Positions 1 through 64,000 of a stretch of DNA of 64,000 bases are shown here, in pieces. The notes under the pieces are model-generated. The model saw only the letters and a list, made by a program, of their open reading frames with translations, searched no databases and had not been told where the DNA came from. The stretch's first letter is position 1. The number at the start of each line of letters is the position of its first letter. The DNA comes from Terriglobia bacterium (GTDB lineage Bacteria > Acidobacteriota > Terriglobia > Bryobacterales > Bryobacteraceae): assembly GCA_020073345.1 (NCBI GenBank), contig JAIQFI010000021.1, positions 1 through 64,000 of the forward strand, read 5' to 3'. The translations under genes were made by a program, and so were the position numbers.

Positions 1-30
1 ACAGGATTTATGTTCTTCTTGGTCGCCTAA
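1..30 (+). CDS. Possible 3' end of a membrane-protein gene (partial)
   Basis: Frame 1 reads TGFMFFLVA and then a TAA stop at 28-30. The hydrophobic tail would fit the last membrane segment of a transporter that begins before the window. Ten codons cannot prove this, and the following 106 bases up to the serine hydrolase gene show nothing recognisable. Confidence 0.15.
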   Translation, partial: TGFMFFLVA

Positions 31-136
31 ACCGTGTTGTCCCGGCAACCACTCGGAATGTGGCCAGCCGCATTCGCAGATAGGTGCGTTTCGGTTGGCT
101 TGACCAGCAAGAAGTCCATGGGGGCCCGCTAAGTCT

Positions 137-2023
137 TCAGGCCCAGGTACGCACACCGATCACACCCCACCACGCCAGATATGCCACGGCAATCAGAAGC
201 GCGACCGTGACCACGATCGAATAACGGCGGAACCATGGGCGCACAGCGCGGTTGCGTGCGCGCCACGCGGCGGCGGCGCTTCCGATCGAGGCCAGAGCAA
301 AGGCAATCGTGGCGACGCAGATACTTGCCGACCATGCGGTCAGATTTCCAAGCGCACTCACATCGTCGGGACCCCAAGTGAAGATTGCCACGATGGCGAA
401 CAGGCTGAGCACAGCCGCAAGCGGCCAGATTCGCATCGAGCGCTCGGCTGGGCAGCGACGTTGTTTTCTCAGTCCAGCGAGCAGCCAAAACGGCGCGTAC
501 AACACGATCGTGACCATCGCGAGCAGCATCAAGACTGTCACCACGATCTCCAATGTGGCCAGCCACGCCGGAATCTGCTTCATGGTTTGCATGCCCAGCC
601 GGATCGCGAGGTATCGGCCGCCTTCTTTGGGAGTCATGAGCGCCAACGTAGGAACGGGCTCGGGGGGATCTTTTTTGTTCAAGCTACGAAACAGCACACC
701 AGCCACCGGAACGAACGGGACCTTCCATGCCCCGAGAGATGTGAAAAACAGTTTGCCTCCCGCGACACTCACGTAGGCGATGCCGCCTAGGTTGTCGGCG
801 AAGTGCGTCAGCTCCTGACGCGGTGAATCTATCTCGTACCAGCCGGCGAACTCAGCGGCATCTTGCGGAAGAGGTGCAACCGGCGGCTGGGAAGGCTTTT
901 GCAAATCGCGCGTGATATAGTTTCTAATCGCCTTGCCGATCCGCTCGAGAGCGTCTCCACTGCCGGAATTGATGCTATAGAAATAACCGGTTCGATAATC
1001 GGCCAGGTAATGCATCTCAGTGAGTCCGCCGTCAACGCCTCCGTCGTGCCCGTGATACACGAAACCTTCGTCCACCTCCCAGTAGTTACTCAATCCATAT
1101 CCCGTTCTCAATCCGGCTTGCGCCGCCCATGTCGAAGCGGGGCTCTCCATGCGAGCGATGTCCGCAGCGGTAACTATTTGCACACCGTTGGCCTTGCCAC
1201 GATTGAGGTAAAACTGGACATACGCTGCCATGTCAGTCGCGGAAGCGTTGATCGAACCCGCGGGGCGAAAGATGATGTTCCAGTACGGGTAGGGAGTCTT
1301 GCCGTCGTCGTGATACAGCGTCGCGGCGGTTCCGGGAGCCGGAGGAAGGTAAGTTGTTGTCCTCATTCCGATCGGGCGGAACAGGTGCTCCTCGACGAAA
1401 TCCTCGAAGCGTTGCCCGGTGAGCTTCTCGACGATATACGCCGCGACCGCAGGTCCCGCATTGCAATAGGCCATCCGCGTGCCGGGACGCCAGCGGGAAA
1501 TGCGCGAGTGGTGATCGTAGTCGAACGCCTCCCGAAGGCCCATAGTCGGAGGCACCTGTTTGGCATACTCGCGAAAGTGGATGTCATCCCAGCCTGTGGT
1601 GTGCTCCAGAAGGTGAACAACGCGGACCGGATCGGTCGATTCCCAGCGGTTTTCAAACCAAATTTCGGGCGCCAATTTGCGCACTGGATCGTCGAGCGAA
1701 AACTTGCCCTGCTCGACCAGCATGAGCACTGCGAGGGAGGCGAATCCCTTCGATACCGATCCGATCCGGAATAACGTGTCAGCAGTCGCCACCCGGGCAC
1801 TAGCCACATCCGCCGTGCCGATGCCGGCCACCCATTCGGGGCCGTCGCGATGTACAATCGCCACTGAAACGCCGGGCGTCTTGGTGTCCTTCAAGATCTT
1901 CTCGATCTGCTGCCGCAACTCGTCGACAGAGTGCGGCGTTTTCTGCGCTTCTTCTTTTTTCTCCGCAGAACAGACAAGCGAAATCAATGTCAAAACAACA
2001 GCAGCCCCAATGCCCCGTTGCAT
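137..2023 (-). CDS. Serine hydrolase, beta-lactamase/penicillin-binding family, with C-terminal membrane domain
   Basis: A class C beta-lactamase-like serine hydrolase (Beta-lactamase/DUF-type esterase or D-Ala-D-Ala peptidase family). All three active-site motifs are visible: SVSK around residues 89-92, YCN around 186-188 and HDG around 326-328. The chosen ATG starts a signal-like segment (MQRGIGAAVVLTLISLVCSA); an upstream ATG at 2041 would add six residues. After the catalytic domain and a beta-rich linker the last 140 residues hold about four hydrophobic segments, so the catalytic part probably sits in the periplasm tethered to the inner membrane. The substrate cannot be read from the sequence. 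The gene stands alone. Confidence 0.85.
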   Translation of the reverse strand: MQRGIGAAVVLTLISLVCSAEKKEEAQKTPHSVDELRQQIEKILKDTKTPGVSVAIVHRDGPEWVAGIGTADVASARVATADTLFRIGSVSKGFASLAVLMLVEQGKFSLDDPVRKLAPEIWFENRWESTDPVRVVHLLEHTTGWDDIHFREYAKQVPPTMGLREAFDYDHHSRISRWRPGTRMAYCNAGPAVAAYIVEKLTGQRFEDFVEEHLFRPIGMRTTTYLPPAPGTAATLYHDDGKTPYPYWNIIFRPAGSINASATDMAAYVQFYLNRGKANGVQIVTAADIARMESPASTWAAQAGLRTGYGLSNYWEVDEGFVYHGHDGGVDGGLTEMHYLADYRTGYFYSINSGSGDALERIGKAIRNYITRDLQKPSQPPVAPLPQDAAEFAGWYEIDSPRQELTHFADNLGGIAYVSVAGGKLFFTSLGAWKVPFVPVAGVLFRSLNKKDPPEPVPTLALMTPKEGGRYLAIRLGMQTMKQIPAWLATLEIVVTVLMLLAMVTIVLYAPFWLLAGLRKQRRCPAERSMRIWPLAAVLSLFAIVAIFTWGPDDVSALGNLTAWSASICVATIAFALASIGSAAAAWRARNRAVRPWFRRYSIVVTVALLIAVAYLAWWGVIGVRTWA

Positions 2024-2041
2024 ATCCGAATTCTCCCACAC

Positions 2042-2515
2042 CAGCGCGCGCTAGTCTGAATGTTTTCAAGTTTACTGAATCACGATAGCTTGGATTGCAG
2101 CAACGGCTCAGCACAGATGGGCCTCCGGCTACAGGTCATGATCCTGGCGCTCGACTCCCTATGCCGAAGTTATCAGTCTGGGACATCTTTCCCGTGCGAA
2201 AAGGATTTCCTTTCGGTTCAGAGTTAAACAGTTGTAGCTATCGTCCGGCGAATTTAGCCGATGCGGACTTGACGACGGCTTACTAGAATCTTTGGCACGG
2301 TAGAGTGTCCAGACCGACCCGTCCGCGTTCCGCGCACGCGCATAGTGTCACCCGTATGGCACCTACAACCGTTGACCGTCAGAAAGTAGGTGACGAGTAG
2401 CCGACCATACATCCACTATCCAGCCAACCCACTGCATGCGAGACTGTTGTGGAACCTCGACACGCCAACCTGACGCGCCGTTCATCCGGGATCGTAGCCC
2501 ACCCGAGACAGGCAT
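2042..2515. other. Intergenic stretch, nothing recognised
   Basis: This 474-base stretch lies between the start of the serine hydrolase gene and the end of the GAF gene. I found no convincing reading frame, RNA gene or long repeat in it. It must hold the promoter of the serine hydrolase, but no clear promoter boxes stand out. Confidence 0.4.
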
Positions 2516-2995
2516 TCAGCGTTGCCAGAGAGGCTGGAGGACTTCGGAACAGGCTTGCAGGAGAGTTTCCGCGTCCGCACCGAATGCGTTTGGTCCCGAG
2601 CTCTCGACGTCAATTGTGCCGATCACGTTCTCTCCAGATTGCTCGAACACGGGAACAATGATCTCGGATCTTGTCGTGCCCAAGGCTGTGAGATAGCGGG
2701 GATCGGCCGAGACATCCCCCACGTTGATCATCTTCCGGTTAGCAATTGCTGCGCCGGTCAACCCGCTTGTGATGGGAAACGTAGGGTACGCGGGTGCGCC
2801 GAGGCCGCTCCAGACAATATTTGCCACTATCCCGGACTGGGAATCCACATCGTACAGCCCGACCCAACGATAACCACCATCACTCTTGATGCGATCAGCT
2901 GCCGCTTGAAATAGCTTAACCCGATCTCCGTCGCTTGATGTAAGTCTCGCGAGGTCCGCCAGGAGCCTTTGGGGATCAGCTGTCATTGGGATCAT
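2516..2995 (-). CDS. GAF domain protein
   Basis: A stand-alone GAF domain of about 160 residues with the motifs WVGLYDVD, ITSGLTGAAI and SEIIVPVF followed by GTIDVES. Its layout resembles free-methionine-(R)-sulfoxide reductase (fRMsr), but the cysteines of that enzyme are absent: where fRMsr has a Cys before the SE(I/L)VVP strand this protein reads TALGTTRSEI. It is therefore more likely a ligand- or redox-sensing GAF protein than an active reductase. The ATG at 2995 was chosen because residues further upstream do not look like a GAF domain; ATG 2986 is equally possible. Confidence 0.75.
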   Translation of the reverse strand: MIPMTADPQRLLADLARLTSSDGDRVKLFQAAADRIKSDGGYRWVGLYDVDSQSGIVANIVWSGLGAPAYPTFPITSGLTGAAIANRKMINVGDVSADPRYLTALGTTRSEIIVPVFEQSGENVIGTIDVESSGPNAFGADAETLLQACSEVLQPLWQR

Positions 2996-3234
2996 TGTAA
3001 ACTGCAAACATCTTGGCGGTCGTTCAGCACAAACGGCAGTGTAGAGCAAAGGCACCCAACTCCCGTATGGTCGGTCATCCGTCCACTAAGTTTATAGGTC
3101 GTCGACGCGGATTCACCTTATTAGCTAGTCCGCTGCCCTTGCTGCAGGGTGGAGTTTCGCCCGATAATTCGTATTAACGGACCCTACTAGCCGTCCTGAT
3201 ACGGAGAGGCGCTAGGCAGCCGCGATTAACTCGG

Positions 3235-3702
3235 CTATTCCCAAACAATGTGGTTCTCTTCGCACCAGTTCTGTGCGATCTGCCTCAGGGCCTCTGTGCG
3301 GAACGCAAACCAGGCTGATTCGATGCCGTGGCGATGAAGCGTGTCTTTGAAATTCCGGAATGCTCCGGCGCCGTGGATGGCATGTAAGAGATCTTCACGA
3401 ACACTGTCGGATTCCACCGAACGCGAGAAATCCTGCATGATCGCCCACTCGTGAACGTCAAACTTCGTGGGGAGCTCCTGGAAGCGGTCGGTAGAAAGGA
3501 TTCGCTTGGCAATTTCCAATTCCTCTTTCTGCCACGCAGGCAGATTCGGCTGCTCTTCGCCGGACTCCTCCTCTGCCTCACGCAGCATATCGTGCGAAAC
3601 GGTAGCCACTTGGCCGGTGGCGCAATCTAAGAAGGAGGAGGACTCGTCGGACTGTGTCTCCAGAGCGTCGACGATGTCGTTCAAGCGAACGGTCGCGGGC
3701 AT
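3235..3702 (-). CDS. UPF0158 family protein
   Basis: The protein begins MPATVRLNDIVDALE and then carries a short acidic linker, the usual start of UPF0158 proteins, followed by the helical core (FDVHEWAIMQDF ... HAIHGAGAFRNFKDTL ... WFAFRTEALRQIAQNW) that defines the family. The length (155 residues) is normal. The frame stays open to 3798, but that extension does not match the family, so ATG 3702 is preferred. The biochemical role of the family is unknown. Confidence 0.8.
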   Translation of the reverse strand: MPATVRLNDIVDALETQSDESSSFLDCATGQVATVSHDMLREAEEESGEEQPNLPAWQKEELEIAKRILSTDRFQELPTKFDVHEWAIMQDFSRSVESDSVREDLLHAIHGAGAFRNFKDTLHRHGIESAWFAFRTEALRQIAQNWCEENHIVWE

Positions 3703-3955
3703 GGATTCCAGACCATCATACTGCCTGCATTGAGCAGTCGACTTCCCGATTGATTGGACAGCTGCCCATCGTCCGAGTTCAAAGTCCCGATGTGTCACAC
3801 TATCGTCAGTCCCGGGTCGATCAAACTTGCCAGCACTTGTGTAATTGCCAGTGAGTATTCGCCCGAAGTGATCACTCTACGCCACGCGCTTCGCCAGCAA
3901 TCCGGCAGCGGCGAGAATTGATAAGCTGTCTGTTGCGCGCGGCGTCACGCTGAAA

Positions 3956-4339
3956 ATGAATATCGACACACTGCTCCGATCCTACCCTGAGAGTGTGCAA
4001 ATATTGACTCGCGACAGCACGAAGAGGATCCGGGAATGGTTGCCGAATGCGGCCGAAGGCGTGGACGCATCAGCCCGAATGGTGGCATATCGCTACGGAT
4101 CTGGCTACAAGGGAATGGTTTGCACGCTGATTCTCAGTAAGTCCGGCGTGAAACTTGGACTCGTAGGCGGTGCAGCGCTATCGGATCCATATGGCCTGCT
4201 CGCCGGGACCGGAAAAGTCCATCGCCACGTGCAACTACGAGCACCTCAAGATCTGAAGCAAGCAGGACTAAAGCAACTGGTGCTTGACGCGAGCGCGGCG
4301 TGCAAAAAGCGGTTGGAACTCGACCGCAAAAAGAGTTGA
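3956..4339 (+). CDS. DUF1801-like (YdhG-type) small protein
   Basis: A 127-residue soluble protein with the DUF1801-like order: an N-terminal helix (MNIDTLLRSYPESVQILTRD), a strand with MVAYRYGSGYKGMV, a central KLGLVGGAALSDPYGLL and a basic C-terminal helix (KKRLELDRKKS). Members of this fold are small alpha/beta proteins of unknown role. No neighbouring gene shares its direction closely enough to be an operon partner. The family call rests on motif order only. Confidence 0.6.
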   Translation: MNIDTLLRSYPESVQILTRDSTKRIREWLPNAAEGVDASARMVAYRYGSGYKGMVCTLILSKSGVKLGLVGGAALSDPYGLLAGTGKVHRHVQLRAPQDLKQAGLKQLVLDASAACKKRLELDRKKS

Positions 4340-4447
4340 TCGCCGGCGACGGCTGGCAAGGAGTCGGGGCTAGATTTCCCCACCAGGTTCTGGAGTTACC
4401 CGGTATCGGGCAATAACGGTTGTCATTGGAACCTACCTGTCAGCTGA

Positions 4448-4726
4448 AAGCCCGACGTCGTCTGTAAGGATAGAGGATGGAAAGGCTGGGGCAACTGGCT
4501 TGGAACACACAGAGTTGTAAATCAGCGACGCGAGCTGCTGCCCTTTGCGGAGGCCAGGAAATTCGTTCACGGCTTGAAATTGAAGGGCTACCACGAATGG
4601 GAGCTCTACAGGATCGGGAAACTTCCAGGGAAGAAGCCCCGTCCACATTTCATACCCTCCGATCCGTACGGCCACTACAAAAACAAAGGTTGGGTGAGTT
4701 GGCCGGACTGGTTTGGAACTGCCTAG
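4448..4726 (+). pseudogene. Remnant of a phage-integrase-repeat-unit protein
   Basis: One open stretch without a start codon encodes two adjacent copies of the repeat found in 'phage integrase repeat unit' proteins. The first copy is cut (PDVVCKDRGWKGWGNWLGT); the second is almost complete, running from LPFAEARKFVHGLKLKGYHEW through IPSDPYGHYKNKGWVSW to DWFGTA and a TAG. The upstream in-frame TGA at 4445 interrupts what looks like more repeat sequence. Intact relatives have many such repeats, so this is a decayed 3' end. The rest of the 4340-5044 gap shows no gene. Confidence 0.6.
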
Positions 4727-5044
4727 TGCTATCCACGGTGCTTGGTGCGTGTGCAATTGAACCCTTTCGGCACAGTCCCAGCGGCACAAACATCGATAAA
4801 CGCTGCGCGACTACTCGCGGGAGTGACCGAGTCTTGAGTATTACGGCTCCTGGGGACCGTTGCGAATCTTGCCAGGCCTGCAGAAACAGGTCCACCAACT
4901 GCTTCCGGGAGACCTCAAGCTTGGCGATCGCCTGCTCTGGAGTTTAGGTGTAGGGTTCGGGACCACTGGAACCGGAAACCGGCTCGTCCTCAAATCACGA
5001 TTCGAGTTTGCTTTTGGCCGTGCGGCGCATTGACGACAAACTTG

Positions 5045-5890
5045 CTACTTGAACGTCCAAACTAGCACCGCAATTCCCAGCAGAATCCGGTAGACTGCGA
5101 AACCCGCGAAGCCACGGTGACGCACCCAACTCATGAACCAGGCCACGATTGCCCAGGCCACGAAAAACGAAACGACGAACCCTACCGAGAGCACCGCCAT
5201 CCCGTGAGAGTCCAATCCGACAAGGCCGCCCTCCCCAGGATGTCTGATGAATCGCACTAGGTCATAGCCGGTCGCGGCAGCCATGGTCGGAATCGAAAGC
5301 AAAAAGGAGAATTCCAGCGCAGTCGTGCGGGATAGCCCAGCCAATTCGCCAGCGGCGATCGTGGCCATGGATCGGGATGTCCCTGGAAAGACAGCTGACA
5401 GCGTCTGGCAGAATCCAATCCAGATTGCTTGCATCGGCCTGATGCCTTCTACATCTCCGGAACGCGTCCGGCGCCCGAACATGACATCGACAATCCACAT
5501 GACCACTCCTCCGATGATCAGACTGGCTGCCATTAGGCGGAGGTCCTCAAGATTCTTCCCGATGAGTTTCGTCAAAAGGAATGCCGGAATCGCAGTGCAC
5601 ACAAACGCCAGTAGCGTCAGGGTCAATGGGTGATTCAAAGCAGTGCGGTCACCGCGGACCCCGCGCGGGAACGTGGCTAAGAACTCGGCAATGCGGCTTC
5701 GAAAGTAAATCGGCAAACACATGATCGCGCCGAGTTGGATCACGATCGAGAACATCTTCCAATATCCGTTTGAGAAGTCGACGTTGAGGAGAGCTTCTGC
5801 GATCCGCAAATGCGCGGTGGAACTAACGGGCAGAAACTCAGTCAGCCCTTCGACGACGCCCAGAAGGAAGGCGAGCGGGTAGTCAGTCAT
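5045..5890 (-). CDS. uppP: Undecaprenyl-diphosphatase (UppP/BacA)
   Basis: An integral membrane phosphatase that recycles undecaprenyl pyrophosphate to undecaprenyl phosphate for peptidoglycan and other surface polymers; it also gives bacitracin tolerance. The first signature GVVEGLTEFLPVSSTAHL is at residues 11-28, and the second, FPGTSRSMATIAAG, is in the middle of the protein with the conserved PGxSRS arginine. The usual glycine after SRS is a methionine here. Length 281 and about eight hydrophobic segments fit the family. It lies 27 bases downstream of the TonB receptor gene on the same strand and could be co-transcribed with it. Confidence 0.93.
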   Translation of the reverse strand: MTDYPLAFLLGVVEGLTEFLPVSSTAHLRIAEALLNVDFSNGYWKMFSIVIQLGAIMCLPIYFRSRIAEFLATFPRGVRGDRTALNHPLTLTLLAFVCTAIPAFLLTKLIGKNLEDLRLMAASLIIGGVVMWIVDVMFGRRTRSGDVEGIRPMQAIWIGFCQTLSAVFPGTSRSMATIAAGELAGLSRTTALEFSFLLSIPTMAAATGYDLVRFIRHPGEGGLVGLDSHGMAVLSVGFVVSFFVAWAIVAWFMSWVRHRGFAGFAVYRILLGIAVLVWTFK

Positions 5891-5917
5891 GCCCGCGACC
5901 AGGGTTGCAGGTCGCTT

Positions 5918-8440
5918 CTAGAACACAAACCCTAGCGCTGTTTGGTAAGCGCGCGGCTGCACGAAGTGCGTACCGCTAAAGGTCGACAGGAAGTTGTAGA
6001 GCGCATCCTTGTTCGTGTAGTTGGTGACCGCGAACCGAAGAGTCGTCCGGAAGCGTTCCCGCTTGAACAGATTTTCGGTTCCGGCACCGATGTCGAACAC
6101 ATGGCGCGGAGCGATGCGAGGGGGATTGTGATCGTCGTTCTCGGTACCCGGAGCGGGGATCACCAGCCGGGTGGCGCCGTAATTCTTGGGCGTACACTGA
6201 GCGTCCGTGAGGGGGCTGTCAATGGTTGGATGGAAGTTCCCGCAGAAGAAGCCGATGGCCGCCTGCTGCGCGCCCGTAAGCCCGAGTGCATCGTCCAGGC
6301 TGCCGACCGAACCGGCCACCAGACCGCTGTCATAACGCCAAGTCCACGAGACCCAAGGGCCAGTCTTTCCCATTTGATAGCGAAGCTGCGTGGTCTGTTG
6401 GAACGCCTGGTCATGGTCGATGCGGAATACGGAGCCCCCCAGACCTACGTCTCCGTTGAAAACCAGACCGCCGGTCTCGGGCGGAAAGTATCGCGCTCGA
6501 GTGTGGCCCATGGTCGTGGTCCATTGGAAGCCGTGCAAGCTGATGCTTCCAATGCGTACCGCGACGCCATCCAATTTCGATTTCTGCCACGAGATCGGGA
6601 AAGCCACAGGCGTGCTGAAAAGTTGGCCAAAATCATAGGCGTTGTCGGTGTATTTCCAGAAGTAGTCCGCGCTGGCGACCAGCCAGCGGCCGAAAGCCTG
6701 TTCCAGACCCGCATTGTATTGATTGCGATATCCCGCGGGCAACGGCACGCTGGCCGCTCCAAAGGCGTTCGCCGCGAGTCCGCCGACACCGGTGGCGCTT
6801 GAAAGGATCAGGTTCTCGTTGTATGGAGTTTCGAGCGTCCGCGAATATGAAGCTCGGATCACCGTCCCAGTTCCTGAAATGAGATAGGAGAATCCAATGC
6901 GCGGCTGAGCGCTCGTCTCCGTGACGATCCCGTCATAGTGGTCCACGCGCAAGCCCGCCTGAACCTGGAAGTTGCCGAACTTGATGTTGTCCTGAACAAA
7001 GAAGGCGTACTGATTGATATTCCTGCTTTCGTCGAATTTGAACAGCTTTCCGCCAGGCTGGGTCAGGTCATAAGGAATCAATCCGGCAAAGAAGTTCCCA
7101 TCCGCGTCCAGAAATGCGCCATCCGTGGGATCGGTGATCCCGAACCCGAACTGCTCGTGGAGGCGTGTTTGCATCAGCTGGGTGCCGACTTTGAAATTGT
7201 GGCGGCCTTTGACGATAGAGAGGTCGCCTTTCACGCCCCAGTTGGTCAGTGTCCGGTGCTGGCTGATAGTGGCGGGAGTGTCCAAGGTTATGTCTGGGCT
7301 CGGATAGTAATTTACGTCATCATGTCGAAAGAAGGGATTGATGGTCAGAAGTGTGTTGGCGCTAAAGACGTGCTGATACCCTGGAGCGATGTTAAAGGTC
7401 GCAATCTTCTGCCGTTGGTCTTGCCCCAACTGATCATAAGTGTTAGGAATCTGAAACCAGTTTCGGGCGGCCAGTATATTGAGGTGGAACACGTCCTTGC
7501 CATTCGGATTGTAGTCGAAGTGGTCGAAGATGGTTCCGCTGTTGCCAATGGCGTGAATCGGTGTGAACTCAGGTGTATCCAGGAAACGGCCAGAACGAAG
7601 GGAGTTGAAAGCAATGAAGTTTCCTACCTTCCCGCTGCCAACGCCGAACGTGGCATTTTCCGCATAGGTGCCGAAAGAGGCGCGCTGCGCCTCAAAAGTT
7701 CCATTCGGCTTCTGGCCCAGGCCGGACCGTGTGACGGCGTTGACGACGAGACTGGTCTTATCGCCGAACTCCGCTGACGGAGCACCGGTGATCAGCTCCA
7801 TGGACTGAATAGCGTCCAACGGGATCTGAGTTGAGAAGGCCTTGCTTTGCTGATCGCTGATTGGCTGTCCATCCACTGAAAAGCTGGTCTGTGCGTGATC
7901 CCCTAGCGGGTGAAAGAAGCCATTGGAGTCGGCGGCTACCGCTCCGCTGCTCAGTACCACGGCATCGCTCACGCCAGAGGCGGGCGATGAGACCGGGAGC
8001 TTTGAGAGGCTTGAAATATCCACGTCATTGTGTGCGTAGGGGACGTTCTCAAGCAGGTCCGCGCCTTTGGCTTCCACTGTAATCGTGGTCTTGGTTCCAG
8101 CCAGGGCCATCTGAATCTTCATCAAGTCCAGAGGCACGGTACTGCGCACGTCAAGGTCCTGCTCGAATGGAGCGAAATTCGGCGCAGTCACTTCCACGTG
8201 GTATGGATTCGGAGGGATATTAGTCAGACGGAACGTCCCCTTGCTATCCGTGGTCGCCGTCTGCCGATAGTTCGTGAGGCGGTTGAGAATCGTGACCGTG
8301 GCGTTGGGCAGGGCCGCGCCCGAGGGATCTGTGACGATACCTGAGACGGTCCCAGCATTGCCGAGCGCTTGAGCCGCTAGCCGATTCGGGGAACAGAAGT
8401 ACAGCGTGATGAGAGCAGTAAGAGCGAGAAGTCTCTTCAT
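5918..8440 (-). CDS. TonB-dependent receptor, Oar-like, with CarboxypepD-reg N-domain (copy 1)
   Basis: An outer-membrane receptor of about 840 residues. A signal peptide (MKRLLALTALITLYFCS...LAAQ) is followed by a carboxypeptidase-regulatory-like beta domain (GTVSGIVTDPSGAALPNATV), a TonB plug (SSGAVAADSNGFFHPLGDHA, then IDGQPISDQ-like and SAEFGDKTSLVVNAVTRSGL) and a long beta-barrel ending LGFVF with a terminal aromatic residue. It is clearly paralogous over its whole length to the receptor at 12598-15144; shared strings include IPNTYDQ, GTENDDHNPPR and LYNFLS-FSGTH. The frame is open to 8506 but ATG 8440 gives the signal peptide. The paired LytTR-type site at 8510-8540 lies 70-100 bases upstream. 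The ligand is unknown; metal or metallophore is suggested only by nearby genes. Confidence 0.9.
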   Translation of the reverse strand: MKRLLALTALITLYFCSPNRLAAQALGNAGTVSGIVTDPSGAALPNATVTILNRLTNYRQTATTDSKGTFRLTNIPPNPYHVEVTAPNFAPFEQDLDVRSTVPLDLMKIQMALAGTKTTITVEAKGADLLENVPYAHNDVDISSLSKLPVSSPASGVSDAVVLSSGAVAADSNGFFHPLGDHAQTSFSVDGQPISDQQSKAFSTQIPLDAIQSMELITGAPSAEFGDKTSLVVNAVTRSGLGQKPNGTFEAQRASFGTYAENATFGVGSGKVGNFIAFNSLRSGRFLDTPEFTPIHAIGNSGTIFDHFDYNPNGKDVFHLNILAARNWFQIPNTYDQLGQDQRQKIATFNIAPGYQHVFSANTLLTINPFFRHDDVNYYPSPDITLDTPATISQHRTLTNWGVKGDLSIVKGRHNFKVGTQLMQTRLHEQFGFGITDPTDGAFLDADGNFFAGLIPYDLTQPGGKLFKFDESRNINQYAFFVQDNIKFGNFQVQAGLRVDHYDGIVTETSAQPRIGFSYLISGTGTVIRASYSRTLETPYNENLILSSATGVGGLAANAFGAASVPLPAGYRNQYNAGLEQAFGRWLVASADYFWKYTDNAYDFGQLFSTPVAFPISWQKSKLDGVAVRIGSISLHGFQWTTTMGHTRARYFPPETGGLVFNGDVGLGGSVFRIDHDQAFQQTTQLRYQMGKTGPWVSWTWRYDSGLVAGSVGSLDDALGLTGAQQAAIGFFCGNFHPTIDSPLTDAQCTPKNYGATRLVIPAPGTENDDHNPPRIAPRHVFDIGAGTENLFKRERFRTTLRFAVTNYTNKDALYNFLSTFSGTHFVQPRAYQTALGFVF

Positions 8441-8509
8441 TCCAACAGTATCAGGGCACGTCGTACTAGGACCTACGGTTTTCTTACAGATGGCCAGATA
8501 CCCCAAATG

Positions 8510-8540
8510 AGCGGGCTAGTAACCTCCGTGAACGGACCAT
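8510..8540. promoter_or_regulatory. Putative LytTR operator upstream of receptor 1
   Basis: Two imperfect direct repeats, AGCGGGCTAG at 8510-8519 and AACGGACCAT at 8531-8540, lie exactly 21 bases apart start to start. The same element in the same spacing occurs at 9370 and 12269. Two copies of a 9-10 bp half-site two helical turns apart is the known geometry of LytTR-type binding sites such as those of AgrA and AlgR. It sits 70-100 bases upstream of the ATG of receptor 1. Confidence 0.6.
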
Positions 8541-8550
8541 GGTGGGCCCT

Positions 8551-9303
8551 TCACCAATGCAGAATGCTGCGAATGCTGTGAGCCTGGCGCTTGCTAGCAA
8601 TGAGTTGCAGCGAGTTGCTGAGCGTGATGAGCCAACGTTGACTGCTCATCGCACTCATCTTGCGCACGTGGTTCACGTTCACGATCGCGTTGCGATGTAC
8701 CCGCTCGAATTGCTGCCCCTTCAGGCGTTCTTCGATCACGCGAAGCGTTTGCGTCGCCAAGAGCCGTTGTTTTGCGGTAATGATCCATACCAGCTCTCCT
8801 TCCGCCTGGAAGGCCAGAATCTCGTCAGGGTCCAGCAAGAAGTACTCTCCGCCGCTGCGGCCCACAATCTTTCGGCCGCTGACGGAATTGGGCGGCGCGG
8901 ACGCAGCCGCGATCTTGGCAACGTCGTTCGCGACATCCAGTGGATTCTTGTGCAGCTTCCTGGCGCGGTCGACTGCCTTTCGGAGCCGCTCTTCACCGAC
9001 AGGCTTTAGCAGATAGTCCACCGCTCCCGCTTCAAAAGCCTCGATGGCATGCTGGTCGAACGCCGTAATGATCACAATAATAGGCAGGTACCCGCCACTT
9101 AGCCTCCGCACGACTTCGAAGCCGCCCATCACGGGCATCTGGAGATCAAGGAAAACCAGGTCTGGCTTGAGCTCCGCGATCTGCTGTAGGGCTTGTTTAC
9201 CGTTCTCAGCCTCCCCGACAATCACCACGTGCGGAACGTTCTCCAACTCCTCCCGCAGGACGCGCCGCGCGATCGGCTCATCGTCAACGATCAGCGTCTT
9301 CAT
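8551..9303 (-). CDS. LytTR-family response regulator
   Basis: A two-component response regulator of 250 residues. The receiver domain begins MKTLIVDDEPIARRVL; the phospho-acceptor is in LVFLDLQMP (Asp53 from this start) and the switch Lys is in DYLLKPVGEERL. A linker leads to a C-terminal LytTR DNA-binding domain with QRLLATQTLRVIEERL and FERVHRNAIVNVNHVRKM. ATG 9318 would add five residues; ATG 9303 places the upstream repeat pair (9370-9400) at nearly the same distance as in front of receptor 1, which suggests autoregulation. It follows the sensor kinase gene and is its obvious partner. Confidence 0.93.
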   Translation of the reverse strand: MKTLIVDDEPIARRVLREELENVPHVVIVGEAENGKQALQQIAELKPDLVFLDLQMPVMGGFEVVRRLSGGYLPIIVIITAFDQHAIEAFEAGAVDYLLKPVGEERLRKAVDRARKLHKNPLDVANDVAKIAAASAPPNSVSGRKIVGRSGGEYFLLDPDEILAFQAEGELVWIITAKQRLLATQTLRVIEERLKGQQFERVHRNAIVNVNHVRKMSAMSSQRWLITLSNSLQLIASKRQAHSIRSILHW

Positions 9304-9369
9304 CACGCGGTGATCCATGATCTGCCAGGTTTACACTAACTTTCCCAAATGCCCGAGAGAATAATTGCG

Positions 9370-9400
9370 AGCGGACTGGTACTCACAATAAGCGGGCTAA
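9370..9400. promoter_or_regulatory. Putative LytTR operator between kinase and regulator genes
   Basis: AGCGGACTGG at 9370-9379 and AGCGGGCTAA at 9391-9400 are direct repeats 21 bases apart start to start. They lie in the short gap after the sensor kinase gene, 67-97 bases upstream of the regulator ATG at 9303. This is the best-matching pair of the three in the window and suggests that the regulator gene has its own promoter in addition to read-through from the kinase. Confidence 0.65.
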
Positions 9401-9422
9401 ATAAAGATGTGACCGGAATTGG

Positions 9423-11342
9423 CTAGCGCACTTCGTTGTAGGCCAAAACTTCGCCGGAAGGAGAGCGCGACGGCGGGCTCAACGGAATCACGAACCGTAC
9501 GCATGTACCCGTAGGACCGCAGTCAATGACTAGGTCGGCCTGGGCTCCAAAGCAAAGCTGGAGGCGGCGCCTGACATTGGCGAGGCCGACGCCGGCTCCG
9601 GATCGCTCAAAAGGCGGATTGACGCCGACGGTCCCCGCACTGCTGTCCTGAACCGCGATAAGGACCTCTCCGTCTACAGCCTTAGCAGTCACACTCAGTA
9701 TTCCCTTGCCGACTTTCGGCGCGATGCCATGCTTAATGGCGTTCTCGACCAGCGGCTGAATGCAAAGAACCGGAATTTGAACGCCTAACGCTGCTTCGTC
9801 GACCTCAATTTCGGTCTCAAGCCGGGGGCCAATTCGAAGGCGCTCGATCTCCAAATAGGATTTGACGATTTCTAGCTCGTCAGAAAGCCGTATGAACGTC
9901 CGCTCAGATTGCAAGAAGTAGCGAAAGATCTCCGACAGGTTGAGAACCGTTTGCCGAGCTCCCGGCGCAGTCCGAGGAATAATTCCATACAGCGTGTTCA
10001 GTGCGTTGAAGAGAAAGTGTGGATTGATCTGCGCCTGGAGGGCGCGCAACTCTGCCTGAGACACCAGGCGTTGCATCTCGGAGTTCCGAAAGCGCTCGAT
10101 CTGTGCAACGACCGCCGCGGTCAGGCGGCTCAGCGCCTGCAAGTCCTCGCTCAGGTACCGTCTTCCGCCTCGCCGTCGCCCGAAGAGCAGGAACCGGCTT
10201 TCTCCTTGGGTGGTAGGCAGGGGCGCGATCGCCTCTACCCAGGTGAACTCCGGCGCGTGGCGCAACGCTGGCACATCCGAAGCGGGCGCTGGGAACATAA
10301 GACCAGACAGCTCTGGAATTCGATTCAACCTTTGTTCCGGTACCAATTCGACACGATCAGCTCTAAAGAATTGAGCCAGATACTCGCCGGCCCATGTGAC
10401 GAATGCGAGCTCTTCACCTGGGAGCGCTCCTCGGGACTCAATCTCACGAAGCGCCCGATCTACATCAGGACGTCGAAACACGACCTGGGTCAGCCACCGC
10501 TGAACCCGGCCTCGAACAACTGCAAAGCCGATGAGCAACAGGGTGAGACTGAGAAGCAAAAGAGCTTCGTTCATCGGGTTGCCAGATATACGTTCGTCCA
10601 CCACAACCCATCGGAATGTGATCCTGATAGCCACAAACGTTAGCACGGCCGCAACCAAGACATTGGCCAGAAAGCGCACGAATGCATCCAGGAGCACAAA
10701 GCGATAGTCCTGCAGGAGTACGAACAACGCTAATGGGATGCCGGCATGGTGGAGCACCAGTTCGCTAGACCATGCGTGAGCGGGATGGTCGGAGCCGAAG
10801 TGTACGAGCGACATGGCTAGCAAGCACGAGCACATTGCCCCGAATAATCGCGGCGCTCTGGCCTTCCCAGTGCCAGGTGCGTGAAGCACCATGCCAAGGG
10901 CGGCCAGGATCGTGAGAATCGCGAATCCCACGGTGATGAGGAGAAGCGCCCGTTGCCCGTAGAGCTGGCCGGGTTCTGGTAATTCCAACAAATGCATGCC
11001 GACAGCAATCAAGCTCAGCGCGTACCCTGCGGCTATGATCGGCCGGAAACTTCCATCAAGGGATAGGTGAAGCAGAATCGCTGGCAGCAGGCTTAGGGCT
11101 GAGAAGCTTATGAAGACAGTTACACGGGCATACCCTGAGTTGGTCGAGGAAGCGATCAGTACGGAGAGAGAGCCGATGTTCCAGAGAAACGCAAGGCTGC
11201 TGGCCGCAACCGACAACCGGCTGCCCCGAAGACGCGTTCCGGCTCGATCTCGCACCAGGAGGTAGAGGAAGATGCCGAAGATGATGGCGCCGGCGGAGTG
11301 GCCGAGGATATTTACGATTTGTGGCTCGTGAAGATTCGACAT
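9423..11342 (-). CDS. LytS/YehU-type sensor histidine kinase
   Basis: A 639-residue membrane kinase. Residues 1 to about 270 hold some eight or more hydrophobic segments, a sensor of the 7TM kind; a cytoplasmic GAF-like linker follows. The His_kinase domain has the hallmark QAQINPHFLFNALNTL with the phospho-accepting His442, and the ATPase part has PLVENAIKHGI and GAGVGLANVRRRL. Kinases of this class pair with LytTR regulators, and the next gene on this strand encodes one. The membrane protein gene upstream (11420-12031) lies 77 bases away in the same direction. The signal sensed is not evident. Confidence 0.9.
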   Translation of the reverse strand: MSNLHEPQIVNILGHSAGAIIFGIFLYLLVRDRAGTRLRGSRLSVAASSLAFLWNIGSLSVLIASSTNSGYARVTVFISFSALSLLPAILLHLSLDGSFRPIIAAGYALSLIAVGMHLLELPEPGQLYGQRALLLITVGFAILTILAALGMVLHAPGTGKARAPRLFGAMCSCLLAMSLVHFGSDHPAHAWSSELVLHHAGIPLALFVLLQDYRFVLLDAFVRFLANVLVAAVLTFVAIRITFRWVVVDERISGNPMNEALLLLSLTLLLIGFAVVRGRVQRWLTQVVFRRPDVDRALREIESRGALPGEELAFVTWAGEYLAQFFRADRVELVPEQRLNRIPELSGLMFPAPASDVPALRHAPEFTWVEAIAPLPTTQGESRFLLFGRRRGGRRYLSEDLQALSRLTAAVVAQIERFRNSEMQRLVSQAELRALQAQINPHFLFNALNTLYGIIPRTAPGARQTVLNLSEIFRYFLQSERTFIRLSDELEIVKSYLEIERLRIGPRLETEIEVDEAALGVQIPVLCIQPLVENAIKHGIAPKVGKGILSVTAKAVDGEVLIAVQDSSAGTVGVNPPFERSGAGVGLANVRRRLQLCFGAQADLVIDCGPTGTCVRFVIPLSPPSRSPSGEVLAYNEVR

Positions 11343-11419
11343 CTACTATCCAGTCGTCGCTCGCGCGTTTTAGCACCAACGGCAGATTCCAAGAGGTTGC
11401 GAAACACGTTAACCCAGCC

Positions 11420-12031
11420 TCAGTCAAACGAAAGCATCGCGCCGACCTGCTGAAAAAGGTTGTTCCAAGCCGCACCCCCCTCGATCCATGCTCCGAGCGG
11501 AAGAAGCATCAGGACCGCCGAATTTACAAAGCCGGCAAGATTAAGCGAAAAGTTCAGGTCGGGAACATCCAGAGGAGTATTCCGCGCTTCCCACACCGAC
11601 AGCCCGATGAGACCGATCCACAGGAAGGTCAACAAGATGGTTCCGAGGACTCTTGCAAATGGCGACGCCGGTGGCAGAAAAAGCCGCGCGACGACTGCGA
11701 TTGCGCCAACAAGCACGGGGTTGGGAATAGTCGCGATCCGCCATGCGAATTGGTGCCTGTCCGTACGTCTGATCCAGATACAGACCGCCAAGAGCACGCT
11801 GTAAAGCAGCACCAGAGGTAGGATCGCCGATGGCGAGAGAACGATCTCAAGGAGTCGTCCCGTTCCGACCGAGAACATGATTGTTGAAAACAGAGTGACA
11901 GAGGCCAGCAAAACTAAGGCATACTCGCGCAAGCGCGCAACGATAGTTACCGCAGGCCCCATCCTCAGCAGAAGCCAGTCACGTAGGAAGAATACAGGAA
12001 GCACAAATGAAATCAGAATCACGATGCTCAT
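11420..12031 (-). CDS. Hypothetical multi-pass membrane protein
   Basis: A 203-residue protein that starts MSIVILISFVLPVFFLRDWL and has about six hydrophobic segments separated by short basic loops. No family was recognised. The frame is open to 12247, but the extension is hydrophilic and cysteine-rich and unlike protein, so ATG 12031 was chosen. It is the first gene of the run toward the sensor kinase and regulator, which makes it a candidate accessory sensor or modulator of that kinase. This role is inferred only from position. Confidence 0.6.
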   Translation of the reverse strand: MSIVILISFVLPVFFLRDWLLLRMGPAVTIVARLREYALVLLASVTLFSTIMFSVGTGRLLEIVLSPSAILPLVLLYSVLLAVCIWIRRTDRHQFAWRIATIPNPVLVGAIAVVARLFLPPASPFARVLGTILLTFLWIGLIGLSVWEARNTPLDVPDLNFSLNLAGFVNSAVLMLLPLGAWIEGGAAWNNLFQQVGAMLSFD

Positions 12032-12268
12032 TGGGTGCCTTCCGTCGCTACGGGAGTGAATCTGGTTGCTGCCGTGCGCAGCCGAAAGTGAGAGTTCCGT
12101 TTGGACTCGTTTGAGCCCGCGCGGTTCGAGCGACCAGCAGCAGGGCGACGAGCGCAACGACTCTCGAAATAAAGTGAATCGTTCTCCGCAGCATTCGCCT
12201 CCCGTGCATGTATACCGAACGGGTTCAGGATACCCGTCAATCGGCATTTCGGGTAGGAAAAACTCGCA

Positions 12269-12299
12269 GGCGGGCGAACGGTTTACGTGAACGGACTAA
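12269..12299. promoter_or_regulatory. Putative LytTR operator in the divergent region
   Basis: GGCGGGCGAA at 12269-12278 and AACGGACTAA at 12290-12299 are direct repeats 21 bases apart, matching the pairs at 8510 and 9370 (shared core R-R-C-G-G-R-C). The pair lies about 240 bases upstream of the membrane protein gene and 300 bases upstream of receptor 2, farther than the other two sites, so which gene it controls is open. Confidence 0.5.
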
Positions 12300-12459
12300 T
12301 TTGGCGGTGAGCCGAATAAGCCCGCTGAGCATTAAAAGAGGCAGGCGCTTCAAAACTAGGAGCACGCCTGCCTTCAAAGGGACTAGTATGCTGTAGTCGT
12401 GGTTGTTTGCCTTCCTGAGCATAGCTGAATTCCGCCGAATTTTGCAGACAATTCTTGCG

Positions 12460-12490
12460 AGTGGACTATTTCCCGCGACCGACGGCCCAG
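12460..12490. promoter_or_regulatory. Weak candidate LytTR element upstream of receptor 2
   Basis: AGTGGACTAT at 12460-12469 matches the element well (its left flank TTGCGA also matches the flank of the 9370 copy), but the sequence 21 bases on, GACGGCCCAG at 12481, is a poor second half. It lies 108-138 bases upstream of the receptor 2 ATG. Confidence 0.3.
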
Positions 12491-12597
12491 ATCGCCGGCC
12501 AGCGGTCACCACTTGAGCGCTTTTGGCGTTCACTTCGACCCAGGAACGCCATAACAGTAGAAGTTCATTATCCACAGTTGATATAGTAGCGTTAGCC

Positions 12598-15144
12598 ATG
12601 ATTAAGTCATGCCGTGCGACCTCCCGCCTGCCCCCAGCGCTTGTGTTCGCATTGTTCTGGGTCGTTTGCGTCAGTCCAACGGAGGCGGCCGGCCAGTCTC
12701 TGGGCGGCACCGGTACGCTCCGGGGCATTGTCAGAGACGCGACCGGTGCGCCAGTGCCATCAGCGATAGTTGAACTATCGAACCCAGTCACGAGCTTTTC
12801 GAGACAGGCGAAAACCGGATCTGAGGGCGCTTTCGCCATTAGTGGCATCCCGCCGAACAACTACAGGCTCCTCGTGTCACTCGCTGGGTTCCAAAGCATC
12901 ACCAAGAATGTCGTCATCCAAACGGCGATCCCGATGGATCTGGAGGTTCGACTGGAGGTTGCCGGTCAGCAGACTACCGTAACGGTGGAAGCCACTACGG
13001 ACAATCTCGTCGAGAACAGGGCGACAGTCAGCGACGTTGTTGATCGCCAACTCCTTGCGGCCTTGCCAACGTCGTCTCCCGATTCCGGTTTGAATGACGC
13101 GATCATCTACACGACGCCCGGCGTCGCCGCAGACTCCAACGGTTTTTTCCATCCTTTGGGCGACCATGCCCAGGTGAGCTACGTCATTGATGGGCAACCG
13201 GTGTCGGACCAGCGTAATAAGGTTTTTTCGACATCGATTCCTGCCAATGCCATTCAGTCGATGGAGGTCATCTCGGGCTCACCTCCGGCTGAGTACGGGG
13301 ATAAGACCAGTCTCGTGATCAACGCGTCGACCCGCTCGGGCCTCGGCCAGAAGCCTACGGGAAGCGTAACTGCGAGCTATGGTTCGTTCGGCACCATCGG
13401 CGAGGAAGCCACCCTCGGCCTCGGTGGCCCGCGTTGGGGCAACTTCCTGGTGGTGAACGCAGAACGGACAGGCCGCTTTCTAGATACGCCCGAGTTTTGG
13501 CCTATGCATGACATTGGCAACACGGGAACGTTCTTCGACCGCGTTGACTTCGAACCCGGCGGAAAAGATGCCTTGCACTTAGACCTTATGGCGGCCCGCA
13601 ACTGGCTTCAGATACCGAACACGTACGATCAGCCACAGCAGGATCAAAGGCAAAAGGTTGTCTCGTTCAACGTTGCGCCAGGCTATCAACACACGATTGA
13701 TTCGAAAACCCTCGTGAGCATCAACGCGTTTGTGCGCCGCGATCAAGTCAGCTACTACGCCAGCCGCAATCCTCTGGAAGACTCGCCCGCGACCTTGGCT
13801 CAGGATCGTTCGCTCACGAATTTCGGTGCACATGTGGATCTTACGCACGTGCAGGGTCGGCACAACTGGAAGGCCGGTCTGAACGCGATGCAAACGCGGC
13901 TAGACGAGGCGTTCAGCCTCGGCATTACTGATCCTACGTACAATGCTCCTTATCTGACGGACGGCCAGCCCAATCCCAAATTCTTGAGCAGCTTGCTGCC
14001 GTACGACCTGACCCGCGGGGGTCAACTCTATCAGTTCCGTGGGAAGGCCAACATCAACCAGTTCGCCGCCTTCCTACAGGACTCCATCACACTGGGCGAT
14101 CTGACCCTGAATCTTGGATTGCGATTCGACCGTTATGACGGTCTCACACGCGGAGATGGCCTACAGCCGCGAGGGGCATTCTCCTACCTGTTCAAGCCGA
14201 CCAAGACCGTAATTCGCGGTGGCTACAGCCACACCATCGAGACGCCCACCAATGAGAATTTGGTGGCTTCCAGTTCCACGGGGTCTGGTGGTCTCGCTAG
14301 TAACCTGTTTAAGGGCACCGCAGAACAGCGGCCCATCGCGCTTGGTAGTCGCAATCAATACGATGCCGGCATCCAGCAGGGCCTGGGCAGATGGGTTTTG
14401 GTCGATGTAAGCTATTTCCGCAAGTACACCCGCAACGCTTTCGACTTCGATGCACTCTTCAGTACGCCCATTACCTTCCCGATCGGCTGGAAGCAATCCA
14501 AGCTGGACGGAATATCTGCTCGCGTCAGCACGATCGATATTCATGGGCTGCGGGTGTACGCGACGATGGGTCACGCGAACGCACGATTCTTCGGACCGGA
14601 AAACGGCGGCATCGTTTTCAATTCGAATCTGACGATTGGCGCCTACCGTCAGGATCACGATCAGGTCTATCAACAAAACGTGAACTTGCATTATCAAACC
14701 AAGAATGGATGGTGGACCGACTTTACCTGGCGCTACGATAGTGGGCTCGTGGTGGGAGCGGTGAACAACCTGGCAGACGCGCTGACATTGACCGCCGGTC
14801 AGCAATCAGCCATCGGCCTTTACTGCGGAGACGAGCGGGCTACGCTCGCGCACCGAATCACGAGCTGTAATTCGCCTAGTTACGGTGCGGGGCAGATCAA
14901 CATCCTGGCTCCTGGAACTGAGAACGACGACCACAATCCGCCTCGAACCAAGTCCCGTCACATGTTGAATTTGGGCGTAGGGACAGACAACTTGTTCCAT
15001 GCAGAGCGTATCCGCACCATCGTACGATTCACGGTTGTGAACTTGACGAACAAGGCCGCTCTTTACAATTTTCTGTCGCCGTTCAGCGGAACGCATTGGG
15101 TCGAGCCGCGTTCCTATCAGGCACAACTCGGTTGGGCTTTCTGA
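12598..15144 (+). CDS. TonB-dependent receptor, Oar-like, with CarboxypepD-reg N-domain (copy 2)
   Basis: An outer-membrane receptor of 848 residues with the same architecture as the receptor at 5918-8440: signal peptide (MIKSCRATSRLPPALVFALF...EAAGQ), regulatory-like beta domain (GTLRGIVRDATGAPVPSAIV), plug (TPGVAADSNGFFHPLGDHAQ, YVIDGQPVSDQ, PPAEYGDKTSLVINAS) and barrel ending LGWAF. The frame is open to 12523, but ATG 12598 gives a proper signal peptide. The two paralogues face away from the kinase/regulator genes lying between them, so one duplicated receptor family brackets its likely control system. Confidence 0.9.
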   Translation: MIKSCRATSRLPPALVFALFWVVCVSPTEAAGQSLGGTGTLRGIVRDATGAPVPSAIVELSNPVTSFSRQAKTGSEGAFAISGIPPNNYRLLVSLAGFQSITKNVVIQTAIPMDLEVRLEVAGQQTTVTVEATTDNLVENRATVSDVVDRQLLAALPTSSPDSGLNDAIIYTTPGVAADSNGFFHPLGDHAQVSYVIDGQPVSDQRNKVFSTSIPANAIQSMEVISGSPPAEYGDKTSLVINASTRSGLGQKPTGSVTASYGSFGTIGEEATLGLGGPRWGNFLVVNAERTGRFLDTPEFWPMHDIGNTGTFFDRVDFEPGGKDALHLDLMAARNWLQIPNTYDQPQQDQRQKVVSFNVAPGYQHTIDSKTLVSINAFVRRDQVSYYASRNPLEDSPATLAQDRSLTNFGAHVDLTHVQGRHNWKAGLNAMQTRLDEAFSLGITDPTYNAPYLTDGQPNPKFLSSLLPYDLTRGGQLYQFRGKANINQFAAFLQDSITLGDLTLNLGLRFDRYDGLTRGDGLQPRGAFSYLFKPTKTVIRGGYSHTIETPTNENLVASSSTGSGGLASNLFKGTAEQRPIALGSRNQYDAGIQQGLGRWVLVDVSYFRKYTRNAFDFDALFSTPITFPIGWKQSKLDGISARVSTIDIHGLRVYATMGHANARFFGPENGGIVFNSNLTIGAYRQDHDQVYQQNVNLHYQTKNGWWTDFTWRYDSGLVVGAVNNLADALTLTAGQQSAIGLYCGDERATLAHRITSCNSPSYGAGQINILAPGTENDDHNPPRTKSRHMLNLGVGTDNLFHAERIRTIVRFTVVNLTNKAALYNFLSPFSGTHWVEPRSYQAQLGWAF

Positions 15145-15275
15145 AGTATCGATATATCCACCTGGGGTTCTCCCCTTCAGCATGCGTCGGTTCTGGGCGG
15201 ATTCCAGTAGTACCCCGACCTGCTGTTACAAATCATTTCTCCACGGGCGAAATAGCGATCACAGGTGAAACCTTC

Positions 15276-16121
15276 TTAGTGTGCCGCGCTGTCTGGAGCG
15301 TCCGGCTTATCACCGATCTTAGGCACAGTGTCTCGCAGCCATCCCACTACAGCCGCAAGCGGTACACTCACTGCAAGTAACGCGACGGACGTTGGACCAG
15401 GGGGCCAATCCAAATGGAACGAGACGACAACGCCCAAACACGCCAGAACCACGCCTAGCGCAGCTGACATGCCGAAGGTGGACCGGATACTGCGCATAGC
15501 GAGCAGAGAAGCAGTCGGCGCCAATGTCAACAGCGAGAATGTCAGGAGCGCGCCGATTTCGTGCACCGCCGCCGCCGTGGCGATGCCGATCAGGAGATTC
15601 ATGGATAGTGACCAAAACGTCGTGTTCACACCTGCGACCTGCGCCGCTTCTGGATCGAATGTCACCAGCAGGAATCGCCGCCCAAAGAGGATCTGCAATA
15701 ACCCAATCACGAGTGCGAGAACGACGAGGCCAACCGCGTGGCTGACGCTCACCGCCAATAGATTCCCATACAACAAGTGAAGCTCATCCAGGCCTGCGCC
15801 CGGAGTTCCCGCCAGAATGAGGACCGTCGCCGCCGAGGCTGTCGCATACGCCCAACCCATGATGGATTCTGCGGAAATCCGCCGTGGCCTCTGGATGGCC
15901 CCCAAACCTAGCGCGGTGGCTACGCTCGCTGCGATCGAGCCCAGTTCTGGAGGCCAATTGAAGAGTTGGGCGCCAGCTGCGCCCACCGTAGCGGCACTCG
16001 CTAGCACCAGTCCCATGAAGACCACGCGTCTAATCACCAGATAAGTCCCCATCACGCTCAGCATCGCGCCGGTAGCAACTGATGCGATCAGCGCGAGGCG
16101 GATGAAGGTCTGCTCAAACAC
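15276..16121 (-). CDS. Metal ABC transporter permease (ZnuB/MntB-like), pair 1
   Basis: An inner-membrane permease of the ABC-3 family (zinc/manganese import) with about eight hydrophobic segments and the family motifs GTYLVIRRVVFMGLVLASAA near the N-terminus and EIGALLTFSLLTLAP toward the C-terminus. I prefer the GTG at 16121 because it starts VFEQTFIRLALI, as relatives do, and overlaps the ATPase stop by eight bases; the frame stays open to 16142. It forms a translationally coupled pair with the ATPase gene. No periplasmic binding protein gene is adjacent. Confidence 0.87.
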   Translation of the reverse strand: MFEQTFIRLALIASVATGAMLSVMGTYLVIRRVVFMGLVLASAATVGAAGAQLFNWPPELGSIAASVATALGLGAIQRPRRISAESIMGWAYATASAATVLILAGTPGAGLDELHLLYGNLLAVSVSHAVGLVVLALVIGLLQILFGRRFLLVTFDPEAAQVAGVNTTFWSLSMNLLIGIATAAAVHEIGALLTFSLLTLAPTASLLAMRSIRSTFGMSAALGVVLACLGVVVSFHLDWPPGPTSVALLAVSVPLAAVVGWLRDTVPKIGDKPDAPDSAAH

Positions 16122-16881
16122 GGTGATCTCCCGGCCGACCAACGACGAGCGTACGTTTTCCGGCTATGATGCCGATATGTACCGGAACTCCGTACAGTTC
16201 GGTCAAGGACTCCTCTTGGAGTACTTCGTCCAGCGGGCCGTGCAAAATGCTGTGCGTACCCAGCAACATGACAGAACTGGCCAAGTTAAGCACAACCGGC
16301 AGCAGATGAGTGACGATCACGATGGTCAGTTTTTGGCTTCGGTTTAATTCCTGCAGAAATGCGATCATGGCAGCCTCGCTGGCCACATCCATTCCCGCCG
16401 TCGGTTCGTCGAGCACGAGCATCTCGGAATCGGCCGCGATCGCCCGAGCCAATAGGACGCGCTGTTGCTGCCCTCCGGATAGGTTCCGATATAAGCGATT
16501 GCCGAGTGGTTCGCCCCCGACGAGCGCCAGTGCCCGCTGGGCAACATCGCGATCCTCGCTGTGGATGCGCCGGAGCACCCCTGCCCTTGCTGAGCGTCCC
16601 ATCAGCACCACTTCGAGCGCGGTCACCGGAAGGATGGCGTCGATACGCTCACGCTGCGGCATGTAACTGATGGCCAGACTGGCCTTTCGCTCGACCGTGC
16701 CAGCGAGCGGCTTTTGCAGGCCCAACATTGTTCGCAAGAGCGTGGTCTTGCCCGAACCGTTCGGACCAACGATTCCTAAGATCTCTCCACGGCGCACCTC
16801 GAATGAAAGGCCGCGGATGAGAGCGTGCTGGTTGTAACCCAGACTCAGCGTCCGCCCAATCAGTACGGGCTCCGCAGTCAT
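16114..16881 (-). CDS. Metal ABC transporter ATP-binding protein (ZnuC-like), pair 1
   Basis: A 255-residue ATPase with Walker A GPNGSGKTT, ABC signature LSGGQQQRVLLARAI, Walker B MLVLDEPTAGMD and the switch His in VTHLLPVV. The YMPQRERID segment is typical for ZnuC/MntA-like subunits. It drives the permease encoded downstream, with which it overlaps. The P-type ATPase gene ends 186 bases upstream on the same strand. Confidence 0.9.
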   Translation of the reverse strand: MTAEPVLIGRTLSLGYNQHALIRGLSFEVRRGEILGIVGPNGSGKTTLLRTMLGLQKPLAGTVERKASLAISYMPQRERIDAILPVTALEVVLMGRSARAGVLRRIHSEDRDVAQRALALVGGEPLGNRLYRNLSGGQQQRVLLARAIAADSEMLVLDEPTAGMDVASEAAMIAFLQELNRSQKLTIVIVTHLLPVVLNLASSVMLLGTHSILHGPLDEVLQEESLTELYGVPVHIGIIAGKRTLVVGRPGDHRV

Positions 16882-17067
16882 TACGAACTAGACGACTTTT
16901 CAGGATTCACTGCGGTTCGATCTGTTTTGACGAAACATCGCCCGTATCTTCTCAATGCGCGTTATGAGGCTATCCACGCGGTCGCTCATCAACAGCGTAC
17001 CTTATTCGACAAATCGAGATGGCCGAACCGCTCGTCGTGAGCCGTTCACTTTAGCCTTCGAGTGCGC

Positions 17068-19008
17068 TTATCTGCGGTTGCGGGCGCTCACCAATGGGCC
17101 GGTGATGTCACGGGCACTCACTAACCTTGCCGAATTGAGGATGAAGACCATTTCGGATGTCACGTGGATCAGGGCAGCGAGAATTGGATTCAGCAGTCCA
17201 AAGGCCGCCATTCCTACACCGACGGCGTCCACTCCGAGCGTTCCGAAGAAGTTCGTCATGATGATGCGGCGGCACTGTCGCGCGATTTTCAATAACTCAG
17301 CCAGCCGGGTGAGATCGTCTCCAAGCAAAAGAACTGCAGCACTCTCGCGCGCCACGTCCGTGGCTGACCCGACGGCAATGCCTACATTCGCCGCGACCAG
17401 CGCTGGTGCGTCGTTCACGCCATCTCCGACCATTGCAACGATGTTTCCGGCAGTTCTCAGACTCTGCACGCGTCGGAGCTTGTCGTCAGGCAGAAGGCTC
17501 CCCCTCGCCTCGTCAACGCCAAGGTCACGACCTATCGCCTCGGCGATTGCGGGAATATCACCGGTCAGCAGAAGAGCCCGGATGCCCATCTGGTGGAGAG
17601 CGTCAACCGCTGGCTTTGCGCCAGAGCGAAGCACATCGGCGACCTGAATCCTGCCAACATACGTTCCTGAATTCGAGACAAATACATCCGAGGCCGTTCG
17701 ATGCGCGTCCTGAGCGTCGGGAATGCGAACACCAGCGCTCTGGAGATATGCTCTCGATCCGACCAGAATCGTCTTGCCGTTCACCTTGCATCGAACTCCT
17801 TTGCCGGCCTCGGCAAAAAAGTCGACAGAGTCCATAGTTTCCGCTCTAAGTTCAGCGGCCTTTCGGGCAATCGCGCGACCGACTGGGTGCTCTGAATACC
17901 TTTCCGCGCTGGCCGCCAGTTGAACGAGGTCTAAAGCTGCGATCCCAGCCGGTTCGACGCTCACCACTTCCGGAGTACCCAGGGTGAGTGTCCCAGTCTT
18001 ATCTAACACGACGGTGTCAACTGCCGCCAATTGTTCAATATGGCGACCACCCTTCACGATCGCTCCCGCCTTCGCAGCGCGCCCGATGGCTCCGAGAATT
18101 GCGAGGGGCGTTCCGGCGGCGATGCCACAAGCCCCGGCGACGATAATGACGGAGATTGTGCTGCGTGCATCGCGTGTCACCAGGAAGGTCAGAGCAGCGC
18201 AACCCAGAGCGAAATAGACCAAATACGCGGCAAGGCGGTCGGCTGTCCGCTGCACCGGTGCCTGAGACTCCTCGGCACGCTCAACAGCCTCGATGATCTT
18301 GCCAAACGCGGTATCGCGACCCATCGTCACGGTACGAATCTCGAGTGCACCAGTTTGGCTCATGGTTCCGGCAAACACCTGAGAGCCCACAGTTTTCTCA
18401 ACGGGCACAGACTCACCCGTAATAGTGCTCTGATCTACGAACGAGTGCCCGAGGGCCACCTCTCCGTCCACGGGGATACGACCTCCAGGGCGAATGATGA
18501 CTATGTCGCCTTTCAAAAGGGACCCAACTGGAACTGTCTCCGTCGCGGATTCTCGCCTCCGTTCCGCGATCGCGGGCAAAAACTCAAGCAGATCGCGGAT
18601 GGCCCGGCGTCCCCGCTCGACCGTCAGCTCTTCAAGGGCCTCAGCGATCAGCACGAAGAACACAATGACCAGAGCCGTGAACACTTCCCCAATGACGAGC
18701 GCCGACGCGAGCGCGATAGTCATCGACAACTCCATCGTCATGCGCCGCGACAGGACGTCGGCCACCGCTTCCCGATAGATTGGGTAGCCTCCAGCCACGA
18801 CCGCAAGGAGGCCAACGAGGTCCAACGGGGGATAAGGGCGCCAGATGTTAAGCCAACAGAAAACCACTGCCGGAGCCACCAGCGCGATTCGTACGAGGTC
18901 AGTGCGGGCAATGCCTTCGTGTCCGGTATTCTCCAGAAGATCGACTGGTGCCTCAGAAGCCTTTGGCTGCAAAACTGGGCTTCGTGTGCTGTCTGTTGTT
19001 GCGCTCAT
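17068..19008 (-). CDS. Heavy-metal P-type ATPase (P1B) with GAC in place of CPC
   Basis: A metal-exporting P-type ATPase of 646 residues: actuator motif TGES at 197-200, phosphorylation motif DKTGTLTLG with Asp336, and the hinge MVGDGVNDAPAL. There is no N-terminal HMA domain. In the ion-binding transmembrane segment, where relatives read CPC followed six residues later by TP, this protein reads AGACGIAAGTPLAI, that is Gly-Ala-Cys at 292-294: the proline and first cysteine are gone. Metal specificity therefore cannot be taken from zinc/cadmium or copper relatives. It follows the CsoR/FrmR-like gene by 13 bases and is probably its target. Confidence 0.9.
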   Translation of the reverse strand: MSATTDSTRSPVLQPKASEAPVDLLENTGHEGIARTDLVRIALVAPAVVFCWLNIWRPYPPLDLVGLLAVVAGGYPIYREAVADVLSRRMTMELSMTIALASALVIGEVFTALVIVFFVLIAEALEELTVERGRRAIRDLLEFLPAIAERRRESATETVPVGSLLKGDIVIIRPGGRIPVDGEVALGHSFVDQSTITGESVPVEKTVGSQVFAGTMSQTGALEIRTVTMGRDTAFGKIIEAVERAEESQAPVQRTADRLAAYLVYFALGCAALTFLVTRDARSTISVIIVAGACGIAAGTPLAILGAIGRAAKAGAIVKGGRHIEQLAAVDTVVLDKTGTLTLGTPEVVSVEPAGIAALDLVQLAASAERYSEHPVGRAIARKAAELRAETMDSVDFFAEAGKGVRCKVNGKTILVGSRAYLQSAGVRIPDAQDAHRTASDVFVSNSGTYVGRIQVADVLRSGAKPAVDALHQMGIRALLLTGDIPAIAEAIGRDLGVDEARGSLLPDDKLRRVQSLRTAGNIVAMVGDGVNDAPALVAANVGIAVGSATDVARESAAVLLLGDDLTRLAELLKIARQCRRIIMTNFFGTLGVDAVGVGMAAFGLLNPILAALIHVTSEMVFILNSARLVSARDITGPLVSARNRR

Positions 19009-19021
19009 TTCGGTACTCCAC

Positions 19022-19300
19022 TTAGCGAACGTACTGCTTGATAACGTCGATTAGCTCCTGCGCTGCGATGGATTGGGCGGAGGTCGGGCGATGGTCTGGA
19101 TCAACCAGATGAAAGCGGATGTGACCTTCCAGCACCTCCGTCATCAGAGCATTGATGGCTCCCCGGCAAGCCGCAATCGTATGGAGGATTTCCGTACACT
19201 CAGCTCCCGTTTCCAGGCTGCGTTCGACGGCTTCGACCTGTCCACGAATCCGCCGAATTCGATTCAGGAGTTTCTTCTTGTCTCGAAGTACATGGGCCAT
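19022..19300 (-). CDS. CsoR/FrmR/RcnR-family metal-sensing repressor
   Basis: A 92-residue DUF156 helical repressor beginning MAHVLRDKKKLLNRIRRIRG. Members bind Cu(I), Ni/Co or formaldehyde and release operator DNA. The metal-site pattern shows His3, a Cys in ECTEIL and His in GHIRFHL, closer to FrmR/RcnR than to the Cys-His-Cys of CsoR. An upstream ATG at 19309 is possible. A dyad GTATACC-N6-GGTATAC lies directly upstream (19315-19334). The P-type ATPase gene follows 13 bases downstream, so the two form an operon that the repressor probably controls. Confidence 0.9.
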   Translation of the reverse strand: MAHVLRDKKKLLNRIRRIRGQVEAVERSLETGAECTEILHTIAACRGAINALMTEVLEGHIRFHLVDPDHRPTSAQSIAAQELIDVIKQYVR

Positions 19301-19314
19301 AGTTTTCATTGATA

Positions 19315-19334
19315 GTATACCCCCGTAGGTATAC
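19315..19334. promoter_or_regulatory. Putative operator of the CsoR/FrmR-like repressor
   Basis: GTATACC-CCCGTA-GGTATAC is a 20-base dyad with a C-run, the usual form of CsoR/FrmR/RcnR sites. It ends 14 bases before the repressor ATG at 19300 and lies between the repressor gene and the divergent MerC-like gene, so it could control both. Confidence 0.65.
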
Positions 19335-19492
19335 GTTTGCCAGTCTTTTCTTGAGTACGGAACAGCGTCTACACCCGAAGTCCATCCATCCTCCCGTTCG
19401 CGCCAGTTGAGGCCTGAATGAATCCACCCATGAGAAAACTCTGGGTGAAAATCGGGCTTCACGGTATAAGGGATTACGCTCTGTAGCGACCC

Positions 19493-19888
19493 GTGAAAAC
19501 TGCTCCCGAAGCTTCGATCAACCTTGACGGTGCGGGCATGGCCGTATCAGCGCTCTGCGCCGTTCATTGCGTCGTAATGCCGTTGATCGTCGGAAGCCTC
19601 GCGGCAGCCGGCATTGGCTGGCTCCACAACGAGGCACTAGAGTGGCTCATTCTCGGCAGTAGCCTCACAATCGGCCTTCGCGCGCTCCTACCTGCCTTTC
19701 GGCATCGGCACGGGAAGAAGCGATGCCTTTGGCTCTTCTCGGGAGGAATGGCCAGCATTCTCCTGGGGCGCCTCGCCCAGCATGGCTCACTGCCAGACAC
19801 TCCCTTTGTGATATTCGGAGCCGTGCTGATTATTTCAGCCCACGCGATGAATCACTATTTCTGCGCAAGGTGTCAGCGATGCGGCTGA
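19493..19888 (+). CDS. MerC-domain membrane protein
   Basis: A 131-residue protein with four hydrophobic segments and the motif ALCAVHCVVMPLIVG in the first, the Cys pair by which MerC takes up Hg(II). The C-terminus has further cysteines (HYFCARCQRCG). Start GTG 19493; ATG 19538 lies just before the first membrane segment. Chromosomal MerC-like proteins far from mer operons have unknown cargo. Here no MerR, MerT, MerP or MerA is nearby, but metal transporters lie on both sides. Confidence 0.8.
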   Translation: MKTAPEASINLDGAGMAVSALCAVHCVVMPLIVGSLAAAGIGWLHNEALEWLILGSSLTIGLRALLPAFRHRHGKKRCLWLFSGGMASILLGRLAQHGSLPDTPFVIFGAVLIISAHAMNHYFCARCQRCG

Positions 19889-19930
19889 TTCGGACATACG
19901 TAGCCGTGCACGGCCTTTCTTACGGACGAT

Positions 19931-21028
19931 TCAATTCCCCAGCTCTGCAGCATCCAACAGACTGCCGTCTGGCTTCCTAGCCTCGACGTGGGCCTTCTTC
20001 CCGTCCACATTGACGATTACGAAGTTCTCAGTACTTGCAACCTTGACGGTGATATTTGCAGGCGGCGTATCGACGTCGTAAAGGGGCGCTCCACCTCCAC
20101 CGGTAGTGAAGTAATGTACGCCGTTCTTTAGATAGTGCTGGTAGTTGTGGTCATGGCCGAAGAATCCGGCAGATACTCTGTATTTCTCGAAGATCGGTTC
20201 CAGTGCCGTCATCTGCTTGTTTTCGCCTTGCCGGCGTTTTACTGCGGTTTCGGGCGGATGATGCGCCATCACAAACCGTAGATCCATGTTTTGCGAATCC
20301 CGTAGGTCCGCATCCAGCCAGCGCGTCTGCTCCTGCCAGAATGCATCTTTTTCGGCTACGGTGCCCGGAACGTTTTCGATGTCACTGTCGATCACGGCAA
20401 AATGAGCGGTGCCCCAGTTGAACGAGTAGTGCGATCGGGCATCCAAGAAGTCGAAATAGTTTTTCGCGTTCGCCTCGTGATTTCCGAGGGCTGAGAAAAA
20501 TGCGGTCTTGCGGAGCAGTTCTCGTTCGATGTCGAAAAAGATGGGCCATAGCGACGTATCGGCGCCGTCAGCTACCAAATCACCAGTCTGCATCACGAAA
20601 TCGGGGTTGGCATGTTTGAGAATGCCCTCAATGACAGTTCTATGCACGTCATGCCTGGTTCGCGTGTCGCCGTAAACGACGAACTGAAACTGCGCCGGCC
20701 CGGCGGGCGGAGTTTTGAACGACCCCTTCCCGGCGTCGCCCGGAAAGGATTGGTAATAATAAGTCGCGCCCTGCCTTAAACCGCCGAACGTGATGCTTTC
20801 CGCGTGTAGTATCGGTGCCGACTTCTCCATCTTGCCTGGCTCCGTGCCCAATGCGGCTTCGCCCTTCTGAACGAGCCACACCACTGTAGCCGAGCGCGGT
20901 CCTACGTTCACGGCGTATGGGCCTCCGACGATCTTTTCGACCGTTGCTTGCGCAGCGGCGGGCCGTACTCCTTCGGTCAGCCCGAATAATGCGGCGGTTA
21001 GCGCCCACACACCCGCAGTTCTTCTCAT
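19931..21028 (-). CDS. Secreted metallophosphoesterase, purple-acid-phosphatase-like
   Basis: A signal peptide (MRRTAGVWALTAALFGLTEG...AAAQA) is followed by a fibronectin-like domain (VNVGPRSATVVWLV) and a calcineurin-like phosphoesterase domain. All metal-binding blocks are present in order: YGDTR, QTGDLVADG, ALGNHEAN, MAHHPPE and FGHDHNYQ. It should act on phosphate esters in the periplasm with a two-metal centre. ATG 21028 gives the signal peptide; 21061 is an upstream alternative. It lies between metal transport genes but on its own promoter. Confidence 0.87.
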   Translation of the reverse strand: MRRTAGVWALTAALFGLTEGVRPAAAQATVEKIVGGPYAVNVGPRSATVVWLVQKGEAALGTEPGKMEKSAPILHAESITFGGLRQGATYYYQSFPGDAGKGSFKTPPAGPAQFQFVVYGDTRTRHDVHRTVIEGILKHANPDFVMQTGDLVADGADTSLWPIFFDIERELLRKTAFFSALGNHEANAKNYFDFLDARSHYSFNWGTAHFAVIDSDIENVPGTVAEKDAFWQEQTRWLDADLRDSQNMDLRFVMAHHPPETAVKRRQGENKQMTALEPIFEKYRVSAGFFGHDHNYQHYLKNGVHYFTTGGGGAPLYDVDTPPANITVKVASTENFVIVNVDGKKAHVEARKPDGSLLDAAELGN

Positions 21029-21192
21029 TGGCAATCTCCAGTTGGCAGGATACGCGAACACGCCGTAGTCGCCAGACCCAACGCGTTTACTCCAACCAAC
21101 TGTAGATCAAGTCTCTACGGTTTTCCTCCCCTTTTTGACAAGTGGGCCAAGTCAGGCGATGAGTGGCCTTGCATCGGCAATGACCGGAGAGC

Positions 21193-21217
21193 GGCAGGCA
21201 GGTTGCTGTAGCCTGCC
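21193..21217 (+). terminator. Hairpin with pyrimidine tail upstream of ABC pair 2
   Basis: GGCAGGC and GCCTGCC form a seven-base-pair stem with an 11-base loop, followed by GATCTTCTTTT. It lies 70 bases before the TTG start of the ABC ATPase gene. It could end transcription coming from the left or act as an attenuator of the transport operon. The U-tract is not perfect. Confidence 0.35.
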
Positions 21218-21286
21218 GATCTTCTTTTGAGTCAGGCACACCTTGTCTCCAGTAAACTTGAGTTACCAAAAGAAAGGGCGAGGTCG

Positions 21287-21982
21287 TTGGATCACGTACT
21301 TGAGGTGGATCATTTGTCGGTCCGTTTTGGCGAGATCGAGGTCCTGTCGGATCTGAGCTTCAACGTCATGAAAGGTAGCTCTCTCGCCGTCATTGGGCCC
21401 AATGGCGCGGGCAAGACGGTCCTGTTTCGAGCCCTGATCGGATCCCTTCCGTCTGGCGGAACGATCCGATGGGCGCCGGATGTGAGAATCGGCTACGTTC
21501 CTCAGAAGCTCGACCTCGAACGTGACGTACCGATCACCGGGATGGACTTTCTACAGGCGCGCTCTAAAGTGACACGAGGTTCGGACACTGATGTCTCCCG
21601 AGTCTTGGATCTAGTCGGCGTTTCAAGGCAGGCCAGCGAAAGCACGATCGGAACCCTTTCAGGCGGACAGTTCCAGCGGCTGCTTGTGGCGTTCGCCCTC
21701 CTCGGCAATCCAGCCGTCCTTTTGCTGGATGAGCCAACGGCCGGCGTCGACGAGCCCGGCCAGAAACAGCTCAACGAACTCGTCCACCGCCTTCAGGAAG
21801 AACAAAACCTTACGGTTCTTTTCGTCTCGCACGAGCTGACGGTCGTGTATCAATACGCTACCAACGTCCTGTGCCTGAATCGCAGTCGCGCCTGCTTCGG
21901 GCCGCCAAGAAAGATTCTCACGCCGGATTTGCTAAGCGAAATCTATGGAACGCCGGTAAAGTTTCACGTGCATGATGATTGA
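21287..21982 (+). CDS. Metal ABC transporter ATP-binding protein (ZnuC-like), pair 2
   Basis: An ATPase with Walker A GPNGAGKTV, signature LSGGQFQRLLVAFAL, Walker B VLLLDEPTAGVD and switch His in VSHELTVV. The frame is open to 21227; the TTG at 21287 was chosen since it has a purine-rich AGAAAGGG eight bases upstream and gives the family's usual N-terminus. It overlaps the permease gene by eleven bases. It is clearly different in sequence from the pair-1 ATPase, so not a recent duplicate. Confidence 0.88.
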   Translation: MDHVLEVDHLSVRFGEIEVLSDLSFNVMKGSSLAVIGPNGAGKTVLFRALIGSLPSGGTIRWAPDVRIGYVPQKLDLERDVPITGMDFLQARSKVTRGSDTDVSRVLDLVGVSRQASESTIGTLSGGQFQRLLVAFALLGNPAVLLLDEPTAGVDEPGQKQLNELVHRLQEEQNLTVLFVSHELTVVYQYATNVLCLNRSRACFGPPRKILTPDLLSEIYGTPVKFHVHDD

Positions 21983-22724
21983 AACGCTCGTGCTGTCTGT
22001 CACCATGGCGGTCGCGGCGGGGCTCGTAGGGTGCTTCGCCGTGATGCGGCGCATGGCTCTGGCCGCCGACGCGCTATCGCACGTCGCGCTACCTGGCATC
22101 GGAGTCGCGCTGGCTCTTCATATTCATCCGATCTTCGGGGCTGTGGCAATGCTGTTCTTTGGTGCGCTTATAGTTTGGGCTGTAGACGGAAAGGCGCGGG
22201 TTGGCACCGAGGCGCTGATCGGTGTCCTGTTTTCCGCAGCGCTCGCCGTGGGCAGCATGATGACTTCCGGGCAGGATCTTGTAGACGCTCTCTTCGGAGG
22301 GGCCGGGATCTTAACTTGGCCGGAGATCATGTTCGGCATTGTCGCCGCGACGCTTGTGGTTGCCTTTGTTGTGACCCAAAGGAACAGTCTCGTGGTCATG
22401 CTTGTGTCACCCGACGTTGCGCGCACTGCAGGCATCAACGTCCGGCGCCTTAACCTGTTCTACTTGCTGACGTTTGCTCTTACAATCGCACTCGGGTTGC
22501 GCTATTTGGGCGTGCTCCTCATGGGGGCTCTGATCATAATTCCTGCGGCAACTGCGAAGCGGCTCGCCAAGAACTTAACTGGGATGCTGCTGATCGCGGT
22601 CGTGGTTGCTGTGGCCGCGACCGTTGCGGGCACATGGCTGGCCTCTTGGCTCCACCGCGAAACTGGACCCCTCATCGTCACGGTTGCCGCCTGCATTTTC
22701 TCACTCAGCTTTCTACAAAGATGA
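21972..22724 (+). CDS. Metal ABC transporter permease (ZnuB-like), pair 2
   Basis: A 250-residue ABC-3 family permease with motifs VMRRMALAADALSHVALPGI and GVLLMGALIIIPAATAKRL and about eight hydrophobic segments. Start ATG 21972 lies within the ATPase gene, indicating translational coupling. As with pair 1 no substrate-binding protein gene follows; the next 395 bases contain only a kinase remnant. Confidence 0.88.
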   Translation: MMIETLVLSVTMAVAAGLVGCFAVMRRMALAADALSHVALPGIGVALALHIHPIFGAVAMLFFGALIVWAVDGKARVGTEALIGVLFSAALAVGSMMTSGQDLVDALFGGAGILTWPEIMFGIVAATLVVAFVVTQRNSLVVMLVSPDVARTAGINVRRLNLFYLLTFALTIALGLRYLGVLLMGALIIIPAATAKRLAKNLTGMLLIAVVVAVAATVAGTWLASWLHRETGPLIVTVAACIFSLSFLQR

Positions 22725-22959
22725 CAAGGATTTTTCCGAACAGCGTCTGCTCTCTCTGCGTTTTCCTTGGAGCTGGGTAAGCAAGCCGGGTCGTTGTATA
22801 GCGCTTCAGAACCACGGACCGAGATCCTCTACCGATAATGCTCCATATCGGGACCATCCAGATCAATCTGCTGCAATGCCAAAAGGTGTTTGCGGCGGTT
22901 TCGTCACGCGCGATCCTTTTCATTCGTCGAAGAATAATGGCAGCGTTCGGATCGCGTTG

Positions 22960-23113
22960 CGAAAGGGAATCCTTTCCGCACGATTCCCAGGCCGTCGGCT
23001 CGATTTCAGCGGGAAGCCCAAGTGCTAGCGTCGTTAGACCATCCGAACATTGGACACATTTACGGAATCGTGGACGCCGAAGACTCGCGAGGTTTGGTCC
23101 TCGCGCCGAAGTT
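22960..23113 (+). pseudogene. Fragment of an acidobacterial Ser/Thr kinase gene
   Basis: After a one-base frame change near 23000 the sequence reads RFQREAQVLASLDHPNIG and then HIYGIVDAEDSRGLVLA, the alpha-C helix and following strands of the N-lobe of a PknB-like kinase; before the shift SFPHDSQAV fits the preceding linker. Neither the glycine loop nor the catalytic loop is present. The rest of the gap from 22725 shows nothing recognisable. It ends where the ADOP gene begins on the other strand. Confidence 0.55.
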
Positions 23114-23118
23114 TTGCA

Positions 23119-25848
23119 TTACGATCGCAGTGCTATGGTTGGATCGACTCGCACAGCACGCCTTGTGGGAATCGCACATGCGAGCAATGCAATCAACACC
23201 AGCAGCACACACACCGCTCCATAAGTCCCTGGATCGGTCGGTGTGATTCCATACAGCGCGGACTGCATCAATCCCGTGAGGCTGACAGCGCCGGCGGTAC
23301 CGATGGCTACCCCCGCAGCGATCATGACTCCTGCTTGTCGAAGGATCATTCCCAATACATTAGCGGAGCCAGCTCCCAGCGCCATCCGGATTCCGATTTC
23401 CCGAGTGCGCTCCGCGACCGAGTACGCCATCACTCCGTAGATTCCAGTAGCTGCCAGGATTACAGAGACAATTCCGAAGAGTCCAAGCAACAGCATATAG
23501 ATCCGCATATTGCCCACCTGATCGTTCAGGTTCTCCTGCAGCGTGCGGAGGCCCGCCACCGGTGTATTGGGATCGACTTCCGCGACGGCTCGCTTCACGG
23601 CGTTTGCCAGATTCATCGGTTCGCCGGAAGTGCGGACCACAAAGTACATCCCGGTGCGGAAGTAGACTAACGGGCCAGCGAACTGGGATGTCTGCTGTAG
23701 GTGCGGCACATAAACGGCAGGAGTGTGTTCGCGCTCAAGACGAGTCGTCACGGTATCGCCGACCACGGCGATAATCTCGCGCGGGCGTTCGTTTGGAGCA
23801 ATGTTGAGGGTTACCTGCTGACCAATCGGATTTTCTCGGGGAAAGAATTGCCTTGCCAAGGTCTGGTTAATGATCATCACCAGGGGCGCTTCTGCTGTGT
23901 CGCGGTCATTGAAATCCCGGCCTCTTACGAGCGGGACTCTCATCGTGGCGAAGAAATCGGGTGTAACAGCAAAGTAATTCGCGGTTTGATCCAGTTGCTG
24001 AGATCCGCTTGCGGAGTTGCTGGATGGCGGTGCGGCGCGGCCTTCAATCAGAAACGACGTGGATAACGGTATTCCAGCTTTGTTCAAAGGAGGTACATTG
24101 ACGGCAGCGGCAGAAACAACACCGGGCACGTTCCGCAGGCGTTCTGCGACGCGATCGAACATCTGCCCCGGGCGGGGGCTGACGTCCCATAATCCAACAC
24201 CGCGGTATTTCCCGGCGGGCTTGGCGCCCGCGCTGATCGGCCATCGAAAATCGAACGTTAGCAGATTCTTGGGATCCGCTCCGAGGTCCTGTTTCTGGAT
24301 ACGGATAAAGCTGTTGATCATGAGCCCGGCGCTAATCAGTAGCAGGAGCGCCAGAGCGATCTGACCGGTAACCAGCGCGCGGCGCAAATATTGGTGGCCA
24401 GTGCCTTCCGTACCGCTCCGACTGGACTCCTTCAAAGAATTCAGTAGGTCGAGCTTCGAGGTTTGAATCGCCGGAACCACAGCAAAGATGACACTGGTGA
24501 GCAGTACCACCAGAGCGGTGAATCCGAGAACGCGCATATCTACCGTGATCTCATGGAGGCGTGGGAAATTGGCTGGGGCGATCACAAGGAATAATTTGAG
24601 GCCTCCCCAGGCGAGCAAGAGTCCCACCACGCCGCCGAGCGCCGACAGAGGAAAGCTTTCAGCTAGTAGCTGCCGGACGATGCGTCCGCGACCCGCGCCC
24701 AAGGCGCCCCGAACGGCTACTTCCGTTCGCCGCGAAGCGGCTCGCGCCAGCAGCAGTCCGGCTACGTTTGCGCATGCAATCAGCAGCACGAATGCCACAG
24801 CACCTTGCAGAAGCAGCAATGGCGAACGAAAAGCGCCGTAAGCGGCGCTTTGCAGAGCCTCGACACGAGCGCCGAGACCCTTATGGCGCTCCTGATCACT
24901 CGCGGCCAGCTGGGCGGAGATGGTGTCGACCTCGGACTGTGCTTGCTTGATTGAAATCCCCGGTTTTAGACGCCCGACTATGGTGTTACCTCCCACTCTG
25001 CTGAGTACTTGGGTGCCGGTCAGGCAGAGAGGCAGGAAGAATTCCACCTGATCTCCGAAGAAAACAAAATTGGCGGGCATGACACCGATCACCGTGCTTT
25101 TCGCAGAGTTCAGGGTCAACGTTTTTCCAACGACTGCCGGGTCCCCTGCGAAGCGACGCTGCCACATTCCATGGCTGATGACTACTACGGGCGCTACGTT
25201 ATCGACCTGATCTTCTTCGTCTGTGAAGGTTCGACCCATTAGGGGCTTGACGCCGAGCGATCGGAACAGCGACGGTGAGAGCGTCTGTCCCAGAATCCGT
25301 TCCGCGGGAGCGCCATCCTGATCGGCGCCTAAAATTCCCTGACCGCAAGCGGCCCCATTATATGCTCCGACAGATTCGAACGAGGAGGCCCGATCGCGAA
25401 ACGCGAAGTAGGTCGAAATACTCGCGGTCTGTGCTTGACTCGGATTCTCAGCCGGGACTGTCCAAATTACGGCGAGGCGGTTTGGATCGGGGAAGGCCAG
25501 CGGCTTTAGCAAAGTGGAATCGAGCAGACTAAAGATCAGCGTGTTAGCGCCGATTCCAAGGGCAAGAGAGATGGTCGCGGCGGCGGTGAAGCCGGGATTC
25601 CGGCGAAGACTCCGGATGGCGTAAAGAATATCGCGAGCCACGGTCTCCATGCTGAACAGTGGATCGCCTTCGCGCGTGCGCTCCTCAAGACGAGTGCGAT
25701 TCCCGAATTGGCGCAGCGCCGCATAGCGAGCATCATCAGGGGAGAGTCCCCGCTCGACGTTGGCCTGGGTTTCGATGTCGAGGTGTGATTGGATTTCCTC
25801 GCTGAGTTCGTGCTCTGTCCGCCAACGTAGCCATCGTGGAAGTTTCAT
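23119..25848 (-). CDS. ADOP family FtsX/MacB-like permease
   Basis: A 909-residue permease of the acidobacterial duplicated orphan permease type. The N-terminal segment (MKLPRWLRWRTEHELSEEIQ) is the usual ADOP leader, followed by two MacB periplasmic-core plus FtsX units: first membrane helix at ISLALGIGANTLIFSLLDS, first FtsX core at LLILACANVAGLLLARAASR-like sequence, second near ILAATGIYGVMAYSVAERTR. There is no ATPase gene next to it, as usual for this family. Its ATG overlaps the PadR stop (ATGA), so the two are translationally coupled. The exported substrate is unknown. Confidence 0.92.
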   Translation of the reverse strand: MKLPRWLRWRTEHELSEEIQSHLDIETQANVERGLSPDDARYAALRQFGNRTRLEERTREGDPLFSMETVARDILYAIRSLRRNPGFTAAATISLALGIGANTLIFSLLDSTLLKPLAFPDPNRLAVIWTVPAENPSQAQTASISTYFAFRDRASSFESVGAYNGAACGQGILGADQDGAPAERILGQTLSPSLFRSLGVKPLMGRTFTDEEDQVDNVAPVVVISHGMWQRRFAGDPAVVGKTLTLNSAKSTVIGVMPANFVFFGDQVEFFLPLCLTGTQVLSRVGGNTIVGRLKPGISIKQAQSEVDTISAQLAASDQERHKGLGARVEALQSAAYGAFRSPLLLLQGAVAFVLLIACANVAGLLLARAASRRTEVAVRGALGAGRGRIVRQLLAESFPLSALGGVVGLLLAWGGLKLFLVIAPANFPRLHEITVDMRVLGFTALVVLLTSVIFAVVPAIQTSKLDLLNSLKESSRSGTEGTGHQYLRRALVTGQIALALLLLISAGLMINSFIRIQKQDLGADPKNLLTFDFRWPISAGAKPAGKYRGVGLWDVSPRPGQMFDRVAERLRNVPGVVSAAAVNVPPLNKAGIPLSTSFLIEGRAAPPSSNSASGSQQLDQTANYFAVTPDFFATMRVPLVRGRDFNDRDTAEAPLVMIINQTLARQFFPRENPIGQQVTLNIAPNERPREIIAVVGDTVTTRLEREHTPAVYVPHLQQTSQFAGPLVYFRTGMYFVVRTSGEPMNLANAVKRAVAEVDPNTPVAGLRTLQENLNDQVGNMRIYMLLLGLFGIVSVILAATGIYGVMAYSVAERTREIGIRMALGAGSANVLGMILRQAGVMIAAGVAIGTAGAVSLTGLMQSALYGITPTDPGTYGAVCVLLVLIALLACAIPTRRAVRVDPTIALRS

Positions 25849-26195
25849 CAAGCCTCCATTTGCCTTGGTTTCAAGACGCGTGAGACGGCGCGTACCATCT
25901 TCTCCCACTTGCTCGCTTCGGCAATGAGTCGTTTGCGTCCCGTCGCGGTTAACTTATAGAATCGCGCGCGACGATTGTTGGTGGACGTGCCCCAATCAGA
26001 GGCAATAAGCCCAGCGCGTTCGAGCCGCTGTAGTGCTGGATAGAGCGAGCCGTGATCCACAAGCAGCACATTGTCCGAACTCCTCTGGATCGCTGTGGCT
26101 ATCCCGTGACCATGTCGTGAGCCTAAGACGAGCGTCTGCAGCACCAGGAGATCGAGAGTCCCTTGGAGAAGTTGAATACGGTCTTGATGGGACAT
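25848..26195 (-). CDS. PadR family transcriptional regulator
   Basis: A 115-residue winged-helix repressor: LLQGTLDLLVLQTLVLG, then HGHGIATAIQR, DHGSLYPALQRLERAGLI and a C-terminal dimer helix. These are the standard PadR blocks of the acidobacterial ADOP-linked group. It overlaps the permease gene by four bases. Two 23-base tandem repeats immediately upstream (26195-26240) look like its own operator. Confidence 0.93.
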   Translation of the reverse strand: MSHQDRIQLLQGTLDLLVLQTLVLGSRHGHGIATAIQRSSDNVLLVDHGSLYPALQRLERAGLIASDWGTSTNNRRARFYKLTATGRKRLIAEASKWEKMVRAVSRVLKPRQMEA

Positions 26196-26240
26196 TCTAG
26201 GAGGTAGTCTACCAGAGTTCTAGGAGCGTGTCTACTGGAG
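26195..26240. repeat. Tandem 23-bp repeat, probable PadR operator
   Basis: 26195-26217 and 26218-26240 are tandem copies identical at 18 of 23 positions, each starting TTCTAGGAG and holding GTCTAC. The first contains the near-perfect dyad GGTAGTCTACC. They begin at the first base of the PadR start codon, so a bound protein would block the promoter and ribosome site. Confidence 0.55.
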
Positions 26241-26337
26241 TGTTCAGGTAACTGATTGAGGTCATTTTCGGTGCAAAAGTTGCGGATGGTGACCGTATGT
26301 TGATTGGGTGCGAACGATTCCGATCTAGAGTTCAATG

Positions 26338-26736
26338 TTAAGCAAGGGGACTCTTCCGGCCTGTGAACAAAGTGCGCTCGTCAACGAAGCAGAGTTTGTT
26401 GCCGAATGGGTCGGCGCAATAAAAACTGCGTTCTCCCCATGGTTGTGTCTCAATTGGCCGAAGAATGGAACCATTCTGTTGTTGGCTTACGCGTGCTTGG
26501 TACGCCTCAAGATCATCTACAGCGAAGTACACATGGTCTGGATTGGGCGTCGCGTCCCAGGCGTCGCCGTCCGCACGGGGATCGAAACACGCGAGGATGG
26601 TTCCGCCGCAATCGAAATAGTGCCGCCCCGGAGAGATCCGCATTCCAGGTTGCGCTAGAACGGCGGAATAGTAGAGTGCTGCGTCATCAATGCTAGAAAC
26701 TGGAACGATCACGCGGAACAAACGGGCAGACGCCAT
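26338..26736 (-). CDS. VOC (glyoxalase/bleomycin-resistance) family protein
   Basis: A 132-residue single-unit VOC protein with two beta-alpha-beta-beta-beta modules: RVIVPVSSIDDAALYYSAVL at the start and PDHVYFAVDDLEAYQARV, then FYCADPFGNKLCFVDE in the second. Metal-binding residues of true glyoxalases cannot be assigned with certainty. ATG 26736 is preferred over 26817, which would run into the divergent HxlR gene. The divergent HxlR gene may regulate it. Confidence 0.85.
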   Translation of the reverse strand: MASARLFRVIVPVSSIDDAALYYSAVLAQPGMRISPGRHYFDCGGTILACFDPRADGDAWDATPNPDHVYFAVDDLEAYQARVSQQQNGSILRPIETQPWGERSFYCADPFGNKLCFVDERTLFTGRKSPLA

Positions 26737-26770
26737 ATGGGAGAGTGTAAGGCGGCTCGGAGCCTTTGAC

Positions 26771-26791
26771 AAGTAGGCACTTTGAAGTACC
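26771..26791. promoter_or_regulatory. Possible HxlR operator
   Basis: AAGTAGGCACTTTGAAGTAC contains the overlapping small dyads AAGT-N4-ACTT and ACTT-TG-AAGT. It is centred in the 73-base gap between the divergent VOC and HxlR genes, where an autoregulator would bind. Confidence 0.35.
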
Positions 26792-26809
26792 CTGGTCGCG
26801 TGGGGGGCT

Positions 26810-27208
26810 ATGGGCAAAACCGGGACAAGTCACATTGAGCGAGACCGTTGTCCACTTTACACGGCGATCTGTGTGATTCAGGGTCGCTGGAAACCGATGA
26901 TCTTTCGCCGCCTCAGTGAAGGCCCACTCGGCTTTGGCGTACTTCGGAAGACCATGCCCGGCGTAACGACTAAGGTACTGCGGCAACAATTACGCGAACT
27001 CGAAGCTGATGGCCTTGTCGCCCGATCAGTGCGGGAGAAGCCCGCACTTCAAGTGAAGTATCAGATCACTCCGCACGGCGAAACGCTGGGCCCTGTCTTT
27101 GAAACATTATGGACATGGGGGACGCTTCATCTCGCGCAAGTGCGACACGAAGCAAAACCATCGCGAATGGAGATGGTTCAGGCAGATCACCCACGACAAG
27201 TCGTGTAG
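26810..27208 (+). CDS. HxlR family transcriptional regulator
   Basis: A 132-residue winged-helix protein with the family hallmarks: a cysteine near the N-terminus (CPLYTAICVIQGRWKPMI), FRRLSEGPLGFGVLRKTMPG and LRQQLRELEADGLV, then the wing (KYQITPHGETLGPV). Members often sense electrophiles or oxidants through that cysteine. It is divergent from the VOC gene, its likely target. Confidence 0.92.
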   Translation: MGKTGTSHIERDRCPLYTAICVIQGRWKPMIFRRLSEGPLGFGVLRKTMPGVTTKVLRQQLRELEADGLVARSVREKPALQVKYQITPHGETLGPVFETLWTWGTLHLAQVRHEAKPSRMEMVQADHPRQVV

Positions 27209-27412
27209 TGTTTACCAATCCTAGGAGAGGTGTGGAGCGAATAGCGCCTGTATTACGGCGTATCCGGACACTATCTTAAGCCGTCCCGTGTCAAAAGCAT
27301 TGCATTTCGACACTGAGCTCTCTCCGGTGGTGTGACTCGTCATGCAGGTCGCACCACCTTCGTATGTCAGGTGAGGTGAGCTTGCCCACCCTCTGGGTTG
27401 TCACGGAACGAG

Positions 27413-27718
27413 TCAGCTTTCAAGAAGGTGTGTCCCGTGCGTGACAGCAGCGCCGGCGCGAAGAGCCGCTGCCACATGGATGACTTCGGTCAACTCCTGC
27501 TCGGTGGCGCTGGCCTTTACGGCCTCCTGCCGGTGTAATTCGATGCAATAGGGACACTGGGTGGTGAGAGCCACGGCGATGGCGATGAGCTCTTTATACT
27601 TCTTAGGAATCGCCCCTTCCGCGAGTGCCACCTTGTCCCAGGCGTGGAAGGCCGAGGTGGCCTCCGGTGAGAGTTTCCCGATCTTCTTCAGTTTGGTGAG
27701 ATTGTCTTTTGAATACAT
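27413..27718 (-). CDS. Carboxymuconolactone decarboxylase/AhpD-like protein
   Basis: A 101-residue helical protein with the AhpD-type redox motif in TTQCPYCIELHRQEAV (CxxC plus His), followed by AAALRAGAAVTHG. Such proteins act as thiol-disulfide peroxidase partners rather than decarboxylases. ATG 27718 is preceded by a good GGAG. It lies 24 bases downstream of the dehydrogenase gene and is probably co-transcribed with it. Confidence 0.88.
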   Translation of the reverse strand: MYSKDNLTKLKKIGKLSPEATSAFHAWDKVALAEGAIPKKYKELIAIAVALTTQCPYCIELHRQEAVKASATEQELTEVIHVAAALRAGAAVTHGTHLLES

Positions 27719-27742
27719 AATTGTTTGCTCCAAGAAAATGTT

Positions 27743-28759
27743 CTAGTTTTCGAGTACTACTTTGCCAAGGTGCTTGCCGGACCTTAAGTAGCGGTAGGCA
27801 TCGAGCGCCTCGCCAAACGGAAATGTACGGTCAATCACGGGCCGGATCGGGGTGCGGAGAAACTCCTCGAACATTTGCCGGGAGCCAACGAAAATGCCGT
27901 TGAGCCGCACGTGATTCAAGATCACCGGCACCAGATTGAGGTTAGCCGCGGCGCCCGCCAGGAAACCGATCACACTGATTTCGCCACCGAGCCGGACCGC
28001 GCGTAACGATTGCTCGAGGGTGCCCGCACCACCTACTTCTACAATGTGATCCGCACCGTCGCCGTTCGCGTGCTGGCGAACGACGGAGCCCCAGTCTGGC
28101 GTTGTGCGGTAATTGATCACCAGATCAGCGCCGAGCGCCTGCAGCTTCGCGGCCTTCGCGTCGTCGCCCGTAGTGGCGATTACACGGGCGCCGGAATGCT
28201 TCGCGATTTGCAGGGCGAAGAGAGAAACGCCGCCCGTGCCTTGGACGACAACCGTGTGGCCGGCCTGAACGCGGCCGTGAAAAATCAAGGCATTCCACGC
28301 GGTGACGCCGGCGCAGGGCATGGCCGCTGCCTCGGAAAAACTCAATGCTTCTGGAATCGGTACCAGCGCATGTTCGGGCAGCACCACGTAGTCGGCGAGC
28401 ATGCCGTCCACTTCGCCGCCGAGCGACGAAGCCTGTTGTGCCGGACCGAAAGTTCCCGAGATCCAATCGCGAACAAAGTTGGCCGTCACCCGATCGCCGA
28501 CCCGCACGCGGGTAACTGCGGAGCCAACGGCATCCACAGTGCCCGCCCCGTCCGAGACCGGAAGCAGGGGCCGGGAGTGGGTCAAAGGATAATGGCCGCT
28601 GGCGATCACCAGATCGCGGTAATTCAAGGAAACGGCGTGGACGCGAATCCGCACCTCATGGGCTGCGGGATCAGGCAGGGGGCGGTTCCCCCAGACCAGA
28701 GATTCGATGCCGCCGCCAGGGGTGATTTGGGTGGCTTTGGTAGTTTGTGTGGAAGTCAT
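27743..28759 (-). CDS. NAD(P)-dependent medium-chain alcohol dehydrogenase family protein
   Basis: A 338-residue MDR-superfamily oxidoreductase. The GroES-like domain has VSLNYRDLVIASGHYP and SDGAGTVDAVGSAVTRVRVG; the usual GHE of zinc enzymes is replaced, so catalysis is probably zinc-independent, as in quinone reductases. The nucleotide fold has VVVQGTGGVSLFALQIAK. It forms an operon with the AhpD-like gene. An XRE/MmyB regulator gene starts 50 bases away on the other strand. Confidence 0.9.
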   Translation of the reverse strand: MTSTQTTKATQITPGGGIESLVWGNRPLPDPAAHEVRIRVHAVSLNYRDLVIASGHYPLTHSRPLLPVSDGAGTVDAVGSAVTRVRVGDRVTANFVRDWISGTFGPAQQASSLGGEVDGMLADYVVLPEHALVPIPEALSFSEAAAMPCAGVTAWNALIFHGRVQAGHTVVVQGTGGVSLFALQIAKHSGARVIATTGDDAKAAKLQALGADLVINYRTTPDWGSVVRQHANGDGADHIVEVGGAGTLEQSLRAVRLGGEISVIGFLAGAAANLNLVPVILNHVRLNGIFVGSRQMFEEFLRTPIRPVIDRTFPFGEALDAYRYLRSGKHLGKVVLEN

Positions 28760-28809
28760 AGCAGTAGCATGGAGCGATTTGAATCCTAGGACTAGGGGTC
28801 GGACATCCT

Positions 28810-29661
28810 ATGACTATGACCACCACCTTAGCCATCTCTGGGCAGCAGGTATCGGAACTCCGCCGGCGGCGCGAACTGGCGAATTTTCTACGGGTCCGGC
28901 GAGAGCGCTTGTCGCCGGCCAAGCTGGGGTTGCCGCTGCGGCAGCGGCGGCGGGTCGAAGGATTGCGCCGTGAGGAAGTTGCCGAACTGGCGGACATCAG
29001 CGCCAGTTGGTACACCTGGCTTGAGCAAGGGCGGGAGATCCGAGTTTCCGCAGAGACTCTGGAGCGGCTCGCCGAGGCGCTGCAGTTACAGCAGGACGAG
29101 CGCGAGCAGCTTTTCGTTCTCGCGCAGCTGCCGCCGCCGCGGCCCGCACAATCCGACAAGTCCGCGCCCGAGGGAGTTCGCGATTTGTTGGATAAAGTCG
29201 ATCCCTGGCCCGCTATCGCTATTTGTACACGCTGGGACGTCTTGGAATGGAATAGGGGGGCCGTGCGCCTGTTTGGCGACTTCGCGTCTCTACCGAAAGA
29301 GAAGCGCAACTTTCTCTGGCTCCTATTCACACGTCCATCATTCCGCGCGCTGTACGCCGATCCCGACCGAATGATCCGCTGTGTGACGTCACACTTCCGG
29401 GCGGCCTTCAACGAGCGATTATCCGATCGAAGCTGGACGGATTTGGTTGAGGCGCTGGAACGGCAAAGCGAGGAATTCCGGCTGATTTGGCGGGAATACG
29501 CCGTGTTGCGGCCTCCGGACTGGCGCAAGGTGATGAATCATCCCGAGCTGGGACGGCTGCAATTCGATCCGATCACTTTGGAGCACCCACCGGATCACCA
29601 GATCCGGGTTATCTTTTACCGGCCGGCGGACGTGGTCACTGAAACGAAATTCGGCCTTTAA
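28810..29661 (+). CDS. XRE/MmyB-type transcriptional regulator
   Basis: A 283-residue regulator with an N-terminal helix-turn-helix (RVEGLRREEVAELADISASW, YTWLEQGREIRVSAETLERL) and a C-terminal MmyB-like ligand-binding domain (WPAIAICTRWDVLEWNRGAV, LWLLFTRPSFRALY). In actinobacteria and proteobacteria these regulators usually stand next to short-chain or medium-chain dehydrogenases that they control; the same arrangement is seen here with the divergent dehydrogenase and AhpD-like genes. Confidence 0.92.
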   Translation: MTMTTTLAISGQQVSELRRRRELANFLRVRRERLSPAKLGLPLRQRRRVEGLRREEVAELADISASWYTWLEQGREIRVSAETLERLAEALQLQQDEREQLFVLAQLPPPRPAQSDKSAPEGVRDLLDKVDPWPAIAICTRWDVLEWNRGAVRLFGDFASLPKEKRNFLWLLFTRPSFRALYADPDRMIRCVTSHFRAAFNERLSDRSWTDLVEALERQSEEFRLIWREYAVLRPPDWRKVMNHPELGRLQFDPITLEHPPDHQIRVIFYRPADVVTETKFGL

Positions 29662-30354
29662 CCTAGCTCGTGCACGATGCGTGATTTCGACTCTACCCCG
29701 CATCAGTATCTGTTTGCACGGACAAGGGCACTGGACATATTCGAACAAAGCGTCAACGTCAAGGTACGTCGATGACGGCTGTCAGAGACTGTCGTTAACG
29801 AGCCACTCATAGAGCATTGCGCGATGCGGCCCGTTTGGGACCGCCCTGCTCCCAAATCGGGGAATCCAGTCTCCGGGACCGTGTTCAAAACCATTTGGTT
29901 TCGGTCGGGCGAGCACAGTAGGGCTGTTATCATCCGAGGAACGAAGGGGATAGAGGCGCAACGAAAGCGTCTGAACTGCTTTTCGACACGATAGGTTCCG
30001 GTATGGCCCAATAGCGGTCCCGCAGCGTGGGCGATCTAACGTTTTTGCTAGCGACGGGAAATCGGAACAGAGCTAGGTTTTTGGGACGCACCTGCGCGCC
30101 TCGTATGCGATTTAGGAAACCGATCGTCCTGATGCCCGCCTAGGTTCGTTCGGCGTGCCCTGAGTCGCCCCAGAGTTTTTGGCACGATATCCATGTCGCC
30201 AAGCGCCGCTACAACTTCCTGGGGACAATCCCGATGCGTTTAGGATCGCCGTCCCCGCCGATCCTGGCGTCCGGAGGAGGCGCGCGTAGTTCGGTCTCCT
30301 CAGGCCGGGACGCGTTTTGGGTTGGGGCACCCGGTTCGCGCGCGCCATTCCCAG

Positions 30355-30450
30355 TTAATATTTACTATACTCGCGCGCGCGAGGCGCAAGGTGTGGGAAC
30401 GATACTTATGAATCAGAGAGTTAGTGTGTACACCGGCTTTCGGAAAAATT
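30355..30450. repeat. Diverged direct repeat, copy 1, with 14-bp CG palindrome
   Basis: Copy 1 starts TTTACTATA and holds the perfect palindrome CTCGCGCGCGCGAG at 30370-30383, then TGAATCAG at 30409 and TACACC at 30429. All four blocks recur in the same order 604-605 bases downstream. The middle parts differ, so it is an old repeat kept at certain blocks. Confidence 0.7.
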
Positions 30451-30959
30451 GAGGCATAAACCGGGTACGAAAACAGACGCGTTTCGGGCATCCGGGAGGG
30501 GTTCCCATCCCAGGGAAAAGAGCGCCGCCCAGCGGGCGGGCCAAACAACCAGCGTTGCTTTTGCACATTCCGTCGCGCCGCGCAGAGCCTTCGGTGCGCC
30601 GCTGCATCCGCCTAACCCATCGCAAGCCGAGACCGCAAAGCAGGCATACCCGGCCCTCACCTTGTGTACAGCGCCCTGGAAGCTTTTTGTCGGCCCCGAT
30701 AAGCTTACCCTCGGACCCGACGTTCTGAGAGTTTTGGGACGCCTTCCTTGAATATCGGGACGCACTCTGCGCCCGGCACGCCGCCCAAGATCCACGTACC
30801 GACTGAATCCCGGCTCTGTCTCTGGGCGTAATGGTCGACTGCGTTGAGCCACCAAGCTTAGATCCGCAGCGCTGCAGCATTCTTGCCTCGTCTTCGCGCA
30901 TTGGTGGGAGAAGCGATGCGGCAACGGATGAAATGCCTTCGGCCGGCGCCGCTACAAGT

Positions 30960-31052
30960 AGTAATTTTACTCTACTCGCGCGCGCGAGGCCCTGAGGCCA
31001 AGTAAGCCCCGGTGAATCAGCGACATAAACCCTACACCAATTTTCTGCGAAA
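30960..31052. repeat. Diverged direct repeat, copy 2, with 14-bp CG palindrome
   Basis: Copy 2 starts TTTTACTCTA and holds CTCGCGCGCGCGAG at 30975-30988, TGAATCAG at 31013 and TACACC at 31033, parallel to copy 1. It ends about 190 bases before the stop of the unknown 258-residue protein on the other strand. Confidence 0.7.
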
Positions 31053-31234
31053 CAATGCCCCTGCGCATGCCGGAAACTACGTGCTGAACTGCAGAGAATC
31101 GGGTTCGAGTAGGGAGTAAATCAGTGCCACCAACGTGCGGTCGTCCGCCGAGTTTTGCAGAGAACAACCACGCCAAGGATAACGATCCGTATCCATACTG
31201 GCCGAAACTCCGAAGCCTCCTCCAATTCAGGCTG

Positions 31235-32011
31235 TTAATGGGTTTGCGTTCTTGGGCCTTCGCTGAGCTTGGTAAGTTCACGTTCCAGGGCCGGAATGGC
31301 TTCCGTTTGCACGTGAGGCAACAGGTGTCCGCGTGTCTTCCAGATCTCTAGTGCCCGCTGCAGCAGTGTTTCTGCCTCGACCACTTCGCCAATTCGATCA
31401 TGGAGCCTTCCCAGAGTCCACAGGTCGGTTGCGAGAAACTGCCAATCTCTTGCTGGATCCCGATAGTTGGACTCGATCCGAGCCCTTGGCGCCTCGCCCG
31501 GCTCCAGGAGCCACCTGCGGTTGCGAGCTTTCTGCTCCGGGTCTCGCCGTATCTTCTCCATCAGCTCGGAAAGCCGCCGACGGCGGATTTGGCCAAACTT
31601 CCGCCCGTAGAAACGCAGAATGAACTCGAGCCTTTCTTCGCTCGATTCGAATACCCACTCTCGCCAGGAGATGAACTGGGAAAAGAACATATTTCGAACG
31701 GCGCGCTCAGGTCGGCGCTGATAATAGTCAACGCGAATCACATTGACCCAGACGGCGGTTCGCATCCCTAGGACAATGGCAACCTCGGATGCGGCCTTGT
31801 TGATCGGCATCCCTCCGATTTCCCGGAGCGCGTCAATGCAGACGTTCCTCCGAAGCCGACGGTCCGACTCCCGCATACCTGTCTTGCCAGGACGCTCCAT
31901 CCAGAAACCCTTCATCGGCATGGGTTGCCGCTTACCGGAGGAGGGCCGGCTCGCCTCGTCCAACAGGACGAAGGGCACAAAATACGGCAGGTCGTCTTTA
32001 TCAAATCGCAC
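31235..32011 (-). CDS. Unknown 258-residue protein with C-terminal TPR-like helices
   Basis: No family was recognised. The protein begins with GTG (MRFDKDDLPYFVPFVLLDEA), is rich in Arg and Glu, and has a long basic helical stretch (FYGRKFGQIRRRRLSELMEK). The last 60 residues resemble one TPR (FLATDLWTLGRLHDRIGEVV, EAETLLQRALEIWKTRGHLL). Its composition is protein-like, unlike the frames around it. It lies between the repeat-bearing non-coding region and the excisionase/integrase pair and may be cargo of that element. Confidence 0.55.
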   Translation of the reverse strand: MRFDKDDLPYFVPFVLLDEASRPSSGKRQPMPMKGFWMERPGKTGMRESDRRLRRNVCIDALREIGGMPINKAASEVAIVLGMRTAVWVNVIRVDYYQRRPERAVRNMFFSQFISWREWVFESSEERLEFILRFYGRKFGQIRRRRLSELMEKIRRDPEQKARNRRWLLEPGEAPRARIESNYRDPARDWQFLATDLWTLGRLHDRIGEVVEAETLLQRALEIWKTRGHLLPHVQTEAIPALERELTKLSEGPRTQTH

Positions 32012-32125
32012 GTGCGCTTAGCTTACACTGATTTCCGTGCAAATGGCGCGCAAGTGGGTCATCGTGTTCACAGACGTCCTCGCGGATGGGATCGCCATAC
32101 CGTTGAGGTTGACGGCTGGTAGGCA

Positions 32126-32398
32126 ATGTCTTCGCCGACAACACGACTCGCCGCACTCTCAGAGCGCCACTACAGCGTCAAGGAAGTGGCCCAAATGTTG
32201 GCATTGTCCCAGAAGGCAATCCGGTGTCGGTTCCGCGACGAGCCGGGCGTGCTCCGTTTTGGCAAGGAGAAGCGCGGGCACCAGCGCGATTACGTCACCA
32301 TCCGCATTCCTGCCAGCGTGCTCGAGCGGGTGTACCGACGCATGATGCGCCCTGATTTCGTGCCTGTCGCGGACCAGGATAAGAAAGGAACGAAATGA
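32126..32398 (+). CDS. Excisionase-like small HTH protein
   Basis: A 90-residue protein with a MerR/Xis-like helix-turn-helix (HYSVKEVAQMLALSQKAIRC) and a basic wing (RFGKEKRGHQRDYVTIRIP). It faces the integrase gene, with 26 bases between the two stop ends. Small proteins of this type commonly steer excision by tyrosine recombinases; this role is inferred from position. Confidence 0.7.
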   Translation: MSSPTTRLAALSERHYSVKEVAQMLALSQKAIRCRFRDEPGVLRFGKEKRGHQRDYVTIRIPASVLERVYRRMMRPDFVPVADQDKKGTK

Positions 32399-32424
32399 CG
32401 TTCCTTCCGTCCTGCCGGTCGCGT

Positions 32425-33600
32425 TTACTCCGCCGTTCCGTTGGCCCAGGCCCGGCGGACCGAGTTGGCGATCTGCTCGCGGCGCGCCGCCACGAAAGCC
32501 AGGTAATACCGCTCCGTTACTTTGACCGAGGAGTGGCCGAGCAGAATCGAGACCTGATCCAGGGGAACACCCCGAAGCAGCAGGTCCACCGCGAAGGTGT
32601 CCCGGAAGCGATGGGGGTGACCACCCTTGATCCCCGCGTTCTTAAAAACCTGACCCAGGCGCCGCCGCCAGTTGTCCGTCGCCGTGGCGATCTCGCTCTC
32701 TCCGCTCCAGAAGTAGTAGCCGGCGGAGTTGGGCTGGATGGCGTCGAGAGCCGCCCGCAATTGCGGATGCACGGGCACGCTGACCGGCTCCTGCGTCTTG
32801 CTCATGTACAGCAGGATGCTGCCGTCCGCCATCAGACGGTCGCGGTGAAAGGTGACGGTGTCAGAGATCCGCAATCCGGCTCTCCGCATCAGCAGCGTGA
32901 CGGCCAGGAGCTTGGGATGATTCTGGGCTTGCTGCAGGATGGCTTTCCACTCCGGCCCCTCTTCCGGCAAGTGCTGCGCGTCAAAGGGCTGCTTCGGCGC
33001 CACATTGGTCGCGCGGCCGCGCGGGTGCTCCAGGCTGAGCGCCGGGTTTTTCTCCAGCCACTCGGCAAGGATGCAGAAACGGAAGAATCTGCGCAGAACT
33101 TGAATGCGCTTGGACCGGTGCCGCGGACCGCACGTCCAGGAGGCGGCGTGCTCGGCCAGCAGCGGGACACTCAACTGAGCAAGTGTAACGATGCCCTGTT
33201 CGCGGCAGAAATCCAGCAGGCCGGCGGACACTTTCCGTTGGGTCTTGAGCGCCCATTGTGGGTTGACGCCGACGAGCGCCGTGCGGATCTTGCGCGTGGT
33301 GTTCTTCGCCTTGCCAGTGGACTGCGCAGTGAGGGCCTGAAGGAAGCTGGTGACGGCGTCGGCCACCGTCACCTGCCCTTTCTGGCTGGGGTCGTGCCAG
33401 GTTCCACGAGCTTCCTTTTCGCGCACCAGATCCTGAGCGCGCGTCCACGAGGAGGTGTCCAGCGCCTTTCGGTGCATTACCCCACCGAGGTGCCCTTCGG
33501 CATGAATGGGGCATTGGCAGCGGCGGTAGGTGCGACCCGGGTCTCGTCCGTGGTGGTGTGCGATGCAGTCCTTGGTGTGCCGGCGGAAGATCGTGAGCAC
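32425..33600 (-). CDS. Tyrosine recombinase/integrase
   Basis: A 391-residue phage-type integrase. A cysteine/histidine-bearing N-terminus (HTKDCIAHHH, RCQCPIHAEG) is followed by a SAM-like core-binding domain and a catalytic domain with the first Arg in RRAGLRISDTVTF, HPHRFRDTFA (HxxR), LGHSSVKVTERY with the nucleophile Tyr365. The set R-H-R-H-Y is complete, so it should be active. Its start lies 118 bases from the break point of the truncated kinase. Confidence 0.93.
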   Translation of the reverse strand: MLTIFRRHTKDCIAHHHGRDPGRTYRRCQCPIHAEGHLGGVMHRKALDTSSWTRAQDLVREKEARGTWHDPSQKGQVTVADAVTSFLQALTAQSTGKAKNTTRKIRTALVGVNPQWALKTQRKVSAGLLDFCREQGIVTLAQLSVPLLAEHAASWTCGPRHRSKRIQVLRRFFRFCILAEWLEKNPALSLEHPRGRATNVAPKQPFDAQHLPEEGPEWKAILQQAQNHPKLLAVTLLMRRAGLRISDTVTFHRDRLMADGSILLYMSKTQEPVSVPVHPQLRAALDAIQPNSAGYYFWSGESEIATATDNWRRRLGQVFKNAGIKGGHPHRFRDTFAVDLLLRGVPLDQVSILLGHSSVKVTERYYLAFVAARREQIANSVRRAWANGTAE

Positions 33601-33718
33601 GGGTTGGTCTCCTGGTCAGAGGGTCAAAGTCCTCGCACCAGTGTAGCAAAAGGAGGCCCACTAAGCACACACGCATCTAGAATCTATACAAGAAGTAACT
33701 TATTTACAGTTACATATC

Positions 33719-34291
33719 CTAGTAAGCATGAGTCTGCTCGGGAGCCATGTACGCCGCCGTTCCAAGGATCATGCCGGCTTGCGTCGCAGCCATGCTGAGG
33801 GTGGGCGATTGGGTGGCCTGCGCTTGCGAAGCGGCCTCCGGTGGCTCGGTCATTTTAGCCAGGCCGAAGTCGAGCACTTTTACCGTGCCATCGGGCTTGA
33901 TCTTGACGTTGGCGGGTTTCAGGTCGCGATGCGTGATGCCTTTTTCGTGCGCTTCGCTAAGCGCCTCCGCGATTTGCCGGGCGATACGCAGCACCTCGTC
34001 GAGCGGCAGGGGGCCCTTGGGAGCTTCGCCCTCGACGTACTCCATGACCAGAAAGTTGGGCCCGATATCGAAGAGACTGCAAATGTTGGGATGGTTCAGC
34101 GCGGCAATCGCCCGCGCCTCGCGCTCAAAACGCTCGGTGAACTGCTGGTTGGAAACCTTGATGGCGACATCGCGACGCAGGCGGGTGTCATGCGCCCGGT
34201 AGACCTCGCCCATGCCTCCGGCGCCGATGAGAGCGATGATCTCGTACGGGCCGAGGCGTTCACCTGCGGATAAAGACATGTTTTCAAGCAT
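33719..34291 (-). pseudogene. Ser/Thr protein kinase gene truncated after the APE motif
   Basis: The N-terminal 190 residues of a PknB-like kinase: glycine loop IGAGGMGEVYRAHD, catalytic Lys in DVAIKVSN, THRDLKPANVKI, VLDFGLAK and the activation segment through GTAAYMAPEQ. It then reads THAY and stops at 33719. The substrate-binding half of the C-lobe and the usual extracellular or WD40/TPR part are missing, so it cannot be a normal kinase. ATG 34291 and 34279 are both possible. The break lies against the integrase region. Confidence 0.8.
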
Positions 34292-34339
34292 TTTACCGAA
34301 ATTAACCACCAACCGATATCCTGCCGTTATCCTAGGTGT

Positions 34340-35182
34340 TTGGTTCGCTCCAAAATCAGGATCAGAATCGTCGCTATCGCGCTCCTGGTGGCGCCTTTTC
34401 TCGTGGCCGTGTGGGCTTTCGGGATCGAGCCCAGGATGCTGGTGGTCCGGCACCCGCGCATGGAGCTGCAGGGGTGGCCGTCGGAGATGCGGATCGCGGT
34501 GCTGAGCGATCTGCACATTGGCTCGCCACACGTGGGACTCGACAAGCTACAGACAATCGTAGAGCGAACCAATGCGGAGAATCCGGCGCTGGTCGTGCTC
34601 TTGGGCGATTTCGTCATCGGGGGGCCAGGAGGCAATAGTCACGTTCGCGGAGGCAACTTTGTCGAGCCGGAACACATTGCCCAAGAGCTAAAGGCATTTC
34701 GGGCGCCTTTGGGCGTGTTCGCGGTGCTGGGCAACCATGACTGGTGGTATGACGGCGATCGCGTCGGGAAGGCCCTGACGGACGCCGGGATCCAGGTGCT
34801 CGAGAACAGGGCCATACATGTTGGGCACATTTGGCTGGGCGGCATTGCCGACTTCTGGACGCGCGAGCCGGACGTCGCCGGGACGCTTCGGCAAGTGACC
34901 AGTGACGATTCGGTGGTGTTGATCACGCACAATCCCGACATTTTTCCGGATGTGCCGCCGCGGGTGAGCCTGACGCTGGCCGCGCATACCCACGGTGGCC
35001 AGGTCAATTTGCCTGTGATCGGCAGAGTCGTCACCACGTCGAGACTCGGCTACGTGGCCGGCGAGTACGTGGAGCAGGGCCGCCACCTGTTTGTGACCAC
35101 CGGTATCGGCACGAGCATTTTTCCAGTACGCTTCGGGGTGCCGCCGGAAATCGTCATTCTGACGGTCGCGCCCGGGAGATAA
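34340..35182 (+). CDS. Membrane-anchored metallophosphoesterase (YaeI/YkuE-like)
   Basis: An N-terminal membrane anchor (RIVAIALLVAPFLVAVWAFG) is followed by a calcineurin-like phosphoesterase domain with VLSDLHIGS, LLGDFVIGG, LGNHDWW, ITHNPDIF and AAHTHGGQVNLP. Relatives such as YkuE remove phosphate from lipids or UDP-diacylglucosamine at the membrane; the substrate here is unknown. The only in-frame start is TTG 34340. It is divergent from the kinase remnant and reads toward the DegT gene 26 bases on. Confidence 0.88.
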   Translation: MVRSKIRIRIVAIALLVAPFLVAVWAFGIEPRMLVVRHPRMELQGWPSEMRIAVLSDLHIGSPHVGLDKLQTIVERTNAENPALVVLLGDFVIGGPGGNSHVRGGNFVEPEHIAQELKAFRAPLGVFAVLGNHDWWYDGDRVGKALTDAGIQVLENRAIHVGHIWLGGIADFWTREPDVAGTLRQVTSDDSVVLITHNPDIFPDVPPRVSLTLAAHTHGGQVNLPVIGRVVTTSRLGYVAGEYVEQGRHLFVTTGIGTSIFPVRFGVPPEIVILTVAPGR

Positions 35183-35208
35183 TTTCGTATTTACTCCCAC
35201 TGTAGTTT

Positions 35209-36273
35209 TTGATTCAGGCGAACGATTTCCGCCGGCGATGGGAGGATCTCCGGGAAGACGCCCTGGCGGCGTTCGAAACGGTCGGAGCCAGCGGGAGCTA
35301 CGTCCTAGGCGAGGAAGTGCGGGCTTTTGAACACGCGCTAGCGGCACTGTGGGGATTTCCGCACGCGGCGGGCGTCGCGAGTGGTCTGGATGCGATCGAG
35401 ATCTCGCTACGCGCTCTGGGCTGCGGACCAGGGGACCGGGTGCTGACAGCGCCGATATCGGCTTTTGCGACCACGCTGGCGATCGTCAAGACCGGGGCCG
35501 TGCCGGTGTTTGTGGACACCGACGATCAGGGGCTTATCGATCTGGAGCGGTGCCAGGAATTATTGAAAAAGAGAAGTGATATCCGATTCTTTGTGCCGGT
35601 TCATCTGTACGGATTCGCGCTGGATCCCGATGAGCTATTGCGGCTTCGCGACGAGCACGCGCTACTGATGGTGGAAGATTGCGCGCAGTCGAGCAGCGCC
35701 GCCGGAGATCTCGCGGCAATCAGCTTCTATCCGACTAAGAACCTGGGGGCCATGGGCGATGGCGGGGCCATATTGATGCAAGACGCTGCGCTCGAGGCTC
35801 GCGTGCAGGCTCTGCGGGATTACGGGCAGACGGCCAAGTATCGTCACGACGTCATCGGGTACAACAGCAGGCTGGATGAATTGCAGGCGGCTTTGCTGCG
35901 GAGGGCGTGTCTGCCGCGCCTGGAACGCTGGCTGTCGCGGCGGAGGGAGATCGCAGCGGCGTACCTAGAGGGAATCCAGAATCCCGCGGTGCGCCTGCCA
36001 GCGCCGCCCGCAGGCTCAGCCCCGTCGTGGCATTTGTTTCCCGTGTGGGTCGAGCCCGAACGGCGCGATGCGTTCACACGGCATCTTGGGCTCGGAACTC
36101 ACTATCCAATTGCCATTCCCGACCAGAAGGCTCTCCATAGCGTACGGTTTGAAGCTCCCGACGGTTGCGAAAACGCGAGACGACTGTGCGCGAGCGAAGC
36201 CAGCCTGCCGATTCATCCGTACCTTTATGACTCCGAAGTCGCGGAAGTGATCGCGGCGGTGAATTCGTTCTAG
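35209..36273 (+). CDS. DegT/DnrJ/EryC1/StrS family PLP aminotransferase
   Basis: A sugar aminotransferase fold: GSYVLGEEVRAFEHALA, ASGLDAIEISLRALG, VEDCAQSSSA and the PLP-binding Lys177 in FYPTKNLGAMGDGG. Such enzymes transaminate nucleotide-linked keto-sugars for cell-surface glycans. An in-frame stop lies six bases upstream, so TTG 35209 is the only start. No other sugar-nucleotide gene is near. It may share a transcript with the phosphoesterase and ends overlapping the stop of the opposing gene by four bases. Confidence 0.92.
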   Translation: MIQANDFRRRWEDLREDALAAFETVGASGSYVLGEEVRAFEHALAALWGFPHAAGVASGLDAIEISLRALGCGPGDRVLTAPISAFATTLAIVKTGAVPVFVDTDDQGLIDLERCQELLKKRSDIRFFVPVHLYGFALDPDELLRLRDEHALLMVEDCAQSSSAAGDLAAISFYPTKNLGAMGDGGAILMQDAALEARVQALRDYGQTAKYRHDVIGYNSRLDELQAALLRRACLPRLERWLSRRREIAAAYLEGIQNPAVRLPAPPAGSAPSWHLFPVWVEPERRDAFTRHLGLGTHYPIAIPDQKALHSVRFEAPDGCENARRLCASEASLPIHPYLYDSEVAEVIAAVNSF

Positions 36274-37007
36274 CGATGGTCCAGGTCTTTGGCAAGGCGC
36301 GCGGCCAGCGCGATCTGGTCGGCGGTCCCGCGCAGGGCCACCGCTCTCGGACTGTTGTAGGTAAACACCCTTTGGATTTGCGTGGCGTTGCGGATCGCAG
36401 TAGCCGCCTTTTGAAAATCCTGGACGTTCTGGGTGTTGCCGAGGTGCAGGACTCGCACCACGTCGTCATTGCTGTTCGGCATGCGGTACTCGCGCGTGGA
36501 GGGCGTAGCTGACGGCTCGAGTTCCTTCAGCAGCCATTCGGCCAGCCCGATCTGCGCGGCGGTTCCGCGAACTACGAAGGCTCGCGGTTCATTGTAGGTA
36601 AATGCACGCCGGAAGTCAGCGATGGTGCGCACCAACGTGGCAGCTTCCTGGAAATCCTGGACGGTCGCGGCATCCGTGAGATAAAAGAGGCGGACCAAGT
36701 CGTCGGTCGTTCCGGGGACGCGATACTCGTGCGGGACGGAAGCCTGCACCGTCTGGGTGTCGAGTTCGTTGAACAGCCACTCGGCCATCGTGATCTGGCT
36801 GGCGGAGGCGTGAACCGTCACGCTCCTTTGATCCTTGTCGGCGGCGGCCTCGCGAATGTCCGCGATGGTGCGAATCACGGTCGCGACTTCCTGAAACTGC
36901 TGGACGGCGGGAGTGTGAGTGAGGAAGAAGGTCCGATCCCGAAGATCGGTGGTTTGCCCCCAGCCGAGGCAGGTAAATAGGGCCAGTCCAATTGCGGCGG
37001 TGCGCAT
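36270..37007 (-). CDS. Secreted protein of three secretin-N-like repeats
   Basis: A signal peptide (MRTAAIGLALFTCLGWGQT) precedes three tandem units of about 75 residues. Each has V-Q-x-F-Q-x-A-A-T-x-I/V-R and ends in a strand plus helix such as AFVVRGTAAQIGLAEWLLKE. This pattern matches the N1-type domain of secretins, but the secretin pore domain is missing. A role in a periplasmic scaffold or ring is possible but not shown. ATG 37007 gives the signal peptide. Confidence 0.65.
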   Translation of the reverse strand: MRTAAIGLALFTCLGWGQTTDLRDRTFFLTHTPAVQQFQEVATVIRTIADIREAAADKDQRSVTVHASASQITMAEWLFNELDTQTVQASVPHEYRVPGTTDDLVRLFYLTDAATVQDFQEAATLVRTIADFRRAFTYNEPRAFVVRGTAAQIGLAEWLLKELEPSATPSTREYRMPNSNDDVVRVLHLGNTQNVQDFQKAATAIRNATQIQRVFTYNSPRAVALRGTADQIALAARLAKDLDHR

Positions 37008-37093
37008 GGGCGTTCCTTTCAGAACGCTAGACGCAGGTGATCGCGCGAACGTGCAGAGACGTTCGCGCAACCAGAGAATGACCGGGGCCAGCG

Positions 37094-37498
37094 CTATTTG
37101 ATCTGGAAACCGTCGGCGCCCTTGGCGCGATGCGCCATGTGACAGCCGCCGCAAGCGCCCCCGACCGTGGCCATCGCAGCGTTGGCGGCGTCGAAATCAC
37201 CGGCCGCAGCAGCCTTAGCGATATCCGCGGACCCGGTCCGAGCTTGCTTGGCGAAGCCGACGGCATCCGCGGCGCCCTTCTTCGACCAGTAGTCCTCGAT
37301 CTGTTTGAACGAGGCCTCCATGGCCTTGGCGTCCGCCGCAGTGCCAGGACCATCCTTGGCCGCGATTCCCTTCGCCACCTTGCCCTTGCTGGCGACGGCG
37401 GACTTCATGAAACCCATGTAGTCGGCGTCGGACTGCGCCAGAAGGACGAAGAACACAACGGTAGCGAGTAGTGCTACCAGGACTTTTATCACTCTCAT
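37094..37498 (-). CDS. Cytochrome c'-like (c556) protein
   Basis: A 134-residue exported haem protein: an N-terminal signal/anchor (MRVIKVLVALLATVVFFVLL), four helices and a single CGGCH haem site close to the C-terminus (ACGGCHMAHRAKG), as in cytochrome c' and c556. Such proteins carry electrons or bind NO. It reads leftward toward the secretin-N-like gene, 86 bases away, and may share a transcript with it. Confidence 0.85.
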   Translation of the reverse strand: MRVIKVLVALLATVVFFVLLAQSDADYMGFMKSAVASKGKVAKGIAAKDGPGTAADAKAMEASFKQIEDYWSKKGAADAVGFAKQARTGSADIAKAAAAGDFDAANAAMATVGGACGGCHMAHRAKGADGFQIK

Positions 37499-37605
37499 TC
37501 AACAACCTCCAATGGCCTGCCATCATATCGTGTTGGGGGGCCGGAAGTCGAGGGGGGCTGGAGGCGAAGCGCCTCCAGCTTGTTCGCAGAGGAGCAAGAG
37601 CCGGC

Positions 37606-39981
37606 TTACGCCGCCTTGGGAGGAGCCGCCGGGACCACGTTTGCGGGCGTCTCCGGGACCACTCCCGGAAGCATGGCAGCCAGGACATCGCGGACGCGGT
37701 CGGCGAAAATGAATTCCATCTCTGTGCGAACATCTTCGGGAAGATCGCGCAGGTCCTTCTGGTTGCCGCGCGGTACGATCACGCGCTTGATACCCGCGCG
37801 CCGCGCCGCCAGCACCTTCTCCTTGAGACCACCGATGGGCAACACCAAGCCGGTCAGTGTCACTTCGCCGGTCATGGCGGTATCGCTGCGAGCCGGCACG
37901 CCGGAGTAGAGCGAGGCCAGCGCAGTGGTCATGGTCACACCCGCCGAAGGGCCGTCCTTGGGGATGGCTCCGGCCGGGACGTGGATGTGGAGACCGCTCT
38001 TGAGGAACATGCTGGGATCGAGGCCGAATTCGGCCGCATGGCTCCACAGATAGCTGCGGGCTGTTTTGGCCGATTCCTGCATGACCTCGCCGAGCTGGCC
38101 GGTAATGGTCAGCTCCTTGCCATCGGGCAGGAGCGCGGCTTCGATGTACAGCACGTCGCCGCCGGTTTCTGTCCATGCCAGGCCGGTGGCTACGCCGGCC
38201 GGCAGCTCCTTGCGTGCAAGCTCCGGCAGGATCGCTTCGGGTCCCAGCATTTCGGGAACGTCGTCGCCTTTAACGATCACGGGACCGGCTTCGCCTTCGG
38301 CGAACTTGACCGCGACCTTGCGGATCAAGCGGCCGAGCATCTGTTCCAGACGCCGCACACCGGCTTCGCGCGTATAGGACTCGATGACTTTCTGCAGCGC
38401 TTCGTCGGTGATCACGCACTGCTCGGCGGTCAGTCCGGTATGCTGCAACAGCTTGGGCAACAGGTAGCGCTTGGCGATCTGGGTCTTCTCCTCCTCGCTA
38501 TAGCCGGAGAGCCGCAGGATCTCCATGCGGTCGAGCAGCGGGGCGGGAATGGTATCCAGCGTGTTCGCGGTGGTGATGAACAGCACCTTCGACAAGTCGA
38601 AGGGCAGATCCAGATAGTTGTCGCGGAACGTTTTGTTCTGCTCCGGATCCAGGATTTCGAGCAGCGCCGCAGCGGGATCGCCGCGGAAATCGCGCCCGAG
38701 CTTGTCGACTTCGTCCAGCATCAACACGGGGTTCATGAATCCCGCTCGCCGCATGCCCTGGATGAGGCGTCCTGGAAGGGCGCCAATATATGTCCGGCGG
38801 TGGCCACGCAACTCGGCTTCGTCATGCAGGCCGCCCAGGCTCATGCGCTCGAACTTGCGTCCGAGAGCACGTGCGATGGATTGTCCCAGCGAAGTCTTGC
38901 CGACGCCCGGTGCGCCCACGAAGCACAGAATCGGGGCTTTGGCTTCCGGATTCAGCTTGAGCACGGCGAGCTGCTCGACGATGCGTTCTTTAACCTTGGC
39001 GATTCCGTAGTGGTCCTCGTCGAGAACCTCGCGGGCTCGCTTCAGATCCAGATTGTCATCGCTGCGCTTCTTCCACGGAAGCTCGATGACGTATTCGAGC
39101 CAGGTGCGGATCACGTTGTGCTCGGGCGAGGCCGAGTTGATTTTCTCCAGCCGTTCCAGCTCGCGGTCGGCTTCCTTGCGGACATCCTCTGGAAGATCGG
39201 CCTTGGCCAAGCGTTCGCGCAGGCCTTCCGCCTCGGCCTTGTCAGTATCGCCTTCGCCGAGCTCCTGTTCGATGGCCTTCTTCTGCTGGCGCAGCACATA
39301 GTCGCGCTGCTCTTTGGACATCTCGGATTTGGCTTTTTCGGTAACTTTGGCGCGCAGCTCGGCCACGTCCACTTCATGCGACAGCCAGCCCAGCACCATG
39401 CGCAGAGCTTCGATCCGGGTCGTGGTTTCGAGAAGGGATTGTTCCTTCTCCACGTCCAGGTTCATGACGGAGGCGACTAGAAACGCGAGTTGCAGCGGAT
39501 CGCCCTGGGCGGCGAACGCCTGGGTGATCTCCTGCGCCGGCTGGCCCTGCATCAGGTTGACGTACTTGGAGGCCATCTCGACCACGGAGAGAGCCAGAGC
39601 CTCCAGCTCGCGGCTGGAATCGTCAGGCAAGGGCAACGGCCGGACCCGGGCTTTCAGGTGGCCATTTTCCTCGACTTTGACGATCACCACGCGTTCGCTG
39701 CCCTGCACAAACAGATCGATATGGTCGGGCCGGGGGCGCCCCGACTTGCGAATCACCGCGCGGGTGCCGATGGTGTACAAATCGTCCGCACCGGGCGTTT
39801 CCACAGTGGGATCCTTTTGCGCTACGACAATCACTTCCTTGCCTTCGGTCGCCAGCGCCGATTCGACGGCGGCCACGGAGGCCTTGCGGCCCACTCCCAG
39901 CGGCATCAGAAGTCCTGGAAACAACACCGAGTTCTTCAGCGCCAACAACGGTAATGTTTGGATTTTCTCTTCGTCTGGCAT
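37606..39981 (-). CDS. lon: Lon ATP-dependent protease
   Basis: A full-length LonA (791 residues): LON substrate domain starting with LPLLALKNSVLFPGLLMPLG, AAA+ module with Walker A FVGAPGVGKTSLGQ and Walker B LMLDEVDKL, and the protease domain with the Ser679/Lys720 dyad (PKDGPSAGVTMTTA, LPIGGLKEKVLAA). It removes damaged and regulatory proteins in the cytosol. ATG 39981 is used; 39996 would add five residues. It lies 17 bases behind clpB on the same strand, so both stress proteins are probably on one transcript. Confidence 0.97.
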   Translation of the reverse strand: MPDEEKIQTLPLLALKNSVLFPGLLMPLGVGRKASVAAVESALATEGKEVIVVAQKDPTVETPGADDLYTIGTRAVIRKSGRPRPDHIDLFVQGSERVVIVKVEENGHLKARVRPLPLPDDSSRELEALALSVVEMASKYVNLMQGQPAQEITQAFAAQGDPLQLAFLVASVMNLDVEKEQSLLETTTRIEALRMVLGWLSHEVDVAELRAKVTEKAKSEMSKEQRDYVLRQQKKAIEQELGEGDTDKAEAEGLRERLAKADLPEDVRKEADRELERLEKINSASPEHNVIRTWLEYVIELPWKKRSDDNLDLKRAREVLDEDHYGIAKVKERIVEQLAVLKLNPEAKAPILCFVGAPGVGKTSLGQSIARALGRKFERMSLGGLHDEAELRGHRRTYIGALPGRLIQGMRRAGFMNPVLMLDEVDKLGRDFRGDPAAALLEILDPEQNKTFRDNYLDLPFDLSKVLFITTANTLDTIPAPLLDRMEILRLSGYSEEEKTQIAKRYLLPKLLQHTGLTAEQCVITDEALQKVIESYTREAGVRRLEQMLGRLIRKVAVKFAEGEAGPVIVKGDDVPEMLGPEAILPELARKELPAGVATGLAWTETGGDVLYIEAALLPDGKELTITGQLGEVMQESAKTARSYLWSHAAEFGLDPSMFLKSGLHIHVPAGAIPKDGPSAGVTMTTALASLYSGVPARSDTAMTGEVTLTGLVLPIGGLKEKVLAARRAGIKRVIVPRGNQKDLRDLPEDVRTEMEFIFADRVRDVLAAMLPGVVPETPANVVPAAPPKAA

Positions 39982-39998
39982 ATTCGTCTCTTTCATAA

Positions 39999-42521
39999 TT
40001 AAGATGCTCGGACCGCCTTGGGGGACTCGACTTCAAAAACTAGCGCATCCTTACGGAAGTCCAGAAGGACTTTCTTCCCGTCGCGAATTTCGCCCGCCAC
40101 CAGCATGCGAGCCAGCGGCGTCTCGACTTCCTTCTGGATGGCGCGTTTGAGGGGCCGCGCGCCATAGGCAGGGTCATAACCCACGGTGACCAGGTGCGCG
40201 CGAGCGGCGTCGGTTAGCCGCAGGTCGATGTGGCGCTCGGCCAGCCGCGTCCGCAGGGTTTCCAGTTGGATATCGACGATCTTCTTCAATTCCTCTTGCG
40301 TCAGCCGGTGGAAGTTGATGACTTCGTCCACACGGTTCAGGAACTCTGGCCGGAACAGGCGCGGCAAGTCTTCCTGCTGTGCGTTCGAGGTCATGATCAC
40401 GATGGTGTTCTTAAAGTCCACCGTGCGTCCCTGGCCGTCGGTCAGGCGGCCGTCGTCGAGCAGTTGCAGCAGAACGTGGAACACGTCGCTGTGGGCTTTT
40501 TCGATTTCGTCCAGCAGGATCACGCAATAGGGACGGCGGCGGACGGCCTCGGTCAACTGCCCGCCTTCCTCGTAGCCAATGTATCCGGGAGGCGCTCCGA
40601 CCAGGCGGGATACGGTGTGTTTTTCCTGATATTCCGACATGTCAATGCGAATCAGGGAACGTTCATCGTCAAAAAGATATTGCGCGAGCGCGCGAGCCAG
40701 CTCGGTTTTGCCGACGCCGGTGGGTCCCAGGAAGATAAAGCTGCCGATGGGCCGCTTGGGATCTTTCAGGCCGCCACGGGCGCGCATGACCGCATCGGCC
40801 ACCGCTTCGACGGCTTCGTCCTGTCCGACCACGCGTTTGTGCAGCTCCTCGGGAAGGTGTAGAAGTTTCTGAACCTCGCCTTCGAGAAGTTTCGAGAGGG
40901 GAATGCCGGTCCAGCGGCTGACCACTTGGGCAATGTCCTCTTCGTCGACTTCCTCCTTGAGGAGAGTGGGCGCATGCGCCTCTTTCTCGAGTTGTTTTTC
41001 GAGTCCAGTCAGCTTGCCGTATTTGAGCTCGGCGGCCTTGTTCAGATCGTAGGCGCGCTCGGCTTGTTCGATTTCGGTCTTCACGTGGTCGATCTGCGCC
41101 CGGATCTCGCGCTGCTTCTTGAGCGCTTCCTGATCGGCCTGCCACTGGGCGCGCAGGCTGGCAGTGGAGGTTTTCAGTTCGGCGACTTCCTTGTCGATTT
41201 TGCCCAGGCGTTCGCGCGAGGCTGCGTCGGATTCCTTCTTAAGGGCTTCCCGCTCGATTTCGAGCTGCATCTGGCGGCGCGTGGCTTCATCCAGCTCGGC
41301 CGGCATCGAGTCGATTTCAGTCCTCAATTTAGCCGCAGCCTCATCAACGAGATCGATGGCTTTGTCCGGCAGGAACCGGTCGGAGATGTAGCGATTGCTG
41401 AGGATGGCGGCGGCCACCAGGCTCGAATCCTTGATGCGGACGCCGTGGTGGACTTCGTAGCGCTCGCGCAAGCCGCGCAGAATGGAAATCGTGTCCTCGA
41501 CCGACGGCTGGTCGACCAGGACCGTCTGGAAGCGGCGCTCCAGTGCTGCATCCTTTTCGATGTGCTTACGGTATTCGTCGAGCGTGGTTGCCCCGATGCA
41601 ATGCAGCTCGCCGCGAGCCAGCATGGGCTTGAGCAGGTTGCCGGCATCCATGGAGCCTTCGGCCTTGCCGGCGCCGACGACAGTGTGCAGCTCGTCGATG
41701 AACAGGATGATCCTGCCTTCGGCCGACTGGACTTCCTTGAGGACGGCCTTGAGGCGCTCCTCAAATTCGCCACGGAACTTGGCGCCGGCGATGAGCGCGC
41801 CCATGTCGAGCGAGACTACTTTCTTCTCTTTCAGTCCTTCGGGAACGTCGCCGCGGACAATGCGCTGGGCGAGACCTTCCACGATGGCGGTCTTTCCTAC
41901 ACCTGGTTCACCAATGAGCACGGGATTGTTCTTGGTGCGCCGCGAGAGGACCTGGATTACGCGGCGGATTTCTTCGTCGCGGCCGATCACCGGATCGAGT
42001 TTGTTCTGCGCGGCCGCCTTGGTCAGATCGCGGCCGTATTTTTCGAGAGCTTCGTAGGTGGCTTCGGGATTCTGCGTGGTGACGCGCTGCGACCCGCGAA
42101 CTTCCTGGAGCACGCGCATCAGGCGGTCGCGAGTGATGCCGAGATCCTTGAAGGCTTTTTCGTCGGTTGCGGCCAGGATGACGTGCTCGATCGAGACGTA
42201 CTCGTCCTTGAGGCGCTTGGCTTCGTTCTCGGCCGCGGTCATCAGCTTTTGCAGCCGGGCGGTAATATAAATCTGGTCTTGGGCGACCCCGGAGCCGGAC
42301 ACCTTGGGGAGCTTGTCGAGCTCCTGGATCAGGCGGCGATGGACATCTTCCAACTTCACCTCGGCCCGGGCCAGGATCGACTGGGCCAGACCCCCTTCCT
42401 GTTCGAGAAGGGCGACGAGCAAATGCTCGACGTCGATCTGCTGGTTTCCGCGACCGGCAGCCAGAGACTGGGCAGAGCGGAAAGCTTCCTGGAGTTTTTC
42501 CGTAAAGCGGTTAAAATCCAT
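39999..42521 (-). CDS. clpB: ClpB disaggregase
   Basis: An 840-residue Hsp100: Clp N-domain, NBD1 with [18 protein letters not shown], a coiled-coil middle domain (about 410-530) and NBD2 with [18 protein letters not shown] and pore loop GYIGYEEGG. It resolubilises aggregates with DnaK. In NBD2 the segment between the sensor-1 Asn (IVIMTSN) and the [11 protein letters not shown] block is about 20 residues shorter than in E. coli ClpB (AQQEDLPRL only). The reading frame is kept, so this is not a sequencing frameshift. Promoter boxes upstream are unclear. Confidence 0.96.
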
Positions 42522-42624
42522 AACGGGCTGACCTCTTGAAGAAACTATAGCATGTTAGCATATCGCCATGCAATAATCTTAGTGTTCGATTATCAAGTTG
42601 TTGGATGCGGAAGGAGCTAAAACG

Positions 42625-43956
42625 ATGCTGCCAAAGCTCATAACCTCCCTGCCGGGGCCCAAGGCCCGGGCTGTCATTGCTCGCGATGATCAATTGATAT
42701 CTCCTTCTTATACAAGGTCTTATCCGCTAGTCGCCGAAAGGGGAGAGGGGGCCATCGTGGAAGACCCGGATGGCAACCGGTTCTTGGACTTCGCGGCGGG
42801 CATCGCCGTGGTCGCCACGGGGCACTGCCACCCCAAAGTCGTAGAGGCGATCCAGGAGCAAGCCGCCAAGCTGATCCATATGTCTGGAACGGACTTCTAC
42901 TACGAGAACATGGTCGTTCTCGCTGAGAAGCTGGCGAAACTGGTTGGCGGCGGGCTTCCTGGAAGTGTTTCACGACGCGTTTACTTTGGCAATTCAGGGA
43001 CCGAAGCGATCGAGGCGGCCATCAAGCTGGCGCGCTTCCACTCCGGGCGGGGCCAGTTCGTGGCCTTCGCAGGCGCCTTCCATGGCAGAACCATGGGCTC
43101 GCTGGCGCTGACGGCGAGCAAGAGCACCCAGCAAAAGGGGTTCTTTCCGGTGATGCCGGGCGTGCACCACGTGCCGTACGCCTATTGCTATCGCTGTGCT
43201 TATGGGAAGTCGCCCGATTCCTGCGCGGTGGAGTGCGTGAAGGCGATTGAAACCGAGCTGTTCCGCACCAAGGTGCCGGCCCAAGAGGTCGCCGCGATCT
43301 TCGTGGAACCCATACAGGGGGAAGGCGGTTACGTGGTGCCTCCCCGCAAGTTTTTCGACGAGCTGCGAAGTCTGGCGGACAAGTACGGGATTCTGCTGGT
43401 TGCCGACGAGGTACAGTCGGGCATGGGCCGGACAGGTAAGATGTTCGCGAGCCAGCACTTTGGTCTGGAGCCGGATGTAATCACGCTGGCCAAGGGGATC
43501 GCCAGCGGGATGCCACTGGGGGCGATGGTGGCGCGAGCCGAGCTGATGGACTGGAAGCCGGGTGCGCATGCGTCGACCTTCGGCGGGAATCCGGTGGCAG
43601 TGGCGGCGTCGCTGGCGACGATCGAGCTGCTGGAACAGGGACTGGTGGACAATGCGGGACTCATTGGCGCGCGCCTTATGGCGCGCCTGGGGGATTTGCC
43701 GCAGCGTATCCCGATTGTGGGCGACGTTCGCGGGTTGGGGCTGATGATCGGGATCGAGCTCGTACGGGACCAAGTGACGAAGGAACGTGCAGGTGACCTG
43801 CGCGACCGCCTGGTCCAGATGTGCTTCGAGCGCGGGCTTCTGGTGCTCGGAGCGGGTCCGAACACTATCCGGCTGTGCCCGCCCCTGGTGATCAACAAAG
43901 ATCAGGCGGATTTCGCCGCGCAGACCATTGAGGATTGTCTGCGGCTTTTGATGTAG
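42625..43956 (+). CDS. Class III aminotransferase (GabT/ArgD-like)
   Basis: A 443-residue PLP enzyme with DFAAGIAVVATGHCHPKVVE, YFGNSGTEAIEAAIKLARF, LVADEVQSGMGRTGK and the PLP Lys290 in TLAKGIASGMPLGA. It transfers an omega-amino group, most likely from 4-aminobutyrate or a related compound, to 2-oxoglutarate. A cysteine-rich insert (YCYRCAYGKSPDSCAVEC) is unusual for classical GabT but common in bacterial homologues. ATG 42625 has GGAAGGA at good distance; the TTG 42598 upstream lacks that. Confidence 0.92.
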   Translation: MLPKLITSLPGPKARAVIARDDQLISPSYTRSYPLVAERGEGAIVEDPDGNRFLDFAAGIAVVATGHCHPKVVEAIQEQAAKLIHMSGTDFYYENMVVLAEKLAKLVGGGLPGSVSRRVYFGNSGTEAIEAAIKLARFHSGRGQFVAFAGAFHGRTMGSLALTASKSTQQKGFFPVMPGVHHVPYAYCYRCAYGKSPDSCAVECVKAIETELFRTKVPAQEVAAIFVEPIQGEGGYVVPPRKFFDELRSLADKYGILLVADEVQSGMGRTGKMFASQHFGLEPDVITLAKGIASGMPLGAMVARAELMDWKPGAHASTFGGNPVAVAASLATIELLEQGLVDNAGLIGARLMARLGDLPQRIPIVGDVRGLGLMIGIELVRDQVTKERAGDLRDRLVQMCFERGLLVLGAGPNTIRLCPPLVINKDQADFAAQTIEDCLRLLM

Positions 43957-43974
43957 CCGGCCAACGCTAAGCGG

Positions 43975-44373
43975 TCAGGACTCCCGGATCAGAGTGAGAT
44001 AGATGGCCATTGCCAGGCCGACCAAAGCGAGAAAAACCGCTACCATCACGGCCAGTTTGGGAGAACGCGGGCGTGCGATCCCGCCGCGATTCAATTCGGC
44101 TACAAGGTGAACGTGGCTCCACGCCGAATATAGATTCACGCCGATGCCGGCGGCGATGAGCGCGGTTCCAGCCCACAGCGAGAAGCGGTGCGACTGAGCC
44201 GCGGGTCCGCCCTGGAGAAGCTGGAACTCCGACAGGAACAAGCCAAACCGCGCCACCACGAAGCCGAATCCCATCAACGCCAGACCCGTTCGAATCCAGG
44301 CAAGAAACGTTCGCTCTATCGCCAGATAGTCGCGCAAATCGGCTTTTCCCGGTAATTCCGCGGCGCTGTCCAC
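43975..44373 (-). CDS. DUF202 (YidH-like) inner-membrane protein
   Basis: A small membrane protein with the family signature LRDYLAIERTFLAWIRTGLA and three hydrophobic segments. Its role is unknown. The frame extends upstream into dps, where it does not look like protein; the GTG at 44373 lies just 13 bases past the dps stop with AGCGAGG before it. It is probably co-transcribed with dps. Confidence 0.85.
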   Translation of the reverse strand: MDSAAELPGKADLRDYLAIERTFLAWIRTGLALMGFGFVVARFGLFLSEFQLLQGGPAAQSHRFSLWAGTALIAAGIGVNLYSAWSHVHLVAELNRGGIARPRSPKLAVMVAVFLALVGLAMAIYLTLIRES

Positions 44374-44386
44374 TCCTGGCCTCGCT

Positions 44387-44905
44387 CTAACTTTGGAGAT
44401 GTGCTTCCAGGAACCACAACTGCTTGTCCACTGTGCGGGAGATTTCCGTGAAGATGTCCGCGGTGGATTTGTCGTGGTGTTCGTCCGCGAAATCAATGGC
44501 CTTCCGAATGTAACTTGTGAACGCGGCGTACCGGTCGATCAAGGCCTTCAGATGCTCGCGGCCTTCGGTTGCTTCCACGGGATACTCGGGCAAGGACGAG
44601 CTGGCCGCCGTCATCCGGGCGGTTCCGAGCGCGACTCCACCCAAGGCAGTCACTCTCTCGGCGATGAGATCGATGTACGGGAACACTTCCGCGGCGAGTT
44701 GGTCGAACAGCTCGTGGAGCTGAAAAAAGTTCAGACCTTTGACGTTCCAGTGGGCCTGCTTGATTTGTGAGTAAAGATCGGACGTGTCGGCCAGGCACTC
44801 GTTCAGCAAACCGATCAATGCTTTTCGATCCTGATCCGCCAAGTCGATTCGCGTCGCGAATCTCAAGGATGTAGTCTTTGCAGTAGCCGTTTTCGCCGAT
44901 GGCAT
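44387..44905 (-). CDS. dps: Dps/ferritin-like DNA-binding protein from starved cells
   Basis: A 172-residue Dps with a basic N-terminal tail (MPSAKTATAKTTSLR) that could bind DNA. The ferroxidase residues of the dimer interface are in IKQAHWNVKG and HELFDQLAAEVFPYIDLIAE. It oxidises Fe(II) with peroxide and stores the iron, protecting DNA. It is upstream of the DUF202 gene. Confidence 0.94.
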   Translation of the reverse strand: MPSAKTATAKTTSLRFATRIDLADQDRKALIGLLNECLADTSDLYSQIKQAHWNVKGLNFFQLHELFDQLAAEVFPYIDLIAERVTALGGVALGTARMTAASSSLPEYPVEATEGREHLKALIDRYAAFTSYIRKAIDFADEHHDKSTADIFTEISRTVDKQLWFLEAHLQS

Positions 44906-45037
44906 GGTTGTCTTCCTCCACGACCAGCATACTCCCGGAGAATTCCGTCTCTAGAATCGAGGCGATCGCGATGAACGGCAAGCGAATGAATGCAAGTGAT
45001 ATACTCTGAACAAATCGCGCGTGTTGGAGGTGCCGGA

Positions 45038-46366
45038 ATGTTTCGTGTGACCGCAGGCGTACTGCTGATGGGTGTTGCGGCGATGGCTGCGACTCCGACG
45101 TTTCACAAAGACGTTCTTCCGATTCTGCAGAAGCACTGCCAAGGGTGCCACCGGCCAGGCGAAATCGCGCCCATGTCGCTGCTGAGCTATACGGAGGCGC
45201 GGCCGTGGGCCAAGGCGATGAAGGCCGCCGTGGTCACCGAAAAGATGCCGCCGTGGTTCGCGGACCCGAGGTACGGCCACTTCGCCAACGACCGCCGGCT
45301 GAGCACGGATGAGCTCGCCACCATCTCGGCCTGGGCCGACGCGGGCGCCCCGGAGGGCAACCTGAAAGACGCGCCGCCGCCGCTCAAATTCCAGGACGGC
45401 TGGAACATCAAGCCGGACATGATCATCGAGATGCCCAAGGACTTCCAGGTGAAGGCGACGGGGACGATCAACTATCAGAACATCCTGGTCAAAGCCACCT
45501 TCACTGAAGACAAGTGGGTGGTGGCGGCTGAGATGCGTCCGGGCAATGCAAAGGTGGTCCATCATATGCGGGCCATTGTCCGTCCGCCGTCATCTACATG
45601 GCTGGCGAACGCCGTGCCGGGCGAAGCGTACGAAGAAGGATCCGAGGCGATGGGCGGCGCGCGGGATGGCACGGATCTGCTGGGCAAGTACAATCCGGGG
45701 CTCGGCGCGCAGAGTTTCGACGTGGACGGTTCGGCCAAGTTCGTCCCCAAGGGTTCGGACATCATTTTTAACATTCACTATACGTCGGTGGGCACACCGC
45801 AAACCGACCGGTCGAAAGTCGGATTGGTGTTTGCAAAGGCTCCTCCGAAGACGCGCTACTGGATGTCGCCGGGCACGCCGGCGGCCTTCAACCTGGTGAT
45901 CCCGGCGGGCGACAGCAACGCGGAAGTGGTCAGCGAAGTGACGGTGGGCGTGGATAACGCGAAGCTGGTTTACATCCAGCCCCACATGCACCTGCGGGGC
46001 AAGGATTACGAGGTTCGTGTGACGTATCCGACGGGTGAAGCGGAAACGGTGTTTAAGGGGAAATGGAATTTCGACTGGCAGGTGGGCTACCAGCTCGCCA
46101 AGCCGTTGCCGGTTCCCAAGGGCACGCGGATTCTGACGGTGGCGCACTACGACAACTCGGCGAACAACAAGTTCAATCCTGATCCCGGCAAGACGATCCT
46201 GTGGGGTGATCAGAACTGGGACGAGATGCAGTCGGGTTTTCTCGGCCTGGTGATCGACGTCAACACCGACCTCAGCAAAGTGTTTCAGCTTTCGGGGCCG
46301 AGCCTGATGCCGCGCGGCACGGTCGGGCCGACACTGGCCGCCTACGAAGAGACCAAGAAGAAGTAG
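45038..46366 (+). CDS. Secreted monohaem cytochrome c / copper monooxygenase-like protein
   Basis: A 442-residue exported protein. After the signal peptide (MFRVTAGVLLMGVAAMAA) comes a cytochrome-c-like domain (FHKDVLPILQKHCQGCHRPG) with one CxxCH, then a region resembling type II copper, ascorbate-dependent monooxygenases (VVHHMRAIVRPP, IIFNIHYTSVG and IQPHMHLRGKDYEVRV, with His clusters). This combination is frequent in Acidobacteriota and Planctomycetota, but the substrate is unknown. ATG 45038 has a strong TTGGAGG; a further ATG-less extension upstream was rejected. Confidence 0.85.
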   Translation: MFRVTAGVLLMGVAAMAATPTFHKDVLPILQKHCQGCHRPGEIAPMSLLSYTEARPWAKAMKAAVVTEKMPPWFADPRYGHFANDRRLSTDELATISAWADAGAPEGNLKDAPPPLKFQDGWNIKPDMIIEMPKDFQVKATGTINYQNILVKATFTEDKWVVAAEMRPGNAKVVHHMRAIVRPPSSTWLANAVPGEAYEEGSEAMGGARDGTDLLGKYNPGLGAQSFDVDGSAKFVPKGSDIIFNIHYTSVGTPQTDRSKVGLVFAKAPPKTRYWMSPGTPAAFNLVIPAGDSNAEVVSEVTVGVDNAKLVYIQPHMHLRGKDYEVRVTYPTGEAETVFKGKWNFDWQVGYQLAKPLPVPKGTRILTVAHYDNSANNKFNPDPGKTILWGDQNWDEMQSGFLGLVIDVNTDLSKVFQLSGPSLMPRGTVGPTLAAYEETKKK

Positions 46367-46377
46367 CTTGCGGCCAT

Positions 46378-47091
46378 TCAACTGGCCGCAGCGGAACGCG
46401 CGTGAACACAAATCGGGGATTTGGTGAGTAAAATCTCCAGCCCAATGTGGCCTTCGCGAATCTCGACTTTGTCGAAACGAGTTTCGGAGACCATCTGCTC
46501 GAAATCGCGCTTGGTGTAGGCGCGCTTCAGTAGCATGAAGCGGAAGGTCGCTTTGGTGAGGATCCCGTTGACGGTTCCCAGCTTCATTTCATCCACAGCC
46601 TGAGAAATCGATTCGTTGGGAGTATCCTTCCGCAAGTCGATAATCAGAGCCCTGCCGCCCGGCTTGAGCACTCGATGCATCTCCCGGAGGGCGCCCAGAG
46701 GCGCGCTGAAATTCTTGAACGCGGCCCGGCAAAGCAGGAAATCGAAACTGTCGCTTTTGAACGGCATGCCGGAGGCGTTACCGTGGCGGAAATCCACCTG
46801 GACATTAGCTTCGGTGGCCTTTTGCTTGGCGATTTCAACGAACGTTTCGCTGATGTCTAAGCCGGTGATGCGGTAGTCGCCGAGCTTCGCTAGCTCGATG
46901 GCGAAATATCCGGGACCGGGAGCGACTTCCAGCACATCAGCGCCGGGCGGAAGCTGGTTCGCGATCTGGCGAGCCAGCGCCCTGAAATCGTCGAGTGCTT
47001 TCTTGGTAAGATTCGCATACCATTTCGCGATGAATCCTTCCATTCCCAGGCCTCGATAGGGCTTGGCAGATGATAGTGCAAACGCTGTCAT
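46378..47091 (-). CDS. Class I SAM-dependent methyltransferase
   Basis: A 237-residue enzyme with the SAM-binding motif DVLEVAPGPGYFAIELAK, an acidic residue at the end of strand 2 (RITGLDISE) and LLCRAAFKNFSAP plus ALREMHRVLKPGG of the Methyltransf_11 family. The substrate is unknown. ATG 47091 has GAAAGGA upstream at proper distance; 47118 would lengthen it by nine residues. Confidence 0.88.
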   Translation of the reverse strand: MTAFALSSAKPYRGLGMEGFIAKWYANLTKKALDDFRALARQIANQLPPGADVLEVAPGPGYFAIELAKLGDYRITGLDISETFVEIAKQKATEANVQVDFRHGNASGMPFKSDSFDFLLCRAAFKNFSAPLGALREMHRVLKPGGRALIIDLRKDTPNESISQAVDEMKLGTVNGILTKATFRFMLLKRAYTKRDFEQMVSETRFDKVEIREGHIGLEILLTKSPICVHARSAAAS

Positions 47092-47197
47092 AAAAATTTT
47101 CCTTTCGCTCGCGATCATAGCGTGCGAACGACGGAGATCCGAGCACGGATCGGCGAATGCACGCTGAGAATCGGCGGACTACACTGAAGAAACCATC

Positions 47198-47929
47198 TTG
47201 AAAACCCTGATTGTCACCGGAGGCAGCCGAGGTATCGGCGCCGCGACGGCTCGACTGGCGGCTCAACGAGGCTACGCCGTGTGTGTCAACTATCTGCAGG
47301 ACCGTGCCGCAGCGGAGCAGGTGGCTGCATCGATGCCCAAGGCGATCGCGGTTCAGGCGGACATCGGAGTGGAGGACGACGTTGTCAGGCTGTTCGAAGC
47401 CGCGGATCGCGAGCTCGGCAGGGTGAGCGCGCTGGTGAACAACGCGGCCACGCTCGAATCCCAGATGCGGCTGGAGCAGATGGACGCAGCCCGGATGCAG
47501 CGGATGTTCTCGACCAATGCGATCGGCACCATGCTGTGTTCGCGCGAAGCGGTCCGGCGGATGTCTTCGAAGCAGGGCGGCGCAGGCGGCGCGATCGTCA
47601 ACGTTTCCTCAGGCGCCGCGCGGACTGGATCTCCCGGTGAGTATGTCGATTACGCCGCCACCAAAGGAGCCGTCGACACCTTCACCGTGGGACTCGCAAA
47701 GGAAGTAGCGGAAGAGAAGATTCGAGTGAACGCGGTGAGACCGGGATTCATCTACACCGGTATGCACGCCAAGGGCGGCGAGCCGGGACGCGTGGATCGC
47801 GTGAAGACGATGGTCCCCATGCAGCGCGGCGGGCAGCCCGAGGAAGTGGCGGCGGCGATTTTGTGGCTGCTGTCGGAGGAGGCGTCCTTTGTCACGGGGG
47901 CAATTCTGGATGTGTCGGGAGGACGGTAA
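47198..47929 (+). CDS. SDR family oxidoreductase
   Basis: A 243-residue short-chain dehydrogenase: cofactor motif TGGSRGIGAATARLA, NNAA, the catalytic Ser in VNVSSGAARTG and YxxxK in YVDYAATKGAVD. It probably reduces a sugar- or lipid-type carbonyl with NAD(P)H. It starts with TTG. It ends TAATG, overlapping the acetyltransferase start by one base, and leads a run of four coupled genes up to 50986. Confidence 0.92.
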   Translation: MKTLIVTGGSRGIGAATARLAAQRGYAVCVNYLQDRAAAEQVAASMPKAIAVQADIGVEDDVVRLFEAADRELGRVSALVNNAATLESQMRLEQMDAARMQRMFSTNAIGTMLCSREAVRRMSSKQGGAGGAIVNVSSGAARTGSPGEYVDYAATKGAVDTFTVGLAKEVAEEKIRVNAVRPGFIYTGMHAKGGEPGRVDRVKTMVPMQRGGQPEEVAAAILWLLSEEASFVTGAILDVSGGR

Positions 47930-48435
47930 TGAATGTGACCGTGCGTCCCGCCACACTTGAAGACCTGGCGAGCATCACTGAAATACACAATCATTACATC
48001 GTCCATACGCACATCACGTTCGATGTCCAGCCGTACCGGCCCGAGCAGCGCGTGCAATGGTCCCACGAGCATTCGGACGGCAGGCGATATCGGTTATTAG
48101 TGGCCTGTGATTCCCAGAACAATGTGCTCGGGTACACATGCACCGGGCGGCATAGAAGTAAGGACGCCTACGATACGACCGTTGAGTCGAGTGTTGCCTG
48201 CAGGCCGGATGGGGTCGGTCGAGGCGTCGGGACTTTGCTCTACACCGCGCTGTTTGACGCGATCGCGGATCAGGACATCCATCGAATTGTGGCTGGTATC
48301 GCGCAACCGAATCCTGCGTCCAACGCCCTGCATGAACGTTTCGGCTTCCAGCGCATCGGACTATTCACCCAGGTGGGACGAAAGTTCGACAAATACTGGG
48401 ACGTGATGTGGATGGAGCGCCCCCTGCGCGTGTGA
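47929..48435 (+). CDS. GNAT acetyltransferase (phosphinothricin acetyltransferase-like)
   Basis: A 168-residue N-acetyltransferase with the start VTVRPATLEDLASITEIHNH and the acetyl-CoA loop GVGRGVGTLLY, then HERFGFQRIGLFTQVGRKFD, the order seen in PAT/Bar-like enzymes. The natural amine substrate is probably an amino acid analogue. ATG 47929 overlaps the SDR stop. Confidence 0.88.
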   Translation: MNVTVRPATLEDLASITEIHNHYIVHTHITFDVQPYRPEQRVQWSHEHSDGRRYRLLVACDSQNNVLGYTCTGRHRSKDAYDTTVESSVACRPDGVGRGVGTLLYTALFDAIADQDIHRIVAGIAQPNPASNALHERFGFQRIGLFTQVGRKFDKYWDVMWMERPLRV

Positions 48436-48455
48436 TAATTTATGGCGCCAGCCGT

Positions 48456-50135
48456 ATGAAGAACAAGCGCAGTAGCCAGTGGTTTCAGACGCCCGGATAT
48501 CACGGGATGGCGCGGCGGGCGTGGCTGCGGTCGGAAGGCTATCCCGCGGACGTGTTCGACGGCAAGCCCATCATCGGGATCTGCAACTCCTGGAGCGAGC
48601 TGAACAACTGCAACGCGCATCTGCGCGAGGTGGCGACGGCGGTGAAACGCGGCGTGCTGGCGGCGGGCGGCGTGCCGCTGGAATTCCCGACCATCTCGCT
48701 GGGCGAGATGTTCATGCTCCCGACCACGATGATGTTCCGGAATCTGATGGCGATGGACGTGGAGGAGTCGATTCGGGCGAATCCACTGGATGCGGTGGTC
48801 CTGCTGTGTGGGTGCGACAAGACTACGCCGGCACAGTTGATGGGCGCAGCCAGTGCAGATATTCCCGCGATCGTCGTGCCGGGCGGACCGATGCTGGCGG
48901 GCCAGTTTAAAGGGCAGCGGCTTGGGTCCGGCACCGACGGCCGCAAACTATTCGACTTGTACCGCACGGGGAAGCTCACCGACGAGGAGTGGAGCGAAGT
49001 GGAGGGCTGCATCGCGCGAACGTCGGGGCACTGCACAGTGATGGGGACGGCGTCCACCATGACCAGCCTGGCGGAAGCGCTGGGGATGACGCTGCCGGGG
49101 TCGGCCAGCATTCCGGCGCCAGATTCGCGCCGTTTGGCGAACGCGGAATTGAGCGGTCGCGCGGCGGTGGAACTTATTGAAGCAGGCCGGACGCCTTCGC
49201 GGATTTTGACGCGCGAAGCGTTCGAGAACGCGATTACCGTGCTGATGGCGCTGGGAGGATCGACGAATGCCGTAGTGCATCTCATTGCCATAGCCGGAAG
49301 GCTGGGAATTCGGCTGACACTCGACGATTTCGACCGCATCGCGCGCAAGACGCCGTGCGTCGCGAACGTGAAGCCGTCGGGCGAGTATCTGATGGAGGAT
49401 TTGTTTCACGCGGGCGGCGTTCCGGCGGTGATGAACAAGATCGCTGGCTTATTGCATGGCGGCTCCGTGACAGTGAACGGAAAATCCATCGGTGAGAATA
49501 TCGAACGAACCAAATCGCAGGACGACAAGGTAATCCGGCAGGTATCACCCGAAGGGGGAATCGCCGTGCTCTATGGCAACCTGGCTCCGGATGGGGCGGT
49601 GATCAAAGTGACGGCGGCGTCGGCAGAGCTGATGCAGCATCGCGGCCGGGCTTATGTGTTCGAGACGCGCGACCAGATGATGGCCGAGATCGACCGCAAC
49701 GATCTTCCCGTGGATCGGGATACGGTTCTGGTGATGCGGAACTGCGGCCCCAAGGGCGCGCCTGGATTTCCTGAATGGGGACATATCCCGATGCCGAAGA
49801 AGCTGCTGGAACAGGGCGTGACGGACATGGTCCGCATTTCCGACGCGCGCATGAGCGGGACGTCATTCGGGACGGTGATTCTGCATGTCGCGCCCGAGTC
49901 GGCCGTGGGCGGTCCTCTGGCGGTGGTGAAGACCGGCGACGAAATCATGCTGGACGTCGCTGCGCGCAAGCTGGAGCTGGCGCTGCCGCAGGAAGAGATC
50001 GCGCGGAGGCTGCGAAGCTTCGTCAAACCTTCTCCGCATTACCAGCGCGGCTATGGCCGCCTATTTCTAGATCACGTCACCCAGGCCAATCTAGGGTGCG
50101 ATTTCGACTTTCTGATGCCGGAGGTCAACAAATGA
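48456..50135 (+). CDS. IlvD/Edd family sugar-acid dehydratase
   Basis: A 559-residue Fe-S dehydratase. It has GICNSWSELNNCNAHLREVA, CGCDKTTPAQLMGA, TSGHCTVMGTASTM and PDGAVIK with the conserved cysteines. The pattern 'NSWSELNNCNAHL' and the WFQTPGYHGMARRAWLR start resemble L-arabonate/D-xylonate dehydratases more than the branched-chain amino acid enzyme IlvD. It would dehydrate a sugar acid to a 2-keto-3-deoxy acid. ATG 48456 was taken; it sits just inside the end region of the GNAT gene's downstream spacer. Confidence 0.87.
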   Translation: MKNKRSSQWFQTPGYHGMARRAWLRSEGYPADVFDGKPIIGICNSWSELNNCNAHLREVATAVKRGVLAAGGVPLEFPTISLGEMFMLPTTMMFRNLMAMDVEESIRANPLDAVVLLCGCDKTTPAQLMGAASADIPAIVVPGGPMLAGQFKGQRLGSGTDGRKLFDLYRTGKLTDEEWSEVEGCIARTSGHCTVMGTASTMTSLAEALGMTLPGSASIPAPDSRRLANAELSGRAAVELIEAGRTPSRILTREAFENAITVLMALGGSTNAVVHLIAIAGRLGIRLTLDDFDRIARKTPCVANVKPSGEYLMEDLFHAGGVPAVMNKIAGLLHGGSVTVNGKSIGENIERTKSQDDKVIRQVSPEGGIAVLYGNLAPDGAVIKVTAASAELMQHRGRAYVFETRDQMMAEIDRNDLPVDRDTVLVMRNCGPKGAPGFPEWGHIPMPKKLLEQGVTDMVRISDARMSGTSFGTVILHVAPESAVGGPLAVVKTGDEIMLDVAARKLELALPQEEIARRLRSFVKPSPHYQRGYGRLFLDHVTQANLGCDFDFLMPEVNK

Positions 50136-50986
50136 GGTTCACTTTGCTTGTATTATTCGCCGCGGCCGCGTTCGGTCAGTTGCTCAACGGAGTCATCGAC
50201 ATCCATGCGCATAGCGGTCCGGATAGCACGGCGCGCTCGATTGACGCGATCGATCTGGCCAAGCTGGCCAAAGCACGCGGCATGCGGGGGCTGGTTTTGA
50301 AGAACCACTACGAATCGACCGCTGCACTGGCCTACATCGTCAGGAAAGAAGTGCCGGGGATCGAGATCTTCGGCGGGATCGACCTGAACCTCACGGTGGG
50401 CGGCATCAACCCAGCGGCGGTGGAGCGCATGACGATGATGAAGGGCGGATGGGGACGCGTGGTGTGGATGCCGACCTTCGACGCCGAGAATCAGGTGCGC
50501 GATTCCAAGGAGAATCGTCCGTTCGTGCCGGTGGCGAAGAACGGGGAGCTGCTGCCGGAAGTGAAGCAGGTGATCGCTCTCGTCAAGCAGCACAACCTGA
50601 CGCTCGAAACGGGCCACTCGTCGCCGGAAGAGGGCCTCATGATCGTTCGGGAAGCGCGCAAGCAAGGTGTGGAGCACGTGGTGGTGACGCACGCGCTGAC
50701 GCCGCCCGTGCGCATGTCAATCGCGCAGATGAAGGAAGCGGCGCAATTGGGCGCCTACATTGAATTGGTGTACGGGCGGATGAACGCGGCGGAATGGGCG
50801 AAGGCGATTCGCGAGGTCGGGCCGGAACACATCATTCTTTCAAGCGACCTGGGACAGCCGAATAGTCCGCTGCATCCGGACGGGATGGTGGCCTACTTCG
50901 CGGCGCTCGAGAAGGAAGGCATCACCGACGCGCAGATCGATCTGATGGCGAAGACGAATCCGGCCAAGGCGCTGGGCTTGCAGTAA
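50132..50986 (+). CDS. Secreted amidohydrolase-like (DUF6282-type) protein
   Basis: A 284-residue protein with a signal peptide (MRFTLLVLFAAAAFG) and a TIM-barrel metal hydrolase pattern: IDIHAHSGPDSTARS, LVLKNHYESTAA, LETGHSSPEEG, VVTHALTPP and IILSSDLGQPNSPLHPDG. The His, Glu and Asp positions fit a one- or two-metal hydrolase. Its start overlaps the stop of the dehydratase gene (ATGA), so both are coupled, though one acts in the cytosol and the other is exported. Confidence 0.8.
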   Translation: MRFTLLVLFAAAAFGQLLNGVIDIHAHSGPDSTARSIDAIDLAKLAKARGMRGLVLKNHYESTAALAYIVRKEVPGIEIFGGIDLNLTVGGINPAAVERMTMMKGGWGRVVWMPTFDAENQVRDSKENRPFVPVAKNGELLPEVKQVIALVKQHNLTLETGHSSPEEGLMIVREARKQGVEHVVVTHALTPPVRMSIAQMKEAAQLGAYIELVYGRMNAAEWAKAIREVGPEHIILSSDLGQPNSPLHPDGMVAYFAALEKEGITDAQIDLMAKTNPAKALGLQ

Positions 50987-50989
50987 GAG

Positions 50990-51730
50990 TTAGCCGCGGC
51001 CGACGAACGGCATCTTGGTCGCCATCACGGTCATGAACTGAACATTGGCTTCCAGCGGCAGATTCGCCATGTAGACGATCGCGTCGGCGACGTGCTTCAG
51101 ATCCATGCGGGGCTCGACCATGGTCGAGCCGTTGGCCTGGACGATCCCGGCGGCCATGCGCTCGGTGAGCTCGGTGGCGGCGTTGCCGATATCGATCTGG
51201 CTGCAGGCGATGTCGAAGTTGCGGCCGTCGAGCGCGATGGATTTCGTGAGTCCCGTGATGGCGTGCTTGGTGGCAGTGTAGGGCGCCGAATTGGGGCGAG
51301 GAGCGTGCGCGGAGATCGAGCCGTTGTTGATGATGCGTCCGCCGCGCGGCTGCTGCGCCTTCATCATCCGGATGGCTTCCTGCGCGCACAGGAACGCACC
51401 GGTCAGGTTCACCTGCACCACGGCGTTCCACTGTTCGTACGTCAGCTCTTCCATGGGGATGCCGGGCGCGCCGATGCCCGCGTTATTGAAGAGCAGGTCC
51501 AATCGCCCGAACACGTCTCTGATTCTCGAGAAGAGTGCGCGCACGGAATCCGGCTTGCCGACATCGGTAGGCACTACCAGCATGCGAGTCGAATCCGCGG
51601 TCTGTTCCAGTTGCGCTAGGCGCCGCCCGGCCAGCACCACTTGATATCCGGACGCATGTAACGCCAGGCTTGCAGCGCGGCCGATCCCGCTGCCGGCACC
51701 GGTGACTAGGGCGACCTTAGTGATGCCCAT
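50990..51730 (-). CDS. SDR family oxidoreductase
   Basis: A 246-residue short-chain dehydrogenase with [39 protein letters not shown] and [15 protein letters not shown]. It lies tail-to-tail with the secreted hydrolase gene. Its start overlaps the end of the upstream STAS gene by 14 bases, so it seems to be co-transcribed with a signalling gene. Confidence 0.92.
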
Positions 51731-52085
51731 GCGCGCTAGCGGTGCCGCGCAGCGCGGCCATGCCGGAGGCCATATCGTTGGCCATGGGCAGGATGGTGCT
51801 GAGGCGCGTCAGATCGAGCACTTCGCGAACGCGCGGCTGCGCACCCACCAGCACGAATCGCCCGTCCGGCTTTTTGGTCACGGAGGAATAGATGGCGACG
51901 ATGAATCCGATCGCCGTGGAACCAACCGAGAGCACTTCCCGGAAATCAGCCAGCACTTTGCTGCAATTGAGCTGCTTTAGCTCCTCCGCCTTGCCGCGCA
52001 GGTACTCGGGATCGGAGCCGGTGGTGAAGCGCCCCTCGAAGCGCAGCACGCAAACGTCGTCGATTTGATGAACCTCGATCAGCAT
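51717..52085 (-). CDS. STAS domain anti-sigma-factor antagonist
   Basis: A 122-residue STAS protein: [20 protein letters not shown], then [20 protein letters not shown] with the phosphorylatable Ser in the conserved position. In partner-switching systems such a protein binds an anti-sigma kinase when unphosphorylated. The receiver/HATPase fusion gene at 52144 begins 58 bases away on the other strand and is the natural partner. ATG 52085 chosen on alignment to the family. Confidence 0.88.
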
Positions 52086-52143
52086 GGCGATGGTCCGGGA
52101 CGTAATCCGCACCCCAGTTGACTCTGGTATCGTACTACATTGG

Positions 52144-52998
52144 ATGGCCGTCCCTAAGCGCATCCTGATTGTGGACGACGACCCGGATGTGCACGGCCTG
52201 CTGCGTGCCACCTTGGACGCCCCCGACCGTCATATCGAAAGCGCCTACGACGGCAGTGCCGGTCTACAACTGGTGGAAAGCACTCCCTACGACCTGGTGC
52301 TGACCGACCTGAACATGCCGGGACTGGATGGAATGACGCTGCTCGAGCGCATTCGCGAAGTGCAGCCGGAAACGCCGGTGGTGGTGATGACGGTGGCGAA
52401 TACGCCGGAGAATATCGTCCGCGCGATCCGGGAACGGGCTTTCAGCTATTTCAGCAAGCCGTTCACGGTGAATGCCGTGACGGAGATGGTGGAGCGGGCG
52501 CTCAGCGGATCCGGCGCCGAGGACGATATCCAGGTGCTGTCCGCCCGCCCGCAGTGGCTGGGGCTGCGCCTGCGCTGCAAGATCGAAACCGCCAGTCGCA
52601 TCGTGCAGTTCATCCGCGAGCTGGGGATGGACTTGACGCCCGCCGAACAGGAACAAGTGACCACGGCGTTCCGCGAAATTCTATTGAACGCAATCGAGCA
52701 CGGCGCGGGGTCCGATCCCGGCAAGAGGGTCACCATCACCTATGTGCGAACCAAGCGAGCCGCGCTGTATTATGTTCGCGATCCAGGCAAGGGATTCTCC
52801 TTCGAGCAGCTGACGCATGCCGCGGTTTCGAATCCGGCGGATTCGCCGGTGGAGCACGTTGAAGTCCGAGAGATGCTGGGGATGCGGCCGGGCGGATTCG
52901 GGATCATGATGACGCGCGAGCTGGTGGACGAATTGATCTATAACGAGCAGGGCAACGAGGTGCTGTTGATCAAGTACCTGGACCGCGACTGGCACTGA
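52144..52998 (+). CDS. Response regulator fused to an RsbW-like HATPase (anti-sigma kinase)
   Basis: A receiver domain ([16 protein letters not shown]; phospho-Asp in [23 protein letters not shown]) is followed by a HATPase_c_2 domain with [29 protein letters not shown] and [17 protein letters not shown]. The fusion would let a histidine kinase control a serine kinase/anti-sigma module. ATG 52144 was chosen. Its end overlaps the end of the opposite hybrid kinase gene by 29 bases. Confidence 0.9.
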
Positions 52999-55333
52999 GC
53001 AAAAACGCGGACAACGCTTCCACCTGAGCGCGGATTGCGCGCGCGTCCTTCGATGCGGCGGCGGTTTCGAGAGCCGCGCCGATCTCGCTGATGCGCGGGA
53101 ACCCGTATCCTCCGCCGGTGCCGCTCATTTTGTGACCCACAACGCGAATCGAGCTGAAATCCGACTTCTCCAGGGCCGCTTGAATGGTGCGCACATCCTG
53201 ACGGCGCTGGTCAAGGTAGGCAGGGGCCAGAGCGCGGATGCGGGATTCCGCGGCGTTCGAGCCTGATTCACTCCTTCGGCCGGCGTACTTGCCAACAATG
53301 GCGCGGAAATCCGCCAGCCGCACTGGTTTGCGAATCCACTCCGTGCAGCCGGCGTCCATGGCCCGGCTTCCCTCGCTTTCGAGCGCGCTGGCGGTCAAGG
53401 CCAGGACAGGAGTGGCAGGACGCCCGCGTTCGCGCTCCCACGCCCGGATACGGCGAGTGGCTTCGTAACCGTCCAGGACCGGCATCTGGAGATCCATCAA
53501 CACCAGGTCGTACGAACTCCCGTCGTGGGATCCCCCGCAGAACTTCTCCACCGCGACCTGCCCGTTTTCAGCGAAGTCCAGCCGGCAGCCGGAGCTCTTG
53601 AGATATTCCGCGACCAGAAAGCGGTTGTCTTCCGAGTCATCGACCACCAGAATTCCCAAGGACCCGACCTGGCTGGCAGGAGCAGCCTCCGCGCCGGCTG
53701 CAATTTTCTCCATGGCCGGTTCCGTGCGGTGCGCGCCGAGTCTGGCCGTGAAATAGAAAGTCGCCCCCGGCCCGGAATTGTTGCGAGCCCAGATCCGTCC
53801 GTTCATGAGCTCCACCAGATGCTTAGAAATCGCGAGGCCGAGACCGGTACCACCGTACTTGCGGGCTGTGGAAACATCGGCCTGGATGAATGCCTCAAAA
53901 ATGGATTCGAGTTGGTCCGGCGGGATCCCGATTCCGCTATCGGCAACGGAAAATCGCAAGGTGTCCGTGGGATCGTCCGGGTGTTTCTCGACGCGAACCG
54001 CTACTTGCCCCTTTTCAGTGAACTTAAGGGCGTTGCCGGCCAAGTTAATGAGGACCTGCCGAAGCCGGTTGGGATCGCCTGTGAGCCGGGTGGGTGTGGA
54101 CGGCGCGATTTCGTAGCGGAGCTCGACATTTTTCTCCTTGGCCCTCACGGACATAATCTCGACGACCGCGTCCAGCAGACCAGGAAGGTCGAAATCGATC
54201 TCCTCAAGAACAATCTGGCCGGCTTCGACCTTGGAAAGATCCAGAATGTCATTGATCAGCGTGAGCAGGCTGGTGCCGGCACGCTGCATCGTGTGGACGT
54301 ACTGCTGCTGATCGGGGTTGAGGGAAGTACGCTCGAGCAGATCGGCCATGCCGATCAGGACGTTCAGCGGGGTGCGGATTTCATGGCTCATGCGCGCCAG
54401 GAATTCGGACTTGGCTTGGTTGGCTGCCTCCGCCTCTTCGCGCAGTTTCTTACGCTCGGTGATGTCGCGCGCTGTAGCGTAGATCAGTTCCTGCTCCTCA
54501 TGCGGCGTGGCGTTCCACAGCAGCCAGCGATACGTTCCGTCTTTGGCACGATAGCGGTTTTCAAACGAAATGGCCTGGCCGCCCTTAGCGATTTTCTGAG
54601 CCACGGCTATGGTGGCGGCGCGATCGTCGGGATGCACAAAATCGACGAAAGGCCGCGCGGTGAGTTCCTCGACCGTGTAGCCCAGGACGCGCTCCCAGGC
54701 CGGGTTCAGGCGCTTGAAGTACCCGTCGAACCCGGCGATGCAGAGCATGTCGATGGAGAGAGTAAAGAAGCGCCCGAACATCTCCTCGGCGCGCTTGCGT
54801 TCGACGAATTGTCCGATCTGGCTCCCGAGGGCGCCCAGCATTTCGATGAGCTTCTGGTCGGGCTCGCGAATTTCGCGGCTGAAAAACTCGATGACGCCCA
54901 CCACGGACCCGCCCACCGCAATGGGGAATGCGACACAGGCGTGGAGTCCCGCGTGCTCGGCGGGCTGTGCGCGCTGGAAAGTAGCGTCCTGTGAGAGGTC
55001 CGGGATCCAGACGGGTTGGCTGCCGGCCCACACCCGTCCGGGTATGCCGGCGCCGCGTGCGAAAGTGCGATTGCGCGTAGCGGCTTCGAATTCGGGAATG
55101 GAAAGCGCTGAAATGTGCCAGACCGAGACGCATTGCAACCGGTCGAGGTGGGGCTCCACGGTCCAGAGAGATCCGGTTTGCCAACCGAATGTCGTGCACA
55201 CCGCGCGCAGGATATCGGGAGCCGCTTGTACCAAGGATCCCGAGGCGGCCAGGGCACTGGTGACGGCGTCCCGCAGAGCCATGCTGCTGGCCTCGCGAAG
55301 GAAATCGCCCGTGTTTTCGCCATGGACGCTCAT
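52970..55333 (-). CDS. Hybrid sensor histidine kinase (GAF-PAS-HisKA-HATPase-REC-Hpt)
   Basis: A soluble hybrid kinase of 787 residues. In order: GAF domain ([20 protein letters not shown]), PAS ([19 protein letters not shown]), HisKA with [20 protein letters not shown], HATPase with [19 protein letters not shown], receiver ([20 protein letters not shown]) and an Hpt domain ([18 protein letters not shown]). No membrane segment is visible. It could phosphorylate the receiver of the convergent gene 52144-52998. ATG 55333 chosen; 55402 and 55282 also possible. Confidence 0.92.
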
Positions 55334-55411
55334 GGTTCGGCGGTTATTGCGCAGAATACCATTGCCGGTTCCTATCCGTGCGTTACAATCGTCGGTTCGC
55401 ATGCGATTCCC

Positions 55412-55942
55412 ATGACAGTCTTGGATGTCGGTTGCGGGATCAACAAGAAAGCGGGCGCGATTGGCGTCGACCGGAATCCGGCGTCGCGGGCCGATGTGAT
55501 CGCGGATCTGGACCGTTTTCCGTATCCCTTTCGCGATTCAGCCTTTGACGCGCTGCAAGCGGTGCACGTGATCGAGCATCTTTCGGACGTGATCCGCAGC
55601 ATGGAGGAATTCCACCGCCTGGTCCGCGGCGGCGGCGAGGTGCTGATCGTAACGCCGCACTATACCGATTTCAGCTCCTTTTGCGATCCCACCCACCGCT
55701 GGCACCTGAACAGTTTCTCGATGCGTTATTTCGGCCCCGATAACGCCGGATACGGATACTACTCCAACGTCCGATTTCAGGAGAATTCCGTGCGGGTGAA
55801 GCTACTAGCTTTGTGGAGATGGCTGGGCTTCGAATGGCTGGTGAATACGTTCCCGCGCTTTCGCAGGTTCTGGGAATATTACTTGTGCTATCTGGTTCGT
55901 GGCAAGGTGATCGAGTGGCGGTTACAAGTGATTAAATCGTGA
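55412..55942 (+). CDS. SAM-dependent methyltransferase
   Basis: A 176-residue enzyme that begins with the SAM-binding motif itself, [20 protein letters not shown], followed by [20 protein letters not shown] and [19 protein letters not shown]. Such short class I methyltransferases often act on glycans or lipids, but nothing here shows the substrate. The stop overlaps the GTG of the YraN-like gene by four bases. Confidence 0.85.
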
Positions 55943-56361
55943 TCGGGGCCATACTGGATCAACTGCGCCACGCCCGGAGGCGACAGACGTGGGATCGCGA
56001 TCTGGCGGCTGGCCGTCGCGGCGAGGATCTGGCGCATCGCTATTTGCGCCGCGAGGGCTTCATCATCGTCGCCCGGAACTATCGGCTGTCATCCGGCGAG
56101 GCTGAAGCGGACCTGATCGCGCGCGACGGCGAGGATCTGGTGATCGTCGAAGTGAAGACGCGTGAAACGGCCGAGTATGGCCCTCCCGAACGGGCCGTGA
56201 ATCCGGAGAAGCAGCGCCACCTGATCCGCGTGGCTCGCGAGTACGCACGCAAGACTTGCACGCCATGGGAACGCGTGCGCTTCGACGTGGTGAGCATCGT
56301 GATGGGCGAGCCGCCGGCGATCACGCTGCTGCGGGGGGCATTCGGGACACCTCGGAATTAA
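55939..56361 (+). CDS. UPF0102 (YraN) family endonuclease-like protein
   Basis: A 140-residue PD-(D/E)xK-type protein: GRRGEDLAHRYLRREGFIIV, then EAEADLIARDGEDLVIVEVK with the acid-D-ExK catalytic set, and the C-terminal KQRHLIRVAREYAR. Family members are predicted Holliday-junction-type or repair nucleases. It is coupled to the methyltransferase gene. Confidence 0.93.
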   Translation: MIGAILDQLRHARRRQTWDRDLAAGRRGEDLAHRYLRREGFIIVARNYRLSSGEAEADLIARDGEDLVIVEVKTRETAEYGPPERAVNPEKQRHLIRVAREYARKTCTPWERVRFDVVSIVMGEPPAITLLRGAFGTPRN

Positions 56362-56425
56362 TTTGATTACAACTACTTAGAGCCCTATCGATGCGTTGTG
56401 GTTGGATTTGGTGTATTCTGGTGCC

Positions 56426-56689
56426 ATGGAAACGGTTACTGAAGCGCCAGTCATCAGACGAAGCATTACGGTCCCAGCTGAAATGGCCGAGAAGATTGAT
56501 GCAATCGCGGAAAACAGGCACGTGAGCTGTAACCGGGCAATCGTTGATCTCTTAAGCGATGCGATCACTGCGTACGAACAGCGTCGAACAGCCTTTCTTG
56601 AGCTTGCGGACCGCTTTCAGAAATCCACCGATCCGGCCGAAACCGTCCGTCTCCGCGAGGAACTCGCCCGGATGACTTTCGGCGGCTGA
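56426..56689 (+). CDS. Ribbon-helix-helix antitoxin-like protein
   Basis: An 87-residue protein with an RHH fold: the strand RRSITVPAEMAEKIDAIA, then the helices RHVSCNRAIVDLLSDAI. The C-terminal tail (ELADRFQKSTDPAETVRLRE) is charged and would be the partner-binding part. ATG 56426 is chosen. It overlaps a 38-residue gene by one base (TGATG), as toxin-antitoxin pairs often do. No toxin family was recognised. Confidence 0.7.
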   Translation: METVTEAPVIRRSITVPAEMAEKIDAIAENRHVSCNRAIVDLLSDAITAYEQRRTAFLELADRFQKSTDPAETVRLREELARMTFGG

Positions 56690-56805
56690 TGCCGAAAATT
56701 AAATGGCTGGACCTGCCACCTCAACTTCGTGAGCACCTTTTTGATCGCGCCAAAGAGCGCAAGATCACGATGGAAGACCTGTTTGCCCTGGAAGCCGCTC
56801 CATAG
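56689..56805 (+). CDS. Small 38-residue protein coupled to the RHH gene
   Basis: The frame begins ATG on the last base of the RHH stop and ends at TAG 56803-56805. The product starts MPKIKWLDLPPQLREHLFD and has a basic middle followed by an acidic end. Its compact amphipathic shape and the overlap suggest a real gene. No family was recognised; homologues sharing both genes would be needed to prove it. Confidence 0.5.
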   Translation: MPKIKWLDLPPQLREHLFDRAKERKITMEDLFALEAAP

Positions 56806-56880
56806 CTGTCGCGGTTCAGTTTTTCTCCGAACCGCGAGAGTCAACGAGCGGCCACGTCAACCCGCTAGAATCAAGGATTC

Positions 56881-59526
<2,646 letters not shown>

Positions 59527-59547
59527 GCGCTGTTAACATCGCTTGTT

Positions 59548-60054
59548 ATGATGGGACCGATGTCGAAGCCAGCGGCTCTCCGCAAACCCCCGAATATCTG
59601 GGTCTTGGCGAGCGTGACTTACGGGGCCGTGATCGCGGTCACGGTGCTTTCGATCGGGGCGTATTTCTACGTGGCGCCGAAGCGAACGGCATCGCAACAA
59701 ATCACTGATGCGGAGCGGTCGATGGCGGTGGGATCGGTATGGATACCGGTTTATCCCGGTGCCACTCTGGAGGGCACGGCATCCGCCAAGCAGGACAACG
59801 CGACGGAGAGCACTTTGAATTTCGGGACCAAAGACCAGGCTGACCGGGTGCTGTCGTTCTACCAAGCGGCGCTCCAGAAGGGCGTGTTCCGGTTCGCCAC
59901 CATGACGAAGACTGCGGGCGGCGGCACGGTTCGAAGCATGGCTCACGAGGGAAAGACTACGGTCACGGTGACGATCCGGACGACAGGCGAGGGTTCCCGG
60001 GGAGAGATCAAGACCATCGATCGGGACACGGGCGATAAAGGTACCCGGAATTAA
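59548..60054 (+). CDS. Unknown single-pass membrane protein
   Basis: A 168-residue protein with one membrane segment (NIWVLASVTYGAVIAVTVLS) and an exported domain of beta-rich character (VWIPVYPGATLEGTASAKQD, then TLNFGTKDQADRVLSFYQAA). No family was recognised, although such 'PGA...STLNF' proteins occur in soil Acidobacteriota. It begins 21 bases after the glucosidase stop and could share its transcript. Confidence 0.65.
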   Translation: MMGPMSKPAALRKPPNIWVLASVTYGAVIAVTVLSIGAYFYVAPKRTASQQITDAERSMAVGSVWIPVYPGATLEGTASAKQDNATESTLNFGTKDQADRVLSFYQAALQKGVFRFATMTKTAGGGTVRSMAHEGKTTVTVTIRTTGEGSRGEIKTIDRDTGDKGTRN

Positions 60055-60094
60055 GTCCGATATAACCTATACCATTCGAGTATCCTGAGGTTTC

Positions 60095-60487
60095 GTGTCT
60101 ACCACTGAACAGGCGCAGCAGCGCCGCTCGTTTATTCTGGTCGTCTGCTGCACCCTCATCGGGGCGGCTGCCCAGATACTGATCAAGAAGGGGGCGGACG
60201 CGCTGGGTGAGAATCCGACCATGGTGCAGACCGCGATGGCGATGCTGCTCACGCCCGCGTTGTTCGCCGGTTATTCAATGTACGGCGTCAGCACGGTGCT
60301 GCTGGTGCTCGCGCTGCGCCATGGGCAACTATCGCTGCTCTATCCGGTGTTCGCGATGACGTACGTGTGGGTCACGATTCTTTCGGTCTTCGTGTTGCAT
60401 GAAACGATGAATCCGTATAAGCTCGCCGGCATCGTGACGATCGTCGGAGGCATTGCCGTGCTGGGCAGAGGACAACCATCCACGTGA
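60095..60487 (+). CDS. Small EamA/SMR-like membrane protein, first of a pair
   Basis: A 130-residue protein with four hydrophobic segments, one half of a DMT/EamA transporter: TLIGAAAQILIKKGADALG, then ALRHGQLSLLYPVFAMTYVW and ETMNPYKLAGIVTIVGGIAV. It is similar to ArnE-type subunits. GTG 60095 has CTGAGG before it. The second gene of the pair overlaps its stop by four bases, so a heterodimer is likely. Confidence 0.85.
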   Translation: MSTTEQAQQRRSFILVVCCTLIGAAAQILIKKGADALGENPTMVQTAMAMLLTPALFAGYSMYGVSTVLLVLALRHGQLSLLYPVFAMTYVWVTILSVFVLHETMNPYKLAGIVTIVGGIAVLGRGQPST

Positions 60488-60891
60488 ACCACACCCCCTT
60501 TTCTTCGATCGCCTGGGTGATGGGCGCGTCGTTTTTCGGCAGCTTTGGAGCGCTTTTTCTAAAGATCGGCGCCGGGAAACTACAAAGGAGCCTGGCCTCG
60601 GTACTCACCAACTGGCGGCTGCTACTGGGAATCGCGTTCTATTTGTTTTCGTCTGTATTGTTCGTGCTGGGCGTGCGCAAGGGCGAGCTGAGCGTGCTCT
60701 ATCCGATGGTCTCGCTCGGCTCGGTGTGGACGCTATTCTGGTCGAGGCTGATTCTGGGAGAGCCGCTCACGCGGGCGAAAATAGTGGCGCTGTCGATGAT
60801 CCTGTGCGGGATGACTCTGATTGGTCTGGGCGCGCGCAAGCCGCTTCCGGCCGCTTCCGAGCAGCACCGAACCACGAGCGCCCGCTACTAG
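60484..60891 (+). CDS. Small EamA/SMR-like membrane protein, second of a pair
   Basis: A 135-residue partner with four hydrophobic segments: SFFGSFGALFLKIGAGKLQR, then VRKGELSVLYPMVSLGSVWT and EPLTRAKIVALSMILCGMTL. It is homologous to the first half and coupled through GTGA. Pairs of this kind flip lipid-linked aminosugars (ArnEF) or export polyamines; nothing here shows the cargo. Confidence 0.85.
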   Translation: MNHTPFSSIAWVMGASFFGSFGALFLKIGAGKLQRSLASVLTNWRLLLGIAFYLFSSVLFVLGVRKGELSVLYPMVSLGSVWTLFWSRLILGEPLTRAKIVALSMILCGMTLIGLGARKPLPAASEQHRTTSARY

Positions 60892-60913
60892 CCAGTCCGA
60901 CCGTTGCCCTTTA

Positions 60914-60937
60914 ATACAAGTATACGTATACTTGTAT
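60914..60937. promoter_or_regulatory. Perfect 24-bp palindrome, probable HigA operator
   Basis: Two 12-base arms, ATACAAGTATAC and GTATACTTGTAT, meet without a spacer. The palindrome ends two bases before the GTG start of the toxin gene, the place where HigA-type antitoxins bind to repress their operons. Confidence 0.75.
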
Positions 60938-60939
60938 AG

Positions 60940-61302
60940 GTGGATCGCGGACCTAAACCTGTCAGATGGGTGGGATCGTCGCGAAGAGATCTTAAAGCAT
61001 TTCCGAAAGCCGTTCAGCGCCATGTTGGACAGGCGCTCTATGCCGCACAGTGCGGCGAGGAATATCCGAGCGTAAAAGCCCTGAAGGGATTTGGCGGACG
61101 CTCTGTCCTTGAGATCGTGGTGGACCATCAATCCGACACGTGGCGGGCAGTCTACACGGTGCGCTTCGGAGATGCCCTTTACGTCCTTCATGCGTTTCAG
61201 AAGAAATCGAAGAAGGGCATCGCCACGCCGCACAAAGACATGGAACTGATCCGGCAACGGCTGGCCGCGGCCGAACGGAACTACAGGGAGAGGCAGAACT
61301 GA
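60940..61302 (+). CDS. higB: HigB/Gp49-type (RelE superfamily) toxin
   Basis: A 120-residue protein with RRDLKAFPKAVQRHVGQALY, KALKGFGGRSVLEIVVDH, RAVYTVRFGDALYVLHAFQK and KKSKKGIATPHKDMELIRQR, the pattern of the phage-derived Gp49-like/HigB toxins that cleave mRNA on the ribosome. The gene order toxin then antitoxin is typical for HigBA. GTG 60940 starts two bases past the palindrome, so the transcript may be nearly leaderless. Confidence 0.9.
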   Translation: MDRGPKPVRWVGSSRRDLKAFPKAVQRHVGQALYAAQCGEEYPSVKALKGFGGRSVLEIVVDHQSDTWRAVYTVRFGDALYVLHAFQKKSKKGIATPHKDMELIRQRLAAAERNYRERQN

Positions 61303-61303
61303 C

Positions 61304-61666
61304 ATGACGACCAAAACCGGGAAGAAAAACAAATCCACGCTCCGCATCACCGAGGGCAGCAGCAACGTGTTTGCCGACATTGGCCTTGCTAATCCCGAAC
61401 AGGAATTGCTCAAGGCGCGATTGACGCTCCAAATCTACCGCACCATCAAGGGACGCAAACTCACCCAGGTGCAGGCTGGAGAAGTTCTCGGCATCAAACA
61501 GCCGCATGTCTCAAGCCTCATGCGCGGCCAGTCGGGAGCGTTTTCCGTAGAGCGCCTCATGGACTTCTTAACCGCCCTCGGCCACGATATTGAGATTGCG
61601 GTCACGCCCTCGCGCAAGGAACACGGCAAAATGTCGGTCTCGGTCGCCGAAAGGGTGCCGACGTGA
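61304..61666 (+). CDS. higA: HigA-type XRE antitoxin
   Basis: A 120-residue HTH protein: the N-terminus varies, then LLKARLTLQIYRTIKGRKLT, QVQAGEVLGIKQPHVSSLMR and FSVERLMDFLTALGHDIEI, the HTH of XRE antitoxins paired with Gp49-like toxins. ATG 61304 lies one base after the toxin stop. Its stop overlaps the GTG of a third gene by four bases. Confidence 0.92.
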   Translation: MTTKTGKKNKSTLRITEGSSNVFADIGLANPEQELLKARLTLQIYRTIKGRKLTQVQAGEVLGIKQPHVSSLMRGQSGAFSVERLMDFLTALGHDIEIAVTPSRKEHGKMSVSVAERVPT

Positions 61667-62253
61667 AAAAAAGCAAGACTGCCATCCGGAACGGAACGAC
61701 CGTTCCCAACGCCATGCAGGTTCAACTCGCCAGGCTTTTCGGGTCCGATTCCAAACTGGCCCAAAGCACTGCGCGCAGTCCCGCCGAATGGCGTAAGACT
61801 TTGAGATCTGTATTGCACGAGATGAGCCGCTACATCGCCCACAATGTTGATACTGACGAACTGCACCGATTGATGCTGTTATCTGGCTTGGCAGGGGCGA
61901 GTGAATCGCTGAAAGAAGAAAACTTCTGGCCAGGCTACGTCGAGGGCATCACGCGTCTTGCGCTTGTTCTTCTGGGGGACTATCCCGACCATCGAAGAAG
62001 AAAACCAGGCCGCAAGAAAGATGGTCACTATAACTTGAACCTCCACCGCTCTGGGTACTGGGCACAGTCACCTAGTCAGCGTTTCAGGACGCTACTGGCG
62101 GCCGGCATGGTCGGATTCCCAAGCCTGTCAGCTCGGCCGCGTGACGTGCTAGACCAGTTCCGAAGGAAGTTTGGTTTTGGTCCAGATCAGAAGGATTTTC
62201 TGGAATGGTATAGAGGCACGTACCCGCAGGACTACGCGGCTCTATTCCGCTAA
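61663..62253 (+). CDS. Unknown third protein of the HigBA operon
   Basis: A 196-residue soluble protein, no family recognised. It is helical in the first half (LRSVLHEMSRYIAHNVDTDE, FWPGYVEGITRLALVLLGDY), then has a basic PGRKKDGHYN and a C-terminal aromatic part (FGFGPDQKDFLEWYRGTYPQ). It begins at GTG 61663 overlapping the antitoxin stop, so it is translated from the same message. It could be a chaperone, a second toxin or a cargo protein; none of these is shown by the sequence. Confidence 0.65.
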   Translation: MKKSKTAIRNGTTVPNAMQVQLARLFGSDSKLAQSTARSPAEWRKTLRSVLHEMSRYIAHNVDTDELHRLMLLSGLAGASESLKEENFWPGYVEGITRLALVLLGDYPDHRRRKPGRKKDGHYNLNLHRSGYWAQSPSQRFRTLLAAGMVGFPSLSARPRDVLDQFRRKFGFGPDQKDFLEWYRGTYPQDYAALFR

Positions 62254-62284
62254 CCAGCACCGAACCACAAGCGCGGACTTGCCG

Positions 62285-62992
62285 CTATTTGATGTGACCT
62301 TGGGTGAAGTCGCGGTTGTTCTCTTCACACGAGTACTCGATCAGTTCCTGGCCGGGCTTCATGCGCGTAAAGACTCGCTGATTCTTCCACGGTTTGGTGT
62401 AGTACACCGGGTCATCAACGGTAACTTCGTACGCCAGATGATCGGGATCGGTGTAACGGAACGTCTGGATCAAATGCATCTTGTCGGAATGCGGATGTCC
62501 GATGGTGTCGAGCCGCGTCTTGCCGTTGAAACCCACGGTATCCACAACCAGCGTGTCCCCATCGAACTTTCCGATGGAATGGCCGAACCAGGTAGGCTCG
62601 ACGTCCGCCGGGTGCCCGCGCCCATCGATGTAAACAACGTGGAACCAGGTGCTCTGCTCAAACAGAAAGGCCAGGTATTTCGCGTTCTGCATGATCTGGA
62701 TGGGATAGCCACCCACGTTCACGGAACGCATCATGCCGAAGGGCAGGCAGTGGCCGGTGTAGTCGAACTTGGCCGGGTCGTAGTTCTTAAAGTTGTCGGC
62801 GCCCGCGGGCGAAAACGGCAGCGCGCCAGCGCCCTTCTGATCTTGGCGATCCAGGCTCATATCGGGAACGTAAGGATGGTCCCAGACTCCCTGAAAGTCA
62901 GGCCTCTCATCCGGCATACGCGGGATTTTGGAAGACTGACCCCAGGTCATCGGGATCGTGAGCAGAACGGCGAACACGGCGTAGTGTTTCAT
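62285..62992 (-). CDS. Secreted protein of unknown function
   Basis: A 235-residue protein with a signal peptide (MKHYAVFAVLLTIPMTWG) and a beta-rich body: YLAFLFEQSTWFHVVYIDGR, HSIGKFDGDTLVVDTVGF and HLAYEVTVDDPVYYTKPW. Related proteins are plentiful in Acidobacteriota, and no enzyme activity is known to me. It follows the amidohydrolase gene by 25 bases and is likely on the same transcript. Confidence 0.75.
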   Translation of the reverse strand: MKHYAVFAVLLTIPMTWGQSSKIPRMPDERPDFQGVWDHPYVPDMSLDRQDQKGAGALPFSPAGADNFKNYDPAKFDYTGHCLPFGMMRSVNVGGYPIQIMQNAKYLAFLFEQSTWFHVVYIDGRGHPADVEPTWFGHSIGKFDGDTLVVDTVGFNGKTRLDTIGHPHSDKMHLIQTFRYTDPDHLAYEVTVDDPVYYTKPWKNQRVFTRMKPGQELIEYSCEENNRDFTQGHIK

Positions 62993-63017
62993 GAGGATGC
63001 CCCCATGCCGATTCTAC

Positions 63018-64000
63018 TCACTTTTGATTGAACAAGTCAGACCGGTCGACGCGCTCGCCCTTGAAGAAAACCGTCGAGACGCGTTCGGTGGCCGAAATAT
63101 CCTGCAGCGGATTGCCATCCACCAGCAGCAGGCTGGCGTCGTAGCCTTTGCGGATGAGGCCGATACGCTGATCGGCGCGCAGCAGGCGAGCCGCGTTATA
63201 CGTCGCTCCCTGCAAGGCGGCCGCGGGTGGAATCCCCGCCTCTACCCAGAGCTGCAGCTCGCGATGGACGCCCGGACCGTGGACGACCATCGGGTTGCCG
63301 GCATCGGTACCGGTTACCAGCGTCACGCCCGCGCGATAGGCTGCGGCCAAGTTCAGCTTGGCTAAGTCGAGCCGGAATGGGTAGGCGCCGATCGCCTTAC
63401 GCGCGGCTTGGGCGCCCGGAGAATTGAGGCTGTCTTTAACCTGCGCGAACCATGGTCGCGGGACGACTTGCTGCACCAGGGATCGATCCAGCAGGTCGGT
63501 CTTGCCGTCGACGTAAGCCTGCATAGCCTCCATCACCGAGAGCGTCGGATCGTAGGTCACGCCCATCGCTTTCATCTTGGTGAAGATCGCTTCGGGGATG
63601 CGGTCGCGCATCGCGCCGTGTTCAATACCGTCAACGCCCGCGCCCAGCGCTTCGGCCACATCCTGGGCGTTGCCGGTGTGGGTGACGATGGGCAGCTTGG
63701 CGGCATGCGCGGCGTCGGAAATGGCCCTGAGAATCGCGGGATCCATGCGGTTGAAGATCGCACTGCCGCCGCCCCCTTCGAGGATGGCCTTGATGCCGTC
63801 GACACCGCGCTGTTTCAGGTCATTTACTTGGGTGCGCGCTTCGTCGGCGGATTTTGGCAGGCGAACGAACTGCGCATCGAAGTTTGTCCGAAACGATTCC
63901 GGTATGTACTGCGAGTACTCGGTTCCGTGGCCCCCCGCTGTAGTGAACAGCGGTCCTACCGCGAACAATTCTGCTCCCAGGTGCTCGCCCGAAGCGATGG
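63018..64000 (-). CDS. Amidohydrolase family protein (partial, 5' end outside window)
   Basis: The visible 327 residues are the C-terminal part of an imidazolonepropionase/prolidase-like amidohydrolase: VVTHTGNAQDVAEALGAGVD, GIEHGAMRD and the metal Asp in LVTGTDAGNPMVVHG, ending with a beta-sandwich tail (GYDASLLLVDGNPLQDISAT). The frame stays open to the window end, so the signal peptide and first HxH are not seen. It probably hydrolyses a peptide- or imide-type bond in the periplasm. Confidence 0.88.
   Translation of the reverse strand, partial: IASGEHLGAELFAVGPLFTTAGGHGTEYSQYIPESFRTNFDAQFVRLPKSADEARTQVNDLKQRGVDGIKAILEGGGGSAIFNRMDPAILRAISDAAHAAKLPIVTHTGNAQDVAEALGAGVDGIEHGAMRDRIPEAIFTKMKAMGVTYDPTLSVMEAMQAYVDGKTDLLDRSLVQQVVPRPWFAQVKDSLNSPGAQAARKAIGAYPFRLDLAKLNLAAAYRAGVTLVTGTDAGNPMVVHGPGVHRELQLWVEAGIPPAAALQGATYNAARLLRADQRIGLIRKGYDASLLLVDGNPLQDISATERVSTVFFKGERVDRSDLFNQK

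Follow-up and report, generated by a model that had tools for sequence, protein, structure and literature searches.

The direct repeats that surround a LytTR response regulator gene in a Terriglobia bacterium of the Bryobacteraceae are real and conserved, and it is very probable that they represent the operators of the regulator encoded between them, within an autoregulated LytTR two-component system that activates a TonB-dependent receptor. The locus is located in the window, which is the whole 64,000-nucleotide stretch of contig JAIQFI010000021.1 that was analysed. Regulator binding, activation over repression and a metal signal are three separate points, each of which we infer from the sequence data. 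The regulator and its putative partner kinase are encoded by the following genes:

8551..9318, minus strand: LytTR response regulator of 255 aa (Pfam Response_reg 95.4 bits, LytTR 74.6 bits)
9423..11342, minus strand: LytS-type sensor histidine kinase of 639 aa (Pfam His_kinase 89.3, HATPase_c 35)

The presence of a LytTR regulator gene at this locus, as originally predicted, was confirmed by its Pfam domains, since both the receiver and the C-terminal LytTR domain scored above the curated cut-offs. Its translation starts at 9318 or at a second ATG at 9303, and its score against the BtsR equivalog model was 162.9 bits, under the cut-off of 246. The kinase is of the LytS type by virtue of its His_kinase (PF06580) core with HATPase. 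The membrane sensor domain described for LytS-type kinases is 5TMR-LYT, to which the membrane domain of this kinase did not correspond, and no Pfam family was matched in that N-terminal domain by more than one of 56 members (E up to 0.1). The alignment of these 56 sequences contained 14 invariant columns in the membrane domain, including H181, E194, H198 and H199, and H15 and H117 were kept in at least 90% of the sequences. A sequence search for solved relatives of the sensor domain gave none at E up to 1, and a fold search returned loose matches only (GPCRs and adiponectin receptors, best E 0.0035), with TM on model length below 0.5 throughout the best 50 rows, and these matches were set aside. 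The structure model was of good overall quality, with a mean pLDDT of 82.4, but of poor quality (51-61) for residues 181-210, the stretch that contains H181, E194, H198 and H199.

The half-site element forms the following arrays in the window:

9365..9420, minus strand: triple LytTR-type array before the regulator; blocks 9407-9420, 9386-9399 and 9365-9378; 30.9 bits; in the matrix training set
8484..8539, minus strand: triple array before receptor 1; blocks 8526-8539, 8505-8518 and a weak 8484-8497; 29.5 bits; in the training set
12264..12298, minus strand: array (pair) before the sensor operon; pair score 21.1 bits; not part of the training set
12455..12489, minus strand: weaker pair (12460 copy); 17.8 bits; -10-like TATGCT downstream, then hairpin and T-run
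21136..21191, minus strand: further triple before a metallophosphoesterase gene; 27.0 bits; outside the training set

Three direct pairs with 21-base spacing had been reported, and all were found in place, but only 9370/9391 was exact (AGCGGACT + AGCGGGCT). A search of the 64 kb window for exact copies of the pair pattern returned this pair alone (none in 100 shuffled sequences), and so did a search of the 6.23 Mb genome, where the reversed-pattern control gave 0. The 8510/8531 pair carried 1 mismatch (AACGGACC), and in the 12269/12290 pair the 12290 copy was exact and the 12269 copy (GGCGGGCG) had 2 mismatches, with four of the six half-sites of the three pairs fitting the full consensus. The weaker copy at 12460 (AGTGGACT) was recovered together with a weak partner 21 bases on, at 12481. 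On the gene strand the half-site reads AGYCCGYTCA, and all window arrays are oriented along the minus strand, the same way as the minus-strand genes. A third half-site belongs to each of the arrays at 9370 and 8510, weak in the latter, and a possible third half-site of the sensor-operon array can be aligned at 12243-12256 but scores poorly. The position matrix was trained with the window regulator and receptor arrays and with the locus on contig C94 of the same genome, so the scores of these arrays are not independent. From array end to start codon there are 43 bases for receptor 1, 46 for the regulator (ATG 9318) and 69 for the small ORF of the sensor operon, the last becoming 48 if the poor third half-site of the 12269 array is included. 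The element does flank the regulator and precede receptor 1, as had been proposed, and its geometry is that of LytTR operators. Published LytTR sites, in the available text of PMC11347149, PMC4847170 and PMC6193735, consist of direct repeats with a spacing of about 21 bases, close to the -35, and the available text of PMC4847170 describes a direct or inverse pair of repeats, each 9-11 bases long and separated by 11-13.

Six LytTR genes were found in the genome, with arrays at three of them, namely C60 (the window), C94 and C76, and no arrays in the regions tested at the flanks of the other three (C87, C35 and C58). With at most one mismatch, the pair pattern gave 24 hits genome-wide, 9 of them at C60, C94 and C76; the other 15 all overlap open frames of at least 120 codons on either strand, and 3 of the 9 LytTR-locus hits also overlap such frames (137-208 codons). 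Looser patterns gave no clear genome-wide excess (214 against 186 for the reversed pattern at up to 2 mismatches, and 814 against 998 at up to 3), which indicates that the sites are few and local. The C94 regulator is 79% identical to that of the window, and the C76 regulator 48-52% (two alignments). C94 follows the plan array, regulator, array, receptor, with a receptor of its own and the same operators as the window. Thus, of the self-contained circuit originally proposed, the placement of the sites beside the regulator stands, but the existence of a second locus with the same operators means that it is not strictly self-contained. The original description also proves too narrow, as many of the sites are triples and the set reaches the metallophosphoesterase at 21 kb.

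These paralogues raise an alternative in which another LytTR regulator, for example that of C94, also binds the window sites. The two circuits would then overlap, and the sites would not be bound by the local regulator alone, or not mainly by it. The recurrence of the same operators before the regulator and receptor of C94 is consistent with this, and no kinase was detected among the five other C94 proteins scanned, so that the C94 regulator may depend on the kinase of the window. However, in loci of other genomes the arrays have remained next to the related regulator. This makes local control the more likely ancestral arrangement, and shared binding of this kind is considered unlikely.

The receptors and the promoter of receptor 1 are located as follows:

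5918..8440, minus strand: receptor 1, TonB-dependent receptor with CarboxypepD_reg, 840 aa (Pfam CarboxypepD_reg 73.7 bits)
8447..8475, minus strand: candidate core promoter of receptor 1; TAGG at 8472-8475, 20 bases, ATACT at 8447-8451, ATG at 8440
12598..15144, plus strand: receptor 2, TonB-dependent receptor; CarboxypepD_reg and Plug both over cut-off; no array detected upstream

Receptor 1 has a signal peptide, recognised by eye, and a Plug match of 22.4 bits, slightly below the cut-off of 23.9; the two receptors are 53% identical. The layout CCG-21-CCG-21-CC[GA]-18-TAGG-20-ATACT-6-ATG is shared by the receptor promoters of the window, its C94 paralogue and the two nearest relatives. The TAGG/ATACT core was recognised in 19 of 74 rows, window and C94 included, the strict core not being recognised in the other 55. 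Among these cores, 18 are spaced by 20 or 21 bases between TAGG and ATACT and are followed by the start codon after 6 or 7 bases, and in 7 CC is found at each of positions 60, 39 and 18. Where the core is present, the start codon would adjoin or coincide with the transcription start, and the receptor 1 mRNA is predicted to be leaderless.

This layout bears on a further alternative, in which the regulator would act on its LytTR operators as a repressor, in the manner of CoxC, and the kinase signal would lift the repression. CoxC, as presented in the available part of PMC11347149, represses from three direct repeats overlapping the -35, and the third half-site here is likewise close to the -35. 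On the other hand, in the window, C94 and the nearest relatives the third CC is found 18 bases upstream of TAGG, so that the array ends before the -35. This position is that of the LRS repeats of S. mutans, which the available text of PMC6193735 places 4-11 bases upstream of the -35, with positive autoregulation. A weak core promoter would fit an activator. On balance, repression appears quite improbable.

The array at 12269 had been thought to lead to receptor 2, but it points away from that gene, towards the 48-codon ORF, the membrane protein and the kinase:

12048..12194, minus strand: 48-codon ORF; Sec-like signal sequence (by eye); GGGAGG ribosome site
11420..12031, minus strand: P4, membrane protein of 203 aa and no known family; start 12031

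Given this orientation and its distance from the small ORF, the array is assigned to the sensor operon rather than to receptor 2. TATACAT and GGGAGG are found upstream of the small-ORF ATG, and the ORF had no homologue among the fetched loci of relatives. Directly before the kinase, a pair was present in only 1 of 54 regions of 220 bases, a reach that does not extend to the window's own array, which stands before the small ORF. Receptor 2 was also considered as a target in its own right and rejected, no plus-strand pair over 5 bits occurring in 12230-12600.

In the preferred reading, activation by the regulator encoded between the repeats, a signal would be perceived via the membrane domain of the kinase, which would phosphorylate the regulator. 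Regulator molecules would then bind head to tail on two or three AGYCCGYTCA half-sites, exactly two helical turns apart, and at the receptor promoter, where the last half-site would lie just upstream of a weak -35, the bound regulator could recruit RNA polymerase. The targets would comprise the regulator itself, with positive feedback, receptor 1, the operon of the small ORF, membrane protein and kinase, the metallophosphoesterase and, on contig C94, the paralogous regulator with its receptor. Such a system probably serves to switch on the outer-membrane uptake of a scarce nutrient, which is possibly metal-related.

The conservation of the repeats was examined in 100 loci fetched around related regulators, two of them from the same genome (C94 and C76); the nearest named records were mostly Bryobacterales, Bryobacteraceae, Solibacter or Sulfopaludibacter (Acidobacteriota). 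The 160 bases on each side were searched, with up to 3 mismatches allowed over the 16 positions, for lag-21 pairs matching the consensus of the original prediction, and these counts rest only on that consensus and not on the trained matrix. Beside regulators at least 66% identical (C94 included), the pair was found in 9/20 upstream and 14/21 downstream regions, and at 56-66% identity in 20/52 and 16/52, falling to 3/25 and 1/26, near background, below 56%. The opposite strand gave 0/20, 2/21, 1/52, 0/52, 0/25 and 0/26 at the same lag, the signal being almost confined to the gene's own strand, and two coding controls gave 0/100 each. When the own genome was left out, 56 of 141 regions flanking related regulators (143 minus 2 near copies) contained the lag-21 pair, against a mean of 6.0 and a maximum of 14 for 30 other lags (10 to 40) in the same regions. 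Counted by locus, the strict pair was present on at least one side in 42 of 73 loci (3 of the 73 with only one testable side), on both sides in 15 and on neither in 31; the corresponding locus counts at lags 17 to 25 except 21 were 1 to 11, and the 42 positive loci were spread over 38 of 64 genomes. Thus, the search of related genomes that had been suggested as a check showed the half-sites to be conserved beside related regulators, contrary to the first refuting condition set for the proposal. The trained matrix reveals three half-sites, many arrays being triples: in 1.23 million positions, triples of at least 24 bits numbered 70 at lag 21 and 3 in total at 16 other lags, the matrix having been trained on part of the scanned loci. 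That the repeats are chance matches of a GC-rich genome, as the poor 12269 half-site and the similar genome-wide frequency of relaxed pairs and reversed controls might suggest, is refuted by the sharp lag-21 peak in independent sequences and by the strand and coding controls, and can be dismissed with near certainty.

The array and the receptor were also associated downstream of the regulator. The comparison covered 68 loci in which the next gene could be called and a score was available (C94 included; loci under 56% identity or with no callable next gene excluded). Both were present in 35, the array only in 2, the receptor only in 5, these being regulator-adjacent receptors without an array, and neither in 26 (Fisher p = 1e-11). 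When both strands of the 100 loci were scanned, 65 strong arrays (pairs of at least 20 bits) were obtained, and the nearest tracked downstream gene was a receptor for 38, a regulator for 19, a kinase for 2, a P-type ATPase for 1 (L214) and P4 for 1 (L215, followed by a receptor). No tracked downstream gene was found for 4, one of which is the C76 array. Most of the receptor and regulator arrays in this count are matrix training data, and the ATPase, kinase, L222 and C76 arrays are not.

Two further genes of the window concern the extent of the regulon and its possible connection to metals:

19931..21028, minus strand: calcineurin-like metallophosphoesterase (Pfam Metallophos 57 bits); signal sequence (by eye)
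17068..19008, minus strand: heavy-metal-type P-type ATPase (TIGR01525 509 bits, over cut-off)

The metallophosphoesterase is a likely target of the regulator; about 0.02 triples such as that at 21136-21191 are expected in 128,000 positions, according to the background of the triple scan. As a conserved feature, this array was rejected, since it was seen before 0 of 29 orthologues at lag 21, and it is regarded as a local member of the set.

A CPC-type metal motif in the membrane helix before DKTGT is the mark of canonical P1B metal ATPases. The window ATPase has GACG in place of CPC and so departs from the canonical P1B motif. The sequence GACG[IV]AAGTPLA is present in the window ATPase and in 8 of the related sequences listed (55-61% identity), and a ninth, 37% identical, has CPC. 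Matches to this subfamily at E up to 1e-150 were found in 16 of 237 genomes, the own genome included; in 13 of them a related regulator or kinase is encoded no more than 10 kb away from the ATPase, and the remaining 3 had no such neighbour among the matches listed. In one genome (L214) the ATPase has an array of its own. Near the window ATPase are encoded a CsoR/FrmR-type repressor, a MerC protein and two metal-type ABC transporters. The C76 array, for which L259 provides a further example in a relative, is followed by the gene of an outer-membrane-like protein without a Pfam family, and the same operon provides the components of a zinc/manganese-type importer, namely a ZnuA-family binding protein and an ABC-3 permease. 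The NCBIfam metal-naming models scored below their cut-offs for these proteins. No metal gene was found among the C94 proteins scanned, which argues against a universal metal link. A metal-related signal for the kinase may be taken as a lead. It is possible, if on balance doubtful, that the kinase carries an undescribed sensor domain of seven to eight helices whose invariant His and Glu residues bind a metal or cofactor, and that the LytTR system is a dedicated metal-homeostasis switch in Bryobacteraceae, driving TonB-dependent receptors and, in some genomes, the non-CPC P-type ATPase from cooperative three-site operators.

AgrA, AlgR, BtsR/BtsS and YpdB/YpdA are LytTR regulators with LytS-type kinases. 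As far as the available descriptions of these systems extend, the present one is like them in its receiver and LytTR domain, its His_kinase-type partner and its direct repeats two turns apart, whereas it differs in its half-site triples, its recurrent TonB-dependent receptor target, its membrane sensor without a Pfam family and its host, Acidobacteriota. Three direct repeats, about 18-21 bases apart, are shared with RcoM1 and CoxC in the available text of PMC11347149, but those proteins are presented there as one-component CO sensors with another motif (TTCNNGCA) that control cox genes. The LRS (HdrRM/BrsRM), as partially described, are similar in their direct repeats just upstream of the -35, their positive autoregulation and their linked membrane protein. 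In contrast, the regulator here has a receiver domain and an adjacent kinase, LRS being characterised by a LytTR regulator paired with a membrane inhibitor and by the lack of a kinase partner. Within the fetched loci, relatives of P4, the linked membrane protein here, were found next to related regulators in only 3 other genomes.

Among the papers listed from the open-access literature, at the level of titles and abstract openings, none describes LytTR control of TonB-dependent receptors in Acidobacteriota. The combination of LytTR operators with TonB-dependent receptors and such a sensor in this phylum was not found among them, in a system that would otherwise work like those described. To our knowledge, the control of Acidobacteriota outer-membrane receptors has been little studied. 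These bacteria are abundant in soils, according to the available text of PMC3174227. The exact geometry of the predicted operator connects receptor genes to a single family of regulators, and since the strict pair occurs in 38 of the 64 relatives examined, it could serve to recognise receptor regulons from sequence data. In addition, it suggests a link, open to experiment, between metal transport and a membrane sensor that is uncharacterised and has invariant histidines.

Regarding RNA features, a search of 5000-22000 for known RNA families gave none at E up to 1, and a promoter scan of 12000-12650 gave no candidates where shuffled sequence averaged 0.4, a difference too small to be informative. 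On the minus strand at about 12340-12375, downstream of the 12455-12489 pair, there is a hairpin followed by a T-run; the terminator scan did not report it, and the fold had a z of -1.2 to -1.5 for the whole stretch. The pair, the TATGCT and the hairpin could possibly delimit a short transcript.

The features considered here are the following:

8440-8475, core-to-start region of receptor 1, a TonB-dependent receptor, with the same arrangement in relatives
9423-11342, gene of the LytS-type sensor histidine kinase, whose residues 1-290 form a membrane sensor domain
12048-12194, ORF of 48 codons on the minus strand, encoding a signal-like sequence and preceded by a strong ribosome site
15276-22724, metal-gene cluster comprising two ABC-3 permeases with ATPases, a P-type ATPase (17068-19008, with related loci in other genomes), a CsoR/FrmR-type repressor and a MerC protein

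Leaderless receptor mRNAs are predicted from sequence for receptor 1 and for relatives with a recognised TAGG/ATACT core. Among the receptor promoter regions with this core, the start codon was found 6-7 bases 3′ of the –10 element in 18 of 19.

On the minus strand at 12335-12425, between the predicted operator pair at 12455-12489 and the predicted operator array at 12264-12298, a TATGCT resembling a –10 element stands ahead of a hairpin that has a T-run, and the two could possibly give rise to a short, regulated RNA some 80 bases long. A search of 5000-22000 against Rfam (E up to 1) gave no match, and the hairpin was not among the results of a consensus terminator scan. No homologue of the 48-codon ORF was found among the fetched loci of related regulators, and it may therefore encode a species-specific peptide or else not be a gene.

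The membrane sensor domain of the kinase carries invariant His/Glu residues across 56 members, among which no common Pfam family was found for this domain. A regulator or kinase of this LytTR type was located within 10 kb of a gene of the P-type ATPase subfamily in 13 of 16 genomes among the matches listed. In the window and in 8 of the 9 related sequences listed, GACG[IV]AAGTPLA stands at the position of the CPC motif of metal ATPases; the ninth, 37% identical, has CPC.
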